Below, piece after piece: positions 1-64,000 of a stretch of DNA of 64,000 bases. This DNA comes from Comamonadaceae bacterium (GTDB lineage Bacteria > Pseudomonadota > Gammaproteobacteria > Burkholderiales > Burkholderiaceae_C): NCBI GenBank assembly GCA_947447355.1, contig CANFJF010000006.1:1-64000 (forward strand), written 5' to 3'. Each line of letters starts with the position of its first letter. Position 1 is the first letter of the stretch. The notes beneath the pieces were generated by a model. That model had not been told where the DNA came from. It searched no databases and worked only from the letters and a program-made list of their open reading frames with translations. A program made the translations under genes and the position numbers.

Positions 1-297
1 GTGGCCCTCAGCGAACCCGAAGTTGTCGCTGGTTTTGGGTTGTTGTGCGGTCGAATCTTGCCAGAGTTGCAATCTCATTTGGCTCAAAAATCGCGCTTAA
101 AAAGTCTCCACGCTTTTGTGGCGCATGGTGATTTTGACAACACGCTACCGGTGACATGGGCCGACCGTTCAGACATGCTGCTGAAAGATCTGGAGGTCGA
201 TTTTGAAAGCCATCGGTATCCCATTCACCATAGCATCAGTTCTGACATGCGTGCCGACTTTATCCGCTGGTTGAACAACACAATTAAGGCAAGCTGA
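1..297 (+). CDS. Phospholipase/carboxylesterase-family alpha/beta hydrolase, C-terminal part
   Basis: Partial: the frame is open at base 1, so the N-terminus, including the nucleophile Ser, lies outside the window. The visible 98 residues fit the end of the small serine esterase family related to YpfH/carboxylesterase II. HGDFDNTLP (about residues 42-50) carries the acid Asp46, and YPIHHSI (73-79) carries the catalytic His, followed by a terminal helix ending in a conserved-type Trp-Leu. It would hydrolyse a carboxylic or lysophospholipid ester in the cytoplasm; the substrate is unknown. Its 3' end overlaps the convergent transglycosylase gene by 14 bases. Confidence 0.7.
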   Translation: MALSEPEVVAGFGLLCGRILPELQSHLAQKSRLKSLHAFVAHGDFDNTLPVTWADRSDMLLKDLEVDFESHRYPIHHSISSDMRADFIRWLNNTIKAS

Positions 298-1492
298 GCT
301 TCACCGCATCCCCTAACTCAATCACCGCCATGGCGTAGTAGCTGCTCCAGTTGTAGCGGGTGATGGCATAAAAATTCTCTGTGCCTGCGACGTAGCTGGC
401 AGGGTCTGGCCCGTTGAGCAGCTCGACCAGCGCCAAGGGCCCCTTGTGTTGCAGCGCTGCGCCTTCTAGCAATGCGCCTTTGGCGGTGAAGCTGGCGACG
501 CTGAAGGTTGGCAAAATATCAGGCGCCATCAGGCCGTCAAGATCGAGTTTGCCAGTGTCAAAACTCACCGGGTAGTGCGTCGGCATGCCGGGCTTCCAGT
601 CGAAGGCTTTGAAGTAGCTGGCGACGGAGCCAATGACGTCGGCGGGGCTGTTCCAAAGGTCGATCTTGCCGTCGCCGTCAAAGTCCACTGCAAACCGAAC
701 CCAGCTGGACGGCATGAACTGTGGCATGCCCATGGCTCCGGCGTAGCTGCCCAGCGGCAACATCGGGTCCGCACCCAAACGGTTTTGCAGGCTCAAAAAT
801 TGTTCCACCTCGCCTTTGAAAAACTCGGCTCGCTCGACAGCCCGTGGGTGCGATGTGGGAAAGTCAAAGGCCAGTGTGGTGAGTGCATCGATGACGCGAA
901 AGCTGCCGGTGTTGCGGCCGTAAATGGACTCGACACCAATGATGCCGACGATGATCTCGCTTGGCACGCCATACTCTTTTTCAGCGCGCGTCAGTGTGGC
1001 TTGGTTGTCTTTCCAAAATTGCACGCCAGCAGCAATGCGGGTGGCATCTATGAAGCGGCTGCGGTAGGCTGCCCAGTTCTTCACAAAAGGCTGGGTCGGT
1101 GGTTGCATCAGCCTGACCACAGTGGGTACCAGTGTGGCTTGGCCGATGGCCTTGCGAACCCACTGCGGATTCAGGTTGCGCCTTGCGGCCAACTCATCGG
1201 CAAAGCGCATGACTTCGGGCCGCGTGGCGTAAACCGGACCTGCCGCCATGGCTGCGCGGGTCTTGCTGGGCCGCTTGTGTTTGTTGACATGGGCGCGCTT
1301 GGTAGAAATAACGGCTTTGACGACGACCGCTTTGCTTTTCACGGCATCGGTCTGCCCAACGCTGTCTGCGGCGTGGACTGAGAGCGACGTCCCCGTAAAA
1401 GCCAACACACACGCTAAGAGCTGGTAAAGCAGCTTGCGCCATGACGCTTTCGCTGAGAGGGCGCTCGACTGAAATGTGGTGGTATGTGTCAA
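284..1492 (-). CDS. mltB: Lytic murein transglycosylase B family (GH103)
   Basis: Cleaves the MurNAc-GlcNAc bond of peptidoglycan with formation of 1,6-anhydro-MurNAc, in the periplasm. The 402-residue protein has a basic N-terminus, a hydrophobic stretch around residues 21-40 and a likely signal-peptidase site after VHA. A Lys/Arg-rich linker precedes the SLT_2 domain (about 90-400). Catalytic Glu188 lies in IIGVESIYGR, and MGMPQFMPSSW is also characteristic. E. coli MltB is a lipoprotein; here an LLAC sequence occurs too early in the hydrophobic core to be a convincing lipobox. The start is TTG, preceded by AGGA; no in-frame ATG lies before the signal peptide. Confidence 0.88.
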   Translation of the reverse strand: MTHTTTFQSSALSAKASWRKLLYQLLACVLAFTGTSLSVHAADSVGQTDAVKSKAVVVKAVISTKRAHVNKHKRPSKTRAAMAAGPVYATRPEVMRFADELAARRNLNPQWVRKAIGQATLVPTVVRLMQPPTQPFVKNWAAYRSRFIDATRIAAGVQFWKDNQATLTRAEKEYGVPSEIIVGIIGVESIYGRNTGSFRVIDALTTLAFDFPTSHPRAVERAEFFKGEVEQFLSLQNRLGADPMLPLGSYAGAMGMPQFMPSSWVRFAVDFDGDGKIDLWNSPADVIGSVASYFKAFDWKPGMPTHYPVSFDTGKLDLDGLMAPDILPTFSVASFTAKGALLEGAALQHKGPLALVELLNGPDPASYVAGTENFYAITRYNWSSYYAMAVIELGDAVKLSLP

Positions 1493-1691
1493 AAAAAGGT
1501 CCTGCTGAATGCGTTATTCAAAGACAAAAAGCGGTATGTCGGTGTTTTAATTTTAGGCATGTCTGCGGCGCTTTCTGCGACCCCTGAGAGAAGCCTTCAG
1601 AGTCGCCGAACTCAGCGGTTCAGGCCGAACTCCGTGGTAAGCTAATTTGTTAAAAAAGGCTTTGTTCCCCATAACCTGACCACAGAATCTG

Positions 1692-2645
1692 ATGAACAAA
1701 ACTGGCTATTTCACCCACGCCGACTGTCGTAAACACGAAATGGGCTCCGGACACCCGGAGTGTCCCGAACGGCTAGACGCTATTGAAGACAGGTTGCTGA
1801 TGACCGGCGTTGCCGATGTGCTGGACAGGCGCGAGGCACCGCTGGCGCCACTGTCAGACATTGAGTTGGCCCACGACCGCATGTTGGTGGCCGCACTCCA
1901 CGGCCTGTCGAGCCAGCTCGCTGACGACATCAACGCCGGTGGCCCGTCTTATGCGCAGTTGGACCCCGACACCGCCATGAATGTGCACACGTGGAGCGCC
2001 GTGCTGCGAGCTGCCGGTGCGACGTTGGCGGCCACAGACGCAGTGATGGCGGGTGAAATTGAAAACGCTTTTTGCGCCGTTCGTCCGCCCGGCCATCATG
2101 CGTGCCGCAGCAAATCCATGGGGTTTTGTTTCGTCAACAACGTGGCCGTGGCGGCCAAATACGCGCTTGAGCGCCACGGCCTGAAACGCGTTGCGATTGT
2201 TGACTTTGACGTTCACCACGGCAACGGCACCGAAGACATCATCACCGGCGACGAGCGTATTTTGATGGTGAGCTTTTTTCAACATCCGCTGTACCCGAAC
2301 AGCGGCGCTGACAGCGATGCGCCTAACCTGCTGAACCTGCCGATTCCGCCGTACACCAAGGGTCCCCCCATTCGTGAATTGATCGAGTCAACGTGGCTGC
2401 CTCGTTTGGAAGAGTTCAAACCGCAGATGATTTTCATCAGTGCTGGTTTTGACGCGCACCGTGACGACGATCTCGGGCAGTTGGGCTTGGTCGAGCAAGA
2501 CTACGCTTGGATCACTCAGCGCATCAAGGATGTGGCCAAGCGCCACGCCAAAGGTCGCATCGTGTCTTCCTTAGAAGGTGGCTACAACCTCAGTGCGCTG
2601 GCCCGAAGCGTTGAAGCGCATGTTCGAGTCCTAGCGGATTTGTGA
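1692..2645 (+). CDS. Histone deacetylase family protein (acetylpolyamine/acetoin-utilization type)
   Basis: A zinc-dependent deacetylase of the arginase/deacetylase fold. In bacteria these act on acetylpolyamines, acetyl-lysine or other small acetylamides. The 317-residue chain shows the full family set: RPPGHHA (131-137) with tandem catalytic His, DFDVHHGNGT (171-180) giving the zinc ligands Asp173 and His175, AGFDAH (251-256) giving the third ligand Asp254, and EGGYNL near the C-terminus with the transition-state Tyr. No signal peptide, so cytoplasmic. Divergent from mltB across about 200 bases and 19 bases upstream of the MscS gene. The substrate cannot be deduced. Confidence 0.88.
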   Translation: MNKTGYFTHADCRKHEMGSGHPECPERLDAIEDRLLMTGVADVLDRREAPLAPLSDIELAHDRMLVAALHGLSSQLADDINAGGPSYAQLDPDTAMNVHTWSAVLRAAGATLAATDAVMAGEIENAFCAVRPPGHHACRSKSMGFCFVNNVAVAAKYALERHGLKRVAIVDFDVHHGNGTEDIITGDERILMVSFFQHPLYPNSGADSDAPNLLNLPIPPYTKGPPIRELIESTWLPRLEEFKPQMIFISAGFDAHRDDDLGQLGLVEQDYAWITQRIKDVAKRHAKGRIVSSLEGGYNLSALARSVEAHVRVLADL

Positions 2646-2664
2646 GATTTTTTAGGACTACCCG

Positions 2665-3996
2665 ATGGACCACTCTGGTACGCAGCTTTTGACATCACCC
2701 ATCCATATTGAAAAACTCGAGGCGTGGTTCAGTGCGCTGGTCCAGCAGGCAGCGTTGATTGAAATACTGGTGCTGACCGTCTGCATGGGCTTGGCTTGGT
2801 TATTGACCTCGCTGGTTCGCCGCGCCACAGGCATCACAGACAAACGATCGATCCTTTTCGGCCGAAAAATTCTGGACGGTGTGATGTTTCCCTTGGTGCT
2901 GCTGTGCCTGGGTTACGCCGCTCGAGCGATGCTAGCGGCAGCATTGCCAATCACTGTTTTCACGGTGGCCATGCCAGTGTTGGTGGCGCTGGTGGTCATT
3001 CGTCTCGGTGTCAAGGTTTTGCAAGTCGCATTCCAAGATACACCGCTGGTACGTGCCTTGGAGCGCACTATCTCCTGGCTGGTCTGGCTGGGTTTGGTGT
3101 TGTGGATCAGCGGCTTGTTGCCGCTGATCCTGGCAGAGCTGGACACCATCCACTGGCGCGTTGGCGCCAGCTCAATGTCAGTGCGCACGCTCATTGAAGG
3201 CACGCTGACAGCGGGTGCCGTGCTGATTGTGGCGCTGTGGATTTCGTCGGCGATTGAAACGCGCTTGTTGCGGTCAGCGGTGGGCAATGACTTGTCATTG
3301 CGCAAGGCGGTCAGCAATGCGACGCGGGCTTTGCTGGTCTTTGTCGGCTTGCTGGTGGCACTGTCTGCGGTCGGCATTGACCTGACGGCGCTGTCGGTGT
3401 TGGGCGGGGCGATCGGTGTTGGCATCGGTTTTGGTTTGCAAAAACTGGCGGCCAGCTACGTCAGCGGTTTTGTGATTCTGGCGGAGCACAGTGTGCGGAT
3501 TGGTGACATGGTTCGGGTCGATGGCTTTGAGGGGCGCATCACCGACATCAATGCGCGTTACACCGTGGTGCGGGCACTGACGGGCCGTGAGTCTATCGTG
3601 CCGAACGAAATATTCATCAGCAGCCGGATTGAAAACTTGTCGCTGGCCGACAGTCGGGTGATGCTCTCGACCGTGGTGTCGGTAGGCTACGGTAGCGATG
3701 TGGATTTGGTCTTGCGCTTACTCAGCGAAGCCGCGTCAAGCCAAACCCGCGTATTGAAAGACCCGGACCCCGTACCATCAGTGAACTTGACCAATTTGGG
3801 CGTGGACGGGTTGGAGTTCACAGTCAACTTTTGGGTTGTTGACCCTGAAAATGGTCAACAAAATATCCGTTCTCTCGTCAATATGGCAATTCTGAAGTCC
3901 CTGCGCGAGCACGGCATTCAGATACCTTACCCCCAGCGGGTGGTGCATCTTCATGGCGCCGCCATTGCGCCAGTAGCCGCCAGCCGAATAGAATGA
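2665..3996 (+). CDS. MscS-family mechanosensitive ion channel
   Basis: An inner-membrane channel that opens under membrane tension and releases solutes during osmotic downshock. The 443 residues give about four hydrophobic segments in the first 210 residues. A pore-lining helix rich in Gly and Ala follows (GVGIGFGLQKLAASYVSGF, about 252-270), then the MscS beta domain with VDGFEGRITDINARYT and a C-terminal alpha/beta cage ending near HGIQIPYPQ, a family hallmark. It is longer than E. coli MscS (286 aa) because of extra N-terminal membrane helices, as in the YbdG/YnaI-like groups. AGGA lies a few bases before the ATG. Confidence 0.9.
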   Translation: MDHSGTQLLTSPIHIEKLEAWFSALVQQAALIEILVLTVCMGLAWLLTSLVRRATGITDKRSILFGRKILDGVMFPLVLLCLGYAARAMLAAALPITVFTVAMPVLVALVVIRLGVKVLQVAFQDTPLVRALERTISWLVWLGLVLWISGLLPLILAELDTIHWRVGASSMSVRTLIEGTLTAGAVLIVALWISSAIETRLLRSAVGNDLSLRKAVSNATRALLVFVGLLVALSAVGIDLTALSVLGGAIGVGIGFGLQKLAASYVSGFVILAEHSVRIGDMVRVDGFEGRITDINARYTVVRALTGRESIVPNEIFISSRIENLSLADSRVMLSTVVSVGYGSDVDLVLRLLSEAASSQTRVLKDPDPVPSVNLTNLGVDGLEFTVNFWVVDPENGQQNIRSLVNMAILKSLREHGIQIPYPQRVVHLHGAAIAPVAASRIE

Positions 3997-4039
3997 TTAG
4001 CTTACGTTAACGTCAACTTAATATGTCTGGAGATTTCCG

Positions 4040-4789
4040 ATGAAGGTTTTGGTACCCGTCAAACGCGTGGTGGATTACAACGTCAAGGTGCGCGTCAAGT
4101 CTGACGGCACAGGTGTGGACATCGCCAATGTCAAGATGAGCATGAACCCCTTCGACGAAATTGCTGTCGAAGAAGCCACCCGCCTGAAAGAAAAAGGCGC
4201 TGTGGCTGAAGTCATCGCCGTCAGCTGCGGCGTCACGCAATGCCAGGAAACCCTGCGCACGGCCATGGCCATTGGTGCAGACCGTGCCATTTTGGTCGAC
4301 ACCACGGAAGAACTGCAGCCGCTGGCCGTTGCCAAACTGCTCAAGGCTTTGGTCGACAAAGAGCAACCCCAGCTGGTGATTTTGGGCAAGCAAGCCATTG
4401 ACGACGACTGCAACCAAACCGGCCAGATGCTGGCCGCTTTGCTGGGCTGGCCACAGGCCACCTTCGCGTCCAAAGTTGACGTGGCGGATGGCAAAGTGAC
4501 GGTCAGCCGTGAAGTCGATGGCGGTTCTGAAACCCTGGTGCTCACGCTGCCAGCCATCATCACCACCGATTTGCGATTGAACGAGCCGCGCTACGTGACG
4601 CTGCCGAACATCATGAAGGCGAAGAAAAAGCAGATGGACACGTTCAAGCCAGAAGATCTGGGCGTTGACGTCAAGCCGCGCATCAAAACCCTCAAAGTCA
4701 GCGAGCCGCCGAAGCGCAGCGCTGGCGTCAAAGTCGCCGACGTGGCTGCACTCGTCGACAAACTTAAAAACGAAGCGAAGGTAATCTGA
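4040..4789 (+). CDS. etfB: Electron transfer flavoprotein beta subunit
   Basis: The small subunit of the ETF heterodimer. It accepts electrons from acyl-CoA dehydrogenases and passes them to ETF-ubiquinone oxidoreductase. The 249-residue length is typical. [20 protein letters not shown] is the classic beta-subunit start, and the AMP-binding region and the ETF signature around [22 protein letters not shown] are present. Start ATG follows CTGGAGATTTCCG. It lies one base before etfA, so the two are certainly co-transcribed. The acyl-CoA dehydrogenase downstream and the ETF-QO gene at 28.4 kb are the expected electron partners. Confidence 0.97.
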
Positions 4790-4790
4790 C

Positions 4791-5723
4791 ATGACTTCTT
4801 TGGTAATTGCTGAACACGACAACGCGGGCATCAAGCCCGCCACCCTCAATACCGTGACCGCCGCCGCCAAGTGCGGCAGCGATGTGCATGTGCTGGTGGC
4901 TGGCTTCAATGCCGCTGCCGCTGCGCAAGCTGCCAGCCAGATCGCTGGCGTGGCCAAAGTGATCCACGTCGATGGCGCGCACTTTGAACACGGTTTGGCT
5001 GAAAACATGGCTGCCCAAGTGTTGGCCATGGCGTCGGCTTATTCGCACATCCTCTTTCCGTCGACGGCATCGGGCAAGAACATTGCCCCGCGGGTGGCTG
5101 CGGCGCTTGACGTCGGCCAGATCTCCGACATCACGCAAGTCGACAGCCCCGACACGTTTGAGCGGCCTATTTATGCCGGCAACGCCATTGCGACGGTGCA
5201 AAGCCTGGATGCCGTGAAAGTCATCACTGTGCGCACCACCGGTTTTGACCCCGCTGCGGCCACGGGCGGCTCGGCTGCGGTGGACGTGGTGGCTGGCGTG
5301 GCTGACAGCGGCAAGTCAACTTTTATCGGCAGCGAAATCGCCAAGAGCGACCGCCCTGAACTGACGGCCGCCAAGATCATCGTCAGCGGTGGTCGGGCGC
5401 TCGGCAGTGCCGAAAAGTTCAACGAAGTCATGACGCCGCTGGCCGACAAGTTGGGCGCTGCGCTGGGAGCTTCGCGCGCTGCGGTGGATGCAGGTTACGC
5501 GCCAAACGACTGGCAAGTCGGCCAAACCGGCAAGATCGTGGCACCGCAGCTGTACATCGCGGCGGGTATTTCAGGTGCTATTCAGCACTTGGCCGGCATG
5601 AAAGACAGCAAGGTCATCGTGGCGATCAACAAGGATGGAGAGGCACCGATTTTCAGCGTGGCTGATTACGGACTCGAAGCCGACCTTTTCGTTGCCGTGC
5701 CGGAACTGACGGCAGCACTTTAA
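4791..5723 (+). CDS. etfA: Electron transfer flavoprotein alpha subunit
   Basis: The FAD-carrying subunit of ETF, 310 residues. The N-terminal domain starts MTSLVIAEHDN. The C-terminal FAD domain (about 190-310) contains IIVSGGRALGSAEKF, the RAAVDAGY segment, GQTGKIVAPQLYIAAGISGAIQHLAGM and AINKDGEAPIF, all diagnostic. Translation follows etfB after a single base. A Rho-independent terminator at 5737-5766 closes the etfBA unit, so the acyl-CoA dehydrogenase at 5803 probably has its own promoter or depends on read-through. Confidence 0.97.
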   Translation: MTSLVIAEHDNAGIKPATLNTVTAAAKCGSDVHVLVAGFNAAAAAQAASQIAGVAKVIHVDGAHFEHGLAENMAAQVLAMASAYSHILFPSTASGKNIAPRVAAALDVGQISDITQVDSPDTFERPIYAGNAIATVQSLDAVKVITVRTTGFDPAAATGGSAAVDVVAGVADSGKSTFIGSEIAKSDRPELTAAKIIVSGGRALGSAEKFNEVMTPLADKLGAALGASRAAVDAGYAPNDWQVGQTGKIVAPQLYIAAGISGAIQHLAGMKDSKVIVAINKDGEAPIFSVADYGLEADLFVAVPELTAAL

Positions 5724-5736
5724 AAGCGTGCTGGTG

Positions 5737-5766
5737 AAAAAAGCATCCTCCGGGGTGCTTTTTTTT
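5737..5766 (+). terminator. Rho-independent terminator of etfBA
   Basis: A short hairpin, GCATCC / GGGTGC with one T-G wobble and a 4-base loop, is flanked by six A on the left and a run of eight T (5759-5766) on the right. It starts 13 bases after the etfA stop codon. The matching A-run would also extend the stem, so the element could work in both directions, but only the plus-strand gene ends here. Confidence 0.8.
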
Positions 5767-5802
5767 CATCCAATTTGCATTTGATTCTTCTGGAGACTCG
5801 TC

Positions 5803-7605
5803 ATGAGCTACACCGCCCCCGTCAAAGACATGTTGTTTAATATTCAGCATCTGGCTGCAATCGACGAGCTGGCCAAGCTACCGGCTTTTGCCGATGCCGG
5901 CTTTGAGACGGCGCAAGCGGTTCTGGAGGAGTCGGCCAAATTCAGCGAGGGTGTTCTGGCACCGCTGAACTGGGAGGGCGACCAGCATCCCTCAAGTTGG
6001 CACCAAGGCGTGGTCACCACCACGCCTGGTTTCAAGGACGCTTTTCGGCAGTATGTTGAAGGTGGCTGGCAAGGGTTGCAGCATCCGGTGGACTTTGGCG
6101 GCCAGGGTTTGCCGAAAACCATTGGCGCCGCCTGCGGAGAAATGCTCAATTCGGCCAACATGAGTTTTGCGCTGTGTCCGATGCTGACCGATGGCGCGAT
6201 TGAAGCGCTACTGACCGCCGGCTCAGACGAACTCAACGCGACTTACCTTGAGAAAATGGTCAGCGGTCAATGGACTGGCACCATGAACCTGACCGAGCCG
6301 CAAGCCGGTTCTGACCTGGCGGCGGTGCGCAGCCGGGCTGAACCACAACCTGACGGCACGTACAAGGTGTTTGGCACCAAGATCTACATCACCTACGGTG
6401 AGCACGACATGGCCGAAAACATCGTGCATTTGGTGCTGGCCCGCGTCACGGGCGCGCCCGAAGGTGTCAAGGGCATCAGCCTGTTCGTGGTGCCCAAGTT
6501 CATGGCCAATGCCGACGGCTCGTTGGGTGCGCGCAACGACGTGCATTGCGTCAGCATCGAGCACAAGCTCGGCATCAAGGCCAGCCCGACGGCGGTGCTG
6601 CAGTATGGCGACCATGGCGGCGCGGTAGGTTACTTGGTGGGCCAAGAAAACCGCGGCCTCGAGTACATGTTCATCATGATGAACTCAGCCCGCTTCGCAG
6701 TCGGAGTGCAGGGCATTGCCATCGCCGAACGCGCCACCCAAAAGGCCGTGCAGTTTGCCAAAGACCGCGTCCAGAGCCGGCCCGTGGATGGTTCTTTGCC
6801 TGTCAGCGGACCGATCATTCACCATCCGGATGTGAAGCGCATGCTGATGACCATGCGGGCGTATACAGAAGGCTGCCGCGCCATGGCCACCGTGTCGGCT
6901 GCCGCTTATGACGCATCGCACCACCATCCCGATGCCGATGTACGCCAACAGAACTTGGCGTTTTATGAGTTTCTGGTGCCGCTCGTCAAAGGCTTCAGCA
7001 CCGAGATGAGCCAAGACGTCACCTCGCTGGGCGTGCAGGTGCATGGCGGCATGGGCTTCATCGAAGAAACCGGTGCAGCGCAGTACTTTCGCGATGCGCG
7101 AATTCTGACCATCTACGAAGGCACCACCGCGATTCAGGCGAATGATTTGGTCGGCCGAAAAACAGCCCGCGATGGCGGCCAGACGGCCAAGGCGATCGTG
7201 GCGCAAATCGAGAAGACCGAGTCCGAATTGCACCAGCAGTGCGGTACCAACGCTCTGGGCGTGGCGAAGCGTTTGTACGCGGCACGGTTGGCCTTGTTGG
7301 AAGTTATCGACTTTGTGGCCAGCCACACCAAGTCATCTCCCAACGCGGTCTTCGCCGGCAGCGTGCCTTACCTCATGCTGGCGGGCAACGTCATGGCCGG
7401 TTGGCAAATGGCCCGCGCCTTGTTGGCGGCAGAGCAGGCTTTGGCCACAGGCGACTTGGGAGTATTCAGCGCCGACTTCATGCACGCCAAGATCACCACG
7501 GCGCGTTTTTACGCTGATCATTTGCTAACCAAAGCGCCGGGAATGCGCGACAGCATTGTGGAGGGCGCTGACAGCGTGACGGCGCTGGCGCTGGACGCTT
7601 TTTAA
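5803..7605 (+). CDS. Acyl-CoA dehydrogenase, long (about 600-residue) DmdC-like subfamily
   Basis: Oxidises an acyl-CoA thioester to the 2-enoyl-CoA and hands electrons to ETF. At 600 residues it is longer than the classic 380-residue enzymes and matches the group with an extra N-terminal helix and a C-terminal acetyltransferase-like extension (acyl-CoA_dh_C), which includes DmdC. Visible motifs are MNLTEPQAGSDL (FAD/substrate loop), GGMGFIEETG and ILTIYEGTTAIQANDLVGRK, where Glu439 is the likely catalytic base. SD CTGGAG precedes the ATG. Ten bases separate it from the next gene, a flavin oxidoreductase. The chain length or structure of the acyl group is not predictable. Confidence 0.93.
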   Translation: MSYTAPVKDMLFNIQHLAAIDELAKLPAFADAGFETAQAVLEESAKFSEGVLAPLNWEGDQHPSSWHQGVVTTTPGFKDAFRQYVEGGWQGLQHPVDFGGQGLPKTIGAACGEMLNSANMSFALCPMLTDGAIEALLTAGSDELNATYLEKMVSGQWTGTMNLTEPQAGSDLAAVRSRAEPQPDGTYKVFGTKIYITYGEHDMAENIVHLVLARVTGAPEGVKGISLFVVPKFMANADGSLGARNDVHCVSIEHKLGIKASPTAVLQYGDHGGAVGYLVGQENRGLEYMFIMMNSARFAVGVQGIAIAERATQKAVQFAKDRVQSRPVDGSLPVSGPIIHHPDVKRMLMTMRAYTEGCRAMATVSAAAYDASHHHPDADVRQQNLAFYEFLVPLVKGFSTEMSQDVTSLGVQVHGGMGFIEETGAAQYFRDARILTIYEGTTAIQANDLVGRKTARDGGQTAKAIVAQIEKTESELHQQCGTNALGVAKRLYAARLALLEVIDFVASHTKSSPNAVFAGSVPYLMLAGNVMAGWQMARALLAAEQALATGDLGVFSADFMHAKITTARFYADHLLTKAPGMRDSIVEGADSVTALALDAF

Positions 7606-7614
7606 AGGATCGCC

Positions 7615-8580
7615 ATGTCAAAACTTCCAGGCGCACTTAAGAACCTGCCGCTGCCCATCATCGGCTCGCCCTTGTTCATCATCAGCAACCCGAAGCTGGT
7701 GATCGCACAATGCATAGCCGGTGTTGTCGGTGCCATGCCGGCACTGAACGCCAGGCCCGCTTCTCAGTTGGACGAATGGCTGGCCGAGATCACGGAAACG
7801 CTGGCAGCGCATGACCGCGCGCATCCAGACCGGCCAGCGGCACCTTTCGCCATCAACCAGATCGTTCACAAGTCGAACCAGCGACTGGAGAGCGACATGG
7901 AGATGTGTATGAAGTACCGCGTGCCCATTTACATCACCTCGATGGGGGCGCGCGAAGACATCTACGCTGCGGCCCACAGTGACGGCGGCGTGGTCCTGCA
8001 CGACGTTATCAACAACAAGTTCGCCCACAAGGCGATTGAAAAAGGCGCCGATGGGCTGATTGCTGTGGCCGCTGGCGCAGGTGGCCATGCCGGGATCAAA
8101 AGCCCGTTCGCCTTGATTCAGGAAATCCGCCAGTGGTTTGACGGCCCTGTGGCGCTCTCCGGCGCCATCTCCACGGGTGCGGCGGTGCTGGCCGCGCAGG
8201 CCATGGGCGCTGACTTTGCGTACATCGGTTCGGCCTTCATCGCTACCGAAGAAGCCCGCGCCGCAGACGATTACAAGCAGGCCATCGTCGACAGCACGTC
8301 AGACGACATCATTTACACCAACCTGTTCAGCGGTGTGCACGCCAACTACTTGGCCGCGTCCATTCGAACCGCGGGCCTAGACCCGCAAAATCTCCCTGAA
8401 AGCGATCCGAGCAAGATGGATTTCGGTGCTGAGCGGACGCGGGCCTGGAAAGACATTTGGGGCTGCGGTCAAGGCATTGGCGTTGTCTCCAAAGTTCAGA
8501 GCACGGCTGACTTGGTGGCGCAGCTTAAGCGCGAATACGCCGAGGCGCGCAGACGACTGTTGGGGTGCATCAACACGTGA
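7615..8580 (+). CDS. NAD(P)H-dependent flavin oxidoreductase, nitronate monooxygenase family
   Basis: An FMN-dependent TIM-barrel enzyme of the 2-nitropropane dioxygenase/nitronate monooxygenase superfamily, 321 residues. PIIGSPLFIISNPKLV at the N-terminus, the Gly-rich phosphate-binding segment AGAGGHAG (153-160) and LSGAISTGAAVLAAQAMGAD are all characteristic. Members oxidise alkyl nitronates or act as NADH:quinone reductases and enoyl-type reductases, so the name gives the fold rather than the reaction. It sits between an acyl-CoA dehydrogenase and the molybdenum hydroxylase genes and is very likely in the same transcript: its stop is followed immediately by the SD of the next gene. Confidence 0.85.
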   Translation: MSKLPGALKNLPLPIIGSPLFIISNPKLVIAQCIAGVVGAMPALNARPASQLDEWLAEITETLAAHDRAHPDRPAAPFAINQIVHKSNQRLESDMEMCMKYRVPIYITSMGAREDIYAAAHSDGGVVLHDVINNKFAHKAIEKGADGLIAVAAGAGGHAGIKSPFALIQEIRQWFDGPVALSGAISTGAAVLAAQAMGADFAYIGSAFIATEEARAADDYKQAIVDSTSDDIIYTNLFSGVHANYLAASIRTAGLDPQNLPESDPSKMDFGAERTRAWKDIWGCGQGIGVVSKVQSTADLVAQLKREYAEARRRLLGCINT

Positions 8581-8591
8581 AGGAGGGTGAG

Positions 8592-9464
8592 ATGAGTGAA
8601 ATTCGCTACGAAATGCCAACGACCGCAGAGGCGGCAGTGGCATTGCTCGCCGTCGCTGCCGGCCCGGCCAAAGTACTGTCAGGGGGGACTGACCTGATCA
8701 TCCAAATGCGCTCCGGGCAACATAGCCCTCAGTTGTTGGTCGATGTCAAAAATATCCCCGAGATGACGTCGATTTCTGCTGAGAATGGCGGCTATCTGAT
8801 CGGTGCAGCGGTGTCTTGTATGCGGCTGACTGAAGATGGAGCATTTGCCAAAACCTGGCCTGGCGTGATTGACGCCGTGAATTTGGTGGGCTCGGTTCAG
8901 GTCCGTGGACGCGCAACGATCGGGGGCAATGTGTGCAACGCATCGCCCGCCGCAGACAGTGTGCCAGCCATGATGGCTGCGGGCGCGATCGCCAACATCG
9001 TGGGGCCTGCGGGTCGTCGTGCCGTGCCGGTCGAACAGATCGCGGCAGGACCCGGAAAAACGTCGCTGGCCAAAGGCGAGATGGTGACGTCCTTTGTCTT
9101 GCCCCAACGCGCACCGCGATCAGGCGATGCTTATTTGCGCTTCACGCCGCGCTCTGAGATGGACATCGCTGTGGTCGGCGTCGGCATCAACCTGACGCTG
9201 GATGAGAGCGGGCTGTGCACACACGCTCGGGTCAGTCTGGGGGCTGTCGCTGCACGTGCGCTGCTGGTGCCTGAAGCGGCGGCTGCCCTGATCGGGACAA
9301 GGGTCGATGCCGCGGCACTTGAACGACTGGCCGCAGCGGCCAGTGCTGCAGCCCAACCCATCGACGACAAGCGCGGCACCAAAGCGTTCCGGATCAAAGT
9401 CTCAGGCGTGCTGGCCAAGCGCGCTGCCATCATTGCGCTCGACAGAGCGATGGGAAATCATTGA
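8592..9464 (+). CDS. Molybdenum hydroxylase FAD subunit (CoxM-like), cluster 1
   Basis: The medium subunit of a three-gene xanthine dehydrogenase-type enzyme. It carries FAD and passes electrons from the 2Fe-2S subunit to an acceptor. The 290 residues have the two FAD-binding signatures LSGGTDLI (near 35) and TIGGNVCNASPAAD (near 110), followed by the CO-dehydrogenase flavoprotein C-terminal domain. No extra 4Fe-4S insert is apparent, unlike 4-hydroxybenzoyl-CoA reductase. The ATG at 8592 is chosen because AGGAGG (8581-8586) sits 5 bases upstream; an earlier in-frame ATG at 8565 would overlap the preceding gene without an SD. Gene order is M-S-L. Confidence 0.9.
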   Translation: MSEIRYEMPTTAEAAVALLAVAAGPAKVLSGGTDLIIQMRSGQHSPQLLVDVKNIPEMTSISAENGGYLIGAAVSCMRLTEDGAFAKTWPGVIDAVNLVGSVQVRGRATIGGNVCNASPAADSVPAMMAAGAIANIVGPAGRRAVPVEQIAAGPGKTSLAKGEMVTSFVLPQRAPRSGDAYLRFTPRSEMDIAVVGVGINLTLDESGLCTHARVSLGAVAARALLVPEAAAALIGTRVDAAALERLAAAASAAAQPIDDKRGTKAFRIKVSGVLAKRAAIIALDRAMGNH

Positions 9465-9465
9465 C

Positions 9466-9951
9466 ATGTCAAAGCACCATATCACCGCCATCATCAATGG
9501 CGATGCGCGTGAATTTTTGTGTGAAACCCAGCAGACGCTGCTGACTGTCTTGCGCGACGAATTGGGCATGACCGGCACCAAAGAAGGTTGTGGCACCGGC
9601 GATTGTGGTGCCTGCAGCGTGACGCTGGACGGCCGCTTGGTCTGTGCCTGTCTGGTGCTGGGGGTTGAAGCGCAAGGCAAGCGTATTCAAACCATCGAGG
9701 GCATGGCGCAAGGTGAAAGTCTGCATGTTCTTCAGCGAAAATTTCTGGAACATGCGGCACTCCAATGCGGCATCTGCACGCCCGGGTTTTTGATCGCAGC
9801 CCGTTCGCTGCTCGAGCGCAACCCGGACCCGAGCGAAGAAGAAGTTCGTTTCTGGCTGGCGGGCAACCTGTGTCGTTGCACGGGCTACAACAAAATCATC
9901 GAAGCGGTACTGGATGCCGCACGCGAAATGCGGGGCACAACACCATGCTGA
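9466..9951 (+). CDS. Molybdenum hydroxylase 2Fe-2S subunit (CoxS-like), cluster 1
   Basis: The small electron-transfer subunit, 161 residues, within the usual range for CoxS-like proteins. The N-terminal plant-type ferredoxin domain has Cys42, Cys47, Cys50 and Cys62. The C-terminal four-helix domain has the second cluster in CGICTPG (Cys101, Cys104) and LCRCTGY (Cys136, Cys138). All eight ligands are present, so the subunit should be functional. It begins one base after the FAD-subunit stop. Its own stop TGA (9949-9951) is embedded in the start region of the large subunit, so the three genes are translationally coupled. Confidence 0.93.
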   Translation: MSKHHITAIINGDAREFLCETQQTLLTVLRDELGMTGTKEGCGTGDCGACSVTLDGRLVCACLVLGVEAQGKRIQTIEGMAQGESLHVLQRKFLEHAALQCGICTPGFLIAARSLLERNPDPSEEEVRFWLAGNLCRCTGYNKIIEAVLDAAREMRGTTPC

Positions 9952-12230
9952 TGAAAACAAAATTAACCGAAAAATTGGCAACAGTGATTGGCACCAGCCC
10001 GGTCCGGCCGGATGGCGTGCCCAAGGTCACCGGCACAGCCCAATACGGCGCCGATTATTCGCTTCCCGGCATGCTCTGGGCCAGTGTCTTGCGATCGCCA
10101 CATGCGCATGCGACGATCCGCTCGATTGACGTGTCCAAGGCGCGTGCGCTGCCGGGCGTTAAAAGCGTGATCATCGGCAGCGACCTGCCTGAACAGACAT
10201 TCGAATATGTCGGCCCGGAACGCGCTGCTGTTAATTACTGGCACATGACGCGCAATGTTCTGGCGCGTGACAAGGTGCTTTACGAGGGGCATGCGCTGGC
10301 CGCTGTCGCCGCCACAACCCAGACCATCGCCGACGAGGCCTTGCGGTTGATCGACGTTGACTATGACGTACTGCCCCACGTCATTGACGTGGATGACGCC
10401 ATGAAGTCCGACGCCCCCTTGTTGTTCTCAGACATGATCACACGCGGCGTAGAACCCGCCCCAAGCCGTCACTCGAATATTGCAAAGCGAGTCGAGTTCA
10501 AGATCGGGAGTGTGGATGCCGGCTTTGCCGCGGCCGATGAAATCGTCGAGATGAGCTTCAAAACCGCGCCTGTGCACCAAGGCTATCTTGAGCCGCATGC
10601 TTGCCTTGCGCGCTATGGGGCGGACGGTCAAGCTGAGCTGTGGTCGTCGAGTCAAGGGCACTTTTTTGTGCGTGTCTACACCGCCAAGTTACTCGGCATG
10701 GCGATCGGCGATGTGCTGGTTCATCCGGCCGAAATCGGCGGCGGCTTTGGCGGTAAAACCGTGGTATATGTCGAGCCGATTGCTTTAGCGCTGTCCAAAA
10801 AGACCGGTCATCCTGTCAAGATCATGATGAGCCGCGAAGACGTCTTCAGGGCCACTGGCCCGACCTCCGGCGCGTCCATGACCGTCAAAATAGGGGTCAA
10901 AAAAGACGGCACGATGGTGGCGGCCGATGGTTTGTTTAAATTACAAGCTGGCGCTTTTCCTGGCTCGCCCGTCTTGAACGCAGCCTTGTGCGCCTTTGCC
11001 CCGTATGTCATTCAAAACGTGCGCGCTGTCGGCTTGGAGGTTGTCAGCAACCGACCCAAGGTCGCGGCTTACCGTGCCCCCGGTTCCCCCATCTCTGCGT
11101 TTGCCGTCGAAAGTGTGCTTGACATGCTGGCCGCCAAGATCGGCATGGATCCCTTGAAACTCAGGCTCAAGAATGCGGTTCAAACCGGCTCGCAGACAGT
11201 CCAGGGAACGCCGCACACGCATGATGGTTTTGCGCAGACGATTCAGGTGCTGCTTGATCATCCCGGCTACAGCGCACCGCTTGGCAAGAACCAAGGCCGT
11301 GGTGCGGCATCGGGCTTCTGGTTCAATGGCGGCGGCGAATCCAGTGCCTCTGTGCACATCAATGAAGATGGGACAGTTTCCATTGCAACCGGCAGCATGG
11401 ACGTAGGTGGTTCAAGGGCATCGATGGCCTTGATGGCGGCCGAGACGCTGGGTGTGCCTTACGACAAAGTCCGCTCCATCGTGGCCGACACAGCCTCGAT
11501 TGGTTACACCCACGTCACCGGTGGTTCGCGGGTCACCTTTGCAACCGGCATCGCTGTGGTGGATGCCTGCAAAAAAATCATTGATAACTTGCGCTTGCGC
11601 GCTGCTTTGATGTGGAAAACAGACATTGACAACGTGATCTGGGAAGACGGCTACGCCAAGGTTCGGGACAGTGGCGTTGGCGACTTTGAACCTCTGTCGC
11701 TTCAAGCCATTGCAGCCCGGCGCGGACTCACGGGGGGACCGATTGCCACCGAAGTCGCAGTCAACGCCAGCGGTCAGGCACCGGGCTTGTCAACGCAGTT
11801 CTGCGATGTTGAGGTCGACCCAGAAACGGGCGCGGTCAAGATTCTGCGCTTTGTCGCCGCCCAAGACGTGGGCCGCGCCATTCACCGGAGCTATGTGGAA
11901 GGCCAGATTCACGGGGGCGTGGCGCAAGGGATTGGCTGGGCCTTGAATGAAGAGTACATCTACAACGAGCAAGGCCGGCTTGCCAATGCGGGCTTCCTGG
12001 ATTACCGCATGCCAGTGGCGTCAGATTTACCCATGATTGAAGCCGTGATCGTCGAAGTGCCCAACCCCAACCATCCGTTTGGCGTGAAGGGGGCGGGCGA
12101 GGTCAGCATCGTCCCGGCGATGGCTGCGATAGCCAATGCGATTGCAGACGCTATTGGCCGGCGCCTGACCGAACTGCCCATGTCACCGCCAAAGGTGCTG
12201 GCAGCCATCGATGCGCCTGTCACGCGCTAG
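9945..12230 (+). CDS. Molybdenum hydroxylase large molybdopterin-binding subunit (CoxL/XDH-like), cluster 1
   Basis: Binds the molybdopterin-cytosine-dinucleotide type cofactor and hydroxylates an unidentified substrate using water oxygen. The 761-residue chain has the aldehyde oxidase/xanthine dehydrogenase a/b hammerhead domain first. Then come the cofactor loop GGGFGGK (265-271), AYRAPGSP (375-382) in the active-site loop position, and GVKGAGE ending in Glu719, the expected catalytic base. The CO-specific loop AYRCSFR is absent, so it is not a CO dehydrogenase. Two starts are possible, ATG 9945 and ATG 9951; the second shares its A with the upstream TGA. The 3' end overlaps the opposing ligase gene by four bases. 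Confidence 0.9.
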   Translation: MLMKTKLTEKLATVIGTSPVRPDGVPKVTGTAQYGADYSLPGMLWASVLRSPHAHATIRSIDVSKARALPGVKSVIIGSDLPEQTFEYVGPERAAVNYWHMTRNVLARDKVLYEGHALAAVAATTQTIADEALRLIDVDYDVLPHVIDVDDAMKSDAPLLFSDMITRGVEPAPSRHSNIAKRVEFKIGSVDAGFAAADEIVEMSFKTAPVHQGYLEPHACLARYGADGQAELWSSSQGHFFVRVYTAKLLGMAIGDVLVHPAEIGGGFGGKTVVYVEPIALALSKKTGHPVKIMMSREDVFRATGPTSGASMTVKIGVKKDGTMVAADGLFKLQAGAFPGSPVLNAALCAFAPYVIQNVRAVGLEVVSNRPKVAAYRAPGSPISAFAVESVLDMLAAKIGMDPLKLRLKNAVQTGSQTVQGTPHTHDGFAQTIQVLLDHPGYSAPLGKNQGRGAASGFWFNGGGESSASVHINEDGTVSIATGSMDVGGSRASMALMAAETLGVPYDKVRSIVADTASIGYTHVTGGSRVTFATGIAVVDACKKIIDNLRLRAALMWKTDIDNVIWEDGYAKVRDSGVGDFEPLSLQAIAARRGLTGGPIATEVAVNASGQAPGLSTQFCDVEVDPETGAVKILRFVAAQDVGRAIHRSYVEGQIHGGVAQGIGWALNEEYIYNEQGRLANAGFLDYRMPVASDLPMIEAVIVEVPNPNHPFGVKGAGEVSIVPAMAAIANAIADAIGRRLTELPMSPPKVLAAIDAPVTR

Positions 12231-13900
12231 TTCGTGGCATTTGGCGCCGCATTTTGTTGCTTGCGCGCGTGCTCAAGTTCACGCAGTCCTTTGCGGATGA
12301 CTTTGCCGGTCGTCGTGGTCGGAATGCAATCGTAGAACTCGATTTCCCGCGGGTATTCGTGCGCTGAAAGCCGAGTGCGGACATGCATCTGTAACGCTTG
12401 CGCCAGTTCTGGCGTCGGGACGAATCCTTCTCTCAGCTGGACAAAGGCCTTCACCACCTCACCCCGAATCGGGTCGGGGCTGCCGACTGCGGCTGCCATC
12501 GCCACGGCAGGGTGGCCGGCGAGGCAATTTTCTATTTCGCCCGGGCCGATACGGTAGGCGCCGCTCGAAATCACATCATCTTTGCGACCGACGTACCAGA
12601 TGTAGCCGTCTTGGTCTTTCGTCGCTAAGTCAGCGGTCAGCAACCAGTCACCCGAAAATTTTTCGAGCGTCGCTACTTCATCGTTCCAGTAGCGCAGAAA
12701 CATGGCGGGTACCGGGCGTTTGAGCGCAATCTCGCCAATCTCGCCATCCGGCACCGGCTGACCTTGCGTGTTTAGCAGGGCGATCTCGTGGCCAGGAATT
12801 GGACGGCCCAGTGAGCCCGGTTTGATGGGCATGAAGTCAGTGCAGTTGCCGATGATCATCACCGCTTCAGTCTGACCGAAGGCATCGTGTGGCGTCGCAC
12901 CTAGAGCGTCCTTGGCCCAGAGGATCAAGTCTTCACTTACAGCTTCCCCGCCGGTGTGGATGGTCCGCAACTGCACATCCCATTGTTTGCGCGGGTCCTC
13001 AATCAGTCGCATCATCTTGAGTACGGTCGCCGGCAAGAAAACATTACGGATCTTATGCCTTGCTATGAGCTCAAAGGCCCGCGCCGCATCAAACTTTCGG
13101 CTGCGGTGCGCCACCACAGTGACACCGTAATGCCAACTTGGTAAAAGCATGTCGAGCAAACCGCCGGCCCAGGCCCAGTCGGCGGGTGTCCAAAAGCGGT
13201 CACCCGGTTGGGGAAAAGCTTGGTGGACAAACTCCATGGACGGTAGTCGTCCAAGCAAGATGCGATGAGCGTGCAGGGCGCCTTTGGGCGACCCAGTGGT
13301 GCCTGACGTGAAAATCAACAGCGCGGGGTCTTCTGCCGCTGTGGCGACCGGATCAAAATCGACGGATTCGCTGTCAAGCAACGTGCTGTAGTCGAGCACG
13401 TGCGGCGCATTGGTAGGGTCCGCGCTGATGATGTGTGTGAGCCCGGGGTATTTCTGTTTCACTTCCCGCAGACGGTCAAGACTTGTCGCGTCAGTGATAA
13501 CAACCTGAACGCCGGCACTGCGCAGCCGGTATTCAACGGCGTCCGGGCCGAAGAGTGTGGCTAAAGGCACCGCAATCGCACCGAGTTTGTAGATGCCGAG
13601 ATGAGCAACGCCGGTCTCTGGCCGTTGCGACATGACGATTCCAACCCGATCACCGCGTGTGACGCCTAAGCGCCTCAAAGCATGGGCCAGCTGATTCGAT
13701 CGATCGCGAAATTCGGCGAAGGTGTGTTCGCTGACCTTACCGGCCTCGTCCTCGTAAATCATCGCGATGCGCGCTAAATCCCCCGCGTGTCGGTCGCAAA
13801 TGTCAACGGCAATGTTGAACTGTGCGGGAATAGACCATTTAAATTTCGCACACAACGCTTCGTATGATTTTTCATCCGGTAAGACTTTGCCGTTGACCAT
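12227..13900 (-). CDS. Acyl-CoA ligase/synthetase, AMP-binding (ANL) family
   Basis: Activates a carboxylic acid to its CoA thioester by way of an acyl-adenylate. The 557-residue enzyme has the P-loop TSGTTGSPKG, the A5-type DAFGQTE motif, the hinge region YVGRKDDVISSGAYRIGPGEIE and the C-terminal lysine motif TTTGKVIRK. Overall it resembles the medium-chain/acetoacetyl-CoA synthetase group with a family-typical N-terminus. ATG 13900 is preferred because TAAGG lies 6 bases upstream; a TTG 18 bases earlier is less likely. Neighbours (acyl-CoA dehydrogenase and Mo-hydroxylase converging on it, Bug receptor divergent) suggest it activates the acid imported by that receptor. This last link is inference. 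Confidence 0.88.
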   Translation of the reverse strand: MVNGKVLPDEKSYEALCAKFKWSIPAQFNIAVDICDRHAGDLARIAMIYEDEAGKVSEHTFAEFRDRSNQLAHALRRLGVTRGDRVGIVMSQRPETGVAHLGIYKLGAIAVPLATLFGPDAVEYRLRSAGVQVVITDATSLDRLREVKQKYPGLTHIISADPTNAPHVLDYSTLLDSESVDFDPVATAAEDPALLIFTSGTTGSPKGALHAHRILLGRLPSMEFVHQAFPQPGDRFWTPADWAWAGGLLDMLLPSWHYGVTVVAHRSRKFDAARAFELIARHKIRNVFLPATVLKMMRLIEDPRKQWDVQLRTIHTGGEAVSEDLILWAKDALGATPHDAFGQTEAVMIIGNCTDFMPIKPGSLGRPIPGHEIALLNTQGQPVPDGEIGEIALKRPVPAMFLRYWNDEVATLEKFSGDWLLTADLATKDQDGYIWYVGRKDDVISSGAYRIGPGEIENCLAGHPAVAMAAAVGSPDPIRGEVVKAFVQLREGFVPTPELAQALQMHVRTRLSAHEYPREIEFYDCIPTTTTGKVIRKGLRELEHARKQQNAAPNATN

Positions 13901-14038
13901 TTTTTGCCTTAGAAACAAAGAGGTTGACTGATGGAAATCATCGTATCAGAATAGTTAGACAATTAGAAAAATAGAGTCCTAATTCGAGGGCCCATGTCTG
14001 CAACTGTCTGCAATGCAAATGTTGATGAGGAGATCCAA

Positions 14039-15016
14039 ATGAATCTGATTCGAAGCTTCTTGGTGGCGGTTGTAGCCGCAATGTCTATGCTGGCATTCTT
14101 TGCGGGTCATGCGGTCGCGCAAACCTACCCCAGCAAACCGGTCAAAATTATTGTGCCGTTTCCACCCGGCCAAGGGACCGATGTGGCTACGCGGTTTTTG
14201 GCAGCCAAGTTAACCAAAGCGTTTGGCCATAATTTTTTGGTTGAAAATCGCCCCGGAGCAGGCGCCAGTCTGGGCACTGAGGTGCTCGCCAAGTCAGCCC
14301 CTGACGGCTACACCCTCGGGATCGGTACGGCGGGTACCCACACCATGAACCCCTCGCTTTACCCCTCGGTGGGCTACGACCCGGAAAAAGATTTCGAACC
14401 TATCACGCTCACGGGCATGTTGCCGCTGATGGTGGCCGCCTATCCTGGCTTTCCTGCCAATTCGATTCAAGAGTTGATTGCCTTGGCGAAAGCCAAACCC
14501 GACACGATCAATGTCGCGCTACCATCGCCGCCGCAACGCGTCGCCTTCGAAATGCTCCGTCAGCAAGCCGGTGCACCGCTGTTTGGGATCCCTTATAAAG
14601 GTTCGGCCACCGCGCTGCCTGAAGTCATGAGCGGCCAGGTGCCTTTGATCCTCGACAGCATCACCGCGTTGCGCCCGCATGTCAATTCTGGCAAGCTCAA
14701 GGCTCTTGGTGTGACATCGGCCAACGCCACCGAACTGATGCCGGGCGTGAAGTCAGTCGCCGAACAAGGCTTGCCGGGTTATGAACTCACGGCTTGGAAT
14801 GCGTTTTTTGCACCGAAGGGCACGCCTCAGTCCATTGTGATATTGCTCAACACTGAGGTTCGCAAGATATTGGCCGAGCCGGAGACGCGGCAACGCCTGA
14901 TGGCACTCGGCTTCGAAGTCACCGGCAGCACCCCGCAAGAGCTTGCAGAGCGGGTGCGCACCGAACGTGAAAAATGGAACCGCATTATTCGCGCGGCCAA
15001 GATCACGGTGGATTAA
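14039..15016 (+). CDS. Bug/TctC-family periplasmic solute receptor 1
   Basis: A periplasmic substrate-binding protein of the tripartite tricarboxylate transporter type, 325 residues. It has a clear signal peptide (FLVAVVAAMSMLAFFAGHAVA, cleaved before QTYPSKP). The mature start TYPSKPVKIIVPFPPGQGTD and the loop LVENRPGAGASLGTEVLAKSAPDGYTL are textbook Bug sequences. Ligands of this family are mostly mono-, di- and tricarboxylates. ATG 14039 follows GAGGAG at good distance; an earlier ATG (13994) would put 15 polar residues before the signal peptide. No TctA/TctB genes adjoin it, which is common for the expanded Burkholderiales family. Confidence 0.92.
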   Translation: MNLIRSFLVAVVAAMSMLAFFAGHAVAQTYPSKPVKIIVPFPPGQGTDVATRFLAAKLTKAFGHNFLVENRPGAGASLGTEVLAKSAPDGYTLGIGTAGTHTMNPSLYPSVGYDPEKDFEPITLTGMLPLMVAAYPGFPANSIQELIALAKAKPDTINVALPSPPQRVAFEMLRQQAGAPLFGIPYKGSATALPEVMSGQVPLILDSITALRPHVNSGKLKALGVTSANATELMPGVKSVAEQGLPGYELTAWNAFFAPKGTPQSIVILLNTEVRKILAEPETRQRLMALGFEVTGSTPQELAERVRTEREKWNRIIRAAKITVD

Positions 15017-15035
15017 CCCGGCAAGCCTGCTTCAG

Positions 15036-16154
15036 TTAATAAAGCACAACGCCGCGAATCGACTCGCCGCTTTTCATCAAGTCAAAACCTTTGTTGATGT
15101 CTTCAAGCGGCATGGTGTGGGTGATCAGGTCATCGATGTTGATCTTGCCTTCCATGTACCAGTCGACAATTTTCGGCACGTCGGTGCGACCGCGGGCGCC
15201 ACCAAAGGCTGAACCTTCCCATTTGCGACCGGTCACCAACTGGAACGGACGTGTTGAGATCTCGGCGCCAGCTTCGGCCACGCCGATGATGATGCTGCGG
15301 CCCCAGCCTTTGTGCGTGCATTCGAGCGCCTGACGCATGACTTTGGTGTTGCCGATGCACTCGAAGCTGTAATCCGCGCCGCCGTCGGTCAGTTGCACAA
15401 TGGCGTCGACCAAATTGCCGCCCGCCGCTTCAATGGCTTTGGGGTTCAGGAAGTGCGTCATGCCGAATTTGCGGGCCATGGCTTCACGCTCCGGGTTCAG
15501 GTCAACGCCGATGATCTTGTCGGCGCCTACCATCTTGGCGCCCTGAATCACGTTCAGGCCAATGCCACCCAAACCGAACACCACGACGTTGGCGCCGGCT
15601 TCGACCTTGGCGGTGAACAGCACGGCACCAATGCCGGTGGTGACGCCGCAGCCGATGTAGCAGACCTTGTCAAACGGGGCGTCCTTGCGGATTTTGGCCA
15701 GCGATATTTCGGGTGCGACAGTGTAGTTGCTGAAAGTCGATGTACCCATGTAATGGAAGATGGGTTGACCGTCCAGGCTGAAGCGGCTGGTGGCATCTGG
15801 CATCAAACCCTTGCCTTGCGTGCCGCGAATCAGCTGGCACAAATTGGTCTTGCGCGACAGGCAGTATTTGCACTGGCGGCACTCTGGCGTGTAGAGCGGA
15901 ATGACGTGATCGCCTTTTTGCAGCGAGGTCACGCCGGGGCCGACATCGACCACGATGCCGGCGCCTTCATGGCCCAGAATGGCCGGAAAGATGCCTTCCG
16001 GATCAGCGCCCGACAGCGTGTAGTAGTCGGTATGACAAATGCCCGTGGCCTTGATTTCGATCAGCACCTCGCCAAATCTCGGCCCGTCAAGATCAACGGT
16101 TTCAATGGTCAGGGGTTGGCCTGACTTCCAGGCGACGGCGGCTTTTGTTTTCAT
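15036..16154 (-). CDS. frmA: S-(hydroxymethyl)glutathione dehydrogenase / class III alcohol dehydrogenase
   Basis: Detoxifies formaldehyde by oxidising S-hydroxymethylglutathione with NAD+; it can also reduce S-nitrosoglutathione. The 372-residue zinc medium-chain dehydrogenase has GICHTDYYTLSG with the catalytic Cys, GHEGAG, the structural-zinc lobe CRQCKYCLSRKTNLC and the NAD Rossmann motif GLGGIGLNVIQGA. The internal sequence MKTKAAVAW at the N-terminus is typical, which favours ATG 16154 over a GTG 30 bases upstream. No frmB esterase or frmR regulator is adjacent. Formaldehyde could come from demethylation reactions of aromatic or C1 compounds, but nothing nearby shows this. Confidence 0.95.
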   Translation of the reverse strand: MKTKAAVAWKSGQPLTIETVDLDGPRFGEVLIEIKATGICHTDYYTLSGADPEGIFPAILGHEGAGIVVDVGPGVTSLQKGDHVIPLYTPECRQCKYCLSRKTNLCQLIRGTQGKGLMPDATSRFSLDGQPIFHYMGTSTFSNYTVAPEISLAKIRKDAPFDKVCYIGCGVTTGIGAVLFTAKVEAGANVVVFGLGGIGLNVIQGAKMVGADKIIGVDLNPEREAMARKFGMTHFLNPKAIEAAGGNLVDAIVQLTDGGADYSFECIGNTKVMRQALECTHKGWGRSIIIGVAEAGAEISTRPFQLVTGRKWEGSAFGGARGRTDVPKIVDWYMEGKINIDDLITHTMPLEDINKGFDLMKSGESIRGVVLY

Positions 16155-16259
16155 GTGATCGGGAGCGGTGAGGTAAAGGAACACGACTATAGGGCAGACC
16201 TACGCCCTACGTCGTGACCGTTAATCGTTGCAGCGTCCAACCAAGGTCTTTGCCGTACC

Positions 16260-16276
16260 TGCCGAGCGAGTCGGCA
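16260..16276 (-). terminator. Hairpin just downstream of dnaJ
   Basis: TGCCGA and TCGGCA form a 6-bp stem around a 5-base loop, starting three bases past the dnaJ stop on the minus strand. No T-run follows, so it is a weak or Rho-assisted terminator candidate, or an mRNA 3'-end stabiliser. Confidence 0.35.
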
Positions 16277-16278
16277 AA

Positions 16279-17418
16279 TCAGGCGCTAAAGAAGTTCTTC
16301 AGCTTGTCGGTCCAACCTTCTTCGGTAGGCGAGTGCTTGGGGCCGCCTTTTTTCAGCGACTCTTCCAATTCCTTCAGCAGCTTGCGCTGGTGCTCGGTCA
16401 ACTTCACAGGTGTTTCGACCGCGATGTGGCAATACAGGTCGCCCGGGTAGCTGGAGCGCACGCCTTTGATGCCCTTGCCGCGCAGTCGAAACTGCTTACC
16501 GGCTTGGGTCCCCTCTGGAATGTCGATAGCGGCTTTGCCGGAGAGTGTCGGCACTTCGATCTCACCGCCGAGCGATGCCCGAGGAAAGCTGATGGGCACG
16601 ACGCAATGCAGGTCGTCGCCTTCGCGCTCAAAAATATCGTGCTTTTTGATGCGAATTTCGATGTACAGGTCACCCGGTGGACCGCCGTTGGTACCAGGCT
16701 CACCGTTGCCGGTGGAGCGAATGCGCATGCCATCGTCAATGCCGCCTGGGATTTTGACTTCGAGGGTCTTGTTGGTTTTTGTTTTGCCAACGCCGTGGCA
16801 GGACACGCAGGGTTCAGGAATGAGTTTGCCCGTGCCTTTGCACTGAGGGCAGTTTTGCTGAACGCTGAAAAAACCTTGGCGCATCTGCACCACGCCATGG
16901 CCGTGACAGGTCGTGCAGGTGACGACTTTGGTGCCGGGTTTGGCGCCGCTGCCTTGGCAGGTCTTGCAGTCGTCCCAGCTTGGAATGCGGATCTGCGCGT
17001 CCTTGCCTCCAGCGGCTTCTTCCAGCGTGATTTCCATCGCGTAGCTGAGATCACCACCACGGAACACTTGACGTCCGCTGCGCTGTTGCCCGCGACCGCC
17101 CATGACATCACCAAAAATATCCCCGAAGGCTTCAGCAAAGCCGCCAAACCCTTCTGGTCCACCTCCGCCACCGCCGCCCCGATTGGGGTCGACGCCGGCG
17201 TGGCCATACTGGTCGTAGGCCGCGCGCTTGTTGGCATCAGACAGCATCTCGTAGGCTTCTTTGGCGTCTTTGAATTTTTCTTCAGAAACCTTGGACCCTT
17301 CACCCTGATTGCGGTCAGGGTGATGCTTCATCGCGAGCTTGCGATAAGCTTTTTTAATATCCTCTTCGCTGGCGTTTTTGGGGACACCCAGCGTGTCGTA
17401 GTAATCTTTTTTGGCCAT
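16279..17418 (-). CDS. dnaJ: Chaperone DnaJ (Hsp40)
   Basis: Co-chaperone that delivers unfolded substrates to DnaK and stimulates its ATPase. The 379 residues give the full type-I architecture. The J domain (1-70) has the HPD loop in KHHPDRNQ. A Gly-rich linker follows (about 75-105). The zinc-finger region has four CxxCxGxG repeats ([32 protein letters not shown]), then the two-lobed substrate-binding domain and dimerisation tail. It lies downstream of dnaK in the same direction, separated by 111 bases that contain two strong hairpins, and should be the last gene of a grpE-dnaK-dnaJ heat-shock unit. Confidence 0.98.
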
Positions 17419-17463
17419 GAAACTGCGTATTCAGTGAAAAAATTCGGGGGATCAGAAAGCAGG

Positions 17464-17520
17464 AAAGCGGAATCAAGGGCTCAGCCCGGATTCCGCTTTG
17501 AGGCAACGGGCCGAAGCCCG
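17464..17520 (-). promoter_or_regulatory. Two hairpins in the dnaK-dnaJ intergenic region
   Basis: Reading on the minus strand after the dnaK stop, the first hairpin is CGGGC-TTCG-GCCCG (17520-17507), an extra-stable UUCG tetraloop in RNA. The second has 11-bp perfect arms AAAGCGGAATC / GATTCCGCTTT (17464-17474 and 17489-17499) with an inner GGGC-TCA-GCCC stem. Neither has a following T-run, so they look like mRNA processing or stability elements, or a partial attenuator that lowers DnaJ relative to DnaK. Confidence 0.6.
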
Positions 17521-17529
17521 AAGAAAGGC

Positions 17530-19479
17530 TTAACCCTTTTTGACTTCCTTGACTTCGGCGTCAACCACATTATCGTCGGCTGCTTTGGCGTCGTTGCCAG
17601 CCGCACCGGCTGCGCCGCCAGGGCCTGCTGCGGCGGTTTGCTCGGCTTGGCTGGCCTGCATGTCAGCGTACATCTTTTCGCCCAACTTCTGGCTGGCTTC
17701 CATCAAGGCGGCGTTCTTGGCGTCAATGGCGGCTTTGTCTTCACCTTTGAGTGCCTCTTCCATGTCGCTGATGGCTGTCTCAATTTTTTCTTTCTCGCCA
17801 GCATCCAGCTTGTCGCCGTACTCGCCGAGAGATTTGCGCACGCTGTGCACAATGGCTTCTGCGTTGTTTTTGGCTTGAACGAACTCGACTTTTTCTTTGT
17901 CGGACGCTGCATTCAGCTCAGCATCTTTCACCATCTGCTGGATCTCAGCTTCGGTCAAACCGGAGTTGGCCTTGATGGTGATCTTGTTCTCTTTGCCGGT
18001 GCCTTTGTCTTTGGCGCCGACGTGCAAAATGCCGTTGGCGTCGATGTCAAACGACACTTCAATTTGTGGCGTGCCACGGGAAGCTGGTGGAATCCCTTCG
18101 AGGTTGAATTCGCCGAGGCCTTTGTTGCCGGAAGCAATCTCGCGCTCACCCTGAAACACTTTGATCGTCACGGCCGGCTGATTGTCTTCAGCGGTGGAGA
18201 AGGTTTGTGCAAATTTGGTCGGGATGGTCGTGTTCTTCTTGATCATCTTGGTCATGACGCCGCCCATGGTTTCGATACCCAGGGACAACGGTGTCACGTC
18301 CAGCAGCAAGACGTCGGTGCGGTCACCCGACAGCACTTGGCCCTGAATAGCGGCGCCAACGGCAACGGCTTCGTCGGGGTTGACGTCTTTGCGTGGCTCA
18401 CGGCCGAAGAATTCTTTGACTTTTTCCTGAACCTTGGGCATCCGGGTCATGCCGCCCACCAGAATAACGTCATGAATCGCGCTGACGTCAATGCCGGCGT
18501 CTTTGACGGCCATGCGGCAGGGTGCAATCGTGCGCTCGATCAACTCGTCAACCAGGCTTTCCAGCTTGGCGCGTGTCATCTTGATGTTCAGGTGTTTCGG
18601 GCCTGAAGCATCCGCTGTGATGTAAGGCAGGTTGATGTCGGTCTGGGCGCTGCTCGACAGTTCGATCTTGGCTTTTTCAGCCGCTTCTTTCAGGCGCTGC
18701 AGAGCCAGCACGTCGCTCTTCAGGTTGACGCCGGATTCTTTCTTGAACTCGTCGATGATGAAGTCGATGATGCGCTGGTCGAAGTCTTCGCCGCCCAAGA
18801 ACGTGTCGCCATTGGTCGACAGCACTTCAAATTGTTTTTCACCGTCAACGTCGGCAATTTCGATGATCGAAATGTCGAAAGTACCGCCGCCCAAGTCATA
18901 CACAGCAATCTTGCGATCGCCTTTTTCTTGCTTGTCGAGGCCAAAGGCCAAGGCAGCTGCCGTTGGCTCGTTGATGATGCGTTTGACGTCCAGACCGGCA
19001 ATGCGGCCAGCGTCTTTGGTGGCTTGACGTTGGGCGTCGTTGAAGTAGGCCGGCACGGTGATGACGGCTTCTGTGACCGCTTCGCCCAGATAGTCTTCAG
19101 CGGTTTTCTTCATCTTGCGCAAGATGTCGGCGCTGACCTGTTGAGCCGAGAGTTGCTTGTCATGCACTTGCACCCAAGCGTCGCCGTTGTCGGCAGCCAC
19201 AATTTTATAAGGCATCAAATCGATGTCTTTTTGCACTTCTTTTTCAGCGAACTTGCGACCGATCAGCCGCTTGACCGCGTACAGCGTGTTGCGCGGGTTG
19301 GTCACTGCTTGGCGCTTGGCCGAAGCGCCCACTAGCACGTCGCCACCTTCTTGGTAAGCGACGATGGATGGCGTGGTGCGTGCGCCTTCAGAGTTTTCAA
19401 TGACGCGTGGCGTGTTGCCCTCCATGACGGAAACGCAGCTGTTGGTGGTTCCGAGGTCAATGCCGATGATTCTTCCCAT
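17530..19479 (-). CDS. dnaK: Chaperone DnaK (Hsp70)
   Basis: ATP-dependent chaperone for folding and disaggregation, and in proteobacteria a negative regulator of sigma-32. The 649-residue protein starts [16 protein letters not shown], with the actin-like ATPase domain (phosphate loops [19 protein letters not shown] and [13 protein letters not shown]). The substrate-binding domain follows from about residue 390, and then the lid, ending in the usual Gly/Ala/Asp-rich tail [15 protein letters not shown] 19479 follows AGGAG with 9-base spacing; a TTG three codons earlier is rejected. A sigma-32-like promoter lies about 105 bases upstream. Confidence 0.98.
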
Positions 19480-19584
19480 GATGCTCAACTCCTGTTATTT
19501 TTAATCGATGCCGCCGTCAGAACACCCCGACTTCAGGGTCTGCTCATCAGGCGATGTAACTGCTTGTGTGCTGCTATGAAACAG

Positions 19585-19612
19585 ATTTAGGGTTAAGTGT
19601 TGAAACTTCAAG
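19585..19612 (-). promoter_or_regulatory. Sigma-32-type heat-shock promoter upstream of dnaK
   Basis: On the minus strand CTTGAAG (19612-19606) is followed after exactly 13 bases by CCCTAAAT (19592-19585). The sigma-32 consensus is CTTGAAA, 11-16 bases, CCCCATNT. The match is strong in the -35 element and moderate in the -10. The same 13-base spacing occurs at the grpE promoter. Confidence 0.6.
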
Positions 19613-19645
19613 ACCCTGTTGTCTGGCTTATTTTTCAGATGCCCG

Positions 19646-20227
19646 TTATTTCGGAGCGGCGACCGTGACCAGTGCCGGTCGCAGCACTCGGTCAGCGATG
19701 AGGTAGCCTTTTTGCAACACCATGACGACGGTGTTAGCCTCTTGCGTAGACTCAGCCGGCAGCGGCACCATGCTGATGGCTTGGTGCTGGTGCGGATCAA
19801 ATTTGGTACCGGCCGCAGGGTCGATGTCCATCACGCGGTTGCGCTCTAGCGCGCTCTTGAGCTGCTTCAGCGTGGCTTCTGTGCCTTCGCGGATTTGCTC
19901 GGCATTCGCTTCTTTGAGCTGCAGACCAGCCTCAAGACTGTCGGCAACCGGGAGTAAGCTTTCAGCAAAACTCTCCACCGCAAATTTACGTGCCTTTGAG
20001 ATTTCCTCATCAGCCCGGCGGCGGGCATTTTCTGCTTCAGCTTTGGCGCGCAAATAGTTGTCTGCCAATTCGGTGTTTTTGGCCTGTAACGCCAAGATTT
20101 CAGCTTGCAAGCCGGGCAGGGCTTCGATGGCATCGACTTCATTGGCAGCTTGCGCTGCTTCGAGTTCTTCCGGGCTCGGTGCGCCGGTCAAGGTTTGATT
20201 TTGTGCGTTTGAGTTGTTTTGGGGCAT
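19646..20227 (-). CDS. grpE: Nucleotide exchange factor GrpE
   Basis: Releases ADP from DnaK and so resets the chaperone cycle. The 193-residue protein has a polar N-terminus ([11 protein letters not shown]), a long coiled-coil helix (about 45-110, including [19 protein letters not shown]) and the C-terminal beta domain with the signature [20 protein letters not shown] and [24 protein letters not shown] 20227 is preferred over an earlier ATG because the coiled coil begins at the normal distance. It is separated from dnaK by 166 bases carrying a second heat-shock promoter. No hrcA gene and no CIRCE element are seen. Confidence 0.96.
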
Positions 20228-20273
20228 GGGAACTTGATGAGAAATGCGATCAGAGAATGAGATCAAGGAGGGC

Positions 20274-20301
20274 ACTTGGGGATGCCAAGGCCCTTTTCAA
20301 G
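20274..20301 (-). promoter_or_regulatory. Sigma-32-type heat-shock promoter upstream of grpE
   Basis: On the minus strand a perfect -35 CTTGAAA (20301-20295), a 13-base spacer and -10 CCCCAAGT (20281-20274) lie about 47 bases before the grpE ATG. This is a very close match to the sigma-32 consensus, and with the identical spacer upstream of dnaK it indicates heat-shock control of both transcripts. Confidence 0.75.
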
Positions 20302-20348
20302 ACAAGGGATTGTTGAACAAGCGAAAAGTCCCAGCGGGGAGCGATTGT

Positions 20349-20678
20349 CTATTTAACGATTTTATTAACAGTGACTATTTTGGCCTGACTGGCGGACCAC
20401 TTGCCCGCAAAGGCCGGCAGCTCGCTCAGGCGTTTCAGCAGGTCAGCGCCCAGTGCCGTGACCACGTAACCATGGCCGTCATGAATCAGCAGCCCTGCGG
20501 CACGAAGCTCTTTGATGCGGGTGTTCAGCGTGTTCGGTGTGATGTGGCCGATGCTGTCTTGCAGCAAGCGAAACGTCTGCGGGTGTCCGTTTTTAAGGGC
20601 CCACAACACACGCAATGCAAAACGTGCTTCCAACAATTCCAGCAGTTGATTCACCGCCACGTTTTCCTTGGCACCCAT
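20349..20678 (-). CDS. Small winged-helix transcriptional regulator, HxlR-like
   Basis: A 109-residue DNA-binding protein with a single winged helix-turn-helix. A helix LLEARFALRVLWALKNG is followed by FRLLQDSIGHITPNTLNTRIKELRAAGLL, which matches the HxlR pattern of recognition helix and wing, then a wing GHGYVVTALGADLLKRL. HxlR proteins usually sense aldehydes, quinones or other electrophiles. ATG 20678 is preferred because AAGAGG lies 9 bases upstream; the ATG at 20687 overlaps that SD. It precedes grpE in the same direction but with a separate heat-shock promoter between them. Its target is unknown. Confidence 0.65.
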   Translation of the reverse strand: MGAKENVAVNQLLELLEARFALRVLWALKNGHPQTFRLLQDSIGHITPNTLNTRIKELRAAGLLIHDGHGYVVTALGADLLKRLSELPAFAGKWSASQAKIVTVNKIVK

Positions 20679-20879
20679 TGAGCTCATCCTCTTACCGTCT
20701 TATTTTTGATTTCCAGCCAAAGCTTCATTGAGCCCACGTTTGCACCTTGCAATATAACGCAGTTTGGCGGTGCTGAAGATGAGCTGCTATTTGTTTTGTA
20801 GCTTAAGGGTGAACAGCCCTCTGCCCTGCCGGTGAATCTCCTGATTGACAGTTATCGATTCATCAGCTTAAGGAAAAGT

Positions 20880-21668
20880 CTATGGCTGCATCGTGTGCAG
20901 GTTTTTGCCTTTTTGCAGGCGCTCTTGGCTGTTCGTTAAATGCTTTCGCATAGCGGCCCTGGCGGCCTCGACATTTTGTTGTTGAATGGCCTGAAAAATG
21001 TTCTCATGCTCACTGTGCACTCGTTCTAAATACTTCAGTCGACCCTCCGGTGCCCTCAGTGTGGTGTTGACGCGGGTGCGCGGAATGATCATGGTGCCGA
21101 GGTAGGTCATCAGGTCGGCAAAGTGGCGGTTGCCTGTCGAGTGAGCCACTTCCATGTGGAACTGGAAGTCAGGTGGCACCGCATCTGAATCTTGCTGAAT
21201 GGATTCTTTGAAGGCGTCTAGGGCGGTCTTCATGGCCAGCAGGTTGTCTGGTGTGCGGCGCAGGGCGGCCAGGCCAGCCGCTTCGGTTTCCAGGCTGATC
21301 CGCAGTTCCAGGACTGAAATCACATCGGCGACGGTGGTGAAGTCTTCGGCCGCAATCTTGAAGTTGCCGAGATCTTGCAGCGCCAGCACAAAGGTGCCGA
21401 TGCCGTGCCGGGTTTCAACCAGCCCAGAGGCTTGCAGCTTCGAAATGGCTTCGCGAACGACAGTCCGGCTAACGCCGAAATGACTCATGATTTCGGCTTC
21501 TGTCGGTAGCTTCGTGCCGGCTTGCATCTGACCTTCTCGAATGCTGCCCGCCAGGCTGTCGACAACTTCTGTGACCAAACCTTTCGGCCTGCGCGGCGCA
21601 CCTCGATCTTGCAGGGCAAACGCTGGCAGGCCGTTGTTGGCGGGTGAAATGATGGGTGGGGGCTGCAT
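20880..21668 (-). CDS. FadR-subfamily GntR transcriptional regulator of the uronate cluster
   Basis: A metabolite-responsive repressor of 262 residues. The N-terminal winged HTH (about 30-100) contains KLPTEAEIMSHFGVSRTVVREAISKLQASGLVETRHGIGTFV, the GntR signature. The all-helical FCD ligand domain (about 115-245) carries Asp/His residues that in this family coordinate a metal and a carboxylate. It is the last gene of the minus-strand block udh, lactonase, dctP, dctQ, dctM, gntR, so it most likely regulates that block in response to a uronate or aldarate (inference from context; compare ExuR/UxuR/GguR-type control). Confidence 0.88.
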   Translation of the reverse strand: MQPPPIISPANNGLPAFALQDRGAPRRPKGLVTEVVDSLAGSIREGQMQAGTKLPTEAEIMSHFGVSRTVVREAISKLQASGLVETRHGIGTFVLALQDLGNFKIAAEDFTTVADVISVLELRISLETEAAGLAALRRTPDNLLAMKTALDAFKESIQQDSDAVPPDFQFHMEVAHSTGNRHFADLMTYLGTMIIPRTRVNTTLRAPEGRLKYLERVHSEHENIFQAIQQQNVEAARAAMRKHLTNSQERLQKGKNLHTMQP

Positions 21669-21749
21669 CAGTAGGCGATTCAGATTGAATGAGGGTGTGA
21701 ATGGTTCTGCAGGATGATGCGGATGATCATAATTATCGGTGTTGACTGT

Positions 21750-23039
21750 TTACTTCACCAACGAAGGCAGCCAGAGTGAGAACATCGGCACATACGTCAC
21801 CAGCATCAAGCAAACGCCAAGTGCGCCATAAAACGGCAGGATAGACCGCATCACTTCGCCAACGGATATGCCGCCGATGGCGCAGCCGACAAATTGCACC
21901 GAACCGACCGGGGGCGTGTTCAAACCGAGTGCGCAGTTGATCAGCATGACGATGCCAAACTGGATAGGGTCCATGCCGAACTGCATGGCAATCGGCAAGA
22001 AGATCGGCGTGCAGATCAGGATGGTTGCGGCCATGTCCAAAAAGGTTCCGAGGATGAACAGCAAGACGTTGATCATCAGGAAGATGACCCAGGGCTCGCT
22101 GCTCACAGACTTCATCATCTCGCCGGTCATCTGCGGTACCTCGTACAGCGCCATGAAATAACCAAACGCATTGGAGATGCCAATCAGCAACAGCACCACA
22201 CCGGTCGTTTTGCAGGCCTTGATGCAAGCCTTGAAAAAGTTTTCCAATGACAGTGAGCGGTAAACCAGCACCGTGACCAACAGCGCCCAAGCCACGGCGA
22301 TGGAGGCTGACTCTGTTGCCGTGAAGGCGCCGGACAAGATGCCCACCAGAATGATCACAACCACCAGCAAGCCAGGCAGTGCGCCTCCAAAAGCTTTCAT
22401 GACCTCACCCCAACCGGGGAATGCACCGCGCGTCGGGTAACCGCGTCTGACCGCTACCCAGTAAGCCGCACCCAGGTTGCAAAGCGTCAGGATGATCGCT
22501 GGGACCAAACCGGCCATGATCAAACTGAGCACACTGACCGAGGCAATCCCGGACGTGGCCAGCGTGAAGATGATCATGTTGTGCGAGGTCGGCATGATCG
22601 CGCCCACCAGCGCTGCATGGGTCGTGACGTTGACGGCATAGTCGGCGTCGTAGCCTTCCTTTTTCATCAAAGGGATCATCACCGAGCCCATGGCGGACAC
22701 GTCAGCCAAGGGCGAACCGGCAACGCCACCGAACAAGGTGCAGCCAATGACGTTACTCATCCCCAGTCCGCCACGCACGTGGCCGACGAGACTATTGGCA
22801 AAGCGAACAATGCGTTCAGCAATGCCGCCATAAAGCATCAGCTCACCAGCGAAAACAAAAAATGGAATAGCCAGGAAGGAGAACACTTGCATGCCCCCGA
22901 CCATTTTCTGAAACACAACGGCGATCGGCAGACCCGCCGCGACGATGGTGGCCACAGAGGACAAGCCAATCGCAAAGGCGACCGGCACGCCGAGCACCAG
23001 TAAGAGCGTGAAGCTCAGGGCGAGTACGGTCAGTTCCAT
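21750..23039 (-). CDS. dctM: TRAP transporter large permease (DctM)
   Basis: The 429-residue, roughly 12-helix membrane subunit that carries out Na+- or H+-coupled import of the acid bound by the DctP receptor. Typical DctM features are the N-terminal LVLGVPVAFAIGLSSV, FLAIPFFVFAGELM, the VAGSPLADVSAMGSVMIPLMKKEGYD loop and GLNTPPVGSVQFVG close to the C-terminus. Its start overlaps the end of dctQ by 10 bases. From the neighbours (uronate dehydrogenase, lactonase) the cargo is probably galacturonate or glucuronate. Confidence 0.95.
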   Translation of the reverse strand: MELTVLALSFTLLLVLGVPVAFAIGLSSVATIVAAGLPIAVVFQKMVGGMQVFSFLAIPFFVFAGELMLYGGIAERIVRFANSLVGHVRGGLGMSNVIGCTLFGGVAGSPLADVSAMGSVMIPLMKKEGYDADYAVNVTTHAALVGAIMPTSHNMIIFTLATSGIASVSVLSLIMAGLVPAIILTLCNLGAAYWVAVRRGYPTRGAFPGWGEVMKAFGGALPGLLVVVIILVGILSGAFTATESASIAVAWALLVTVLVYRSLSLENFFKACIKACKTTGVVLLLIGISNAFGYFMALYEVPQMTGEMMKSVSSEPWVIFLMINVLLFILGTFLDMAATILICTPIFLPIAMQFGMDPIQFGIVMLINCALGLNTPPVGSVQFVGCAIGGISVGEVMRSILPFYGALGVCLMLVTYVPMFSLWLPSLVK

Positions 23040-23518
23040 GTCGGCTCCACCACTTGACCACGCACTAGCGCAATCACATGTTCAATTGAAAAAATAACAA
23101 TCAGCGCGCCGGCGATCATCACAGGCACGTAGTCAATGCCATCAGGCACAGGCAACATGGGTTTTTTCTCGGTCCATTTGGCGCTGGCCCAGAGCCAGCC
23201 GCCTTGCACCATTAGCACGCCGAAAGTGCCAACCAGTAGATGAATCAGGATTTCAATGCGGTGCCGCCACTTGTCTGGCAACAGGCCGACAAATGATTCC
23301 AAGCCAATATGACCCGCATCGCGCACGCCCACAGCCAAGCCAAAGGCGGTCACAAACAAGACCAACAGCAGTGCCAATGCTTCGGCCCAGGTGGGGGTGT
23401 CGTTGAAGACGTAGCGTCCGATCACCTGCCACTGAACGCACAGGATGACCGCGATCAAGCAAGTCACGGCAAGTACCAGGCAAAGCTTGGACAGCGCGAT
23501 GCAAAATTTTGTATACAT
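23030..23518 (-). CDS. dctQ: TRAP transporter small permease (DctQ)
   Basis: A 162-residue, four-helix inner-membrane subunit that pairs with DctM. Helix 1 is near residues 8-30 (LSKLCLVLAVTCLIAVILCVQWQV). The GRYVFNDTPTWAEALALLLVLFVTAFGLAVGVRDAGHIGLE segment is the DctQ signature with its conserved Trp-Ala-Glu and Gly-His. ATG 23518 follows AAGGAG by 6 bases; the open frame extends 54 bases further upstream but without family similarity. Confidence 0.92.
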   Translation of the reverse strand: MYTKFCIALSKLCLVLAVTCLIAVILCVQWQVIGRYVFNDTPTWAEALALLLVLFVTAFGLAVGVRDAGHIGLESFVGLLPDKWRHRIEILIHLLVGTFGVLMVQGGWLWASAKWTEKKPMLPVPDGIDYVPVMIAGALIVIFSIEHVIALVRGQVVEPTWN

Positions 23519-23590
23519 TGAAGCTCCTTCCATGCTCCGACGCTGTTGTCCGCCTTTGTCAGCAGGACACACAGCGTCGGGGCTGGATTT

Positions 23591-24556
23591 TTATTTCGTG
23601 TCTTGAACCGTTTTGACCAAGCGTTTCATGTCGGGTGTGGTCATGAACTTGTCATACACCGGGCCCATGACGGCTTGGAAGGAGGTCTTGTCAACTTCAA
23701 CGATTTGCGCACCAGCCGCCTTGACGGTGGCCAAAGATTTCGCTTCCTGTTCATCCCACTTTTGACGTTCAAAGACAACCGACTCTTTGGCCGCAGCACG
23801 GATCATGTCCTGTTCGGCCTTGGGCAACTTGTCCCAAATGACTTTTGACATCACCAGAATTTCGGGTGCCATCGAGTGTTCTGTTTTGGAATAAAACTTG
23901 ACCGCTTCAACGTGTTTGGCTGTGTCAAACGAAGGGACGTTGTTTTCGGCAGCATCAATCAAGCCAGTCTTCAGGCCCGTGTAGACCTCGCCATAGGGCA
24001 TCGGTGTGGCGTTGGCACCCATCGCGCTGATCAACGCGACCCACAAATCAGACTGCTGAACGCGGATCTTCATGCCCTTGGTGTCGGCCACGGTCTTGAT
24101 GGGTTTCTTGGCGTAGATGGAGCGGGCACCGCTGTCATAAAAAGCCAAGCCAATGAAGCCGGCTGACTCGCAGCTCTTGAGGATTTCTTCGCCCACGGGG
24201 CCATCCAGTGACTTGCGCATGTGAGCCACCGAACGGAACAAGAAAGGCATGGTGGGTACCTGTGTCATCGGGCAGATGGCATTCATCGGACCGACATTGA
24301 CGCGGGTCAGGTCCAAGGCACCGATCTTCACCTGGTCGATGGTCTCTTTTTCTGTTCCCAACGCAGACTTGTTGAAGACCTTGATTTTGTGCTTGCCGCC
24401 ACTCTTTTTTTCGAGCAGTTCACTCATGTGCCGAACCGCGGTCACGGTCGGGTAGTCGTCTGCGTTGTGCGTGTCTGCAGAACGAAATTCCGTGGCATAG
24501 GCTGAACAGGCTAAAAAGACTGTCGCAGCGGCAACAAGGGATTTTTGAAATGTCAT
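23591..24556 (-). CDS. dctP: TRAP transporter periplasmic substrate-binding protein (DctP family)
   Basis: A 321-residue receptor with a signal peptide ([21 protein letters not shown], cleaved before TEFRSADTH). The DctP core includes [28 protein letters not shown]-type [46 protein letters not shown], with the conserved Arg that holds the substrate carboxylate, and an adjacent Asn/Asp for sugar-acid hydroxyls. ATG 24556 has SD AGGAG at 6 bases. It is encoded between the lactonase gene and dctQ, so a uronate or aldarate ligand is likely, not proven. Confidence 0.93.
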
Positions 24557-24605
24557 GATGTCTCCTAAAGAGTGGTTTGAAGTAATGAACGGGAAGCTAC
24601 AAATA

Positions 24606-25523
24606 TCAACACAGGGGAAAGCGGGAAAAAACAGGTTCGGGCATTCCACGCACGCCCACATCAAGCGCAAACACGGCGCCATTCAGGCCCGCGTGCTCTG
24701 GCAGCATGCCGCCCGGCAAAATCGATGTCACAAAAAGCACGTCTAAGTTAGGGCCGCCAAAAGCACACATGGCCGGCTTGGACACGGGGACGCTGATGGA
24801 CTGCAGCAACTCGCCTTGTGGAGAAAACTGGTGCACCAAGCCTGCGTCGTTGGCGCAAATCCAATAGCCGCCAGCCGCGTCAACTGCCGCGCCATCCGGG
24901 CGACCTGGCAAAGAAAGCATGTCGACAAACAGGCGCTGGCGCGACAGTTCCCCGGTCTGGGCATCGCGGTCGAACACCCATATTTTTTGAATTGTGGGAT
25001 GCGAGTCGGAAAGGTAGTAAGAATCACCATCAGGGTTGAAACCCATCCCGTTGGGTGTCACGAGCCCGGTTATTTGGGGCTCACTTAAACCAGCCTCGTC
25101 AAAGCAATACACGGTACCCACAGGTGCTGCCAGTGCCATGTCCATACACATGCTGCTAACCCAAAAACGACCTTGGGCGTCGCAGCGACCATCGTTGAAG
25201 CGCATGTTCGGCATGGGGTGCTTGACTGCTGCCAGCAACGTTGCTTCGGCGTCAAACTCCGGTCCCAGCTTGATCAAAAAAATCCCGGTTTCCATCGCTG
25301 CGACCAGTGTTCGTGGCTCACCTGGCCGGTCTGTCAAGGCCATGCAACCCACCCGTTCCGGGGTGTGCCAGGTTTGCTGTGTCTGGCTGACCCAATCAAA
25401 CCGGTGAATGCGGCACCCCTCGATATCCACCCAATACAAAGCTTGCTCGGCAACAGACCAAACAGGACACTCACCCACGCGGTCGCGTGAGCTGCTCAAG
25501 ATTTGGATTTTCGGCGTGGTCAT
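24606..25523 (-). CDS. SMP-30/gluconolactonase/LRE family protein, probable aldarolactonase
   Basis: A six-bladed beta-propeller Ca2+/Zn2+-dependent lactonase of 305 residues. Visible are ECPVW near the N-terminus (metal ligand Glu), [18 protein letters not shown] (NDG ligand and RFW strand), [20 protein letters not shown] and [15 protein letters not shown] with the metal-binding Asp. Uronate dehydrogenase makes an aldaro-1,5- or 1,4-lactone, so this enzyme most likely opens that lactone to glucarate or galactarate. The assignment rests on being immediately downstream of udh. ATG 25523 is chosen over a TTG 15 bases upstream. Confidence 0.85.
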
Positions 25524-25557
25524 GGCGTTAGCTTGCAAGCGTCAATGAACAGCGTTA

Positions 25558-26361
25558 TTAAAAGGGACCGGCTTTGACAAAACCACCACCTTGAAACTGA
25601 ACGGCGGGGTCGTTCAAGTCGGGCGCTGGTGTGCGCGCATAGACCGCGTCCTTGAACACGTCTGAGCTGTCCTTCGGAACGTAACCCACATGGCGGGCTT
25701 TGCTGTTGTCCCACCAAGTCACCGCGTTATTTGACATGCCGAAAATGATGGAATGGCCCAAAACCGGCGTTGTCAGACAAGCCGTGATCAAACGATGCAG
25801 GTCATCAAAGCTCAGCCAACTGGCCAGCATGCGGCGGTCGCGTGGCTCCGCAAAAGAAGAACCAATGCGGACGCAGGCTGTTTCGATGCCGTAGCGGTCA
25901 AAGTAAAACCGCGACAAGTCTTCGCCAAAGGCTTTGCTGACGCCATAAAAGCCATCCGGACGAGCGGGGCGGTCGGCGTCAATGGTTTCGCTTTGGCGAT
26001 AAAACCCCGTCACATGGTTCGAGCTGGCAAACACCACGCGCTTGACGCCATGTCGGCGTGCCGCCTCGTACAAGTGATAAACGCCGAGAATGTTGGCCTG
26101 CATGATGGGCTCGAAGGGGCCTTCAACCGATATGCCACCCAAGTGAATGATGGCATTGACGCCCGACACGATGGTGTTGACCGCATCGGCATCCGCCAAG
26201 TCAGCTAAGACGATCTCTTCGTTTTGGCCCGCCGAACCAAATTCAACACGGTCAGACAGGCGCAGCACATCGCAATTGGCTTTGAGTCGGTCGCGAAGCG
26301 CTTGACCCAAGCCGCCTGCAGCGCCAGTCATCAAAAGCTTGGGGTGGCACTTCTTAGTCAT
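25558..26361 (-). CDS. udh: Uronate dehydrogenase
   Basis: Oxidises D-galacturonate or D-glucuronate to the aldarolactone with NAD+, the first step of the oxidative uronate pathway. The 267-residue extended SDR has the Rossmann motif TGAAGGLGQ, the active-site pair YGVSK (Tyr and Lys), ASSNHVTGFY and RIGSSFAEPRDRRMLASW. The sequence follows Agrobacterium-type Udh closely along its length, including HLGGISVEGPFE, WWDNS and the final FQGGGFV. It is the first gene of the minus-strand block. The promoter should lie in the 295-bp divergent region before the aldolase gene. Confidence 0.9.
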   Translation of the reverse strand: MTKKCHPKLLMTGAAGGLGQALRDRLKANCDVLRLSDRVEFGSAGQNEEIVLADLADADAVNTIVSGVNAIIHLGGISVEGPFEPIMQANILGVYHLYEAARRHGVKRVVFASSNHVTGFYRQSETIDADRPARPDGFYGVSKAFGEDLSRFYFDRYGIETACVRIGSSFAEPRDRRMLASWLSFDDLHRLITACLTTPVLGHSIIFGMSNNAVTWWDNSKARHVGYVPKDSSDVFKDAVYARTPAPDLNDPAVQFQGGGFVKAGPF

Positions 26362-26656
26362 CTTTTAAGCATTTCTTAATTTCTAATTCCACACAGACTT
26401 TCTCGAGTCGATGGATTAGATGTTGCATAATTTCAATTCACGTCAGTCATGAGTTGTCTGACAAGTTGAAAATTATCTAAGAGTGATTTCAACTAGTCAA
26501 GACTTTTTATGAGGTGTCATGGAAAACCCTAGGTGTGCAGTGATGGACTGCCGCGCTGAGCTCACAGTGACGAGAATTTTTTGACTTGGTGCTGCCGCGT
26601 AATATCCATGGTCGAAACGCACAAAATGATTAACTTTTAAAAGACAAAGCCTTGCC
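26362..26656. promoter_or_regulatory. Divergent control region of the uronate/aldarate genes with inverted repeats
   Basis: A non-coding 295-bp AT-rich region between udh (minus) and the aldolase gene (plus). It contains TTGT-CTG-ACAA (26456-26466), shaped like a GntR/FadR-type operator. Next to it are 8-bp inverted arms AGTTGAAA (26466-26473) and TTTCAACT (26489-26496). A third partly symmetric pair, ATAATTTCAA and TTGAAAATTAT, surrounds the first site. These are candidates for binding by the GntR protein encoded at 20880-21668; the assignment is inference. Confidence 0.45.
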
Positions 26657-27439
26657 ATGCCACAAACTGTTCCTTATCAATCGTTCCCCAACAGCTTCAA
26701 ACGCGATTTGCTAGGGGGGAAAAAACTCATCGGTTGCTGGTCATCTTTGGCGAATGCCATCACCACCGAGGTTCTAGGCCTGGCGGGTTTTGACTGGATC
26801 TTGCTAGACGGCGAGCATTCGCCGAACGACGTCAACACTTTTATTCCTCAGCTCATGGCGCTGAAGGACAGCCCAACGGCACCGATCGTACGGCCGTCAT
26901 GCAACAGTGCGGTCGAGCTCAAACGACTGTTGGACGCGGGCTTTTACAACTTCCTGGTGCCCTTCGTTGAAAGCGCAGAAGAGGCGCGCAGTGCGGTCGC
27001 CGCCACACGCTATCCGCCGCAAGGCATTCGCGGGGTGTCGGTGTCGCAGCGCAGCAACCGCTACGGCTCCATTCAAGATTACTTTAAATCCATCAACGAC
27101 CACATCTGCGTGATGGTGCAAATCGAGAGTTTGGCGGGCGTTGCTGCGGTCAAAGAGATCGCGGCGATCGACGGAGTTGATTCCATCTTTGTCGGGCCGT
27201 CCGACTTGGCTGCGGCGCTGGGCCATTTGGGCAATTCGGCCCACCCCGAAGTGCAGACCGTGATCGCCCAAGTGTTTGCCGATGCCAAATCTGCCGGCAA
27301 ACCGGTAGGCATTCTGGCCCCCGTCGAAGCACAAGCCCGCAACTACATGGCGATGGGCGCGACCTTTGTCGGCGTTGGCAGCGACCTCGGCACATTCCGA
27401 ACGGCCACGCAAGCTTTGTGTGATCGTTATCGCAACTGA
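26657..27439 (+). CDS. garL: HpcH/HpaI aldolase, probable 2-dehydro-3-deoxyglucarate aldolase
   Basis: Class II aldolase that would split 5-keto-4-deoxy-D-glucarate (or KDG-type acids) into pyruvate and tartronate semialdehyde. The 260-residue TIM barrel shows [36 protein letters not shown] with the substrate Arg, MVQIES with the metal Glu and [18 protein letters not shown] with the metal Asp. It is almost the length of E. coli GarL (256 aa). It lies 48 bases upstream of a tartronate semialdehyde reductase homologue and is divergent from udh, which supports the aldarate role over the homoprotocatechuate aldolase HpaI. Confidence 0.85.
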
Positions 27440-27487
27440 GCGACAACGCATTGCACGCATTTTTAAAACTGAGATGGGAGTATTTGA

Positions 27488-28375
27488 ATGAGCAACATCG
27501 GATTCATTGGCTTGGGCATCATGGGCGCACCCATGGCCGCGCATTTGATCAAAGCAGGGCATGACGTTTTCCTGAACACCCGTAGCAAGATACCCAACGA
27601 TTTGTTGACCGGCAGTGCCACTGCCTGTGCCTCGCCGCGTGAAGTGGCTGAGCGTGCGGACATTATTTTCATGATGCTGCCCGACACGCCGGATGTCGAC
27701 AAAGTGCTGTTTGAGGGCAACGGTGTGGCCGCCGGATTGTCCAAAGGCAAAACAGTGGTCGACATGAGTTCGATCTCGCCAATGGACACCAAAACCTTCG
27801 CCCAAAAGATCAACGCGCTCGGTGCTGACTATCTTGACGCACCTGTTTCAGGCGGTGAAGTCGGTGCCAAGGCGGCGAGCCTGACCATCATGGTTGGCGG
27901 GCCTGATGCGGTGTTTGAACGTGTCAAACCGCTGTTTGAGTTGATGGGTAAAAACATCACGCTGGTCGGCGGTAACGGAGACGGTCAAACCTGCAAGGTC
28001 GCAAACCAGATCATCGTGGCACTGAACATTGCTGCCGTGGGCGAAGCGTTGCTGTTCGCCAGCAAGGCCGGCGCAGACCCGGCCAAAGTGCGTCAGGCCT
28101 TGATGGGCGGTTTTGCCGCCTCACGCATTTTGGAAGTGCATGGTGAGCGGATGATCAAACGCACGTTTGCACCGGGCTTTCGCATTGGCTTGCATCAAAA
28201 AGACCTGAACTTGGCGCTGAACGGTGCTCGGGCTTTGGGCGTGGCGCTGCCGCAAACCGCCGGTGCGGCGCAACTGATGCAAGTCTGCAGTGCCAACGGC
28301 ATGCAGGACCTGGATCATTCCGCCTTGGTGCGCTCCCTTGAGCTGATGGCCAACCACCAGGTCGCTGAGGGCTGA
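27488..28375 (+). CDS. garR: 2-hydroxy-3-oxopropionate (tartronate semialdehyde) reductase
   Basis: Reduces tartronate semialdehyde to glycerate with NAD(P)H. The 295-residue beta-hydroxyacid dehydrogenase has the Rossmann motif GFIGLGIMGAPMAAHLIKAGH, the substrate-binding motif DAPVSGGEVGA, the catalytic-lysine segment GDGQTCKVANQIIVA and a C-terminal KDLNLAL helix. These match GarR/GlxR. The aldolase upstream makes its substrate. The glycerate kinase needed next is not in the window. A hairpin at 28370-28398 followed by five T is a probable terminator. Confidence 0.9.
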   Translation: MSNIGFIGLGIMGAPMAAHLIKAGHDVFLNTRSKIPNDLLTGSATACASPREVAERADIIFMMLPDTPDVDKVLFEGNGVAAGLSKGKTVVDMSSISPMDTKTFAQKINALGADYLDAPVSGGEVGAKAASLTIMVGGPDAVFERVKPLFELMGKNITLVGGNGDGQTCKVANQIIVALNIAAVGEALLFASKAGADPAKVRQALMGGFAASRILEVHGERMIKRTFAPGFRIGLHQKDLNLALNGARALGVALPQTAGAAQLMQVCSANGMQDLDHSALVRSLELMANHQVAEG

Positions 28376-28409
28376 GTCAGCTCAGCGGCGACTCAGCCGG
28401 CACGTTTTT
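28370..28409 (+). terminator. Probable terminator after garR
   Basis: GGCTGAGT (28370-28377) and ACTCAGCC (28391-28398) form an 8-bp perfect stem with a 13-base loop, followed after six bases by TTTTT (28405-28409). The stem includes the garR stop codon. The T-run is short and displaced, so strength is uncertain. It lies between two convergent genes. Confidence 0.45.
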
Positions 28410-30093
28410 ACATGCCGCTGTAGTTGGGCCCGCCGCCGCCTTCGGGCGTGACCCAGACGATGTTTTGCGTCGGGTCTTTGATGTCGCAGGTTTTGCAGTG
28501 CACGCAGTTTTGCGCATTGATCTGCAGCCGGTCGGTGTTGTCCGGGTTCTTCACGTACTCATAAACACCAGCAGGGCAGTAACGGCTTTCAGGCCCGGCG
28601 TAGGTTGCCAGGTTGACCCTGACCGGAACGCTGGCATCTTTCAGCGTCAGGTGTGCGGGCTGCTGCTCTTCATGGTTGGTGTTCGAGACAAACACCGAAC
28701 TCAGGCGGTCAAAGGTGATTTTGTTGTCTGGCTTGGGGTAGATGATGGGCTGGCACTCAGCAGCCGGTTTCAACATGAGGTGGTCGGGTTGCGTGCGGTG
28801 AATCGTCCACGGCGGGCTCTGGATGCCCAGACGCGGCAGCAGCCACTGCTCAATGCCGGTCATGAACGAGCCCATGTACAAACCTTTTTTGAACCACGAC
28901 TTGAAGTTGCGTGACTGGTTCAGTTCTTTGGCCAGCCAGCTTTTGGCGTAAGCCGCCGGGTAGGCACTGAGCTCGTCATGCTGCCGGCCGTTGGTCACTG
29001 CGGCGTAAGCGGCTTCAGCGGCCAGCTTGCCGGTCTTGATGGCAGCATGGCTGCCCTTGATGCGCGCGGCGTTGAGGTAACCGGCTTCGCAGCCGATCAA
29101 GGCACCGCCCGGGAACACCGTCCTAGGCAAGCTCAAAGCACCGCCGGCTGTGATGGCACGCGCACCGTAGCTGATGCGCTTGCCGCCTTCGAGGTACTGG
29201 CGAATGGCGGGGTGTGTTTTCCAGCGCTGCATTTCTTCAAATGGGTTGAGGTAGGGGTTGCTGTAGTCCAGCCCGGTGACCAGTCCGAGCGTGACCTTGT
29301 TGTCTTCCAAGTGGTACATGAAACCGCCGCCATAAGTGTCAGACTGCATCGGCCAACCGGCGGTGTGCACGACCAGACCGGCTTTGTGTTTGGCTGGGTC
29401 AATCTCCCACAGTTCTTTGATGCCGAGCGCGTAGGCTTGAGGATCTTTGCCGGCGTCCAGTTTGAAGCGGCTGATCAACTGGCGACCCAAGTGGCCGCGT
29501 GCGCCTTCGGCAAACACCGTGTACTTGCCGTGCAGTTCCATGCCGAGTTGGAAGTTCTCGCCTGACTCGCCTGTTTTGCTGACGCCCAGATTACCGGTGG
29601 CCACGCCTTTGACCGAGCCGTCTTCGTTGTAAAGCACTTCAGCGGCCGCAAAGCCGGGGAATATTTCAACGCCTAAGTTTTCAGCTTGCTGCGCCATCCA
29701 GCGCACCACATTGCCCAGACTGACGATGTAGTTGCCCTTGTTGTGCATGCAGTCGGGGACTAAAAAGCCCGGCGTTTTGGTGGAGCCTTGCTCGCTTAAA
29801 AACAGCACTTCATCTGACGTGACGGGCTGGTTCAGTGGGGCGCCCAGCGCCTTCCAGTCGGGGATTAGTTCAGTCAGCGCTTTCGGGTCCATGACTGCGC
29901 CCGAGAGAATGTGCGCGCCGGGCTCAGAGCCTTTTTCCAGCACCACGACAGAAATTTCTGTGCCTTTTTCTACCGCCAGTTGTTTCAGGCGTATCGCCGT
30001 GGCCAAGCCACCGGGACCGCCGCCGACCACCACCACGTCATACTCCATGGCTTCGCGGGGGCCGAATTGGGCCAGGATGTCTTCGTTGTTCAT
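28408..30093 (-). CDS. Electron transfer flavoprotein-ubiquinone oxidoreductase
   Basis: Membrane-associated FAD and 4Fe-4S enzyme that moves electrons from ETF to ubiquinone. The 561-residue protein has the FAD motif DVVVVGGGPGGLATAIRLKQL at the N-terminus, HILSGAVMDPKAL and the GCEAGYLNAARIKGSHAAIK segment. The C-terminal ferredoxin-like domain has CPAGVYEY and NCVHCKTCDIKDPTQNIVW, giving all four cluster cysteines. ATG 30093 starts the usual MNNEDILAQFGPREAMEYD. It completes the route acyl-CoA dehydrogenase, EtfBA, quinone seen at the left of the window. Confidence 0.96.
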   Translation of the reverse strand: MNNEDILAQFGPREAMEYDVVVVGGGPGGLATAIRLKQLAVEKGTEISVVVLEKGSEPGAHILSGAVMDPKALTELIPDWKALGAPLNQPVTSDEVLFLSEQGSTKTPGFLVPDCMHNKGNYIVSLGNVVRWMAQQAENLGVEIFPGFAAAEVLYNEDGSVKGVATGNLGVSKTGESGENFQLGMELHGKYTVFAEGARGHLGRQLISRFKLDAGKDPQAYALGIKELWEIDPAKHKAGLVVHTAGWPMQSDTYGGGFMYHLEDNKVTLGLVTGLDYSNPYLNPFEEMQRWKTHPAIRQYLEGGKRISYGARAITAGGALSLPRTVFPGGALIGCEAGYLNAARIKGSHAAIKTGKLAAEAAYAAVTNGRQHDELSAYPAAYAKSWLAKELNQSRNFKSWFKKGLYMGSFMTGIEQWLLPRLGIQSPPWTIHRTQPDHLMLKPAAECQPIIYPKPDNKITFDRLSSVFVSNTNHEEQQPAHLTLKDASVPVRVNLATYAGPESRYCPAGVYEYVKNPDNTDRLQINAQNCVHCKTCDIKDPTQNIVWVTPEGGGGPNYSGM

Positions 30094-30255
30094 GTTGTGG
30101 GAGCTCCGTGATAATTGAGTGGTAGCGGTGTCGGTATCTTTTAGGCTGCTGGGGTGAGGGCTCACCTGCGGCTGATTGTTAATTTTTTGAATTTTATTAT
30201 GCCGCCTCGAACGTGCTGATCATTTCGGCATCTGTCTATTCATCAAGGCACACAC

Positions 30256-30684
30256 ATGAAGATTGAGATTCCCGAGATTAAAAAGCGGGTGTATGAGATG
30301 CGCATCCCGATTCGCTGGGGCGATATGGACGCGATGGGGCACCTTAATAACACCACTTACTTCCGTTACATGGAGACCGCTCGCATTGACTGGATGCTTA
30401 GCATTGGCAGCATGCCCGATCCAAAAGGTGAAGGAGTGGTCATCGTCAATGCTTTTTGCAGTTTCTTCAAGCAGCTGGAATACCCGGGCGATGTGTTGGT
30501 AAAAATGTACGTCAGTGACCCTGCTCGCACCACCTTTGAAACGTGGGCCACGATGGAGCGGGTAGACCAGCCCGGCGTGATTTATGCCGCCGGTGGCGCT
30601 ACCACCATCTGGGTTGACTTCCCGGCGAAAAAGGCCAAAACATTGCCAGATCAGATTCGAAAATTGATCTCAGGCAGTGACTGA
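30256..30684 (+). CDS. Hotdog-fold acyl-CoA thioesterase (4-hydroxybenzoyl-CoA thioesterase/YbgC type)
   Basis: A 142-residue single-domain thioesterase that hydrolyses acyl-CoA. The family motif is intact in RWGDMDAMGHLNNTTYFRYME, with the catalytic Asp and the Gly-His-x-Asn-Asn turn on the central hotdog helix. Divergent from the ETF-QO gene. Its end overlaps the convergent glutaredoxin-like gene by 15 bases. The substrate is unknown; the acyl-CoA-rich surroundings suggest a housekeeping role in recovering CoA. Confidence 0.87.
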   Translation: MKIEIPEIKKRVYEMRIPIRWGDMDAMGHLNNTTYFRYMETARIDWMLSIGSMPDPKGEGVVIVNAFCSFFKQLEYPGDVLVKMYVSDPARTTFETWATMERVDQPGVIYAAGGATTIWVDFPAKKAKTLPDQIRKLISGSD

Positions 30685-31074
30685 ATTGTCTGAAAAACGG
30701 CCACGCAGGTAGGTGAGAATTTTGTCGGAATCGTAGAGCCATTGGCTGCTACCCGTTGCGTCTGTGATTCTCAGGCAGGGTACTTTGGCGAGTCCACCGC
30801 CTTGCCTTAATGCTTCTCGGTCGAGGCCTTCAGGTTGCGCATTTATGCGTTGAATAGGCAAAGACAATCGCCGCATTTCATGGCGTACTTTCATGCAAAA
30901 AGGGCAGGTCTTGTAGTGGTACAGCGCCAAGCTCTCGCACTGCTTGTCGACAATGGCTTGCGCGGGTTGCAAGCGGATCAGACCCGTGGGCCGGGTGAGG
31001 CGTTCTTTGACCAACATCACAGGACCGAGGATGATGCGCAGGGTTTTAAAAAAGGTGCGGATTAAAAATTTCAT
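30670..31074 (-). CDS. Glutaredoxin/GST N-terminal-domain thioredoxin-fold protein
   Basis: A 134-residue protein with a basic hydrophobic N-terminus (MKFLIRTFFKTLRIILGPVML) that may be a membrane anchor. A single thioredoxin-fold domain (about 45-130) follows, with the redox motif CPFC in LYHYKTCPFCMKVRHEM, a KVPCLRI strand with cis-Pro and a final DSDKILTYL helix. The pattern fits glutaredoxin-like or membrane-associated GST N-terminal proteins that reduce disulfides with glutathione. ATG 31074 is preferred over an upstream TTG. It probably shares a transcript with the AhpD-like gene 39 bases upstream. Confidence 0.78.
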   Translation of the reverse strand: MKFLIRTFFKTLRIILGPVMLVKERLTRPTGLIRLQPAQAIVDKQCESLALYHYKTCPFCMKVRHEMRRLSLPIQRINAQPEGLDREALRQGGGLAKVPCLRITDATGSSQWLYDSDKILTYLRGRFSDNSVTA

Positions 31075-31113
31075 GCGCGATGTTAATCGCAAGGGCCCAA
31101 CATTCAGGCGGCT

Positions 31114-31701
31114 TCATTTGATTTTTGGAGCCCGACCCATCACATAAAACTCCGGATTCGGTTGCATGTTGCCAAAACTTGCCATCCGGTTGGAGAGTCC
31201 AAAAAATGCCGTGATGGCGGCAATGTCCCACGCATCTTCGTCCGTGAATCCGTGCGCGTGCAGCGCCTCGAAGTCTGCATCCGTTATTTCATGCGAGCGC
31301 TCGCAGACTGTCATCGCAAAGTCGAGCATGGCTTTTTGGCGTGGGCTGATGTCGGCCTTCCGGTAGTTCACTGAGACCTGATCAGCCACCAGTGGTTTCT
31401 TTTCATAAATCCGCAAGATGGCGCCGTGCGCCACCACGCAATACAGGCAGTTGTTGGCCGCGCTGGTGGTGGTCACGATCATCTCGCGGTCGCCCTTGGT
31501 GAGTGAGCCGTTTGGGTTGCCACCTTCTTCTTTGATCATCAGGGCGTCGTGGTACGCAAAGAAGGCGCGCCATTCGGCCGGGCGACGCGCTAACGCTAAA
31601 AAAACGTTGGGCACAAAGCCGGCTTTTTCCTGCACGGCCAATATTTTGAGCCGGATGTCTTCAGGCAAATCGTTCAATTCAGGTGCAGGAAAGCGGGTCA
31701 T
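31114..31701 (-). CDS. Peroxidase-related AhpD-like (carboxymuconolactone decarboxylase fold) protein
   Basis: A 195-residue all-helical protein of the AhpD-like superfamily. The active-site motif is CLYCVVAHG (CxxC with a following His), preceded by the proton-relay Glu in DREMIVTTTSAANN. Proteins of this type reduce peroxides through the vicinal cysteines. Start ATG 31701 follows GGAG. Next to a glutaredoxin-like gene it suggests a small thiol-redox pair. The physiological reductant and substrate are not visible. Confidence 0.85.
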   Translation of the reverse strand: MTRFPAPELNDLPEDIRLKILAVQEKAGFVPNVFLALARRPAEWRAFFAYHDALMIKEEGGNPNGSLTKGDREMIVTTTSAANNCLYCVVAHGAILRIYEKKPLVADQVSVNYRKADISPRQKAMLDFAMTVCERSHEITDADFEALHAHGFTDEDAWDIAAITAFFGLSNRMASFGNMQPNPEFYVMGRAPKIK

Positions 31702-31742
31702 GAAAATCTCCGGTGTTGTGGTGTCATAGCGGTCGACAAGTT

Positions 31743-32201
31743 TCAGTCTTTGGGGCTGTGACGAATCGCCCAGACTGTCTGTTGGTGGTGGTGCAAGGCC
31801 GCCACTTCTGCGCGCAGAGCGCGGATTTCTTTCATCAGTTCGCGTTCGATGTCACGCTCTTCGTTGCCTACAAAAACGGCCGCGACGGAGGCCGTGACCA
31901 GCGACAGCACCGCCAGACCCAGCAGCACCACCAGTACGGCAAAAGCGCGGGATGCGTGGGTGCTTGGGACAATATCTCCGTAGCCCACGGTGGCCGCTGT
32001 TGTGAAGGCCAGCCAAAGCCCGTCGCTGAGCGTCAGGACTCTAGGCTCAAGGTACCAAAAGCCGACGCCACCCAGCAGCAAGATCGTCAACGACAGGCAT
32101 AGCGGGTAGACCAAACCGCGGCGGGTCAAGAAACGTAATCGCAATGGGGTATTTCGCATGGCAGGACTATAAACGGCTCGAAGGGTTTGCAAGGGACTCA
32201 T
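31743..32201 (-). CDS. Two-transmembrane potassium channel (ion-channel domain)
   Basis: A 152-residue membrane protein with TM1 (about 31-50), a pore loop containing the K+ selectivity filter TVGYGD in WLAFTTAATVGYGDIVP, TM2 (about 82-105) and a C-terminal coiled helix (NEERDIERELMKEIRALRAEVAALHHHQ). This is the minimal KcsA-like layout without an RCK domain. ATG 32201 overlaps the stop of the PAS-LuxR gene as ATGA, arguing for this start; an ATG at 32159 is the alternative. Co-translation with a regulator suggests a stress or signal function. Confidence 0.87.
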   Translation of the reverse strand: MSPLQTLRAVYSPAMRNTPLRLRFLTRRGLVYPLCLSLTILLLGGVGFWYLEPRVLTLSDGLWLAFTTAATVGYGDIVPSTHASRAFAVLVVLLGLAVLSLVTASVAAVFVGNEERDIERELMKEIRALRAEVAALHHHQQTVWAIRHSPKD

Positions 32202-32752
32202 CCGGCCAGCAATCTATGCACCAGATCGGCCGTGGTCGAGGCCTTGTATTTGCGCATCAGGCGCGCCCGATAGACCTCCACCGTGCGGTGGCTGATGCCG
32301 AGAGCTCGACCAATTTCTTTCGACGTCAGACCGCCCATCAAGTGCGCGGCCACTTCACGTTCGCGGGCGGTTAGTTCAGCGGTGACGGGACGTCGTGAGC
32401 TCAGGTCTTCAAAGCTCCAGATGCCGGCCTCATGGGGGATGTCGCGGTTCAGGGTTCTGCCCGTCACGTGGCACCAAAAAGTTTCGCCCTGAAATCGGCC
32501 GCCCATGCGCTTCATGATGCGGTCATCTGAATACACGCCGCTGGCATTCAGGATCGGAATCAGGCGGGCGCCAATCCGTTCATACTCGGCATCGCTGGGA
32601 TAAAGCACCTTGAAGGACTGGCCCACCAATTGCTCACGGGCAGCACCAAACATCTCGCACACGTGCTGATTGCAGTCGACGATGGTGCGGTTGCGCGACA
32701 GTACTAAGCCCACCGGCGCCAAGTCAAAAGCCAATTTGTAACTTACTTCCAT
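32198..32752 (-). CDS. PAS-domain LuxR-family transcriptional regulator
   Basis: A 184-residue one-component regulator. The N-terminal PAS domain (about 5-115; LAFDLAPVGLVLSRNRTIVDCNQHVCEMFG) is joined to a C-terminal LuxR HTH (about 120-180; LTAREREVAAHLMGGLTSKEIGRALGISHRTVEVYRARLMRKY). There is no receiver domain, so the PAS domain itself probably senses a ligand or redox cue. The gene is divergent from scoAB over 102 bases that contain a perfect inverted repeat (32773-32794), the likely binding site for itself and scoAB. It is ATGA-coupled to the K+ channel gene. Confidence 0.88.
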   Translation of the reverse strand: MEVSYKLAFDLAPVGLVLSRNRTIVDCNQHVCEMFGAAREQLVGQSFKVLYPSDAEYERIGARLIPILNASGVYSDDRIMKRMGGRFQGETFWCHVTGRTLNRDIPHEAGIWSFEDLSSRRPVTAELTAREREVAAHLMGGLTSKEIGRALGISHRTVEVYRARLMRKYKASTTADLVHRLLAG

Positions 32753-32772
32753 GGGGCAAACCTTTAGGGGAA

Positions 32773-32794
32773 ACTACGTAATGCTTTACGTAGT
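32773..32794. promoter_or_regulatory. Inverted repeat between PAS-luxR and scoAB
   Basis: Perfect 9-bp arms ACTACGTAA (32773-32781) and TTACGTAGT (32786-32794) around TGCT, centred 31 bases upstream of the PAS-luxR start and about 70 bases upstream of scoA. TACGTA half-sites in dyads are common for NarL/LuxR-type HTH proteins, so this is a probable operator for the divergent genes. Confidence 0.65.
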
Positions 32795-32854
32795 ATCGTA
32801 GTGGCTCTGCTGTTGGGCTGTCTCGAGGCCTTGCGGATTTAACTGGAGACTTTT

Positions 32855-33574
32855 GTGAACAAAATATTCCCCTCTGCCGAAGCCGCTCTTGAGGGCGTTG
32901 TCAAAGACGGTCAACTCTTGGCGGTTGGTGGTTTTGGCCTGTGCGGCATCCCTGAGGCGCTGATCGAAGCGCTCAAACAAAGTCAGGTCAAAAACCTCAC
33001 CGTGATTTCCAACAACGCGGGCGTCGACGGATTTGGTCTAGGCAAGCTGTTAGAAACGCGGCAGATCAAAAAAATGATTTCCAGCTACGTTGGCGAGAAC
33101 AAAGAGTTCGAGCGTCAGTACCTCGCTGGCGAGCTGGAACTGGAATTTACGCCGCAAGGCACCTTGGCTGAAAAGCTGCGCGCTGGTGGTGCCGGTATCC
33201 CGGCATTTTTCACCAAGACGGGCGTGGGTACCTTGGTCGCTGAGGGCAAAGAGTTGCGCGAGTTCGATGGCGAAAACTACGTCATGGAGCGTTCGTTGGT
33301 TCCCGAAGTGTCGCTGGTCAAAGCCCACACGGCAGACAAGTCCGGTAACCTGCGTTTTCGCCTGACCGCCCGTAACTTCAACCCGGCTGTGGCCATGGCG
33401 GGCAAGATGTGTATCGTCGAAGTCGAGGAGATTGTGGAAGTGGGTGAATTGGCCCCCGACGACATTCATCTGGCAGGCATTTACGTGCACCGTATCGTGC
33501 TCAATGCCAACCCGGAAAAGCGCATTGAAAAACGCACGGTGACCGTGCCGACCAGCAACCCAACAGGAGCCTGA
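32855..33574 (+). CDS. scoA: 3-oxoacid CoA-transferase subunit A
   Basis: The alpha subunit of succinyl-CoA:3-oxoacid CoA-transferase, which activates acetoacetate or 3-oxoadipate-type acids with succinyl-CoA. The 239-residue protein has the family I signature [16 protein letters not shown] (about 25-40) and the [24 protein letters not shown] segment. It starts with GTG, 7 bases after TGGAG. One base separates it from scoB. ScoA/PcaI-type paralogues cannot be told apart by eye. Because phthalate degradation nearby yields protocatechuate, a 3-oxoadipate role is possible. Confidence 0.93.
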
Positions 33575-33575
33575 C

Positions 33576-34214
33576 ATGGCGTGGACCCAAGACCAAATGG
33601 CAGCCCGCGCTGCCCAAGAACTCGAAGACGGCTTTTACGTCAACCTCGGCATCGGCATCCCGACCCTGGTGGCCAACTTTGTGCCCACGGACATAGAGGT
33701 CTGGCTGCAGTCTGAAAACGGCATGCTCGGCATTGGCGCTTTTCCGACTGACGACAATGTTGACGCTGACCTGATCAACGCCGGCAAGCAAACCGTCACC
33801 ACCATCGCGGGTTCATCGATTTTCGGCAGCCATGACAGCTTTGCCATGATCCGTGGTGGCAAGATCAACTTGTCGATTCTGGGCGCGATGCAGGTCAGCG
33901 AGCAGGGCGACCTGGCGAACTGGATGATCCCCGGCAAGATGGTCAAGGGCATGGGCGGGGCGATGGATTTGGTGGCCGGCGTCAAGCGCGTGATCGTGCT
34001 GATGGAACACGTTGCCAAAAAGAAAGACGGCACCGAAGACATGAAAATTCTGACCCAATGCACCTTGCCTTTGACAGGCCTCGGTGTGGTCGACCGCATC
34101 ATCACCGATCTGGCTGTCATGGACGTGACACCGCAAGGCTTGAAAGTCATTGAAATGGCCCCTGGCGTGACGCTGGAGTTGCTGCAGTCGAAGACGGGTG
34201 TGACGCTGATCTGA
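33576..34214 (+). CDS. scoB: 3-oxoacid CoA-transferase subunit B
   Basis: The catalytic beta subunit, 212 residues. The active-site glutamate that forms the glutamyl-CoA intermediate lies in [11 protein letters not shown] (about 45-55), preceded by [31 protein letters not shown] and [17 protein letters not shown] are further signatures. It is co-transcribed with scoA and closed by a strong terminator at 34243-34279. Confidence 0.95.
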
Positions 34215-34242
34215 TGCGGTTAACAGCACAGACTTAGCGCTT

Positions 34243-34279
34243 AAAAAAACCGCAGGCGATTTAGTCTGCGGTTTTTTTT
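34243..34279. terminator. Bidirectional Rho-independent terminator between scoB and marR
   Basis: CCGCAG (34250-34255) and CTGCGG (34266-34271) form a stem with a 10-base loop, flanked by seven A on the left and eight T on the right, so it works for both convergent genes. The right half overlaps the last codons of the MarR gene, whose TAA stop (34263-34261) lies in the loop. Confidence 0.88.
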
Positions 34280-34797
34280 CGCCTCGTGGCGCTGATGGGC
34301 TTGGCTGTTTTTGGCACAGGCTGTAGGAGCTCGTCATGCGCCAAGTTTTCAATCATCGCGAACAGCACTTTACGCGTGGTCTGGATGTCTTGGTGGGATA
34401 CGCCTTCGGTGCTGACGCGATTGGTTTCTTCCGCCAAGGGCACCAGTTTTATCTTCAGTGCGCGGCCTTTGCTTGTGAGGTAAACGTAGACATTCTTTTT
34501 ATTGGTTGGCAACTGCCGTCGCTCGATATAGCCCTGATCTTCCATCGCCTTCATGGCGCTGAAGGTGGTCGGCTCCATCACACCGGCGCGCTCGCTGAGT
34601 TCTTTTTGTGTCAGGCCGTCAGCCTCCCACAAAATGCGCAGAAAACTCCAGTGGCCAAAGGGCACGCCATGAGCTGCTAACCTTATTTGCAGTGCCCGGC
34701 GAAAGGCTCGCTCGGTGTCGCGGATCAAGTGTGCCAGCCGGTCGTTGGGAACCGCCTCTCGCCAGTGGTGGAGGATGTTGTAAGTGGCGCTGTTCAT
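34261..34797 (-). CDS. MarR-family transcriptional regulator of the phthalate cluster
   Basis: A 178-residue winged-helix repressor. A dimerisation helix is followed by the HTH (about 55-115) with LTQKELSERAGVMEPTTFSAMKAMEDQGYIERRQLPTNKKNVYVYLTSKGR, and a Lys/Arg-rich C-terminus. ATG 34797 overlaps the stop of the dihydrodiol dehydrogenase gene as ATGA, so the regulator is translated from the same operon as the enzymes (reductase, dehydrogenase, MarR). MarR proteins often bind aromatic acids. Phthalate or a catabolite is the expected effector by context. An ATG-less extension upstream is not needed. Confidence 0.87.
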   Translation of the reverse strand: MNSATYNILHHWREAVPNDRLAHLIRDTERAFRRALQIRLAAHGVPFGHWSFLRILWEADGLTQKELSERAGVMEPTTFSAMKAMEDQGYIERRQLPTNKKNVYVYLTSKGRALKIKLVPLAEETNRVSTEGVSHQDIQTTRKVLFAMIENLAHDELLQPVPKTAKPISATRRKKTAD

Positions 34798-36002
34798 GGC
34801 GTTGATCCGTAGGCCACTTGCAGGCCCGGTTGGCACTCTTGGCCTGTGCGTGCCGATTCAAGTATCGCCAAACAAACTGCCGTGGTGGCACGCGCCCATT
34901 CGCCGCTGTGGACTGCAGGCTGCTCATCGCGCACTGAGGCGAACAGTTCATCGATCACTTCGATTCGCGGAATTTTGGGCGCGAGCAAGGTCTCTGATAT
35001 TTTGTGTTGGTCAGCGTAGATCGCGATCCCTGTCGGACCTGGCCGGAGGTCGGCTTTTTCGCAGCTGACGATAACTTGGCCAAAATGCTGGTGCGCGAGC
35101 TTTTGGGGCAGGGCGGTGTTGGAGATGTACAGGCTTCCGCCGTAATTACGGGCTGCTTTCAAGGCGGTTTCGTCAGCAGCGTCTGTCACGTTGTCTAAGC
35201 GTTTTCTGGCCGCGCCGTGATCTTGGGCCTGCTTGCCCTGACCCAATTCTGAGATGTTGTCCATCAACTCATCCGAGTCGTAATGCCCATAGCCGCTGTA
35301 AGTGCTGGACGCAAAAGCGCCGCCTTCAAAACCCAGCAGTGCGCTGTAGGCGCCTTCTGTTGGGCGCGATGCATCCCATGCGCCAGTGTGGGCACGCACG
35401 CTGCGCACCAAGCCACCACCGAGCAAGCGAACGATGTCGATTTGATGCGTGGCCTGACTGTGGATGACCCCACCACCCGCCTGCGTGTCGAGTTCTTCAG
35501 GGCGTCGTGGGCGGTACAAAAAATCGGTGTAATTCAGCGCCGTGATCATTTTCACTGCACCATAGACACCGCTGTCGATGATCTCGCGGCAGCGTTTGAT
35601 GGGTGCGTTAAAGCTGTGGCTGTGACCAACGATCAGGTGAACGCCCGCGCGCAGCGTGGCGTCCACCATGCGGGTGCATTCCTCTAACGTCAGCGCCATG
35701 GGTTTTTCAACCAGCACGTGCTTGCCATACGCTGCGGCTAGGCAGACATGCTCGGCATGGAACTGGTGGGGAGAGGCGATGTAGACCGCTTCGACGTCGG
35801 GGTTGGCGCACAAAGCCTCGATAGATTCGTAAACCGGGGCACCGAAGTCAGTCTCAAATTGTGCACGGGCTGCTGCGATCGGATCTGTTGCGCCGACCAA
35901 TTGGATACGGCTGTCATGCACAAACGTGGGCAGCATCAGGGTGAAAGCCCGACCGAGTCCGACGATGCCTAGCTTCAGTGGTTTGGAGGGCTGCGTGCTC
36001 AT
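34794..36002 (-). CDS. Gfo/Idh/MocA-family dehydrogenase, probable phthalate 4,5-cis-dihydrodiol dehydrogenase
   Basis: Would oxidise cis-4,5-dihydroxy-4,5-dihydrophthalate to 4,5-dihydroxyphthalate with NAD+. The 402-residue protein has the N-terminal Rossmann motif KLGIVGLGRAFTLMLP, the ASPHQFHAEH strand, the family motif VEKPMALTLEECTRMV (EKP lysine) and GGGVIHSQATHQIDIVR with His in the active site. Pht4-type phthalate dihydrodiol dehydrogenases belong to this family. The gene lies ATGA-coupled between the oxygenase reductase and the MarR regulator and near the oxygenase and decarboxylase genes. This gives the specific assignment. Confidence 0.83.
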   Translation of the reverse strand: MSTQPSKPLKLGIVGLGRAFTLMLPTFVHDSRIQLVGATDPIAAARAQFETDFGAPVYESIEALCANPDVEAVYIASPHQFHAEHVCLAAAYGKHVLVEKPMALTLEECTRMVDATLRAGVHLIVGHSHSFNAPIKRCREIIDSGVYGAVKMITALNYTDFLYRPRRPEELDTQAGGGVIHSQATHQIDIVRLLGGGLVRSVRAHTGAWDASRPTEGAYSALLGFEGGAFASSTYSGYGHYDSDELMDNISELGQGKQAQDHGAARKRLDNVTDAADETALKAARNYGGSLYISNTALPQKLAHQHFGQVIVSCEKADLRPGPTGIAIYADQHKISETLLAPKIPRIEVIDELFASVRDEQPAVHSGEWARATTAVCLAILESARTGQECQPGLQVAYGSTP

Positions 36003-36988
36003 AAGTCCAAGACCAGTTCAGCCCCCTTGGCGCGTGACACGCAGACCATGATGTGGCTGGATTTTTCGCTGTCACTTAGCACCATGTCGCGGTGCTCGGG
36101 TTCCCCCGCGAGCAAGCCTGTTCGGCACGATCCGCAGGTTCCGCTTTCGCACGAGCTCGGCACAGAATGGCCCGCTGCCCGTAAGGTCTGCAAAATAGAT
36201 TGCTCGGCGCTCACCGCCAGCGTGGCACCACTTTTTTGCAAGCGCACGGTGAAGGCGTTATTGGCCGCATGCGTGCTGGCATCGACACCGAAGCTTTCAA
36301 AGTGGACAGACCCTGAAGGCCAGTGCCCCGACATGTCGGCGACCGCCTCCATCAAACCTCGCGGGCCGCAGCAGTAGACATGCGCATTGGACGGCGTCTC
36401 AAAAATCGGCCAGAGATCAATCGCTTGGTTGATGTCGCCATGGTCATGGTGGATCTGAACATGACCGGCGAAATCAGGGCTGTTGAGCGCTTCTAAAAAT
36501 GCAGTGCTGTCGGCGTCGCGTGTGCAGTAGATCAATTCAAACGCTGTATGGCCCTGGCTTTTCAGGTGACGCATCATCGACAAAATAGGGGTGATGCCAA
36601 TCCCACCGGCCACAAACAAAAAGCGGGTGGCACGCGGGTGCAGTTCGAAGTTGTTGCGGGGTGCGCTCACGGCCAGCAAGTCGCCTTGGTGCACGTCGTC
36701 GGCCATGCTCATCGAGCCGCCGCGGCCGGCGCTGTCGCGTTTCACGGCGAACTGATAAAACCCGGTATCTGCCGGATTGCTGCACAAAGAATAGTTGCGT
36801 CGTGCGCCATTCGGGACTTGCACGGTCAAGTGAGCGCCAGGTGTGAAGGCGGGCAAGTTTTGTCCGTCTGGACGGCGCAACTGGAACAAATAAATACCGC
36901 CAGCCAGCACTTCTTTTTGCGCAACCTGCAGATGGACAAATGTTTCTTGTTCGGCTCCTGAGGCCGCCACAGGGTTAACGAGCATCAT
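35999..36988 (-). CDS. Oxygenase reductase, PDR/VanB type (probable phthalate dioxygenase reductase)
   Basis: Transfers electrons from NADH to the Rieske oxygenase. The 329-residue chain has three modules: an FMN-binding beta barrel with RNYSLCSNP, an NADH domain with FLFVAGGIGITPILSMMRHLKSQG and YCCGPRGLMEAV, and a C-terminal plant-type 2Fe-2S ferredoxin with SSCESGTCGSCRTG and a distant final Cys in MVCVSRA. This FMN-NAD-ferredoxin order is that of phthalate dioxygenase reductase. ATG 36988 or 36985 follow AAGGA; the longer frame upstream has no similarity. It is divergent from the oxygenase gene at 37132. Confidence 0.9.
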   Translation of the reverse strand: MMLVNPVAASGAEQETFVHLQVAQKEVLAGGIYLFQLRRPDGQNLPAFTPGAHLTVQVPNGARRNYSLCSNPADTGFYQFAVKRDSAGRGGSMSMADDVHQGDLLAVSAPRNNFELHPRATRFLFVAGGIGITPILSMMRHLKSQGHTAFELIYCTRDADSTAFLEALNSPDFAGHVQIHHDHGDINQAIDLWPIFETPSNAHVYCCGPRGLMEAVADMSGHWPSGSVHFESFGVDASTHAANNAFTVRLQKSGATLAVSAEQSILQTLRAAGHSVPSSCESGTCGSCRTGLLAGEPEHRDMVLSDSEKSSHIMVCVSRAKGAELVLDL

Positions 36989-37026
36989 GATCTTCCTTGA
37001 ATAGTCTTGACAATTTTGGCGGCTAC

Positions 37027-37056
37027 GAATAATCTTAGCCACCTAAGAATAATCTT
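37027..37056. promoter_or_regulatory. Direct repeats in the divergent phthalate promoter region
   Basis: GAATAATCTT occurs twice, at 37027-37036 and 37047-37056, a 20-bp period (about two helical turns) in the 143-bp region between the reductase and oxygenase starts. Such spacing places both copies on one face of DNA and suits a dimeric regulator, perhaps the MarR protein. No symmetric operator is obvious. Confidence 0.4.
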
Positions 37057-37131
37057 CTTCACCTCAATCCGCAAGCAGTTTTAAGCACGCGGCCAAAGAC
37101 CTCAAATCACTGCGTCCGAAAGATCGTCCAG

Positions 37132-38448
37132 ATGTTGACTCACGAAGAAAATGAATTGTTGTGTCGCGTTGAAGGCCAGGCCCCCATGGGTCAGTTGATG
37201 CGTCGTCACTGGACACCGGTGTGCCTGATTGAAGAAGTCAGTGAGCCCGATGGCACGCCCATCAAAGCGCAGCTTTTTGGCGAAGACTTAGTCGTGTTTC
37301 GTGACACATTGGGTCGCGTTGGCGTGATGGATGAATACTGTCCGCACAGGCGCGCTTCCTTGGTGTTTGGCCGGAATGAAGACTGCGGTCTGCGTTGCCT
37401 TTATCACGGCTGGAAGATGGATGTTGAGGGTCATGTGATTGAGATGGTCTCTGAACCCGCGGCCAGCGGCATGGCGCAAAAAGTCAAGCACTTGGCCTAC
37501 CCGACAAAAGAGTGGGGCGGTTTTGTTTGGGCTTACATGGGCCCGCCCGAGACGCAGCCAGAATTCGTTGCGCCGGCTTGGGCTCCAACGGCTGATACGC
37601 AAGTCACGATTGCCAAGGCGGTCATCCCCTGCAATTGGGCGCAGATTTTAGAAGGGGCCATCGACTCGGCCCACAGCTCCAGCCTGCATTCTTCAGACAT
37701 GGTGCCAGCCCGTGTTGACTCAGCTCAAACCACCGACACCACGTGGTTGCGCCCTTCGACCGACAAGGCGCCACGGATGCAAATCGACCGCGCGGCTTAC
37801 GGCTTTCGCTACGCGGCCATTCGCCGTCCGATCACGAGTGCAGCGGTGAATGATTACGTGCGTGCCACGGTGTTTGTGGCCCCCGCGACAGCCTTGATTC
37901 CTCCCAACAATTTGTACAACGTGGCCAACATCAACGTGCCGATGGACGATACCCACACGGCGTTTTATTTCATCGCTTGGGGAGCGGCATCGACAACGCC
38001 AGACACCTCCACTTGGCGCAAGTTTCTGGGTCAGCAAATTGGCATCGATCTGGATGAAAAATACAGACCGATGCGCAACCGTGACAATCATTTTTGGCAA
38101 GATCGCACCGCCATGAAAGCCGGTAATTTCACAGGCATCACCGGCTTTCCGAATCAAGACATTGCGATGTGGGTCACCATGGGACCCATCGCTGATCGCA
38201 CCCATGAGCGCTTGGGCGCCAGTGATCAGGCGATCGTTGAGTTTCGTCGACAAATGTTGGATGCGGTGACAACTTTTCGTGACGGTGGGCCAGCCATTGG
38301 CACCGGAGACGGTCGAATCCCTGCCAGTGTTTGCGCCTTTCAAGCCATCATTCCAAAGACAACGGACTGGCGCGCTCATGTCGCATCCTATGTGTGGGAT
38401 GCCAAAGAGCCCGCACTAGAACCCTCGTATTCCACGCCCAGTGTTTAA
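37132..38448 (+). CDS. Rieske aromatic-ring dioxygenase alpha subunit, probable phthalate 4,5-dioxygenase
   Basis: Hydroxylates phthalate at C4 and C5 to the cis-dihydrodiol. The 438-residue oxygenase has the Rieske ligands Cys70, His72 (CPHR), Cys89 and His92 (CLYHGW). The mononuclear iron site is DSAHSSSLH (Asp178, His181, His186). N-terminal MLTHEENELLCRVEGQAPMGQLMRRHWTPV is typical of the OphA2/Pht3 group, which works as an alpha-only oligomer. No beta-subunit gene is present, in agreement. The reductase, dihydrodiol dehydrogenase and 4,5-dihydroxyphthalate decarboxylase genes around it make the substrate assignment strong. Confidence 0.92.
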   Translation: MLTHEENELLCRVEGQAPMGQLMRRHWTPVCLIEEVSEPDGTPIKAQLFGEDLVVFRDTLGRVGVMDEYCPHRRASLVFGRNEDCGLRCLYHGWKMDVEGHVIEMVSEPAASGMAQKVKHLAYPTKEWGGFVWAYMGPPETQPEFVAPAWAPTADTQVTIAKAVIPCNWAQILEGAIDSAHSSSLHSSDMVPARVDSAQTTDTTWLRPSTDKAPRMQIDRAAYGFRYAAIRRPITSAAVNDYVRATVFVAPATALIPPNNLYNVANINVPMDDTHTAFYFIAWGAASTTPDTSTWRKFLGQQIGIDLDEKYRPMRNRDNHFWQDRTAMKAGNFTGITGFPNQDIAMWVTMGPIADRTHERLGASDQAIVEFRRQMLDAVTTFRDGGPAIGTGDGRIPASVCAFQAIIPKTTDWRAHVASYVWDAKEPALEPSYSTPSV

Positions 38449-38493
38449 TGCGGCCTAGAGTTGAATTTCAATGTGATCAAGAGGAGACATTCC

Positions 38494-39477
38494 ATGCCAT
38501 TACGCCGTCACTATTTACGCGCCGCAGCCATGCTGGTAGTCGGCGCATTGACGCAGCCCATGCTGGCCAATGCGCAAAGTAGCTATCCCAACAAACCCAT
38601 CAAATTCGTTGTGCCCTATGCCGCGGGCGGCTTACCTGACACCGTCGCGCGCATCTTTGCGCAGCGTCTGGGTGACAGGTTAGGGCAGTCTGTCATCGTC
38701 GACAACCGACCCGGTGCCAATGGCGTGGTAGCTGCGAATGCGCTGGCCGGCGCACCAAAAGATGGCTACACCTTCCTGGTGACGGATGGTTCGATGTTCT
38801 CCATCAACCCGGCCATTTACAAGAGCCTGAGCTATGACTACAAGCGTGACTTTGTACCGGTGTCGCTGGCCGCTCGTGCGCCGCTGTACCTCGCCGTCCA
38901 TCCAAAGGTGCCGGTCAACAGTCTGCAGGAGTTCATCGCATTGGCCAAAGCCAAACCCGGCATGCTCAATTACGGTTCTTCGGGCATTGGCAGCACACAC
39001 CATTTAACGATGGAAGCTCTCAAGGCCACCTTGGGATTGCAACTGACCCACGTGCCATTCAAGGGCACAGGCCAGTCTGTGCCGGCCTTGATCGGTGGGC
39101 AGGTGGACGTGTTGTTTTCTGCGCTTCCATCGCTGTCCGGTTTTGTCAAATCCGGACAGGTCAAATTGATTGCGACCAACTCGGCTCAGCGCTCCAGCCA
39201 AGAGCCCAACGTCCCCGCGATTGCGGAAGTCATTCCCGGTTTTGACTTTGCACCGATTGTCGGTGTGCTGGCCGCGACCGGTACGCCCGCCAGCGCCATT
39301 GAACGCATCAGTCTTGAGATGGCTCAGATCGCCAAAATGCCTGAGGTCATCTTGACCTTGAACAATGCGGGGATCGACCCCATTGGCAGCAGTCCAGCAG
39401 ACTACAACAAGGCCATCCTCGGCGAAAACGAACGTCTTTCTAAAGCCATCGCCGCCTCAGGCATCAAATCAGAATAA
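38494..39477 (+). CDS. Bug/TctC-family periplasmic solute receptor 2 (phthalate cluster)
   Basis: A 327-residue periplasmic receptor with signal peptide (YLRAAAMLVVGALTQPMLANA, then QSSYPNKP). Family segments are YPNKPIKFVVPYAAGGLPDTVAR and VDNRPGANGVVAANALAGAPKDGYTFLV. ATG 38494 with GAGGAG upstream is preferred over an upstream TTG. It sits between the oxygenase and decarboxylase genes, 10 bases before the latter, so it probably binds phthalate or a related dicarboxylate. No TctAB membrane subunits are encoded nearby. Confidence 0.92.
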   Translation: MPLRRHYLRAAAMLVVGALTQPMLANAQSSYPNKPIKFVVPYAAGGLPDTVARIFAQRLGDRLGQSVIVDNRPGANGVVAANALAGAPKDGYTFLVTDGSMFSINPAIYKSLSYDYKRDFVPVSLAARAPLYLAVHPKVPVNSLQEFIALAKAKPGMLNYGSSGIGSTHHLTMEALKATLGLQLTHVPFKGTGQSVPALIGGQVDVLFSALPSLSGFVKSGQVKLIATNSAQRSSQEPNVPAIAEVIPGFDFAPIVGVLAATGTPASAIERISLEMAQIAKMPEVILTLNNAGIDPIGSSPADYNKAILGENERLSKAIAASGIKSE

Positions 39478-39487
39478 AGCATCCCTC

Positions 39488-40480
39488 ATGTCAAAACTTA
39501 AACTCACTTTCGGCTGCTGGAACTACGACCGCACCCGCGCCCTCATGGACGGCAGCGTTCAACCTGACGGCATCGACCTGAACTACCTCAATATGCCCGT
39601 AGAGGAAACCTTCTTTCGCATGCTGCGGCACAAGGAATTCGATGTGGCCGAAATGTCGCTGTCGTCTTACACCGTGTCGATGTTCAATCCGGCGCGACCT
39701 TTTGTGGCTATTCCTGTTTTCCCCTCGCGTTTTTTCAGGCATTCCTGCATTTACGTGAACGCCAAATCCGGCATTCGCGAAGCCAAGGACCTGATCGGAA
39801 AACGCGTTGGAAACCCGGAGTACCAGATGACCGCACCAGTGTGGATTCGTGGTATTTTGTCGGACCACTATGGCGTGCCGGTCGACAGTGTGAGTTACTT
39901 CACCGGGGGTGAAGAAGAACCGGGGCGTTCAGAAAAGATCAAACTCGATTTGCCGCCCAACATCAAGGTGGAGCGTATTGGCCCTGACCAAACGTTGGCG
40001 CAAATGCTGCTTGATGGCGAAATTGATGCGCTCTACACCGCGCGGATGCCCTCCAGCTTTTTGAAAGGCGGTGGCAAGGTCGTGCGCTTGTTTGAAGACT
40101 ACGAACAGGTCGAACGCAATTACTTCAAGGAAACCAAGATGTTTCCGATCATGCACACGGTGGCGATTCGCCGCGATGTGTATGAGGCCAATCCTTGGGT
40201 GGCGCGCTCGATGATGAAGGCGCTTGAAGAGTCGCAACGCCGCACCTACGAAGACCTCTACGAAACAGCGGCGCTGAAGGTGATGTTGCCTTGGCTCACG
40301 TCGCATGTTGAGCAGGTCAAGCGTGAGATGGGCGAAGACTTCTGGCCATATGGCTTTGAGAAGAACGAAGAAACCTTACGGACTTTTCTACGCTACTCCT
40401 ATGAGCAGGGCCTTTCAAAACACTTGCTCGAACCGCGTGACCTGTTTGCCCCTGAGTCGCTTGAAGCCTTCAAGATTTGA
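39488..40480 (+). CDS. 4,5-dihydroxyphthalate decarboxylase
   Basis: Removes one carboxylate from 4,5-dihydroxyphthalate to give protocatechuate, the last dedicated step of the phthalate 4,5-pathway. The 330-residue protein belongs to the Pht5/OphC family, which has a periplasmic-binding-protein-like fold but no signal peptide. The start MSKLKLTFGCWNYDRTRALMDGSVQPDGIDL, the FRHSCIYVNAKSGI strand and EIDALYTARMPSSF are family features. Translation probably follows that of the Bug gene. Protocatechuate ring-cleavage genes are not in the window. Confidence 0.9.
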   Translation: MSKLKLTFGCWNYDRTRALMDGSVQPDGIDLNYLNMPVEETFFRMLRHKEFDVAEMSLSSYTVSMFNPARPFVAIPVFPSRFFRHSCIYVNAKSGIREAKDLIGKRVGNPEYQMTAPVWIRGILSDHYGVPVDSVSYFTGGEEEPGRSEKIKLDLPPNIKVERIGPDQTLAQMLLDGEIDALYTARMPSSFLKGGGKVVRLFEDYEQVERNYFKETKMFPIMHTVAIRRDVYEANPWVARSMMKALEESQRRTYEDLYETAALKVMLPWLTSHVEQVKREMGEDFWPYGFEKNEETLRTFLRYSYEQGLSKHLLEPRDLFAPESLEAFKI

Positions 40481-40498
40481 TTTCGGTCTTGAGCGTGT

Positions 40499-41440
40499 AT
40501 GTCTGAAACGCATTTAGGGTATGGCCTGTCGGTCGGCGCGTTGCTGCTTTTTTCCTCTAGTATTTTGGTCACCAAAGTGGCCTCCAGTCGCATCAGTTTG
40601 AGTCTGGGTTTTTTGGTGGCCACGTTGGTCAATGTGGGGTTTGCAGCATTGGCGTTGACATTGGAGTTTGCACTCCGGTCGGACGCTTTCCAATGGAACA
40701 CGCCGGCCTTTTTATTGTTCGCTGCCGCAGGTGGTTTTGCGACGTATTTGGGTCGTTGGTTTTTTTACGAATCGGTCGTACGCTTTGGACCTTCACGGGC
40801 CAGTATTTTTCAGGCCAGCAGTCCCTTGTTCACGGCCATGATGGCCTGGTTGTTTTTGGGCGAACGCATCAGCTTGGTGATTGCCAGCGGGATGGTGATG
40901 ACGCTCTGCGGGCTGGTGCTGGTCAGCTATAAACCAAGTGTTGTTCGTGATGGCGGAGTTTCTGTCGCATGGGCTCCGTCAGGGGTGAGTCATCGTGAGC
41001 GCCTGCTTCAGTCGGTCTTTTTGCTGGGCCTGTCCAGTTCGATGGCTTACGCCATCAGCAATGTGCTGCGCGGTTCTGCGATCCGGCTCTGGAACGAACC
41101 TGTTGTAGGTGCTTTGAGCGGGGCCGTGTTTGGATTGACCCTGCACTTGCTATTCAGTCTGAAAAAAACAGGCGTTTTTTCAGACTGGCGTTCTGCAGAC
41201 CGAACCGGTCTTTGGCTGTTCGCCTTGATCGGTGTGTGCAACATCTTGGGCCAAATGGGGGTGATTGGCGCCATGCGCTACATTCCGCTGTCAGTCGTTG
41301 CTTTGATGACGCTGTGCACCCCAATTTTGGTGTTCCCGCTCAGTCATCTATTGTTCAAAGGCAAGGATGCCATCACGCTCAGCACGCTGCTGGGCAGTGC
41401 CTTGACCTTGATGGGGATTGTCATCATCGTGTTGCGATGA
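40499..41440 (+). CDS. EamA/DMT-superfamily transporter
   Basis: A 313-residue membrane protein with about ten hydrophobic helices in two EamA repeats (about 5-145 and 175-312). The first repeat ends in the EamA-type ASIFQASSPLFTAMMAWLFLGERIS and the second in PLSVVALMTLCTPILVFPLSHLLFKGKDAIT. Such proteins mostly export or exchange metabolites. It follows the decarboxylase gene after 18 bases in the same direction, so it may move an intermediate or phthalate itself; this is inference, since the family alone does not reveal substrate or direction. Confidence 0.87.
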   Translation: MSETHLGYGLSVGALLLFSSSILVTKVASSRISLSLGFLVATLVNVGFAALALTLEFALRSDAFQWNTPAFLLFAAAGGFATYLGRWFFYESVVRFGPSRASIFQASSPLFTAMMAWLFLGERISLVIASGMVMTLCGLVLVSYKPSVVRDGGVSVAWAPSGVSHRERLLQSVFLLGLSSSMAYAISNVLRGSAIRLWNEPVVGALSGAVFGLTLHLLFSLKKTGVFSDWRSADRTGLWLFALIGVCNILGQMGVIGAMRYIPLSVVALMTLCTPILVFPLSHLLFKGKDAITLSTLLGSALTLMGIVIIVLR

Positions 41441-41484
41441 CAGGTATTGGCGTATTAATCAATCAATCAAGAATGGAGACAACC

Positions 41485-42459
41485 ATGCATAAGAATCGTC
41501 GCACATGGATGGCCGCAGCTTGTACCGCCTTGGCCTTGATGGGGGCCTCTGCGCAGGCACAGGATTACCCCGTCAAACCGATCCGCATCGTCGTGCCTTT
41601 GCCGCCGGGCGGCTCTAACGATGTGCTGGCTCGCATATTGGCGCAGAAAATGTCAGAAGCTTTTGGCCAGCCCGTGATCGTTGAAAACAAGCCTGGCGCC
41701 GCCGGTAATATTTCGACCGACTACATGGCCAAAGCAGAAGGCGACGGCTACACCATTGCCATTGCACCGAACCAAACGGTGGCCGTGAATCCGGTGCTTT
41801 ATCCGAAGTTGCCGTTCGACGTGGTCAAAGACTTGCAAGGTATTTCCATGCTGGGTCGGGTGCCGATGGTGCTGGTCGTCTCGCCCAAAGTCACGGCCAC
41901 CACCGTGGCAGAGTTGATCGCCCAAGCCAAAGCCAATCCGGATAAATTTTCTTATGCTTCTGCGGGCTCTGGCAGTCCGCAGCATATGGCTGCAGAGGTC
42001 TTCAAGTCCATGACGGGGACCAAGCTCATGCACATTCCTTACAAAGGCTCAGCCCCAGCTCTGGTCGATGTGCTGGGGGGCACGGTGGACGTGATGTTCT
42101 GCCCTATCAACTCAGCGTTGCCCCACATTCGCAGCGGCAAACTGCGTGCATTGGGCAGCACCGGTACCCAGCGGCTAGACCTAGTCCCCAATCTGCCAAC
42201 GGTGGCAGAGACTGTTCCAAACTATGAGAGCGACATTTGGATTGGCATGATTGCTCCCGCCAAAACGCCGGTCGCCATCATCAACAAACTCAACGCCGAA
42301 CTCAGGCGTTCTCTGGCCCTGCCTGATGTGAAAAGCAAGTTGGCCGACCAAGGCATTTTCGCGGAAACAAGCTCCGCCGCTGACTTCACCAAATTGATCG
42401 CGATCGACCAAAAGCGTTGGGCGGCCGTCATCAAATTCGCCAACATCGTCCCCGAATAA
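41485..42459 (+). CDS. Bug/TctC-family periplasmic solute receptor 3
   Basis: A 324-residue receptor with signal peptide (RRTWMAAACTALALMGASAQA, cleaved before QDYPVKP), then YPVKPIRIVVPLPPGGSNDVLAR and VENKPGAAGNISTDYMAKAEGDGYTIAI. ATG 41485 follows TGGAG with 7-8 bases. It is 47 bases upstream of a ThDP enzyme and an aldehyde dehydrogenase gene, so the ligand is probably the 2-oxo or related acid processed by them. The expected Bug fold is complete, with no truncation. Confidence 0.92.
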   Translation: MHKNRRTWMAAACTALALMGASAQAQDYPVKPIRIVVPLPPGGSNDVLARILAQKMSEAFGQPVIVENKPGAAGNISTDYMAKAEGDGYTIAIAPNQTVAVNPVLYPKLPFDVVKDLQGISMLGRVPMVLVVSPKVTATTVAELIAQAKANPDKFSYASAGSGSPQHMAAEVFKSMTGTKLMHIPYKGSAPALVDVLGGTVDVMFCPINSALPHIRSGKLRALGSTGTQRLDLVPNLPTVAETVPNYESDIWIGMIAPAKTPVAIINKLNAELRRSLALPDVKSKLADQGIFAETSSAADFTKLIAIDQKRWAAVIKFANIVPE

Positions 42460-42506
42460 GCACCGTTACAACCACCGCCACAACCACCGATTTATCAGGA
42501 GCTTCT

Positions 42507-44291
42507 ATGACCGTTCCCCTTGATGCCGCTGTGCGCCGCGACATTCCAAAACCTTCGGAACCCGACGAAACTGTTTGGGGCAGTGACGCGATTGCTGACA
42601 TGCTGCGCGCCATGGATATTCCTTACGTGCTGCTCAATCCCGGCGCCAGTTTTCGCGGTCTGCATGACAGTTTGGTCAACCATCTGGGCAACGAAAAACC
42701 ACAGATGGTGGTGGTGCTGCACGAAGAACATGCGGTCGCTATCGCCCACGGCTACACCAAGGTCACCGGGAAGCCGCTGATTGCTATCTTGCACAGCAAT
42801 GTTGGTTTGATGCATGGCTCGATGGCTATTTTTGACGCCTGGGTTGACCGTGTTCCGGTCATCGTCCTCGGGGCCACTGGACCGGTGGATGCGTCCAAGC
42901 GTCGCCCTTGGATCGACTGGATTCACACCGCACAAGACCAAGCCGCCTTGGTCCGGAACTTCATCAAGTGGGATGCTCAGCCTGCGTCCATTCCTTCCGC
43001 TCAAGAAGCTTTGCTGAGGGCCCGGCAAATCGCCACTACCGCGCCGCAGGGGCCGGTGTATGTTTGCTTTGATGCGGCGCTGCAGGAATCCAAACTTGCC
43101 GCCAGTCCGACGTTGCCAGATCCGATGCGCTACCTGGCGCCACCACCCGCACGTCCGTCTGATGAGGTGGTGATCCAAGCCGCCGAGTGGCTGTCAAAAG
43201 CCAAGCGCCCGGTCATTTTGATGGGCCGCGTGTCGCGTGACGAAAAGGGCTGGGCGGAGCGCATTCAACTGGCGGAAACCTTGAATGCCGAAGTGCTCAC
43301 TGATTTGCGGGTCGGTGCTGCTTTCCCGACCGACCATGCTCTCCATGCCGCTCCCAGCGGGGCCTTTCTCACGCCAGCGGCGCAAGCCGTGTTGCGCGAA
43401 GCCGATGTGGTGCTCAGCCTGGACTGGCTCGACCTGTCCGGCACGCTCAAGCAGGCTTGGGGCGAGGCCACCGTCGGCAGCAAAATCATTCAAGTGTCGG
43501 TAGACCATTACAGTCACAACGGCTGGAGCATGGACCACCAGGGCCTGCCGCCGGTGGATTTGTTTTTGCTGTGCGAGCCAGAACCCGCTGTGACTTTGTT
43601 GAACCAGCATGTGAAGCAACGCACCACACCGGCGCCCGCTAAGCGCGTTGTCGCTGCCGCACCGGTGGCTGTTCCGGGCAGCATGACTGTCTCTACGCTT
43701 GCGGCTACTTTGCGCCGTGCCGTGGGCGACCAAAAGCTGTGCCTCATGCGTTTGCCGCTCAGTTGGAGCGGCGAGATGTGGGACTTCCGCCACCCACTTG
43801 ATTTTCTCGGTTACGACGGCGGTGGCGGCATTGGTTCCGGCCCCGGCATGTCGATTGGCTCGGCACTTGCACTCAAGGGAACTGACCGCTTGCCGGTGGC
43901 GGTGATTGGCGATGGCGACTACATGATGGGCGTCAACGCGCTTTGGACAGCAGCCAACGCCCGCATCCCAATGCTGGTGGTGGTCTGCAATAACCGGTCG
44001 TTCTTTAACGACGAATTGCATCAAGAACGCGTGGCGCGTCAACGCCAACGCCCGGTTGAAAACCGCTGGATCGGCCAGCGCATCAGCAACCCCTCGCCAG
44101 ACCTCGCCATGTTGGCCCGCGGTCAGGGCCTGACCGGCATTGGCCCGGTCGAAGACGCCGCCGAGTTAGAGCGCGTGCTGGTGGACGCTATTGCGGCCGT
44201 CAAGAACGGCGACACCGTGGTGATTGATGTCGTGGTGCAGACGGGCTACAGCCCCGCCATGACGGCCGGCCTGACCCGTTCGTCAGATTAA
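42507..44291 (+). CDS. Thiamine diphosphate-dependent enzyme (acetolactate synthase/benzoylformate decarboxylase superfamily)
   Basis: A 594-residue three-domain ThDP enzyme. The N-terminal PYR domain has LLNPGASFRGLHDSL and the cofactor-activating Glu73 in VVLHEEHAVAIAHGYTKVTG. The central domain has PVILMGRVSRDEKGW. The PP domain has the ThDP/Mg motif GDGDYMMGVNALW ending in VVCNN. The reaction cannot be fixed from motifs: decarboxylation of a 2-oxo acid to an aldehyde is suggested because an aldehyde dehydrogenase gene follows 30 bases later. It is not a standard IlvB: no ilvN gene adjoins. ATG 42507 is preceded by AGGAG. Confidence 0.85.
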   Translation: MTVPLDAAVRRDIPKPSEPDETVWGSDAIADMLRAMDIPYVLLNPGASFRGLHDSLVNHLGNEKPQMVVVLHEEHAVAIAHGYTKVTGKPLIAILHSNVGLMHGSMAIFDAWVDRVPVIVLGATGPVDASKRRPWIDWIHTAQDQAALVRNFIKWDAQPASIPSAQEALLRARQIATTAPQGPVYVCFDAALQESKLAASPTLPDPMRYLAPPPARPSDEVVIQAAEWLSKAKRPVILMGRVSRDEKGWAERIQLAETLNAEVLTDLRVGAAFPTDHALHAAPSGAFLTPAAQAVLREADVVLSLDWLDLSGTLKQAWGEATVGSKIIQVSVDHYSHNGWSMDHQGLPPVDLFLLCEPEPAVTLLNQHVKQRTTPAPAKRVVAAAPVAVPGSMTVSTLAATLRRAVGDQKLCLMRLPLSWSGEMWDFRHPLDFLGYDGGGGIGSGPGMSIGSALALKGTDRLPVAVIGDGDYMMGVNALWTAANARIPMLVVVCNNRSFFNDELHQERVARQRQRPVENRWIGQRISNPSPDLAMLARGQGLTGIGPVEDAAELERVLVDAIAAVKNGDTVVIDVVVQTGYSPAMTAGLTRSSD

Positions 44292-44321
44292 TTTGTAGAT
44301 TTAAATTTGGAGTTGCACGAC

Positions 44322-45794
44322 ATGCGCACACACGACATTCCGGCTGGTATTTTGCCGACGCAGCGCGACCTGTACTACGGCGGTGCCTGGCACGCGCCCA
44401 AGGCTGGCGTTTACGCCGAGACCATCAACCCGACCTACAACGAAGTCATCGCCAGCGCGCCCGTCGCCGATGCCGCTGACGTTGACGCGGCGGTGCAAGC
44501 CGCACACGCCGCTTTTCCGGCTTGGGCGGCCACGCCGCCGGTCGAGCGGGGGCGCTATTTGCGCAAGGCTGCTGCGGTGCTGCGCGAACATGCTTTGCCG
44601 CTGGCCCAACTCGATTCGCTGAACAACGGCAACCCGGTGTCGGCGCTTGCCATGGATGCCGGTTTTGCCGCTGACTGTCTTGATTACTTTGCAGGGCTGG
44701 CCACCGAGATCAAAGGCGAAACCATCCCCATGGGCGATGGCAACTTCAACTACACGATTCAGGAACCGCTGGGCGTGATTGCCCGCATCGTCGCTTACAA
44801 CCACCCCTTCATGTTTGCCGCTGCCCGGCTCGCAGCCCCCTTGGCTGCGGGCAACACGGTGGTCATCAAGTCGCCGGACCAAGCGCCCTTGTCCATCTTG
44901 CGGCTGGCTGAACTGGTGGGCGATATTTTCCCGCCTGGCGTGGCTAACTTTTTATGCGGTGGCCGTGAATGCGGCGATGCCATGGGCCGACATCCGCTGG
45001 TCCGAAAAATCACCTTGATCGGTGGTGTTCCCACCGGCAAGGCCGTCATGAAAACCGCCTCCGATAACCTCAAACCTCTGCTGCTGGAGTTGGGCGGCAA
45101 GAATGCCTTGGTGGCGTACCCCGATGCGGATCTGGACAAGCTCGTCAACGGCATCATCGCTGGTATGAACTTCACCTGGTCGGGTCAAAGCTGCGGTTCT
45201 ACCAGCCGTGTTTTTCTGCACGAATCTATTCATGATCAAGTGCTGGAGAAGGTTGTCAAGCTGCTGCCCGAACGCCACAAGCCGGGCATTCCGACAGACC
45301 CTAAAACCACCATGGGCTCGCTGGTCAGTCAGGCGCAGCTGGACAAGGTGAAGCACTATGTGGCGGCGGGTTTAGCGGACGGTGGACGCTTGGTCTGTGG
45401 CGGAAAACAACCCGACGATCCAGCGCTGAAGGATGGATTTTTTTACGAAGCCACGGTCTTCGCAGACATGCAACCGCACATGCGATTGGCCCAAGAAGAG
45501 GTCTTTGGCCCGATCATGTCGGTCTTTAAATGGCGCGATGAAGACACGCTGTGGAGCCAAGTCAATGGCGTGGATTTTGGTCTCACCGGCTCTATCTGGA
45601 CGCAGAACCTGAACACCGCGCACTTAGCGGCCAAGCGGATCCAGACCGGCTACGTGTGGATCAACAACGCCAGCCAGCACTTCATGGGCGCACCTTTCGG
45701 CGGCATCAAACAGTCCGGCATTGGCCGCGAAGAATGCTTCGCTGAACTGCTCGAGTTCACGTACACCAAGAACGTGAATCTGAAGCTCGGCTGA
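44322..45794 (+). CDS. NAD(P)+-dependent aldehyde dehydrogenase
   Basis: A 490-residue ALDH-superfamily enzyme that oxidises an aldehyde to the acid. The Rossmann contact AYNHPFMFAAARLAAPLAAGNTVVIKSPDQAPL, the general-base motif LLELGGKNA, the nucleophile Cys in WSGQSCGSTSR and EEVFGPIMSVF are all intact. The substrate is probably the aldehyde released by the ThDP enzyme encoded just upstream. ATG 44322 with GGAG 9 bases before is chosen; a TTG 15 bases earlier overlaps this SD. A hairpin without T-run lies about 40 bases after the stop. Confidence 0.93.
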   Translation: MRTHDIPAGILPTQRDLYYGGAWHAPKAGVYAETINPTYNEVIASAPVADAADVDAAVQAAHAAFPAWAATPPVERGRYLRKAAAVLREHALPLAQLDSLNNGNPVSALAMDAGFAADCLDYFAGLATEIKGETIPMGDGNFNYTIQEPLGVIARIVAYNHPFMFAAARLAAPLAAGNTVVIKSPDQAPLSILRLAELVGDIFPPGVANFLCGGRECGDAMGRHPLVRKITLIGGVPTGKAVMKTASDNLKPLLLELGGKNALVAYPDADLDKLVNGIIAGMNFTWSGQSCGSTSRVFLHESIHDQVLEKVVKLLPERHKPGIPTDPKTTMGSLVSQAQLDKVKHYVAAGLADGGRLVCGGKQPDDPALKDGFFYEATVFADMQPHMRLAQEEVFGPIMSVFKWRDEDTLWSQVNGVDFGLTGSIWTQNLNTAHLAAKRIQTGYVWINNASQHFMGAPFGGIKQSGIGREECFAELLEFTYTKNVNLKLG

Positions 45795-45831
45795 TGTGCG
45801 TTAACGAGTCAGTTAGTTAGCCTCAATAACG

Positions 45832-45849
45832 ATGGCCGGGTTCGGCCAT
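45832..45849 (+). terminator. Hairpin downstream of the aldehyde dehydrogenase gene
   Basis: ATGGCCG (45832-45838), loop GGTT and CGGCCAT (45843-45849) form a perfect 7-bp stem 37 bases after the stop codon. There is no adjacent T-run, so termination is uncertain. Confidence 0.35.
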
Positions 45850-45954
45850 TCATTGGAAAGCAATTTTGAAGTTTAAAAAACGATTCGTTGGAGGATTCTC
45901 AGTTTCAATAAATTAAATCTAATCGTTTAAATGATTGTTTAAGTATAATTAAAC

Positions 45955-48909
45955 ATGAAAACAAATGATTGCGCCGTTGGTGCCGGTATTTTTGAGCCCT
46001 CCACTGATGCGGCTTTGATGCCCATGAGCGAGAACAGCTTGACATCAAAGTCTGAGGAGGCGTTGATCAAAGCCGGTGCGTTGCAAAACGCTATTTTCAA
46101 CAGCGCTAACTTCTCGAGTATTGCGACCGACGCGAACGGCGTGATCCAGATTTTCAACGTTGGTGCTGAGCGGATGCTGGGCTACTTGGCGGCAGATGTG
46201 ATGAATAAAGTCACGCCGGCTGAGATTTCTGATCCGCAAGAGGTGATCACCCGGGCCAGCGCCTTGAGCGCCGAGTTTGAAACGCCGATCACGCCGGGCT
46301 TTGAAGCGCTGGTCTTCAAGGCCTCACGCGGGATTGAAGACATTTACGAGCTGACCTACATCCGCAAAGACGGCAGCCGGTTTCCGGCGGTGGTGTCTGT
46401 CACTGCGCTGCGCGATGACCAAGACGCCATCATTGGCTACCTCTTGATCGGCACGGACAACACCGCTCGCAAGCAAGCGGAAGAAGCACTGCTCAAAGCC
46501 GGAGCCTTGCAAAGCGCTATTTTCAACAGCGCTAACTTCTCCAGTATTGCGACCGATGCGAACGGTGTGATTCAGATTTTCAACGTTGGTGCAGAGCGAA
46601 TGCTGGGCTATTTAGCGGCCGACGTGATGAACAAAATCACGCCGGCCGAGATTTCTGATCCGCAAGAGGTGATCACCCGGGCCAGCGCCTTGAGCGCTGA
46701 GTTTGAGATGCCGATCACGCCAGGCTTTGAAGCGCTGGTGTTCAAAGCCTCACGCGGCATTGAAGACATTTACGAGCTGACCTACATCCGCAAAGACGGC
46801 AGCCGCTTTCCCGCGGTGGTGTCGGTGACGGCTTTGCGCGATGCGCAAGACGCCATCATTGGCTACCTTTTGATTGGCACGGACAACACCGCCCGCAAGC
46901 TGATTGAAGAAGAGCAGAAAAAGCTCGACCAACGCTTGCGTGACCAGCAGTTCTACACGCGCTCGCTGATTGAAGCCAACATTGACGCGATCATGACCAC
47001 AGATCCCGCCGGCATCATCACCGACGTCAACAAGCAAACCGAAGAGCTGACCAACTGCACGCGCGACGAGTTGATTGGTGCCCCCTTTAAAAAGTTCTTC
47101 ACGGAGCCCGACCGAGCCGTAGCAGCCATCAACATGGTGTTGACCGGTAAAAAAATCACCAACTACGAGTTGACCGTGCGCGCCAGAGACGGCAAAGAAA
47201 CCGTGGTGTCTTACAACGCCACCACCTTTTACGACCGCGACCGGGTGTTGCAAGGCGTCTTTGCGGCGGCGCGTGACGTCACCGAAAGCAAGCGCCTTGA
47301 CATGGTCTTGCAGGAAAAAAACATAGAGCTCGAGAGCTCACGTGCCGTGGCCGACAACGCCAACTTAGCCAAGTCTGATTTTCTGTCCAGCATGAGCCAT
47401 GAAATCCGTTCCCCGCTGAATGCCATTTTGGGGCTGGCTTATTTGTTGGAGCAGGCTAATCTGGACATGGACGCCCACAACATGGTGCGCAAGATCAGAG
47501 CTTCAGGGCGAATTTTGTTGAGTTTGATCAGCGACATTTTGGATGTCTCCAAAATTGAAGCAGGCCAGATGATGATTGAGCAAGCGCCTTTCCGGCTGAC
47601 CGATGTGATCGATTCGTTGAGCGTGGTTTTGGGTGTGGCGATTGGTGAGAAAAATATCAAATTGATCATCCATCCGCCGCCGCTGGTGCCAGGCATATAT
47701 ACCTTGTCCGGTGATGCGTTACGGCTCGAGCAGGTGTTGATCAACCTGAGTATCAACGCGATCAAGTTCACCAGCCAAGGCCAAGTCGAGCTGCGTACTG
47801 AACTGGTGTCTCGCGGTGAGGACGAAGTGGTGCTTCGCTTCAGCGTCAGAGACACCGGCATTGGCATTGCGCCTGAGTTGCAGAGCACTGTTTTTTCGGC
47901 CTTCACGCAGGCCGACAGCACGACGACCCGGCGCTTTGGCGGCACGGGCTTGGGTTTGACAATTTGCCGCCAGTTGGTGCAGTTGATGGGCGGGCAAATC
48001 GGCTTGACCAGCGTCTTGGGCAAGGGCAGTGAGTTCTGGTTTTCGGTGCCTCTCAAAACAATAGCCGACAGCGATCAACCACTCGATCAACCCATGCAAA
48101 CCTATGTCTTGAGGGAAAACGCAGTGCCTAACTTGGCGGGTAAATCTTTACAAGGCATACGCGTGCTGGTGGTGGATGACGGTGAGATTAACTGCGAAGT
48201 GGCGCGCCGCATTTTGCACGGGCACGGCGCTGTGGTGTCCCTTGCCAGCAATGGTCAGGAGGCGATTGACTGGTTGGTGATGCACCCCGCAGAGGTCGAC
48301 CTGGTGCTGATGGACGTGCAAATGCCGGTCATGGGCGGCATTGAGGCGACCCGGCTACTGCGGCTGATGCCTGAGTTTGCACACCTGCCTATCGTTGCGT
48401 TGACGGCGGGTGCTTTCAAGTCGCAGCAAGACGCCGCGCATGCGGTGGGCATGACGCACTTCATCAGCAAACCTTTTGACGTGCCGTCCACCATCACGCT
48501 GATTCAAAGGTTGACACGCCAAGCGTTGATCAACGCGGCCAGCCAGCCACTGCCTTTGGCCGTGGTGTGGGCCCCGGATGTGAAGGTGATCAATGTGGCG
48601 GAGGGGCTGAAAATTTGGGCCGACATGCCCTCGTACTTGGATTGGTTAGGCCGCTTTGTCGAGCTCTACGCGGGGGCTGTGCCCCTGATGCAGAGCAGTC
48701 TAGCGGGCAACGACCGCGCGGCGGCCGTGGCCTTGGCCCATAAGCTGGCCGGGGTTGCGGCCAACCTGGCTTTGTCCGACGTTTTCAGGGCGGCTGCCGA
48801 GGTCGAGCTGGCTTTAGGTTTGTCCCGCCGTTCCGAGGTGGCGCTGGCCGAGCTGGCTGCCGCCATGGATTTGGCGGTGACCAACATCCAACGAATGAGC
48901 GCAGCTTGA
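45955..48909 (+). CDS. Hybrid sensor histidine kinase with three PAS domains, receiver and Hpt domain
   Basis: A 984-residue cytoplasmic-looking kinase with no clear membrane segment. Order: PAS1 (34-175), PAS2 (176-317, near copy of PAS1), PAS3 (about 330-446), HisKA with phospho-His482 in SMSHEIRSPLNA, HATPase (N-box around Asn597/Asn601, DTGIGI at 633, GGTGLGL at 662), receiver (about 734-855; Asp787 in LMDVQMP, Lys839) and Hpt with His929 in AHKLAGVAAN. This is a complete BarA/ArcB-style phosphorelay in one chain, but no output response regulator gene is adjacent. The upstream 160 bases are AT-rich and likely carry its promoter. Confidence 0.95.
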   Translation: MKTNDCAVGAGIFEPSTDAALMPMSENSLTSKSEEALIKAGALQNAIFNSANFSSIATDANGVIQIFNVGAERMLGYLAADVMNKVTPAEISDPQEVITRASALSAEFETPITPGFEALVFKASRGIEDIYELTYIRKDGSRFPAVVSVTALRDDQDAIIGYLLIGTDNTARKQAEEALLKAGALQSAIFNSANFSSIATDANGVIQIFNVGAERMLGYLAADVMNKITPAEISDPQEVITRASALSAEFEMPITPGFEALVFKASRGIEDIYELTYIRKDGSRFPAVVSVTALRDAQDAIIGYLLIGTDNTARKLIEEEQKKLDQRLRDQQFYTRSLIEANIDAIMTTDPAGIITDVNKQTEELTNCTRDELIGAPFKKFFTEPDRAVAAINMVLTGKKITNYELTVRARDGKETVVSYNATTFYDRDRVLQGVFAAARDVTESKRLDMVLQEKNIELESSRAVADNANLAKSDFLSSMSHEIRSPLNAILGLAYLLEQANLDMDAHNMVRKIRASGRILLSLISDILDVSKIEAGQMMIEQAPFRLTDVIDSLSVVLGVAIGEKNIKLIIHPPPLVPGIYTLSGDALRLEQVLINLSINAIKFTSQGQVELRTELVSRGEDEVVLRFSVRDTGIGIAPELQSTVFSAFTQADSTTTRRFGGTGLGLTICRQLVQLMGGQIGLTSVLGKGSEFWFSVPLKTIADSDQPLDQPMQTYVLRENAVPNLAGKSLQGIRVLVVDDGEINCEVARRILHGHGAVVSLASNGQEAIDWLVMHPAEVDLVLMDVQMPVMGGIEATRLLRLMPEFAHLPIVALTAGAFKSQQDAAHAVGMTHFISKPFDVPSTITLIQRLTRQALINAASQPLPLAVVWAPDVKVINVAEGLKIWADMPSYLDWLGRFVELYAGAVPLMQSSLAGNDRAAAVALAHKLAGVAANLALSDVFRAAAEVELALGLSRRSEVALAELAAAMDLAVTNIQRMSAA
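46054..46905 (+). repeat. Tandem 426-bp duplication encoding PAS1 and PAS2 of the kinase
   Basis: Two head-to-tail units, 46054-46479 and 46480-46905, encode 142 residues each. The proteins differ at only a handful of positions (for example Ile/Leu at 39/181, Asn/Ser at 45/187, Val/Ile at 86/228, Thr/Met at 110/252, Asp/Ala at 155/297). The DNA differs more, mostly at third codon positions, so the repeat has been kept under protein-level selection or partly homogenised. Confidence 0.93.
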
Positions 48910-48942
48910 AAGTTCTCAATTACCGCTGATCTTTGTTGATTT

Positions 48943-49644
48943 TCAGTCTGTGTTCCTGCAGAGGATTGGTATGCCGGCCAGAAATGCAGTCACATGCATC
49001 ACGATGACACTGTCAACGGGCACTGACGTCGTGTCCTTGTAAACGTGACGGCGGATCCCTAAGTGAGAGATATTCCCATGTAAAACCCAGCCTATTTCTT
49101 GTCTGAGCGCTGGGTCTGACGGTGGCGTGACGCCAGCGTCGAATGCCGCCTCTTCAGTGATGATCTGAAGCAGATTGCGGACAATCTCTGCGATGTAAGT
49201 GGGCGCGATTTCAACTTCTGCCAACGAAGAGTAGATGAACAGACGCAGCCATCGCCGGGTCAAGATGGCGTCGTAATACTCGCGGTAAAAATTGACCAAA
49301 CGTTTTTGTAACGGCTCTTTCCGGTCGCGCAGTCGAACAAACCATATGGCCTTGAACGGGCCCGCAATCTCCGCCTCGTAAACCGCGCTAATCAGTTCGG
49401 CCTTGCTGGGGAAAACGCTGTAGAGCAGGCGTTGCGATACGCCGCAGGCATCAGCCAGAGCGCGAGTCTGCGCCGTGAGTCCATTTTCTGAAAAGAATTC
49501 GAATGCCTTTTCTAAAATTTGCGCTCGTCGCTCACGGGCAGGCATCCGAGCCGTTGGCTTACGAAGGCTGGTCATGGCTTTCGCTTCTGGCTTGGCTGGG
49601 GTGTCGCGGCGGATTGCCTTCAGCTTGTCTGATTTAGCTTTCAT
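48943..49644 (-). CDS. TetR-family transcriptional regulator of the ABC/molybdenum-hydroxylase block
   Basis: A 233-residue repressor with an unusual basic N-terminal tail of about 45 residues. The TetR HTH is around 35-85 (RRAQILEKAFEFFSENGLTAQTRALADACGVSQRLLYSVFPSKAELISAVY), followed by an all-helical ligand domain. ATG 49644 is taken; a later ATG at 49575 would remove most of the tail and is possible. The gene is divergent from the NIPSNAP gene. A perfect 30-bp palindrome lies between them, and its 20-bp core recurs before the ABC transporter operon, so this protein is the obvious regulator of both. Confidence 0.87.
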   Translation of the reverse strand: MKAKSDKLKAIRRDTPAKPEAKAMTSLRKPTARMPARERRAQILEKAFEFFSENGLTAQTRALADACGVSQRLLYSVFPSKAELISAVYEAEIAGPFKAIWFVRLRDRKEPLQKRLVNFYREYYDAILTRRWLRLFIYSSLAEVEIAPTYIAEIVRNLLQIITEEAAFDAGVTPPSDPALRQEIGWVLHGNISHLGIRRHVYKDTTSVPVDSVIVMHVTAFLAGIPILCRNTD

Positions 49645-49702
49645 GGGCCTGATGATGTGTGGGTGACAGAGTGTAGACACCTGGCATGGATGTGTGGCAA
49701 GA

Positions 49703-49732
49703 TATTTATATCGTCACTTGACGATATAAATA
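49703..49732. promoter_or_regulatory. 30-bp perfect palindrome, proposed TetR operator 1
   Basis: Arms TATTTATATCGTCA (49703-49716) and TGACGATATAAATA (49719-49732) flank CT. The site is 58 bases from the TetR start and 45 bases from the NIPSNAP start, the expected place for autorepression and control of the divergent genes. Its 20-bp core is identical to the site at 51498-51517. Confidence 0.85.
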
Positions 49733-49777
49733 GGCGATTCAAATCGCTATGGGATCAAACCTTGAATTGGAAAACTC

Positions 49778-50089
49778 ATGATCTATGAAATGCGCACTTA
49801 CCAAGTTCAACCTGGAAAAGCCGGTGAATTTTTGAAAATGTATGAAGCCAACGGCTTGCCCATCATCTCGCGGTATGCCCTTTTGGTGGGTTGTTGGATC
49901 AAGGAATCAGGGGTTCTGAATTCAACTGTGTTCATTTGGGCTTATGACGATTTTGGACATCGCACCAGCCAGCGCGCAAAGCTGATGCAAGACGCAGAGT
50001 GGACGGCATTCGTGCCCCAAATGTTGCCATATTTGGTTCATCAAGAAAGCGTTTTCATGAATCCGGCGGCATTTTCCCCACTTCGCTAA
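49778..50089 (+). CDS. NIPSNAP family protein
   Basis: A 103-residue dimeric alpha/beta-barrel (ferredoxin-like) protein. MIYEMRTYQVQPGKAGEFLKMYEANGLPI and the Trp-containing strand TVFIWAYDDFGHRTSQRAKL are typical of bacterial NIPSNAP proteins. Their biochemical role is mostly unknown, though they often accompany catabolic genes. First gene of the plus-strand unit behind operator 1, 15 bases before the serine dehydratase gene, so both are probably expressed together. Confidence 0.85.
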   Translation: MIYEMRTYQVQPGKAGEFLKMYEANGLPIISRYALLVGCWIKESGVLNSTVFIWAYDDFGHRTSQRAKLMQDAEWTAFVPQMLPYLVHQESVFMNPAAFSPLR

Positions 50090-50104
50090 TTCGGGCATCC
50101 GCAA

Positions 50105-51475
50105 ATGCCCGTCAGCGTATTTGACTTGTTCAAGGTTGGCATCGGACCTTCTAGCTCGCACACGGTGGGCCCGATGCGGATCTCCTTGGCTTTTGTGCGT
50201 GCGCTGATCACGCAGCGACTGTTGGAGGCGACGGCGAGCATCGAAGTTCATCTTTACGGCTCGCTGGCTTTGACAGGGCGGGGTCATGCAACAGATCGCG
50301 CGGTGGTGCTTGGTTTGATGGGTTTTGAGCCCGACACCCTGGATGCCAAGCAAGCTGATTTAGCGCAAAGCCAACTGGCGCAAACGAACAACCTGTTGCT
50401 GGCCGGACAGCATGCCATTAGCTTTTCTTCCGTCACACAGATTGTGTTTCATCGCGACAAAACGCTACCAGAGCATCCTAACGGTATGCGTTTAGTCGCC
50501 AGAGATTCCAGCGGAAATTCGACACTGGACAAGACCAGTTTCTCCGTTGGTGGCGGATTTGTGGTGACTGCTGAGCAGATGGCATCGCCGGCCATGGAAG
50601 ATTCGCTCACTTGGCCTTATCCGTATAAGTCTGCGCGTGAGCTCATGGATATGTGCAGCGCAAGTGGTCAAACCATTGCCGCTGTGGCATTGGCTAACGA
50701 AGAAGCCATGCGCACACACGCAGACGTCATCGCAGGACTCGACAAACTGCACCTCACCATGAGGGCTTGCATGAACCGCGGTCTCACCACCGAGGGTGTT
50801 TTGCCGGGCGGGTTAGATGTCAGGCGTCGTGCGCAGTCAATGCACAGCGCATTGCTTGCGCGTGTTCCGGGTCAGGGGCCCTTGCGCGAACTTGACTGGG
50901 TGAATGCATTTGCTGTCGCTGTCAATGAAGAAAATGCCGCTGGCGGACAGGTCGTCACCGCACCGACCAATGGCGCGGCTGGCGTAGTCCCTGCCGTGAT
51001 GCGTTATCACTCACAATTCTGTGGCGGCGTGAATCCAGAGGCTCACCGTACCTTTCTTTTGACGGCTGCTGCAGTTGGCTCCCTTTACAAAGAAAATGCG
51101 TCAATCTCAGGCGCTGAAGTGGGCTGCCAAGGCGAGGTTGGCGTGGCAGCGTCTATGGCTGCTGCGGGTCTCGCTGCTGTTCTGGGAGGGAGTGTCGAGC
51201 AGATTGAAAATGCTGCGGAAATTGCCATGGAACATCATCTGGGTATGACCTGTGATCCCGTTGGTGGCTTGGTGCAGATTCCGTGCATAGAGCGCAACGC
51301 CATGGGTGCCGTAAAAGCCATCAATGCGGCTCATTTGGCGCTTGCCGGTGATGGCCGGCATGTCATTTCGCTGGACCGTGTGATTGAGACCATGCGGCAG
51401 ACAGGTGCAGATATGAGTCATAAGTACAAAGAAACCTCGCTGGGCGGATTGGCGGTCAGTATTGTTGCTTGCTAA
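50105..51475 (+). CDS. sdaA: L-serine ammonia-lyase (4Fe-4S L-serine dehydratase), single chain
   Basis: Deaminates L-serine to pyruvate and ammonia using a 4Fe-4S cluster as Lewis acid. The 456-residue chain has the N-terminal beta domain ([24 protein letters not shown]) and the catalytic alpha domain (about 170-456). The likely cluster ligands are Cys341, Cys383 and Cys394, and the C-terminal residue Cys456 matches the tail-in-mouth cysteine known from Legionella L-serine dehydratase, where the four ligands have the same spacing. Its location behind a TetR operator rather than alone suggests that serine, or a serine-like product, is released by the neighbouring pathway. Confidence 0.95.
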
Positions 51476-51497
51476 TTTTTTTATTCTTCAATTTTTT

Positions 51498-51517
51498 ATA
51501 TCGTCACTTGACGATAT
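51498..51517. promoter_or_regulatory. 20-bp perfect palindrome, proposed TetR operator 2
   Basis: ATATCGTCA (51498-51506), CT, TGACGATAT (51509-51517), the same as the core of the palindrome at 49703-49732. It lies 23 bases after the sdaA stop and 123 bases before the ABC binding-protein gene, in a 165-bp gap that should contain the promoter of the long downstream operon. Confidence 0.85.
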
Positions 51518-51640
51518 GGCTTCAGTTAAAGAATAATAAAACCACGGTCGGGTTCGGAGCATTTGCTCACTTATCTGCGTACCGGTGGATGCGGTGAAGC
51601 TCAGGCTGTACCGCGGTTTCCCATGCATGGAGCGTGACGA

Positions 51641-52966
51641 ATGACTGATATCTTGACCAACGATGCATCCCGTCGTGATTTTCTGAAGATGACCGCCGCC
51701 GCCGGGCTGGCTGGTTCGGGCGCACTGGCGCTGGATGTGTCTGCGCAGTCAGCTCCGATTAACTTCTATGCATGGTCGGCAGCGGTCGATTTGGTGAAAA
51801 GTCACATCACCGCGTTTGAAACCACCACCAAGCTCAAAGTCAACTACAACAACGCACCATGGGCTCAGTACCGTGAAGCGATGGTCACCAAATTCGTGGG
51901 CAAAGCGCCATTGGATGTGCTGTGGGTGTCGGACAGTTGGTTGCCCGAGTGGGCTGAAGCCGGATGGATTGCTCCCATTGACGGCTTTCCTCAGCTCACC
52001 AAGTACAACGCCGAGACAGATGACTTCTGCCTCCAGTCCATGCGCTACAAGGGCAAGCAGTACGGCTTGACTTACTACAGCGACTACATGGCTTTCTTTT
52101 ACGACGACCAATTGCTCAAAAAAGCGGGCATCAAAGCGCCGCCCGCAACTTGGAGTGAACTCACCACGCAATGTCTGGCCATCAAAAAGGCGGGGTTGTC
52201 GGAGTACCCGATGATGTTGTCGATGGCTCGTGAAAGCTGGCTGATCGAGTTTCTCAGCGCCTTGGTCTTCTCCAATGGCGGGCGTTTCACGGATGACAGC
52301 GGCGTTTCCGTCATGGCTGATCCGAAACGAGGTGCTGCACAGGCCATGCAATGGGTGGTAGATGCGGTCAACAAGCACAAGATCATTTCGCCGGCTTGCG
52401 TTGAAACGGGTGAACTGAATGGCTTGAAGGCCTTTGGTGCGGGCAATCACGCATTCGCTTTGCTCAGCCGCTACCGGATTCGCACTTTGAACGATCCTAA
52501 ACAGTCGGCCATTGCCGGCCGCGTGAAGCAGGCACTGATGCCGGCAGGGCCTGGCGGTTCACACGCTACCGTGGGCTGGATGCGCTTTCATGGCATGACG
52601 ACCCAAGCTGCTGCAGACAAAGGGCGCGCCGCCAATGCCGCTAAGCTGATCGAGTGGTTCGGCGGAAAGGCCGGCACCCAGTACCAGTTTCAGAAGATGC
52701 TATTTGCGGACTTGGGCTCAGGCTTTGGCGTCAAGGGGCTGTTCAAAGATCCGGACATTCAAGAGAGCTACAAAAAATACGCTGACATCGCCATGTTCGA
52801 AAAGCAGCAGCTACTGGCCCGCAAGAAGGACGTGATCACCCCATGGTTCGGCGAGTGGGACGAAGTCAACAGCACGGCTTGGCAATCGGCTGTGCTCGGC
52901 AAATCAACGGTCGCAGCGGCACTGCAAAAATCGTCTGATTCTTGGAACGCCCTGCGCAAGTCTTGA
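51641..52966 (+). CDS. ABC transporter substrate-binding protein, carbohydrate-uptake (CUT1) type, Tat signal
   Basis: A 441-residue periplasmic receptor of the maltose/glycerol-3-phosphate binding-protein fold. The N-terminus has a twin-arginine motif in SRRDFLKMTAAAGLAGSGALALDVSAQS, so export in folded form is likely. Further features are FETTTKLKVNYNNAPWAQYREAMVTKFVGKAPLDVLWV and YYSDYMAFFYDDQLLKKAGIKAPPATWSEL, typical of CUT1 receptors. It is the first gene of the importer (receptor, two permeases, ATPase). The cargo need not be a sugar, since the operon continues with molybdenum hydroxylase and amidohydrolase genes. Confidence 0.9.
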   Translation: MTDILTNDASRRDFLKMTAAAGLAGSGALALDVSAQSAPINFYAWSAAVDLVKSHITAFETTTKLKVNYNNAPWAQYREAMVTKFVGKAPLDVLWVSDSWLPEWAEAGWIAPIDGFPQLTKYNAETDDFCLQSMRYKGKQYGLTYYSDYMAFFYDDQLLKKAGIKAPPATWSELTTQCLAIKKAGLSEYPMMLSMARESWLIEFLSALVFSNGGRFTDDSGVSVMADPKRGAAQAMQWVVDAVNKHKIISPACVETGELNGLKAFGAGNHAFALLSRYRIRTLNDPKQSAIAGRVKQALMPAGPGGSHATVGWMRFHGMTTQAAADKGRAANAAKLIEWFGGKAGTQYQFQKMLFADLGSGFGVKGLFKDPDIQESYKKYADIAMFEKQQLLARKKDVITPWFGEWDEVNSTAWQSAVLGKSTVAAALQKSSDSWNALRKS

Positions 52967-53028
52967 GCTTATGACCCTGAGGTGGCTTGGCATCGCGCCA
53001 GGCCCCTCGCTTTTCCGAGAGCCTTCTG

Positions 53029-53946
53029 ATGAAAACCCTCAAGCCGCCCAAGCGGCGCTGGTTGCCCCTGCCCAGCAGTGCCTACGACCAGCGCAGCGCG
53101 ATGCTATTTCTCGCGCCCATGATGCTGGTGCTGTCAATCGTGGCAGTGTTCCCGGTGTTGTACTCGTTCTGGATCAGCTTGCACGACCTCAAGCTCACGC
53201 GTCCCAACCGCGTGCCGTTTGTCTGGTTCGACAACTACGTGAAGATTTTTTCTGACGCCTTATTTTGGGAGTCCGTGGCTCGAACCGTCAGCTTCACCGT
53301 CATGTCTGTGTTGGCTGTGATGGTCATCGCGACCCTGATGGCGATGTTGCTGAATGAAGACTTTCGCGGCCGTCGAATTTTGTCGGCCATCTTGCTGGTG
53401 CCTTGGGCCATTCCTTACGTCGCCAACGGGTTGATGTGGAAATGGATTTACGACTCAGGCTATGGCGCGCTCAACGGTTTGCTGATGCAATTGGGTTTCA
53501 TCGACAAGTACATCGTCATGCTGGGAGACACAGACAAAACCATGGGGCTGATCACCAATGCTTTTGTCTGGAAAGAAGTGCCGTTGGCCACCATTTTATT
53601 GCTGGTCACTCTCAAGTCGATTCGGGCTGACCTCTACAGCGCAGCCAAGGTGGATGGCGCGAACGCCTGGCAGCGCTTTGTTCACATCACCTTGCCGCAG
53701 TTGGTCCCCGGCTTTGCGCTGGTGATGATTTATGAATCGATGATGGCGATTCGCCACTTCGATCTGTTCTTCATCCTGACCGAAGGGGGTCCTGCGGACG
53801 CCTCGCACGTGGTGGCTTGGCAGGTCTATGTCGAGACCTTCCGCAAGCTGGCTTTTGGTACGGGGGCTGCGCTGGCTTACATCATGGCGGTAGCGACTTT
53901 CCTGCTGGCGTATTTCGTGATCCGTAGCACGAGTAAAAAGCTTTGA
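53029..53946 (+). CDS. ABC transporter permease, MalF/UgpA type
   Basis: A 305-residue inner-membrane permease with about six helices. The EAA loop that contacts the ATPase is SAAKVDGANAWQRFVHITLPQLVPGF (about 206-231). The N-terminal helix MLFLAPMMLVLSIVAVFPVLYSFWISLHDLKL is typical for CUT1 systems. ATG 53029 is preferred over an upstream ATG because the residues before it are unlike the family. It follows the receptor gene after 62 bases. Confidence 0.92.
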   Translation: MKTLKPPKRRWLPLPSSAYDQRSAMLFLAPMMLVLSIVAVFPVLYSFWISLHDLKLTRPNRVPFVWFDNYVKIFSDALFWESVARTVSFTVMSVLAVMVIATLMAMLLNEDFRGRRILSAILLVPWAIPYVANGLMWKWIYDSGYGALNGLLMQLGFIDKYIVMLGDTDKTMGLITNAFVWKEVPLATILLLVTLKSIRADLYSAAKVDGANAWQRFVHITLPQLVPGFALVMIYESMMAIRHFDLFFILTEGGPADASHVVAWQVYVETFRKLAFGTGAALAYIMAVATFLLAYFVIRSTSKKL

Positions 53947-53974
53947 ACGCGACCCCAACGAAAAGAACTTAGAC

Positions 53975-54883
53975 ATGACATCCTTTCTACCCGGGCGACG
54001 CGCGCTCCTCTTTTTTGGCTCCATGCTGTTTGCACTGTATGTGCTTTCGCCCATTGCTTGGTTGGTGTCTTCGTCCTTTCAGTCCGAGGCCGAGATCACA
54101 TCGGTACCGCCACACTGGATTCCAGACCATCCCACCTGGGACAACTTCTCTGCGATCTTTAAGAGCAGCAATGAGGTGGTGACTTACGAGAACCGCAAGC
54201 AAGGTGACACTGCCACCGGCGGCTTTATTCCATCGACAGCAGCCAACCTGCTGCCTTCCATGAAGAACAGCTTTTTGGTGGCTCTGGCGGTTGTGGTGCT
54301 CAATCTGCTGGTCAGCGTGCCTGCGGCTTATGCCCTGGCCAAGATTCGATTCATCGGACGCACCTCGTCGATTTACTTCATGCTCAGCACGCGGGTGATT
54401 CCGGACATTGCGCTGGTGGTCCCATTCTTTTTGTTTGTTCAGAAGTTGGGCCTGATGGACAACTTATGGTCGCTGATCATCACGTACCTGGCGATCACCG
54501 TGCCCTTTAGCATTTTCATTCTCACGGGTTACTTTGAGTCGCTACCCGATGAACTGGACAAGGCTGCGCGCGTTGACGGCTGCTCGCGTCTGCAAACATT
54601 GTTGCTGGTGTACCTGCCGTTGGCGGTGCCTTCGTTGGTGGCGGTGGTGCTGTTCACCTTTCTGACAAGCTGGAACGAGTTTTTGCTGGCGCTGATGTTC
54701 ACTCAGACGCCCGCCTCACAGACGATGCCGATTGTCGTGGCGTCTTTCACCTCCGACTTCAATATCAGTTTTTCTTTCATCAATGCCGCCGGGGTCATGG
54801 CCATCGTGCCCCCGGTTCTTATCGCGATCGTTTTCGAGCGCTACATCGTTTCTGGCCTGACAGCCGGTGCCGTCAAGGGCTAA
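53975..54883 (+). CDS. ABC transporter permease, MalG/UgpE type
   Basis: A 302-residue second permease subunit with six predicted helices. The start LLFFGSMLFALYVLSPIAWLVSSSFQSEAEI and the EAA loop KAARVDGCSRLQTLLLVYLPLAVPSLVAV (about 195-222) are clear. A hydrophilic insertion around residues 65-85 (ENRKQGDTATGG) lies in the first periplasmic loop. It pairs with the upstream permease to form the translocation channel. Confidence 0.93.
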   Translation: MTSFLPGRRALLFFGSMLFALYVLSPIAWLVSSSFQSEAEITSVPPHWIPDHPTWDNFSAIFKSSNEVVTYENRKQGDTATGGFIPSTAANLLPSMKNSFLVALAVVVLNLLVSVPAAYALAKIRFIGRTSSIYFMLSTRVIPDIALVVPFFLFVQKLGLMDNLWSLIITYLAITVPFSIFILTGYFESLPDELDKAARVDGCSRLQTLLLVYLPLAVPSLVAVVLFTFLTSWNEFLLALMFTQTPASQTMPIVVASFTSDFNISFSFINAAGVMAIVPPVLIAIVFERYIVSGLTAGAVKG

Positions 54884-54904
54884 GCCCGTTTTCAGGAGTT
54901 CATC

Positions 54905-56005
54905 GTGGCCAGAATCAAGTTCGAAGCTGTCGGCAAAAAATATCCCAATGGCTTCACGGCATTGGACAATCTCAACTTGGACATTGGGGACAAAGAGTTT
55001 TTGGTCCTGTTGGGTCCGTCGGGCTGCGGTAAGTCGACCACACTCAACATGATTGCCGGTCTGGAAGACGTGACCGACGGCAATCTGTTTTTCGACGACG
55101 TGGTGATGAACACCGTGCCGCCTCATAAGCGCGACGTGGCCATGGTGTTTCAGAGTTATGCGCTGTACCCGCACAAATCTGTCTACGAGAACATCGCCTT
55201 TGGGCTGAAGATGCGCAAGTTTCCCAAAGACGAGATTGACCTGCGGGTGCGCGACGCTGCACGTCGCCTGGAAATCGAGCCTTTGCTTGACCGCCGTCCC
55301 GATCAGCTCTCGGGCGGTCAACGTCAACGTGTGGCGTTGGGCCGCGCGATGGTGCGAAAGCCACAGGTTTTTCTGATGGACGAACCGCTGTCCAATCTGG
55401 ATGCTGCGCTGCGCATTTCGATGCGCGCAGAGATCAAACAACTGCACCAGGCGATGCAAACGACTTTTGTGTACGTGACGCACGACCAGGCCGAAGCACT
55501 GACTTTGGCTGACCGCATTGTCGTGATGAAAAGCGGCGTTGTTCAGCAAATCGGCGTGCCTGACGAGATTTATGAGCGCCCGCGCAACATGTTTGTCGCC
55601 TCCTTTTTGGGCAATCCTCCGATCAACTTTCTGGAAGGTCAGTTGTCCCTTCGTGACAACCGACTAGGCTTTGAACGTGGCTCACTGCGTGTCGAACTTT
55701 TACCCGAGATGGCGGCTAAGTTGAACGGTCAGAACGGCCGTGATGTTGTGCTTGGACTGCGGGCGGAAGATGTGGTTGAAAGTGAAGCCCCTGAGATGGG
55801 CGCTTCGCTGACCGGTCGTGTCGCGTCGGTGTTGCCTGTCGGCTCAGATCAGTTTCTAGACATGGACTTGGACGGTGCACGGCTGTTTCTTCGTTTGGGG
55901 AAAGAGTGCCGTTACCGCGAAGGCGACACGGCAACGTTGGGCATCAACCTGAACCGTCTTCACTTGTTCGACAAGGCAAGCACGCAAAGCATTCTTTGGT
56001 CTTGA
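54905..56005 (+). CDS. ABC transporter ATP-binding protein, MalK/UgpC type
   Basis: A 366-residue ATPase that energises the importer. Walker A is GPSGCGKST (about 38-46), the signature LSGGQ is at 135-139 and Walker B DEP starts at Asp159. The C-terminal third (about 240-366) is a TOBE/MOP-type regulatory domain with EIYERPRNMFVASFLGNPPINFLEG and GLRAEDV. Starts with GTG behind AGGAG. It is immediately followed by the molybdenum hydroxylase genes (12-base gap), tying transport to catabolism. Confidence 0.95.
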   Translation: MARIKFEAVGKKYPNGFTALDNLNLDIGDKEFLVLLGPSGCGKSTTLNMIAGLEDVTDGNLFFDDVVMNTVPPHKRDVAMVFQSYALYPHKSVYENIAFGLKMRKFPKDEIDLRVRDAARRLEIEPLLDRRPDQLSGGQRQRVALGRAMVRKPQVFLMDEPLSNLDAALRISMRAEIKQLHQAMQTTFVYVTHDQAEALTLADRIVVMKSGVVQQIGVPDEIYERPRNMFVASFLGNPPINFLEGQLSLRDNRLGFERGSLRVELLPEMAAKLNGQNGRDVVLGLRAEDVVESEAPEMGASLTGRVASVLPVGSDQFLDMDLDGARLFLRLGKECRYREGDTATLGINLNRLHLFDKASTQSILWS

Positions 56006-56017
56006 GGTCTTTCAACA

Positions 56018-56893
56018 TTGAAACCTGCTGCCTTCACCTACCACCGGCCTGCGTCGCTCGACGAAGCCTTGGCTTTGCTCGGCCAGTTGGGTCCACAGGC
56101 TCGGCTTCTGGGGGGCGGGCAGAGCTTGGGGCCGATGCTCAACCTGAGATTGGCGCGTCCCGAGCACGTGATTGATCTGAACGATTTAACAGAGTTTGCT
56201 TATGTGCGTGAATCCGGTGATGCGGTGGAAGTGGGTGGCCTGACGCGTCACTACCAATTGGCCGAGTCAGCGTATTTGCGACAGCACTGTCCATTGCTGA
56301 CGCAGGCCGCCAAGACCATTGGTCACTACGCCATCCGTCAGCGCGGTACGTTGGGCGGTAGCCTCGCCAATGCCGACCCTGTCGCTCAGTTGGCACTGGT
56401 TGCGGTGGCGTTGGATGCACGCATCACCTTGGCTCGACAAAGTGGCAGGCGTGAGATCGCTGCCCGCGACTTTTTTCAGGCGGCCATGACCACGGCAATT
56501 GAGCCGCAGGAGCTGTTGTTGTCCGTCCATTTTCCAAAATTCAAAACTGGTGAGGTCTCAGCGTACCGCATGTTCAACCGTCGGCACGGCGATTTCGCCG
56601 TGGTGGCTGTCGCCGCCACATTGGCCGTAGCAGACGGACAAGTACAGCGCCTCCGATTGGCCCTGAGCGGTATCGCTTCGGTGCCTCAGCGAATAGATAC
56701 GGTGACCTGCCAGTTTGAAGGCCACCGGCCGGACGCTCAGTGGGCGAGGGACGTGGCAGCCGCTGTGGCGCAAGCCGTGCAGCCTGAGGAAGATGAGCGT
56801 GTACCGGCGGATTACAGGCGTGAGCTGGCGCACAGTTTGTCGCTCAGCGCCTTGACGCGCACCTTGGAAAAACTAGAAAGCGTGAGCGCATGA
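56018..56893 (+). CDS. Molybdenum hydroxylase FAD subunit (CoxM-like), cluster 2
   Basis: The 291-residue flavoprotein subunit of the second three-gene enzyme. FAD motifs are RLLGGGQSLGPMLNLR (about 29-44) and IRQRGTLGGSLANADPVAQL (about 107-126), followed by the C-terminal CO-dehydrogenase flavoprotein domain. The start must be TTG 56018, because the FAD domain begins almost at once (FTYHRPASLDEALALL) and no in-frame ATG precedes it; GAGG is about 10 bases upstream. ATGA overlap with the next gene. Order M-S-L is the same as in cluster 1. Confidence 0.9.
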   Translation: MKPAAFTYHRPASLDEALALLGQLGPQARLLGGGQSLGPMLNLRLARPEHVIDLNDLTEFAYVRESGDAVEVGGLTRHYQLAESAYLRQHCPLLTQAAKTIGHYAIRQRGTLGGSLANADPVAQLALVAVALDARITLARQSGRREIAARDFFQAAMTTAIEPQELLLSVHFPKFKTGEVSAYRMFNRRHGDFAVVAVAATLAVADGQVQRLRLALSGIASVPQRIDTVTCQFEGHRPDAQWARDVAAAVAQAVQPEEDERVPADYRRELAHSLSLSALTRTLEKLESVSA

Positions 56894-57384
56894 GCGACGA
56901 GCAAGCTATCACTCTGACGGTCAACGGGGCCAACCTGACGTTTCAAGCGGAGCCGCGCAAGTTGCTCTCAGATGCCTTGCGTGAGGATTGCCATCTGACG
57001 GGAACGCACATTGGTTGCGAGCATGGTGTCTGCGGTGCCTGCACGGTGCTGGTCGATGGCAGACCAACGCGCTCATGCCTGACCTTTGCGGTGCAAATGG
57101 AGGGGCATGAGGTCACCACCATTGAAGCTGTCGGAACGCCGCAAAAATTGTCGATCTTGCAGCAAGCTTTGCACGAATGCCATGGGCTGCAGTGCGGCTT
57201 TTGCACGCCGGGCATTGTGATGACTTTCGAGGCTTACCTGAAAGAAAATCCAGACCCCAGCGAAGCGCAAATCCGCGAGACTCTTTCGGGTAACTTGTGC
57301 CGTTGCACGGGCTACCAGAACATTGTGAAAGCCATTGCGCTGGCGGCAAGCCGGATGCGGGAAGCAACACACCATGCCGGCTGA
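56890..57384 (+). CDS. Molybdenum hydroxylase 2Fe-2S subunit (CoxS-like), cluster 2
   Basis: A 164-residue iron-sulfur subunit. Plant-type cluster ligands are Cys43, Cys48, Cys51 and Cys63 (GCEHGVCGACTV); the second cluster uses Cys102 and Cys105 (CGFCTPG) and Cys137 and Cys139 (LCRCTGY). All are conserved. The ATG shares ATGA with the stop of the FAD-subunit gene, and the end overlaps the large-subunit start by 11 bases, so the three subunits are translated in strict coupling. Confidence 0.94.
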   Translation: MSDEQAITLTVNGANLTFQAEPRKLLSDALREDCHLTGTHIGCEHGVCGACTVLVDGRPTRSCLTFAVQMEGHEVTTIEAVGTPQKLSILQQALHECHGLQCGFCTPGIVMTFEAYLKENPDPSEAQIRETLSGNLCRCTGYQNIVKAIALAASRMREATHHAG

Positions 57385-59755
57385 GACCTTTCGCCACATC
57401 GGCATGCCGCATCCGCGCAAGGAAGATGCCCGGTTGGTGACAGGGCGTGGCCGGTACATTGACGACATCGTCGTGCCGCAAGCCTTGCACGCCTGTTTTG
57501 TGCGCTCGCCGCATGCCCATGCACGCATCACCAGCATCAACACGGCCGAAGCGCTGTTGATGCCAGGGGTGGTCGCTGTGTACACCGGCCGTGACCTGGC
57601 TCAGTGGACGGCGAAGCAACGCATGGCACCCCCCATCGACGGTTTACGTGCCATGGAGATGGACACCCTGCCGATTGACAAGGTGCGTTTTCAAGGCGAC
57701 CCGGTCGCCTGTGTGATTGCGACCAATCGTTACTTGGCCGAAGACGCTGTTGAATGTGTCGATGTGAGTTGGGACGTACTGCCCGCTGTGACCTCTATGA
57801 CGCAGGCCCTGAGTCCCGATGCACCGTGCGTGGATGACGCGCTGCCTGACAACCTGTTGTCTCATCAGCATGCCGTGCATGGTGATCCAGACACCGCTAT
57901 GGCCACCGCACACCGCGTCGTTGAGTCCACCTTTTCGCAGCACCGGCAGACGCATTTGCCGATCGAGACGCGTGGCTGTATTGCGGACTGGGACACCGGT
58001 CGTGAGCATCTGAATTTTCATGTTGGAACCCAAGTTCCGCACCCTTACCGCACCACCTTGGCAGCGCGCTTGCAGTTGGCTGAATCGCAGGTGACCGTCA
58101 TGTCGCCTGATGTGGGCGGCGGCTTTGGACAGAAGATCGCGCTGTACCGGGAAGAGCTGACAGTCGCTGCTGCATCGATTCAACTGGGCCGACCCGTGCG
58201 CTGGCGCGAAGACCGGATGGAGAACCTGCTGGCGTCTTCTCAGGCTCGGGAGGATTATTGCCGCACCCGTGTGGCCGTCGACCATACAGGCAGGGTGCTC
58301 GCACTTGAGTTAGAAATCACGGAAGACTTTGGCGCCTACAGTTTCTACCCCGGCAACTACTTGGCGCGCGTGGTGGCCATGATCATCACCGGGCCCTATC
58401 GAATTAAGAATTACGCCTATGACGTGAAGGTGGTGTTGACCAACAAGGTTGGCAATGGACCCATGCGTGCACCCATGGCGGTGACCAGCTGGGTCATGGA
58501 CGGCACCTTGGACGCTGTGGCAAGAGAACTTGCGCTTGACCCGATGGCGGTCCGCCGGGTCAACATGCTGCGCCCTGACGAATTGCCTTTCACCATGGCC
58601 ACCGGCGAAGTACTGGCCGACGTCACCCCTAGCGCCACCATGGAGGCGGTGCTGTCCGCACTCGACTACACGGCGCTGCGTCAGCGCCAGCAACTGGCTC
58701 GGGCTCAAGGCCGCTGGCTCGGCATTGGGCTCTGCAATGTGGTGGAGTCGACGACCTATGGGTCCAAGTTCTACAAATCAGCTGGGATTGCCGGCTCGGG
58801 CCACGAGGCGGCTTGGATCCGTATTGAGCCCTCGGGATGGGTCAATGCCGCCGTGGGCTTAGGGGCAACAGGGCAAGGTTATGAAACCTCTCTGGCCAAT
58901 GCTGTCGCCGAAGGTCTGGGTGTTGCGCCGTCAAAAGTTCGCCTGAACTTAGGCCATACCGATATTGCACCCTACGGCATGGGCAGTCGGGGTGCGCGTG
59001 GCGGGACTGCTGGCGGTGGCACCCTTTATTTGTGCGCGCAACAGGCCCGGGATGCTGTACTGAAAATAGCCGCCTACACGTTGGGACTTGCCGATGGGGT
59101 GACATTGCGAATGGTCGAAGGTCGTGTGCAGCAACGGCTTGGCGAGGCCTGGACAGACACCCGTCTGGCACTTGAAGACATCGCTCGCATCGCCTATCTC
59201 GACCCGATGACTCTGCCGCCTGGTATGAATCCAGGGCTTGAATTCCACTTGACTTACGAGCCGCCGCCCATGACTTATTCGAACGCTTGCCACGCCTGTG
59301 TGGTCGAGGTTGATGCTGCCACGGGTGCGGTCAAGATTGAGCGTTATGTGGCGGCAGAAGATTGCGGCACGGTCCTCAGCCCGGTGGTGGTCGAAGGCCA
59401 GCAACACGGAGCGATCGCGATGGGTTTGTCGGGCTCCTTGTTCGAGCATATGGAGTACGACGCGGCAACGGGCCAGAACTTATCGGGCACGTTGGCCGAT
59501 TACCTCGTCGCCACCGCGCATGAAATTCCGCACATGGAACTCATCGCTATGCACACGCCCAACTCGGCCACACCCGCCGGCATCAAAGGCATGGCCGAGG
59601 GCGGCGTGATGGGCTCGATCGGCGCGCTCACCAACGCTGTCAACGATGCTCTGTCACATTTGGGTGTCACGGTGAACCAACAACCCCTGACACCGGTGTA
59701 TTTACGCAGGCTCATGCGTCAGGCTCAACTACCAACTCAAGAGGCCCCTCAATGA
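57374..59755 (+). CDS. Molybdenum hydroxylase large subunit (CoxL/XDH-like), cluster 2
   Basis: A 793-residue molybdopterin-binding subunit. The hammerhead domain starts HIGMPHPRKEDARLVTGRGRYIDDI. Cofactor loop GGGFGQK at 248-254. The loop that carries AYRCSFR in true CO dehydrogenases instead reads GNGPMRAPM (360-368), so CO is not the substrate. The catalytic Glu is most likely Glu742 in KGMAEGGVMGS. Hydroxylation of a heteroaromatic ring or aldehyde-type carbon is the usual chemistry. Start ATG 57374 overlaps the small-subunit end. The substrate is probably delivered by the ABC importer encoded just upstream. Confidence 0.9.
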   Translation: MPAETFRHIGMPHPRKEDARLVTGRGRYIDDIVVPQALHACFVRSPHAHARITSINTAEALLMPGVVAVYTGRDLAQWTAKQRMAPPIDGLRAMEMDTLPIDKVRFQGDPVACVIATNRYLAEDAVECVDVSWDVLPAVTSMTQALSPDAPCVDDALPDNLLSHQHAVHGDPDTAMATAHRVVESTFSQHRQTHLPIETRGCIADWDTGREHLNFHVGTQVPHPYRTTLAARLQLAESQVTVMSPDVGGGFGQKIALYREELTVAAASIQLGRPVRWREDRMENLLASSQAREDYCRTRVAVDHTGRVLALELEITEDFGAYSFYPGNYLARVVAMIITGPYRIKNYAYDVKVVLTNKVGNGPMRAPMAVTSWVMDGTLDAVARELALDPMAVRRVNMLRPDELPFTMATGEVLADVTPSATMEAVLSALDYTALRQRQQLARAQGRWLGIGLCNVVESTTYGSKFYKSAGIAGSGHEAAWIRIEPSGWVNAAVGLGATGQGYETSLANAVAEGLGVAPSKVRLNLGHTDIAPYGMGSRGARGGTAGGGTLYLCAQQARDAVLKIAAYTLGLADGVTLRMVEGRVQQRLGEAWTDTRLALEDIARIAYLDPMTLPPGMNPGLEFHLTYEPPPMTYSNACHACVVEVDAATGAVKIERYVAAEDCGTVLSPVVVEGQQHGAIAMGLSGSLFEHMEYDAATGQNLSGTLADYLVATAHEIPHMELIAMHTPNSATPAGIKGMAEGGVMGSIGALTNAVNDALSHLGVTVNQQPLTPVYLRRLMRQAQLPTQEAPQ

Positions 59756-60636
59756 ACGACATCTCTTCAAAATCTCGTATTGGATTCATCGGCCTCGGCA
59801 TCATGGGCCAGCACATGGCGGCTCACTTGCTGGCCGCTGGCTATCCGCTGGCCGTTTACAACCGCAGTCCAGACAAAGCCGCCGCACTGGTTGCCAAAGG
59901 AGCCGTGGCCTGCGCTAACCCGGCCCAAGTGGCGCAGCAGTCTGACGTGATCATCACCATGGTCGGCTACCCCAGCGATGTTGAACAGGTCTGGCTGGGG
60001 GCTGAGGGCGTCATCGCCCATGCACGCCATGCGCTTTTGATCGACATGACAACGTCCAGCCCGGCACTGGCCAAACGATTGGCCGAAGCGTCTGCAAAGG
60101 CCGGCCATCAGGCGATTGACGCGCCGGTCTCCGGCGGAGATGTGGGCGCACGCGACGCCAAACTGTCCATCATGGTTGGCGGAGAGGCATCGGCTTTCGA
60201 CAGGGCGCTGCCCATCCTTCAGTGCATGGGGGCCAACATCGTTCACATGGGTGGTGCGGGTGCGGGTCAGCACACCAAGATGAGTAACCAGATCGTCATC
60301 GCCTCCACCATCATGGGCGTGTGCGAAGGTCTGGCTTATGCCAAAGGCGCCGGCTTGGATTCGACGGCGCTGTTGCAGTGCATCGGTGGCGGTGCTGCGG
60401 GTGGCTTTCAACTCAACGTGATGGGTGCGCGAATCGCCAAGGGGGATTTCGCGCCGGGCTTTTTCATTGAGCACTTCCTCAAAGACTTGGGCATTGCGCT
60501 GGCTGAAGCCGAGAGCATGGGTATCGATCTGCCCGGTGCATCGCTGGCCCGCAAACTCTACAACGACATGGCAGACAAGGGTCGGGGACGCTTGGGAACT
60601 CAGGCCTTGTTCCAGCTTTACATGGCAGGGGTCTGA
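59752..60636 (+). CDS. 3-hydroxyisobutyrate dehydrogenase-family NAD(P)+ oxidoreductase
   Basis: A 294-residue beta-hydroxyacid dehydrogenase with the Rossmann motif GFIGLGIMGQHMAAHLLAAGY, the substrate loop DAPVSGGDVGA and the catalytic Lys in GAGQHTKMSNQIVIA. It is a clear paralogue of GarR at 27488, but the operon gives it another role: oxidation or reduction of a hydroxy acid or semialdehyde in the cluster-2 pathway. ATGA overlap with the large subunit gene indicates tight co-expression. Confidence 0.9.
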   Translation: MNDISSKSRIGFIGLGIMGQHMAAHLLAAGYPLAVYNRSPDKAAALVAKGAVACANPAQVAQQSDVIITMVGYPSDVEQVWLGAEGVIAHARHALLIDMTTSSPALAKRLAEASAKAGHQAIDAPVSGGDVGARDAKLSIMVGGEASAFDRALPILQCMGANIVHMGGAGAGQHTKMSNQIVIASTIMGVCEGLAYAKGAGLDSTALLQCIGGGAAGGFQLNVMGARIAKGDFAPGFFIEHFLKDLGIALAEAESMGIDLPGASLARKLYNDMADKGRGRLGTQALFQLYMAGV

Positions 60637-60638
60637 GC

Positions 60639-61271
60639 ATGGAATTCAGTGGCGAATACCGTTTGCCCGTGGGGCAACAGCGGGTGTGGGAAGCGCTCAA
60701 CGACCCTGCCGTGCTGCAGGCGAGTATTGCCGGCTGCAAACAACTGGACAAGCTGTCTGACACTGAGTTCAGCGCCGTCGTCACGAGCAAGGTCGGGCCT
60801 ATATCGGTCACCTTTCGGGGTGCCGTTGAGCTGAGTGATTTGGATGCGCCCCATGGTTACACGTTGACAGGGCGAGGGCAGGGAGGCGCGGCAGGATTCG
60901 CGAGGATGACCGCTCGGATCTCGCTTGAAAAAACGGGTGACGATGAAACGCTGCTGCGTTACACCGCCGAGGCTGAAATCGGCGGCAAACTGGCCAGTGT
61001 TGGAAGTCGGTTGGTACAGAGTGTTGCCAAGAAAAGCGCGGACGATTTCTTTGCAGCTTTTTCACGGCAGTTGACGGGTCAATCCAGCCCAGCGGGTGCT
61101 GTGCCTGAAGTCTTGTCTTCAAATGAAAAGAAGCCATTTTTAGCCAGCTCAGGAGTTGCCCTTATCCCGGGTGGTGGTGGTCTGGGTGCACCGGTGCCGG
61201 CGTGGCTGGTCGTCTTTGGAACCGGTCTGGGCGCAGCGCTCGGATATTGCCTTGCCCTGCTGGTACGCTGA
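60639..61271 (+). CDS. coxG: CoxG-family SRPBCC protein with C-terminal membrane anchor
   Basis: A 210-residue protein, start two bases after the previous stop. The N-terminal SRPBCC domain (1-150; MEFSGEYRLPVGQQRVWEALNDPAVLQASIAGC) is the CoxG signature, and a single C-terminal helix (about 188-208, WLVVFGTGLGAALGYCLALLV) anchors it. In the CO dehydrogenase system CoxG helps to recruit the enzyme to the inner membrane. Here it presumably links this molybdenum hydroxylase to the respiratory chain, so electrons would go to quinone rather than NAD+. Confidence 0.88.
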   Translation: MEFSGEYRLPVGQQRVWEALNDPAVLQASIAGCKQLDKLSDTEFSAVVTSKVGPISVTFRGAVELSDLDAPHGYTLTGRGQGGAAGFARMTARISLEKTGDDETLLRYTAEAEIGGKLASVGSRLVQSVAKKSADDFFAAFSRQLTGQSSPAGAVPEVLSSNEKKPFLASSGVALIPGGGGLGAPVPAWLVVFGTGLGAALGYCLALLVR

Positions 61272-61303
61272 ATAATGGAGTTGAAAAGGAAAGCGGGTTC
61301 ACC

Positions 61304-62506
61304 ATGAAACTGATTGACAGTATCGTTACCGAAGCGTCGCAGATGGCCAGCATCCGCCGGGATATTCATGCGCACCCGGAGCTGTTTTTTGACGAGCGAC
61401 GTACCGCCGATCTTGTTGCGGATCGATTGACCGCTTGGGGAATTCCGATTCACCGGGGCTTGGCGACCACCGGTGTGGTGGGCATCGTCCACGGTCGCGA
61501 TGGCGGCGCCTGTGGTCGCGCCATCGGATTGCGAGCGGACATGGATGCCTTACCGCTACAAGAACTCAACACCTTCGCGCATGCCAGCCAACACGCTGGA
61601 AAAATGCATGCCTGCGGACACGATGGGCACACAGCCATGCTGCTTGCTGCGGCAAAACATCTTTCCACCGCTCGAGATTTCGACGGCACCGTTTACCTGA
61701 TTTTTCAACCGGCGGAAGAAGATGGCGGCGGTGCCCGGGTGATGATCGAGCAGGGACTTTTTGAACGCTTTCCGATGCAGGCGGTGTTCGGCATGCACAA
61801 CTGGCCCGGCGCGCCGGTGGGCACCTTTGCTGTCAGCGCTGGACCTGTCATGGCTTCGTCCAACGACTTTCGCATCACCATCCGGGGCAAGGGCAGCCAT
61901 GCCGCCATGCCCAACACGGGCATCGATCCGGTGCCCATCGCCTGCCAGTTGGTGCAAGGTTTTCAGACCATCATCAGCCGCAACAAAAAACCCACTGACG
62001 GCGGTGTGATTTCGGTCACCATGATTCATGCTGGAGAAGCGACCAACGTGGTGCCGGACGCCTGCGTGTTGCAAGGCACGGTCAGAACCTTCACCCCCGA
62101 GCTGCTCGACATGATCGAGATGCGCATGAAAACGGTGGCCGAGCACACTTGTGCAGCTTTTGAGGCAAGCTGCGAATTTGAATTTCGCCGCAAGTACCCG
62201 TCCACCATCAACAGCCCGGCCGAAGCCGATTTTGCACGCAAGGTCATGACAGAGATCGTTGGCGCCAATCAGGTGTCGATGCAGCATCCCACCATGGCCT
62301 CGGAAGACTTTTCTTTCATGCTGCAGGTCATGCCGGGGGCGTATGTTTTCATCTCCAATGGTGATGGGCAGCACCGCGAGATGGGGCACGGCGACGGGCC
62401 GTGCGTGCTCCACAACCCGAGCTATGACTTCAACGATGATTTGATCCCATTGGGTGCCACGTTCTGGTCACGTCTCGCACAGTCATGGCTTGAAGAAAAG
62501 TCCTGA
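61304..62506 (+). CDS. M20-family amidohydrolase (M20D, hippurate-hydrolase/N-acyl-amino-acid type)
   Basis: A 400-residue metal-dependent hydrolase that cleaves N-acyl-amino acids or similar amides. Motifs: HAHPELFFDE, ADMDALPLQE (Asp79, Asp81), MHACGHDGHTAML (Cys104, His106, the M20D-type ligands), FQPAEEDGGGA (Glu138/Glu139) and GMHNWPG, with MASEDFSFM near the C-terminus. The lid/dimerisation domain is around 185-295. ATG 61304 is preferred; the frame is open 100 bases further upstream inside coxG. It fits a pathway that releases an amino acid, and L-serine dehydratase is encoded under the same proposed regulator. Confidence 0.9.
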   Translation: MKLIDSIVTEASQMASIRRDIHAHPELFFDERRTADLVADRLTAWGIPIHRGLATTGVVGIVHGRDGGACGRAIGLRADMDALPLQELNTFAHASQHAGKMHACGHDGHTAMLLAAAKHLSTARDFDGTVYLIFQPAEEDGGGARVMIEQGLFERFPMQAVFGMHNWPGAPVGTFAVSAGPVMASSNDFRITIRGKGSHAAMPNTGIDPVPIACQLVQGFQTIISRNKKPTDGGVISVTMIHAGEATNVVPDACVLQGTVRTFTPELLDMIEMRMKTVAEHTCAAFEASCEFEFRRKYPSTINSPAEADFARKVMTEIVGANQVSMQHPTMASEDFSFMLQVMPGAYVFISNGDGQHREMGHGDGPCVLHNPSYDFNDDLIPLGATFWSRLAQSWLEEKS

Positions 62507-62509
62507 ACG

Positions 62510-63337
62510 ATGTCGCACCCAACGCTAAGCCCGTCCCATTTTGTCGACGCTTTGGCTGAACTCGAACGCAGCCTGACCTGGCAGTCCTTGGATGTCGATG
62601 GCCACGTTTGGCGCTGGCTCGATACCGGTGGATCTGGGCCGACAGCGCTGTTGTTGCCGGGCTCCGTGGGGGATGGCGGTATGTTTGTCACGACTTTGTC
62701 TGCCTTGCGTTCGCGCGCGCGCCTGGTGGCGGTGACCTACCCGGCATTGTCAGAACCCGAGCGTTTGGCAGATGGTCTGGCCCACGTGATGAGGCATCTT
62801 GACCTCGCGTCCGCCGTGGTTGTCGGGTCTTCCTTTGCGGCGTATTGGGCACAGTTCTTTGCCTTGCGTCACCCCGAACGGGTTCGTGCACTTGTTTTGG
62901 GCAACGGCTTGGTGGACAGCCATGACTTGTCGTATGACCCGCTTTTCGTGCCTGCTTATCTCGAGTCTGTGAGTCCGAAGGAATTGCATGCCGCCTGGAT
63001 AGCACGCGTTGGTAACTCGCCTATTTCGCCTTTGCAGCAGCTGCAGAGCTTGATGCTGGCTGATCGACAAACGTCAGAGAATCTGCATGCTCGCTTGTTA
63101 GGGGTCGGCAGAGCCAAGGTCTGCCCGCCACTGTCTTTGCCGATGGCCGTCGTCACGGTGCTGGATTGCGATGACGACCCTCTCATGCCGCCTGCTGTGC
63201 GTGCCAGGTTGCGGTCTCGCTACTTAGGCGCGAGACATATCAGTCTGCCCACCGGTGGCCATTACCCCCATCTTTTGAACCCACAGGCCTATCAAGACCT
63301 TTTGAGTGAAGTGCTCTCTATCGCAGAAGCTGCTTAG
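62510..63337 (+). CDS. Alpha/beta hydrolase
   Basis: A 275-residue alpha/beta-hydrolase-fold protein. The oxyanion region is LLPGSVGDGGMFV, the nucleophile elbow GSSFA (106-110, Ser108) has Ala in place of the last Gly of GxSxG, the acid is probably in LDCDDDPLMP and the catalytic His in PTGGHYPHLLNP. It begins three bases after the amidohydrolase stop and is the last gene of the operon. It would cleave an ester, thioester or C-C bond of a pathway intermediate; the substrate is unknown. Confidence 0.85.
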   Translation: MSHPTLSPSHFVDALAELERSLTWQSLDVDGHVWRWLDTGGSGPTALLLPGSVGDGGMFVTTLSALRSRARLVAVTYPALSEPERLADGLAHVMRHLDLASAVVVGSSFAAYWAQFFALRHPERVRALVLGNGLVDSHDLSYDPLFVPAYLESVSPKELHAAWIARVGNSPISPLQQLQSLMLADRQTSENLHARLLGVGRAKVCPPLSLPMAVVTVLDCDDDPLMPPAVRARLRSRYLGARHISLPTGGHYPHLLNPQAYQDLLSEVLSIAEAA

Positions 63338-63536
63338 AGTTTGTGGCTTTTATTGACCAACATAAAGCGATGAATTACTGGCCCAAACATCGATAAATTA
63401 AATGTCGGCTTTGAGGCTGCGAATTTAAGGTTACAAACGACCGCAATGCTCAGATTGTTCGCCAAGCGCGCGCCGTCTGGGGTAGGCAATTTTTAAGAAT
63501 GCCCGCCGGTTTGTCTATGTCGTTTTCGATGTCAAA
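63338..63536. other. Non-coding gap between convergent genes
   Basis: About 200 AT-richer bases between the alpha/beta hydrolase (plus) and the DUF1330 gene (minus). No gene, T-run terminator, palindromic operator or RNA gene could be recognised. Confidence 0.5.
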
Positions 63537-63830
63537 TTAAGACATTCCCTCAACGATGCGTATGTCTCTTTCAGCCCCGTTGCCCAAAGCTTTCAAGGCG
63601 GCTTGGTAGCCGGGACTGTCATGGGTGGCGATGGCCTTCTCGACGCTGTCGAATTCGATGAGTACAGCCCGCTGTTCAAGGCCAGCTTCGTAGACCTTAG
63701 AGGGCATTCCGCGCGCGAGAAAGCGACCTCCTCCGGCTTGGATCGCTGGCCCCGCCAACTTTCCATATTCCGCCATCGCGGCTGGGTCGGTGATGGCGCG
63801 GTAGGTTGATATCCAATAGGCTTTCGACAT
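63537..63830 (-). CDS. DUF1330 family protein
   Basis: A 97-residue small protein of the dimeric alpha/beta-barrel superfamily. MSKAYWISTYRAITDPAAMAEYGKLAGPAI, GGRFLARG and RAVLIEFDSVEKAIATHDSPGYQAALKAL are characteristic of DUF1330. The biochemical function is not established. ATG 63830 follows AAGGA and lies three bases after the stop of the aldolase-like fragment, so the two belonged to one transcript. Convergent with the cluster-2 operon and probably independent of it. Confidence 0.87.
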   Translation of the reverse strand: MSKAYWISTYRAITDPAAMAEYGKLAGPAIQAGGGRFLARGMPSKVYEAGLEQRAVLIEFDSVEKAIATHDSPGYQAALKALGNGAERDIRIVEGMS

Positions 63831-63833
63831 GTT

Positions 63834-64000
63834 CTAAATCCTTCTTCTGGGGTTAAAAAATTCACATCCGATGATGGCGACTGAATGACGCTCAACGGTT
63901 TCTTCCGTTGAGAAGCCATAAGACTTTCGAGCCAGATCGTAATCGAGTTGGCTTGGGATACCAAACGAAGAACAAAGATCGTTCGTACCCATAAAGAATA
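63834..64000 (-). pseudogene. Probable truncated HpcH/HpaI aldolase fragment at window edge
   Basis: The minus-strand frame is open past base 64000 and ends with TAG at 63836-63834. The visible part reads FFMGTNDLCSSFGIPSQLDY and then DLARKSYGF. FFMGTNDL matches the metal-binding strand of HpaI aldolases (compare [12 protein letters not shown] in the aldolase at 26657). Intact members have about 80 more residues ending in GVGSD-type motifs, whereas here only some 40 unrelated residues follow. A deletion or frameshift is likely. Too little sequence is present to be certain, and the upstream half is outside the window. Confidence 0.4.

Follow-up and report, generated by a model that had tools for sequence, protein, structure and literature searches.

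Repressors of the TetR, AcrR and RutR type are characterized by a TetR_N helix-turn-helix domain, a fold of nine helices and a short inverted repeat beside the regulator gene. At the RNA level, the ompA and papA leaders carry 5'-terminal stem-loops that stabilise the mRNA (works cited in PMC3997798), and the NMT1-motif xanthine riboswitch and the Moco riboswitch candidate are leader RNAs tied to purine oxidation or molybdenum-cofactor genes (PMC7373994 and PMC2408646). The 64,000-nucleotide stretch of DNA analysed here (the window) encodes, at 48943..49644 on the minus strand, a TetR-family regulator that shares these protein traits. Its open reading frame spans 48943-49680 with an alternative GTG start at 49680, but the ATG at 49644, which gives 233 aa, is the likelier start since most homologues align from about the Met at this position. 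The TetR_N domain is recognised by Pfam at E 9e-11 (PF00440, 41.8 bits, cut-off 24), and the AlphaFold2 model has the nine helices of the family fold (mean pLDDT 79.0, residues 1-30 below 50). No NCBIfam equivalog scores above its cut-off for this protein (the best, FasR, reaches 36.8 bits versus 330), and among sequences with a solved structure even the nearest are remote (OpaR, E 6e-12; HapR, E 2e-10).

The plus-strand genes past tetR begin with a NIPSNAP-domain protein (49778..50089, 103 aa, Pfam PF07978 E 4e-25) and sdaA, encoding an L-serine ammonia-lyase (50105..51475, TIGR00720, 651.5 bits). The latter is not a constant part of the locus and is missing at the corresponding place in many related loci; in the relative L039, sdaA (4381-5558) matches in two pieces that cover different stretches and appears broken. 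The gene run that follows is opened by an ABC solute-binding protein with a Tat signal (51641..52966; PF01547, TIGR01409) and continues with two ABC permeases (52987-53946 and 53975-54883, PF00528), an ABC ATPase of the UgpC/MalK type (54905..56005, NF008653, 446.8 bits versus a cut-off of 432), the FAD (56018-56893), 2Fe-2S (56890-57384) and Mo (57335-59755) subunits of a molybdenum hydroxylase, assigned by profile matches, and, at 59752..63337, a hydroxyacid dehydrogenase (HIBADH / tartronate-semialdehyde-reductase type), a CoxG-like protein, an M20 amidohydrolase and an alpha/beta hydrolase, all on the plus strand. Judged by gene order and spacing, the run from the solute-binding protein through the alpha/beta hydrolase is apparently co-transcribed as one ~12-kb operon.

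The first-pass annotation had pointed to one 20-mer in two places of this locus, and ATATCGTCACTTGACGATAT is indeed exact at 49708-49727 and 51498-51517. Both predicted operators lie where they were said to lie: copy 1 (49703..49732, a 30-bp inverted repeat around the 20-mer, no strand assigned) is between tetR and the NIPSNAP gene, of which the latter is the first gene past it, and copy 2 (51498..51517, no strand assigned) is between sdaA and the solute-binding-protein gene, ahead of the ABC/molybdenum-hydroxylase gene run. They had been described as perfect palindromes; the inverted repeats are real, with arms of 14 bp in copy 1 and 9 bp in copy 2 around a 2-bp centre, but the central CT is not self-pairing and neither repeat is strictly perfect. 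The conserved core, TCGTCACTTGACGA, occupies 49711-49724 in copy 1 and 51501-51514 in copy 2; this sequence is absent from the PMC literature searched, a collection that leaves subscription journals mostly uncovered. Copy 2 lacks the outer arms, as first noted, but these arms do not hold up as a part of the operator in copy 1, as they are not conserved across relatives: pairing past the 20-mer is unbroken only in the window and, over a shorter length, in the near relative L033. These arms are probably incidental. Copy 2 was also considered as a transcription terminator and rejected, given its 2-nt loop, the absence of a T run behind it and a terminator scan of 51400-51700 that did not return it.

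In this assembly the 20-mer is confined to these two places. Shuffling the window 100 times gave no chance match at up to three mismatches, and a scan of the assembly (3,954,648 bases in 179 contigs, 93.83% complete, i.e. with a few percent unseen) with ATATCGTCANNTGACGATAT, allowing up to three mismatches and a free centre, returned only the two known places. Exact copies of the 14-bp core TCGTCANNTGACGA are likewise confined to them, and the many unrelated copies that would argue against a local operator are absent from the organism's own assembly. At one mismatch or fewer the short core occurs at 8 places in all, versus 9 for a reversed control, which is the background level.

We compared 24 distinct loci, window included, whose shared ancestry means that the counts below are not independent events. 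Fifteen relatives came from a pattern-seeded TetR scan of a collection that represents each of 84,980 species by a single genome (TetR identity to the window's protein 48-95%), three from plasmids of Burkholderia cenocepacia (NZ_CP091013), Ciceribacter thiooxidans (NZ_CP059897) and Paraburkholderia sp. FT54 (NZ_CP134198) (51-56%), and five from a genus scan by the solute-binding protein alone, in which 8 of 87 genomes matched (the window's own, two already known and the five new ones). All five loci found by this route, i.e. without use of the regulator, have both sites. The tetR-side core TCGTCA-N2-TGACGA, beside tetR or its operon, is present in 23/24 loci (exact in 16, one mismatch in 6 and two in 1), the sole exception being L046, in which no copy is recognisable at this position; loss of the site where the TetR is kept, which the first-pass annotation had named as evidence against a common operator, is thus nearly absent. 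An inverted repeat conserved beside the regulator's own gene is a further trait shared with the TetR, AcrR and RutR type. The operon-side core is found in 23/23 loci with an uptake operon (18 exact, 5 with one mismatch), of which 22 have the window's solute-binding protein and one (L047) has a different gene. Four loci (L045, L046, L075 and L077) have the transport operon on the downstream side of tetR, and there too an operator precedes it. In the alphaproteobacterium Bauldia (L047), whose TetR is 48% identical, the core stands before an M20-tetR gene pair as well as before a different uptake gene, an ABC binding protein by eye (sites at 4730 and 6976 of that locus), an arrangement hinting that the substrate of the M20 protein may be linked to the inducer. 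A further, partial tetR copy was seen in one family genome (G109, C302:7096-7377, L032); it covers residues 150-243 at 84% identity, lies at a contig edge and may be an assembly duplicate.

The Paraburkholderia plasmid locus (L076) has lost the uptake operon and retains an orphan tetR among insertion sequences, with a one-mismatch copy before tetR. The sole exact core on this 514-kb plasmid is ~8.6 kb from tetR and 0.4 kb upstream of a gene annotated as a TonB receptor; here the exact core and a one-mismatch copy (19223 and 19351) both precede the TonB-dependent receptor gene, possibly reflecting a re-use of the regulator.

The recognition helix of the protein follows the same pattern as the operator. 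All 24 orthologous TetRs carry SQRL[LI]Y (SQRLLY in the window), a motif found in none of 31 paralogues (27 from the family-genome search, three from an order-level search and one from a plasmid), whose helices read, e.g., ITQPLLY, VTHALLY or ISQPLLY and never SQRL, and the loci of these 31 paralogues have no core at one mismatch or fewer in the DNA searched (mostly ~1.5 kb on each side). The order-level search, over 399 genomes, gave the window and the three paralogues with no further orthologous locus, and no further locus was found in viral contigs. A scan of 15 further TetR-bearing genomes (~64 Mb) gave 25 exact cores, every one of them in the TetR locus, versus 1 for the reversed control and about 3.8 expected by chance anywhere at equal base use. 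A later genome set, counted without two genomes that repeat earlier ones, gave 9 exact cores, of which 7 are in the TetR locus, 1 is that of the Paraburkholderia plasmid and 1 is off-locus (G860, C377); one genome of this set (G815) has no exact core. Among 299 family genomes, the 16-bp core occurs six times in four genomes, and four of the copies are at the TetR loci of G000 and G109, the only two of the 299 with an orthologous TetR and the only two of 399 family genomes with the solute-binding protein. The other two genomes (G218 and G288) have one exact 16-bp core each, and neither is among those matching the TetR at E 1e-20.

These counts bear on the reading in which the palindromes belong to another regulator encoded elsewhere, with tetR as an incidental neighbour. 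Such a reading can draw on the three off-locus exact cores (G860, G218 and G288), but the number of off-locus cores is about equal to the chance expectation, the four family genomes with the 16-bp core include the only two that have an orthologous TetR, the core accompanies tetR across Betaproteobacteria and two Alphaproteobacteria (L047 and L077), and paralogues with other recognition helices are without it; we regard the involvement of another regulator as highly improbable. The earlier proposal of a common operator for the neighbouring TetR is, in turn, supported by the conservation of the site and its co-occurrence with the recognition helix, from which we infer binding.

The position of copy 2 suggests how the operon may be controlled. 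A consensus scan of 51400-51700 gave a single promoter-like match (shuffles average 0.4), a predicted sigma-70 promoter at 51508..51537 on the plus strand, with the -35 hexamer TTGACG at 51508-51513, an 18-bp spacer and the -10 hexamer AATAAT at 51532-51537. The -35 hexamer is contained in the right half of operator copy 2. TTGACG reads in the operon direction in 23/23 operon-side sites and in the NIPSNAP direction in 5/23 tetR-side sites (Fisher P 2e-8, calculated on 5/22 with L076 not yet included and with shared ancestry ignored). Its fixation at the operon copy implies that the centre is constrained by something besides the palindrome, which -35 function would explain. Among the 18 loci with the window's layout (i.e. 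tetR / NIPSNAP / optional sdaA / transport operon), 14 have an exact AATAAT at a spacing of 17-18 bp; the four loci with the other layout, like L047, match the -10 less well, at 2 to 4 of 6 positions. As operator copy 2 contains the -35, repression by promoter occlusion is likely. A promoter scan around copy 1 gave no match, so that autoregulation is suggested by the position of the operator only.

Some TetR-family proteins act as activators, and the regulator might bind both sites and mainly activate, or do both. The existence of such members speaks for this option, but the -35 hexamer itself lies under the operator, as would suit repression, and we consider a mainly activating or dual role very unlikely. 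We thus favour a local TetR regulon, consisting of a repressor and two operators, the operon copy being in the -35 region, with control over a catabolic cluster; on the sequence evidence this is highly probable. The TetR from 48943-49644 would bind TCGTCA-N2-TGACGA twice within its own locus, at one promoter in the gap between tetR and NIPSNAP(-sdaA) and at another ahead of the 12-kb ABC transporter / molybdenum-hydroxylase operon, where the repressor on copy 2 would block RNA polymerase at the -35. Release of the repressor would presumably be brought about by a substrate or intermediate of the pathway, and the resulting operon transcript would begin with a conserved hairpin. A regulon of this type is ordinary in kind, and its support is unusually good for a prediction made from sequence only. 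It gives an uncharacterised catabolic island (transporter and molybdenum hydroxylase) a candidate local regulator, operator and promoter, makes the substrate of the island searchable through whatever releases the repressor, and offers the pairing of the SQRL helix with the TCGTCA-N2-TGACGA operator as a handle for spotting the regulator in other genomes. In the PMC literature, a search with NIPSNAP and TetR as whole words returned nothing related, and broader searches gave nothing on this locus among the matches listed.

Less expected is the leader hairpin. It is predicted at 51546..51583 (plus strand), pairs GGU with ACC and CGGGU with AUCUG in its stems, with CGU bulged out at 51578-51580, and begins about where transcription of the operon should start. 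We compared the 18 distinct leaders of the window's layout, in 17 of which the common stem starts 7-8 nt past the -10. The minimum-energy folds of 17 leaders agree on one main hairpin with variable outer pairs, of which L037 keeps the inner stem only. L044 shares the window's layout, yet its leader gives no match to the hairpin model and folds differently; it is excluded from the alignments (A3 and A6) and included in the folding-energy set. The base of the stem, GGUCG...UG-YGN-RCC, is nearly fixed in 12 leaders and contains an invariant G-U pair, and over the 8 basal pairs 99% of the pairing is kept, with 7 double-change cells. Of 5000 tree simulations on these 12 rows, 8 reach the observed covariation score, 125 the paired cells and 133 the double changes (1, 15 and 44, respectively, after a correction of the L035 register), which amounts to moderate evidence of covariation. 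The leaders of L083-L087, the five loci found by way of the solute-binding protein, match the model incompletely and are largely different in sequence, yet attain an equivalent hairpin fold.

Inclusion of these leaders gives a 17-row alignment with both-side changes in 10/10 pairs (25 cells) and with 90.5% of cells paired, a level reached in 0/500 shuffles; since the structure was predicted from that alignment itself, these values are somewhat biased in its favour. In tree simulations of the 17 rows, 0/5000 runs reach the observed paired cells, double changes or covariation score, and 1/5000 reaches the number of double-change pairs. Sliding the partners by 1-3 columns lowers pairing in this alignment to 33-53%. 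Taken one by one, the leaders give weak folding-energy evidence (z -1.4 to +0.1 for 8 stretches of 58-63 nt; z -1.28, P 0.10, for the 41-nt hairpin segment of the window). The signal comes from the leaders as a set and from covariation: over 15 leaders, the 41-nt segment has a mean z of -2.4, compared with -0.03 to +0.25 from offset 20 onward. The leader thus has the conserved, covarying structure expected of a cis-regulatory RNA.

An inverted repeat directly downstream of a promoter is in the usual place for a repressor, and the leader repeat could be read as the DNA site of a second regulator. Of the 153 paired cells, 46 are G-U and would not pair in DNA, and we therefore read the hairpin as RNA; that paired cells, double changes and covariation lie above all 5000 simulations and that arm and loop lengths vary also argue against a DNA site, which we consider a very improbable explanation. 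The leader hairpin appears to be conserved as an RNA structure outside the described RNA families. No Rfam 15 family matches the leader, in searches of 49600-51700 (E<=10) and of the leaders of L041, L043, L084 and L087 (E<=1); the NMT1-motif and Moco families, comparable as leader RNAs tied to purine oxidation or molybdenum-cofactor genes, are absent among the matches in the same searches. In 399 family genomes, both strong hairpin matches precede this operon, so that in this set the hairpin appears tied to one operon and not to several unrelated ones. The 21 weak matches (E 3e-4 to 0.01) are probably chance matches in coding sequence, as 20 of them lie wholly within stop-free frames of 150 codons or longer, a type of frame that also arises by chance in G+C-rich DNA. 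The leaders of the other layout (L045, L046, L075 and L077) have no model match and, by eye, no comparable fold, and the hairpin therefore appears to be lineage-specific.

With regard to its role, the hairpin is predicted to open a long operon transcript, as the ompA and papA stem-loops open theirs, and may be a 5'-terminal stem that guards the mRNA against decay without ligand or partner. The near-constant distance of the common stem from the -10, the retention of the fold in L083-L087 where the sequence is largely replaced, and the known precedents of such stabilising stem-loops in bacterial mRNAs (works cited in PMC3997798) are all consistent with this role. A difference from the ompA and papA type is the strong sequence constraint at the stem base of the 12 leaders, which is more than stability by itself should require, and two columns before the loop are conserved (G in at least 90% and C in 17/17). 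We give mRNA stabilisation a probability of about one half, which makes it the most likely role of the hairpin, whereas a regulatory RNA would be the more interesting one. In its fullest form, the latter would mean stacked controls at one promoter, where a TetR operator doubling as the -35 is combined with a new class of 5'-end hairpin (GGUCG ... UG-YGN-RCC at its best conserved) that tunes the 12-kb operon by sensing a pathway metabolite or by recruiting RNA polymerase or a protein; this combination seems rather unlikely. The covarying leader hairpin presents a testable RNA element located directly on a repressible promoter.

Finally, two features of the window lie on the far side of tetR. 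A sensor-kinase-like protein at 45955-48909 contains two near-identical tandem segments (AIFNSANFSSIATDANGVIQIFNVGAERMLGYLAADVMNK is repeated), PAS-like by eye, that are apparently the result of a recent internal duplication. Further upstream, at 37132-45794, lies a distinct group of genes that encodes a LigXa-like Rieske oxygenase, an aldehyde dehydrogenase and a TPP enzyme, together with binding proteins that look tricarboxylate-type by eye.
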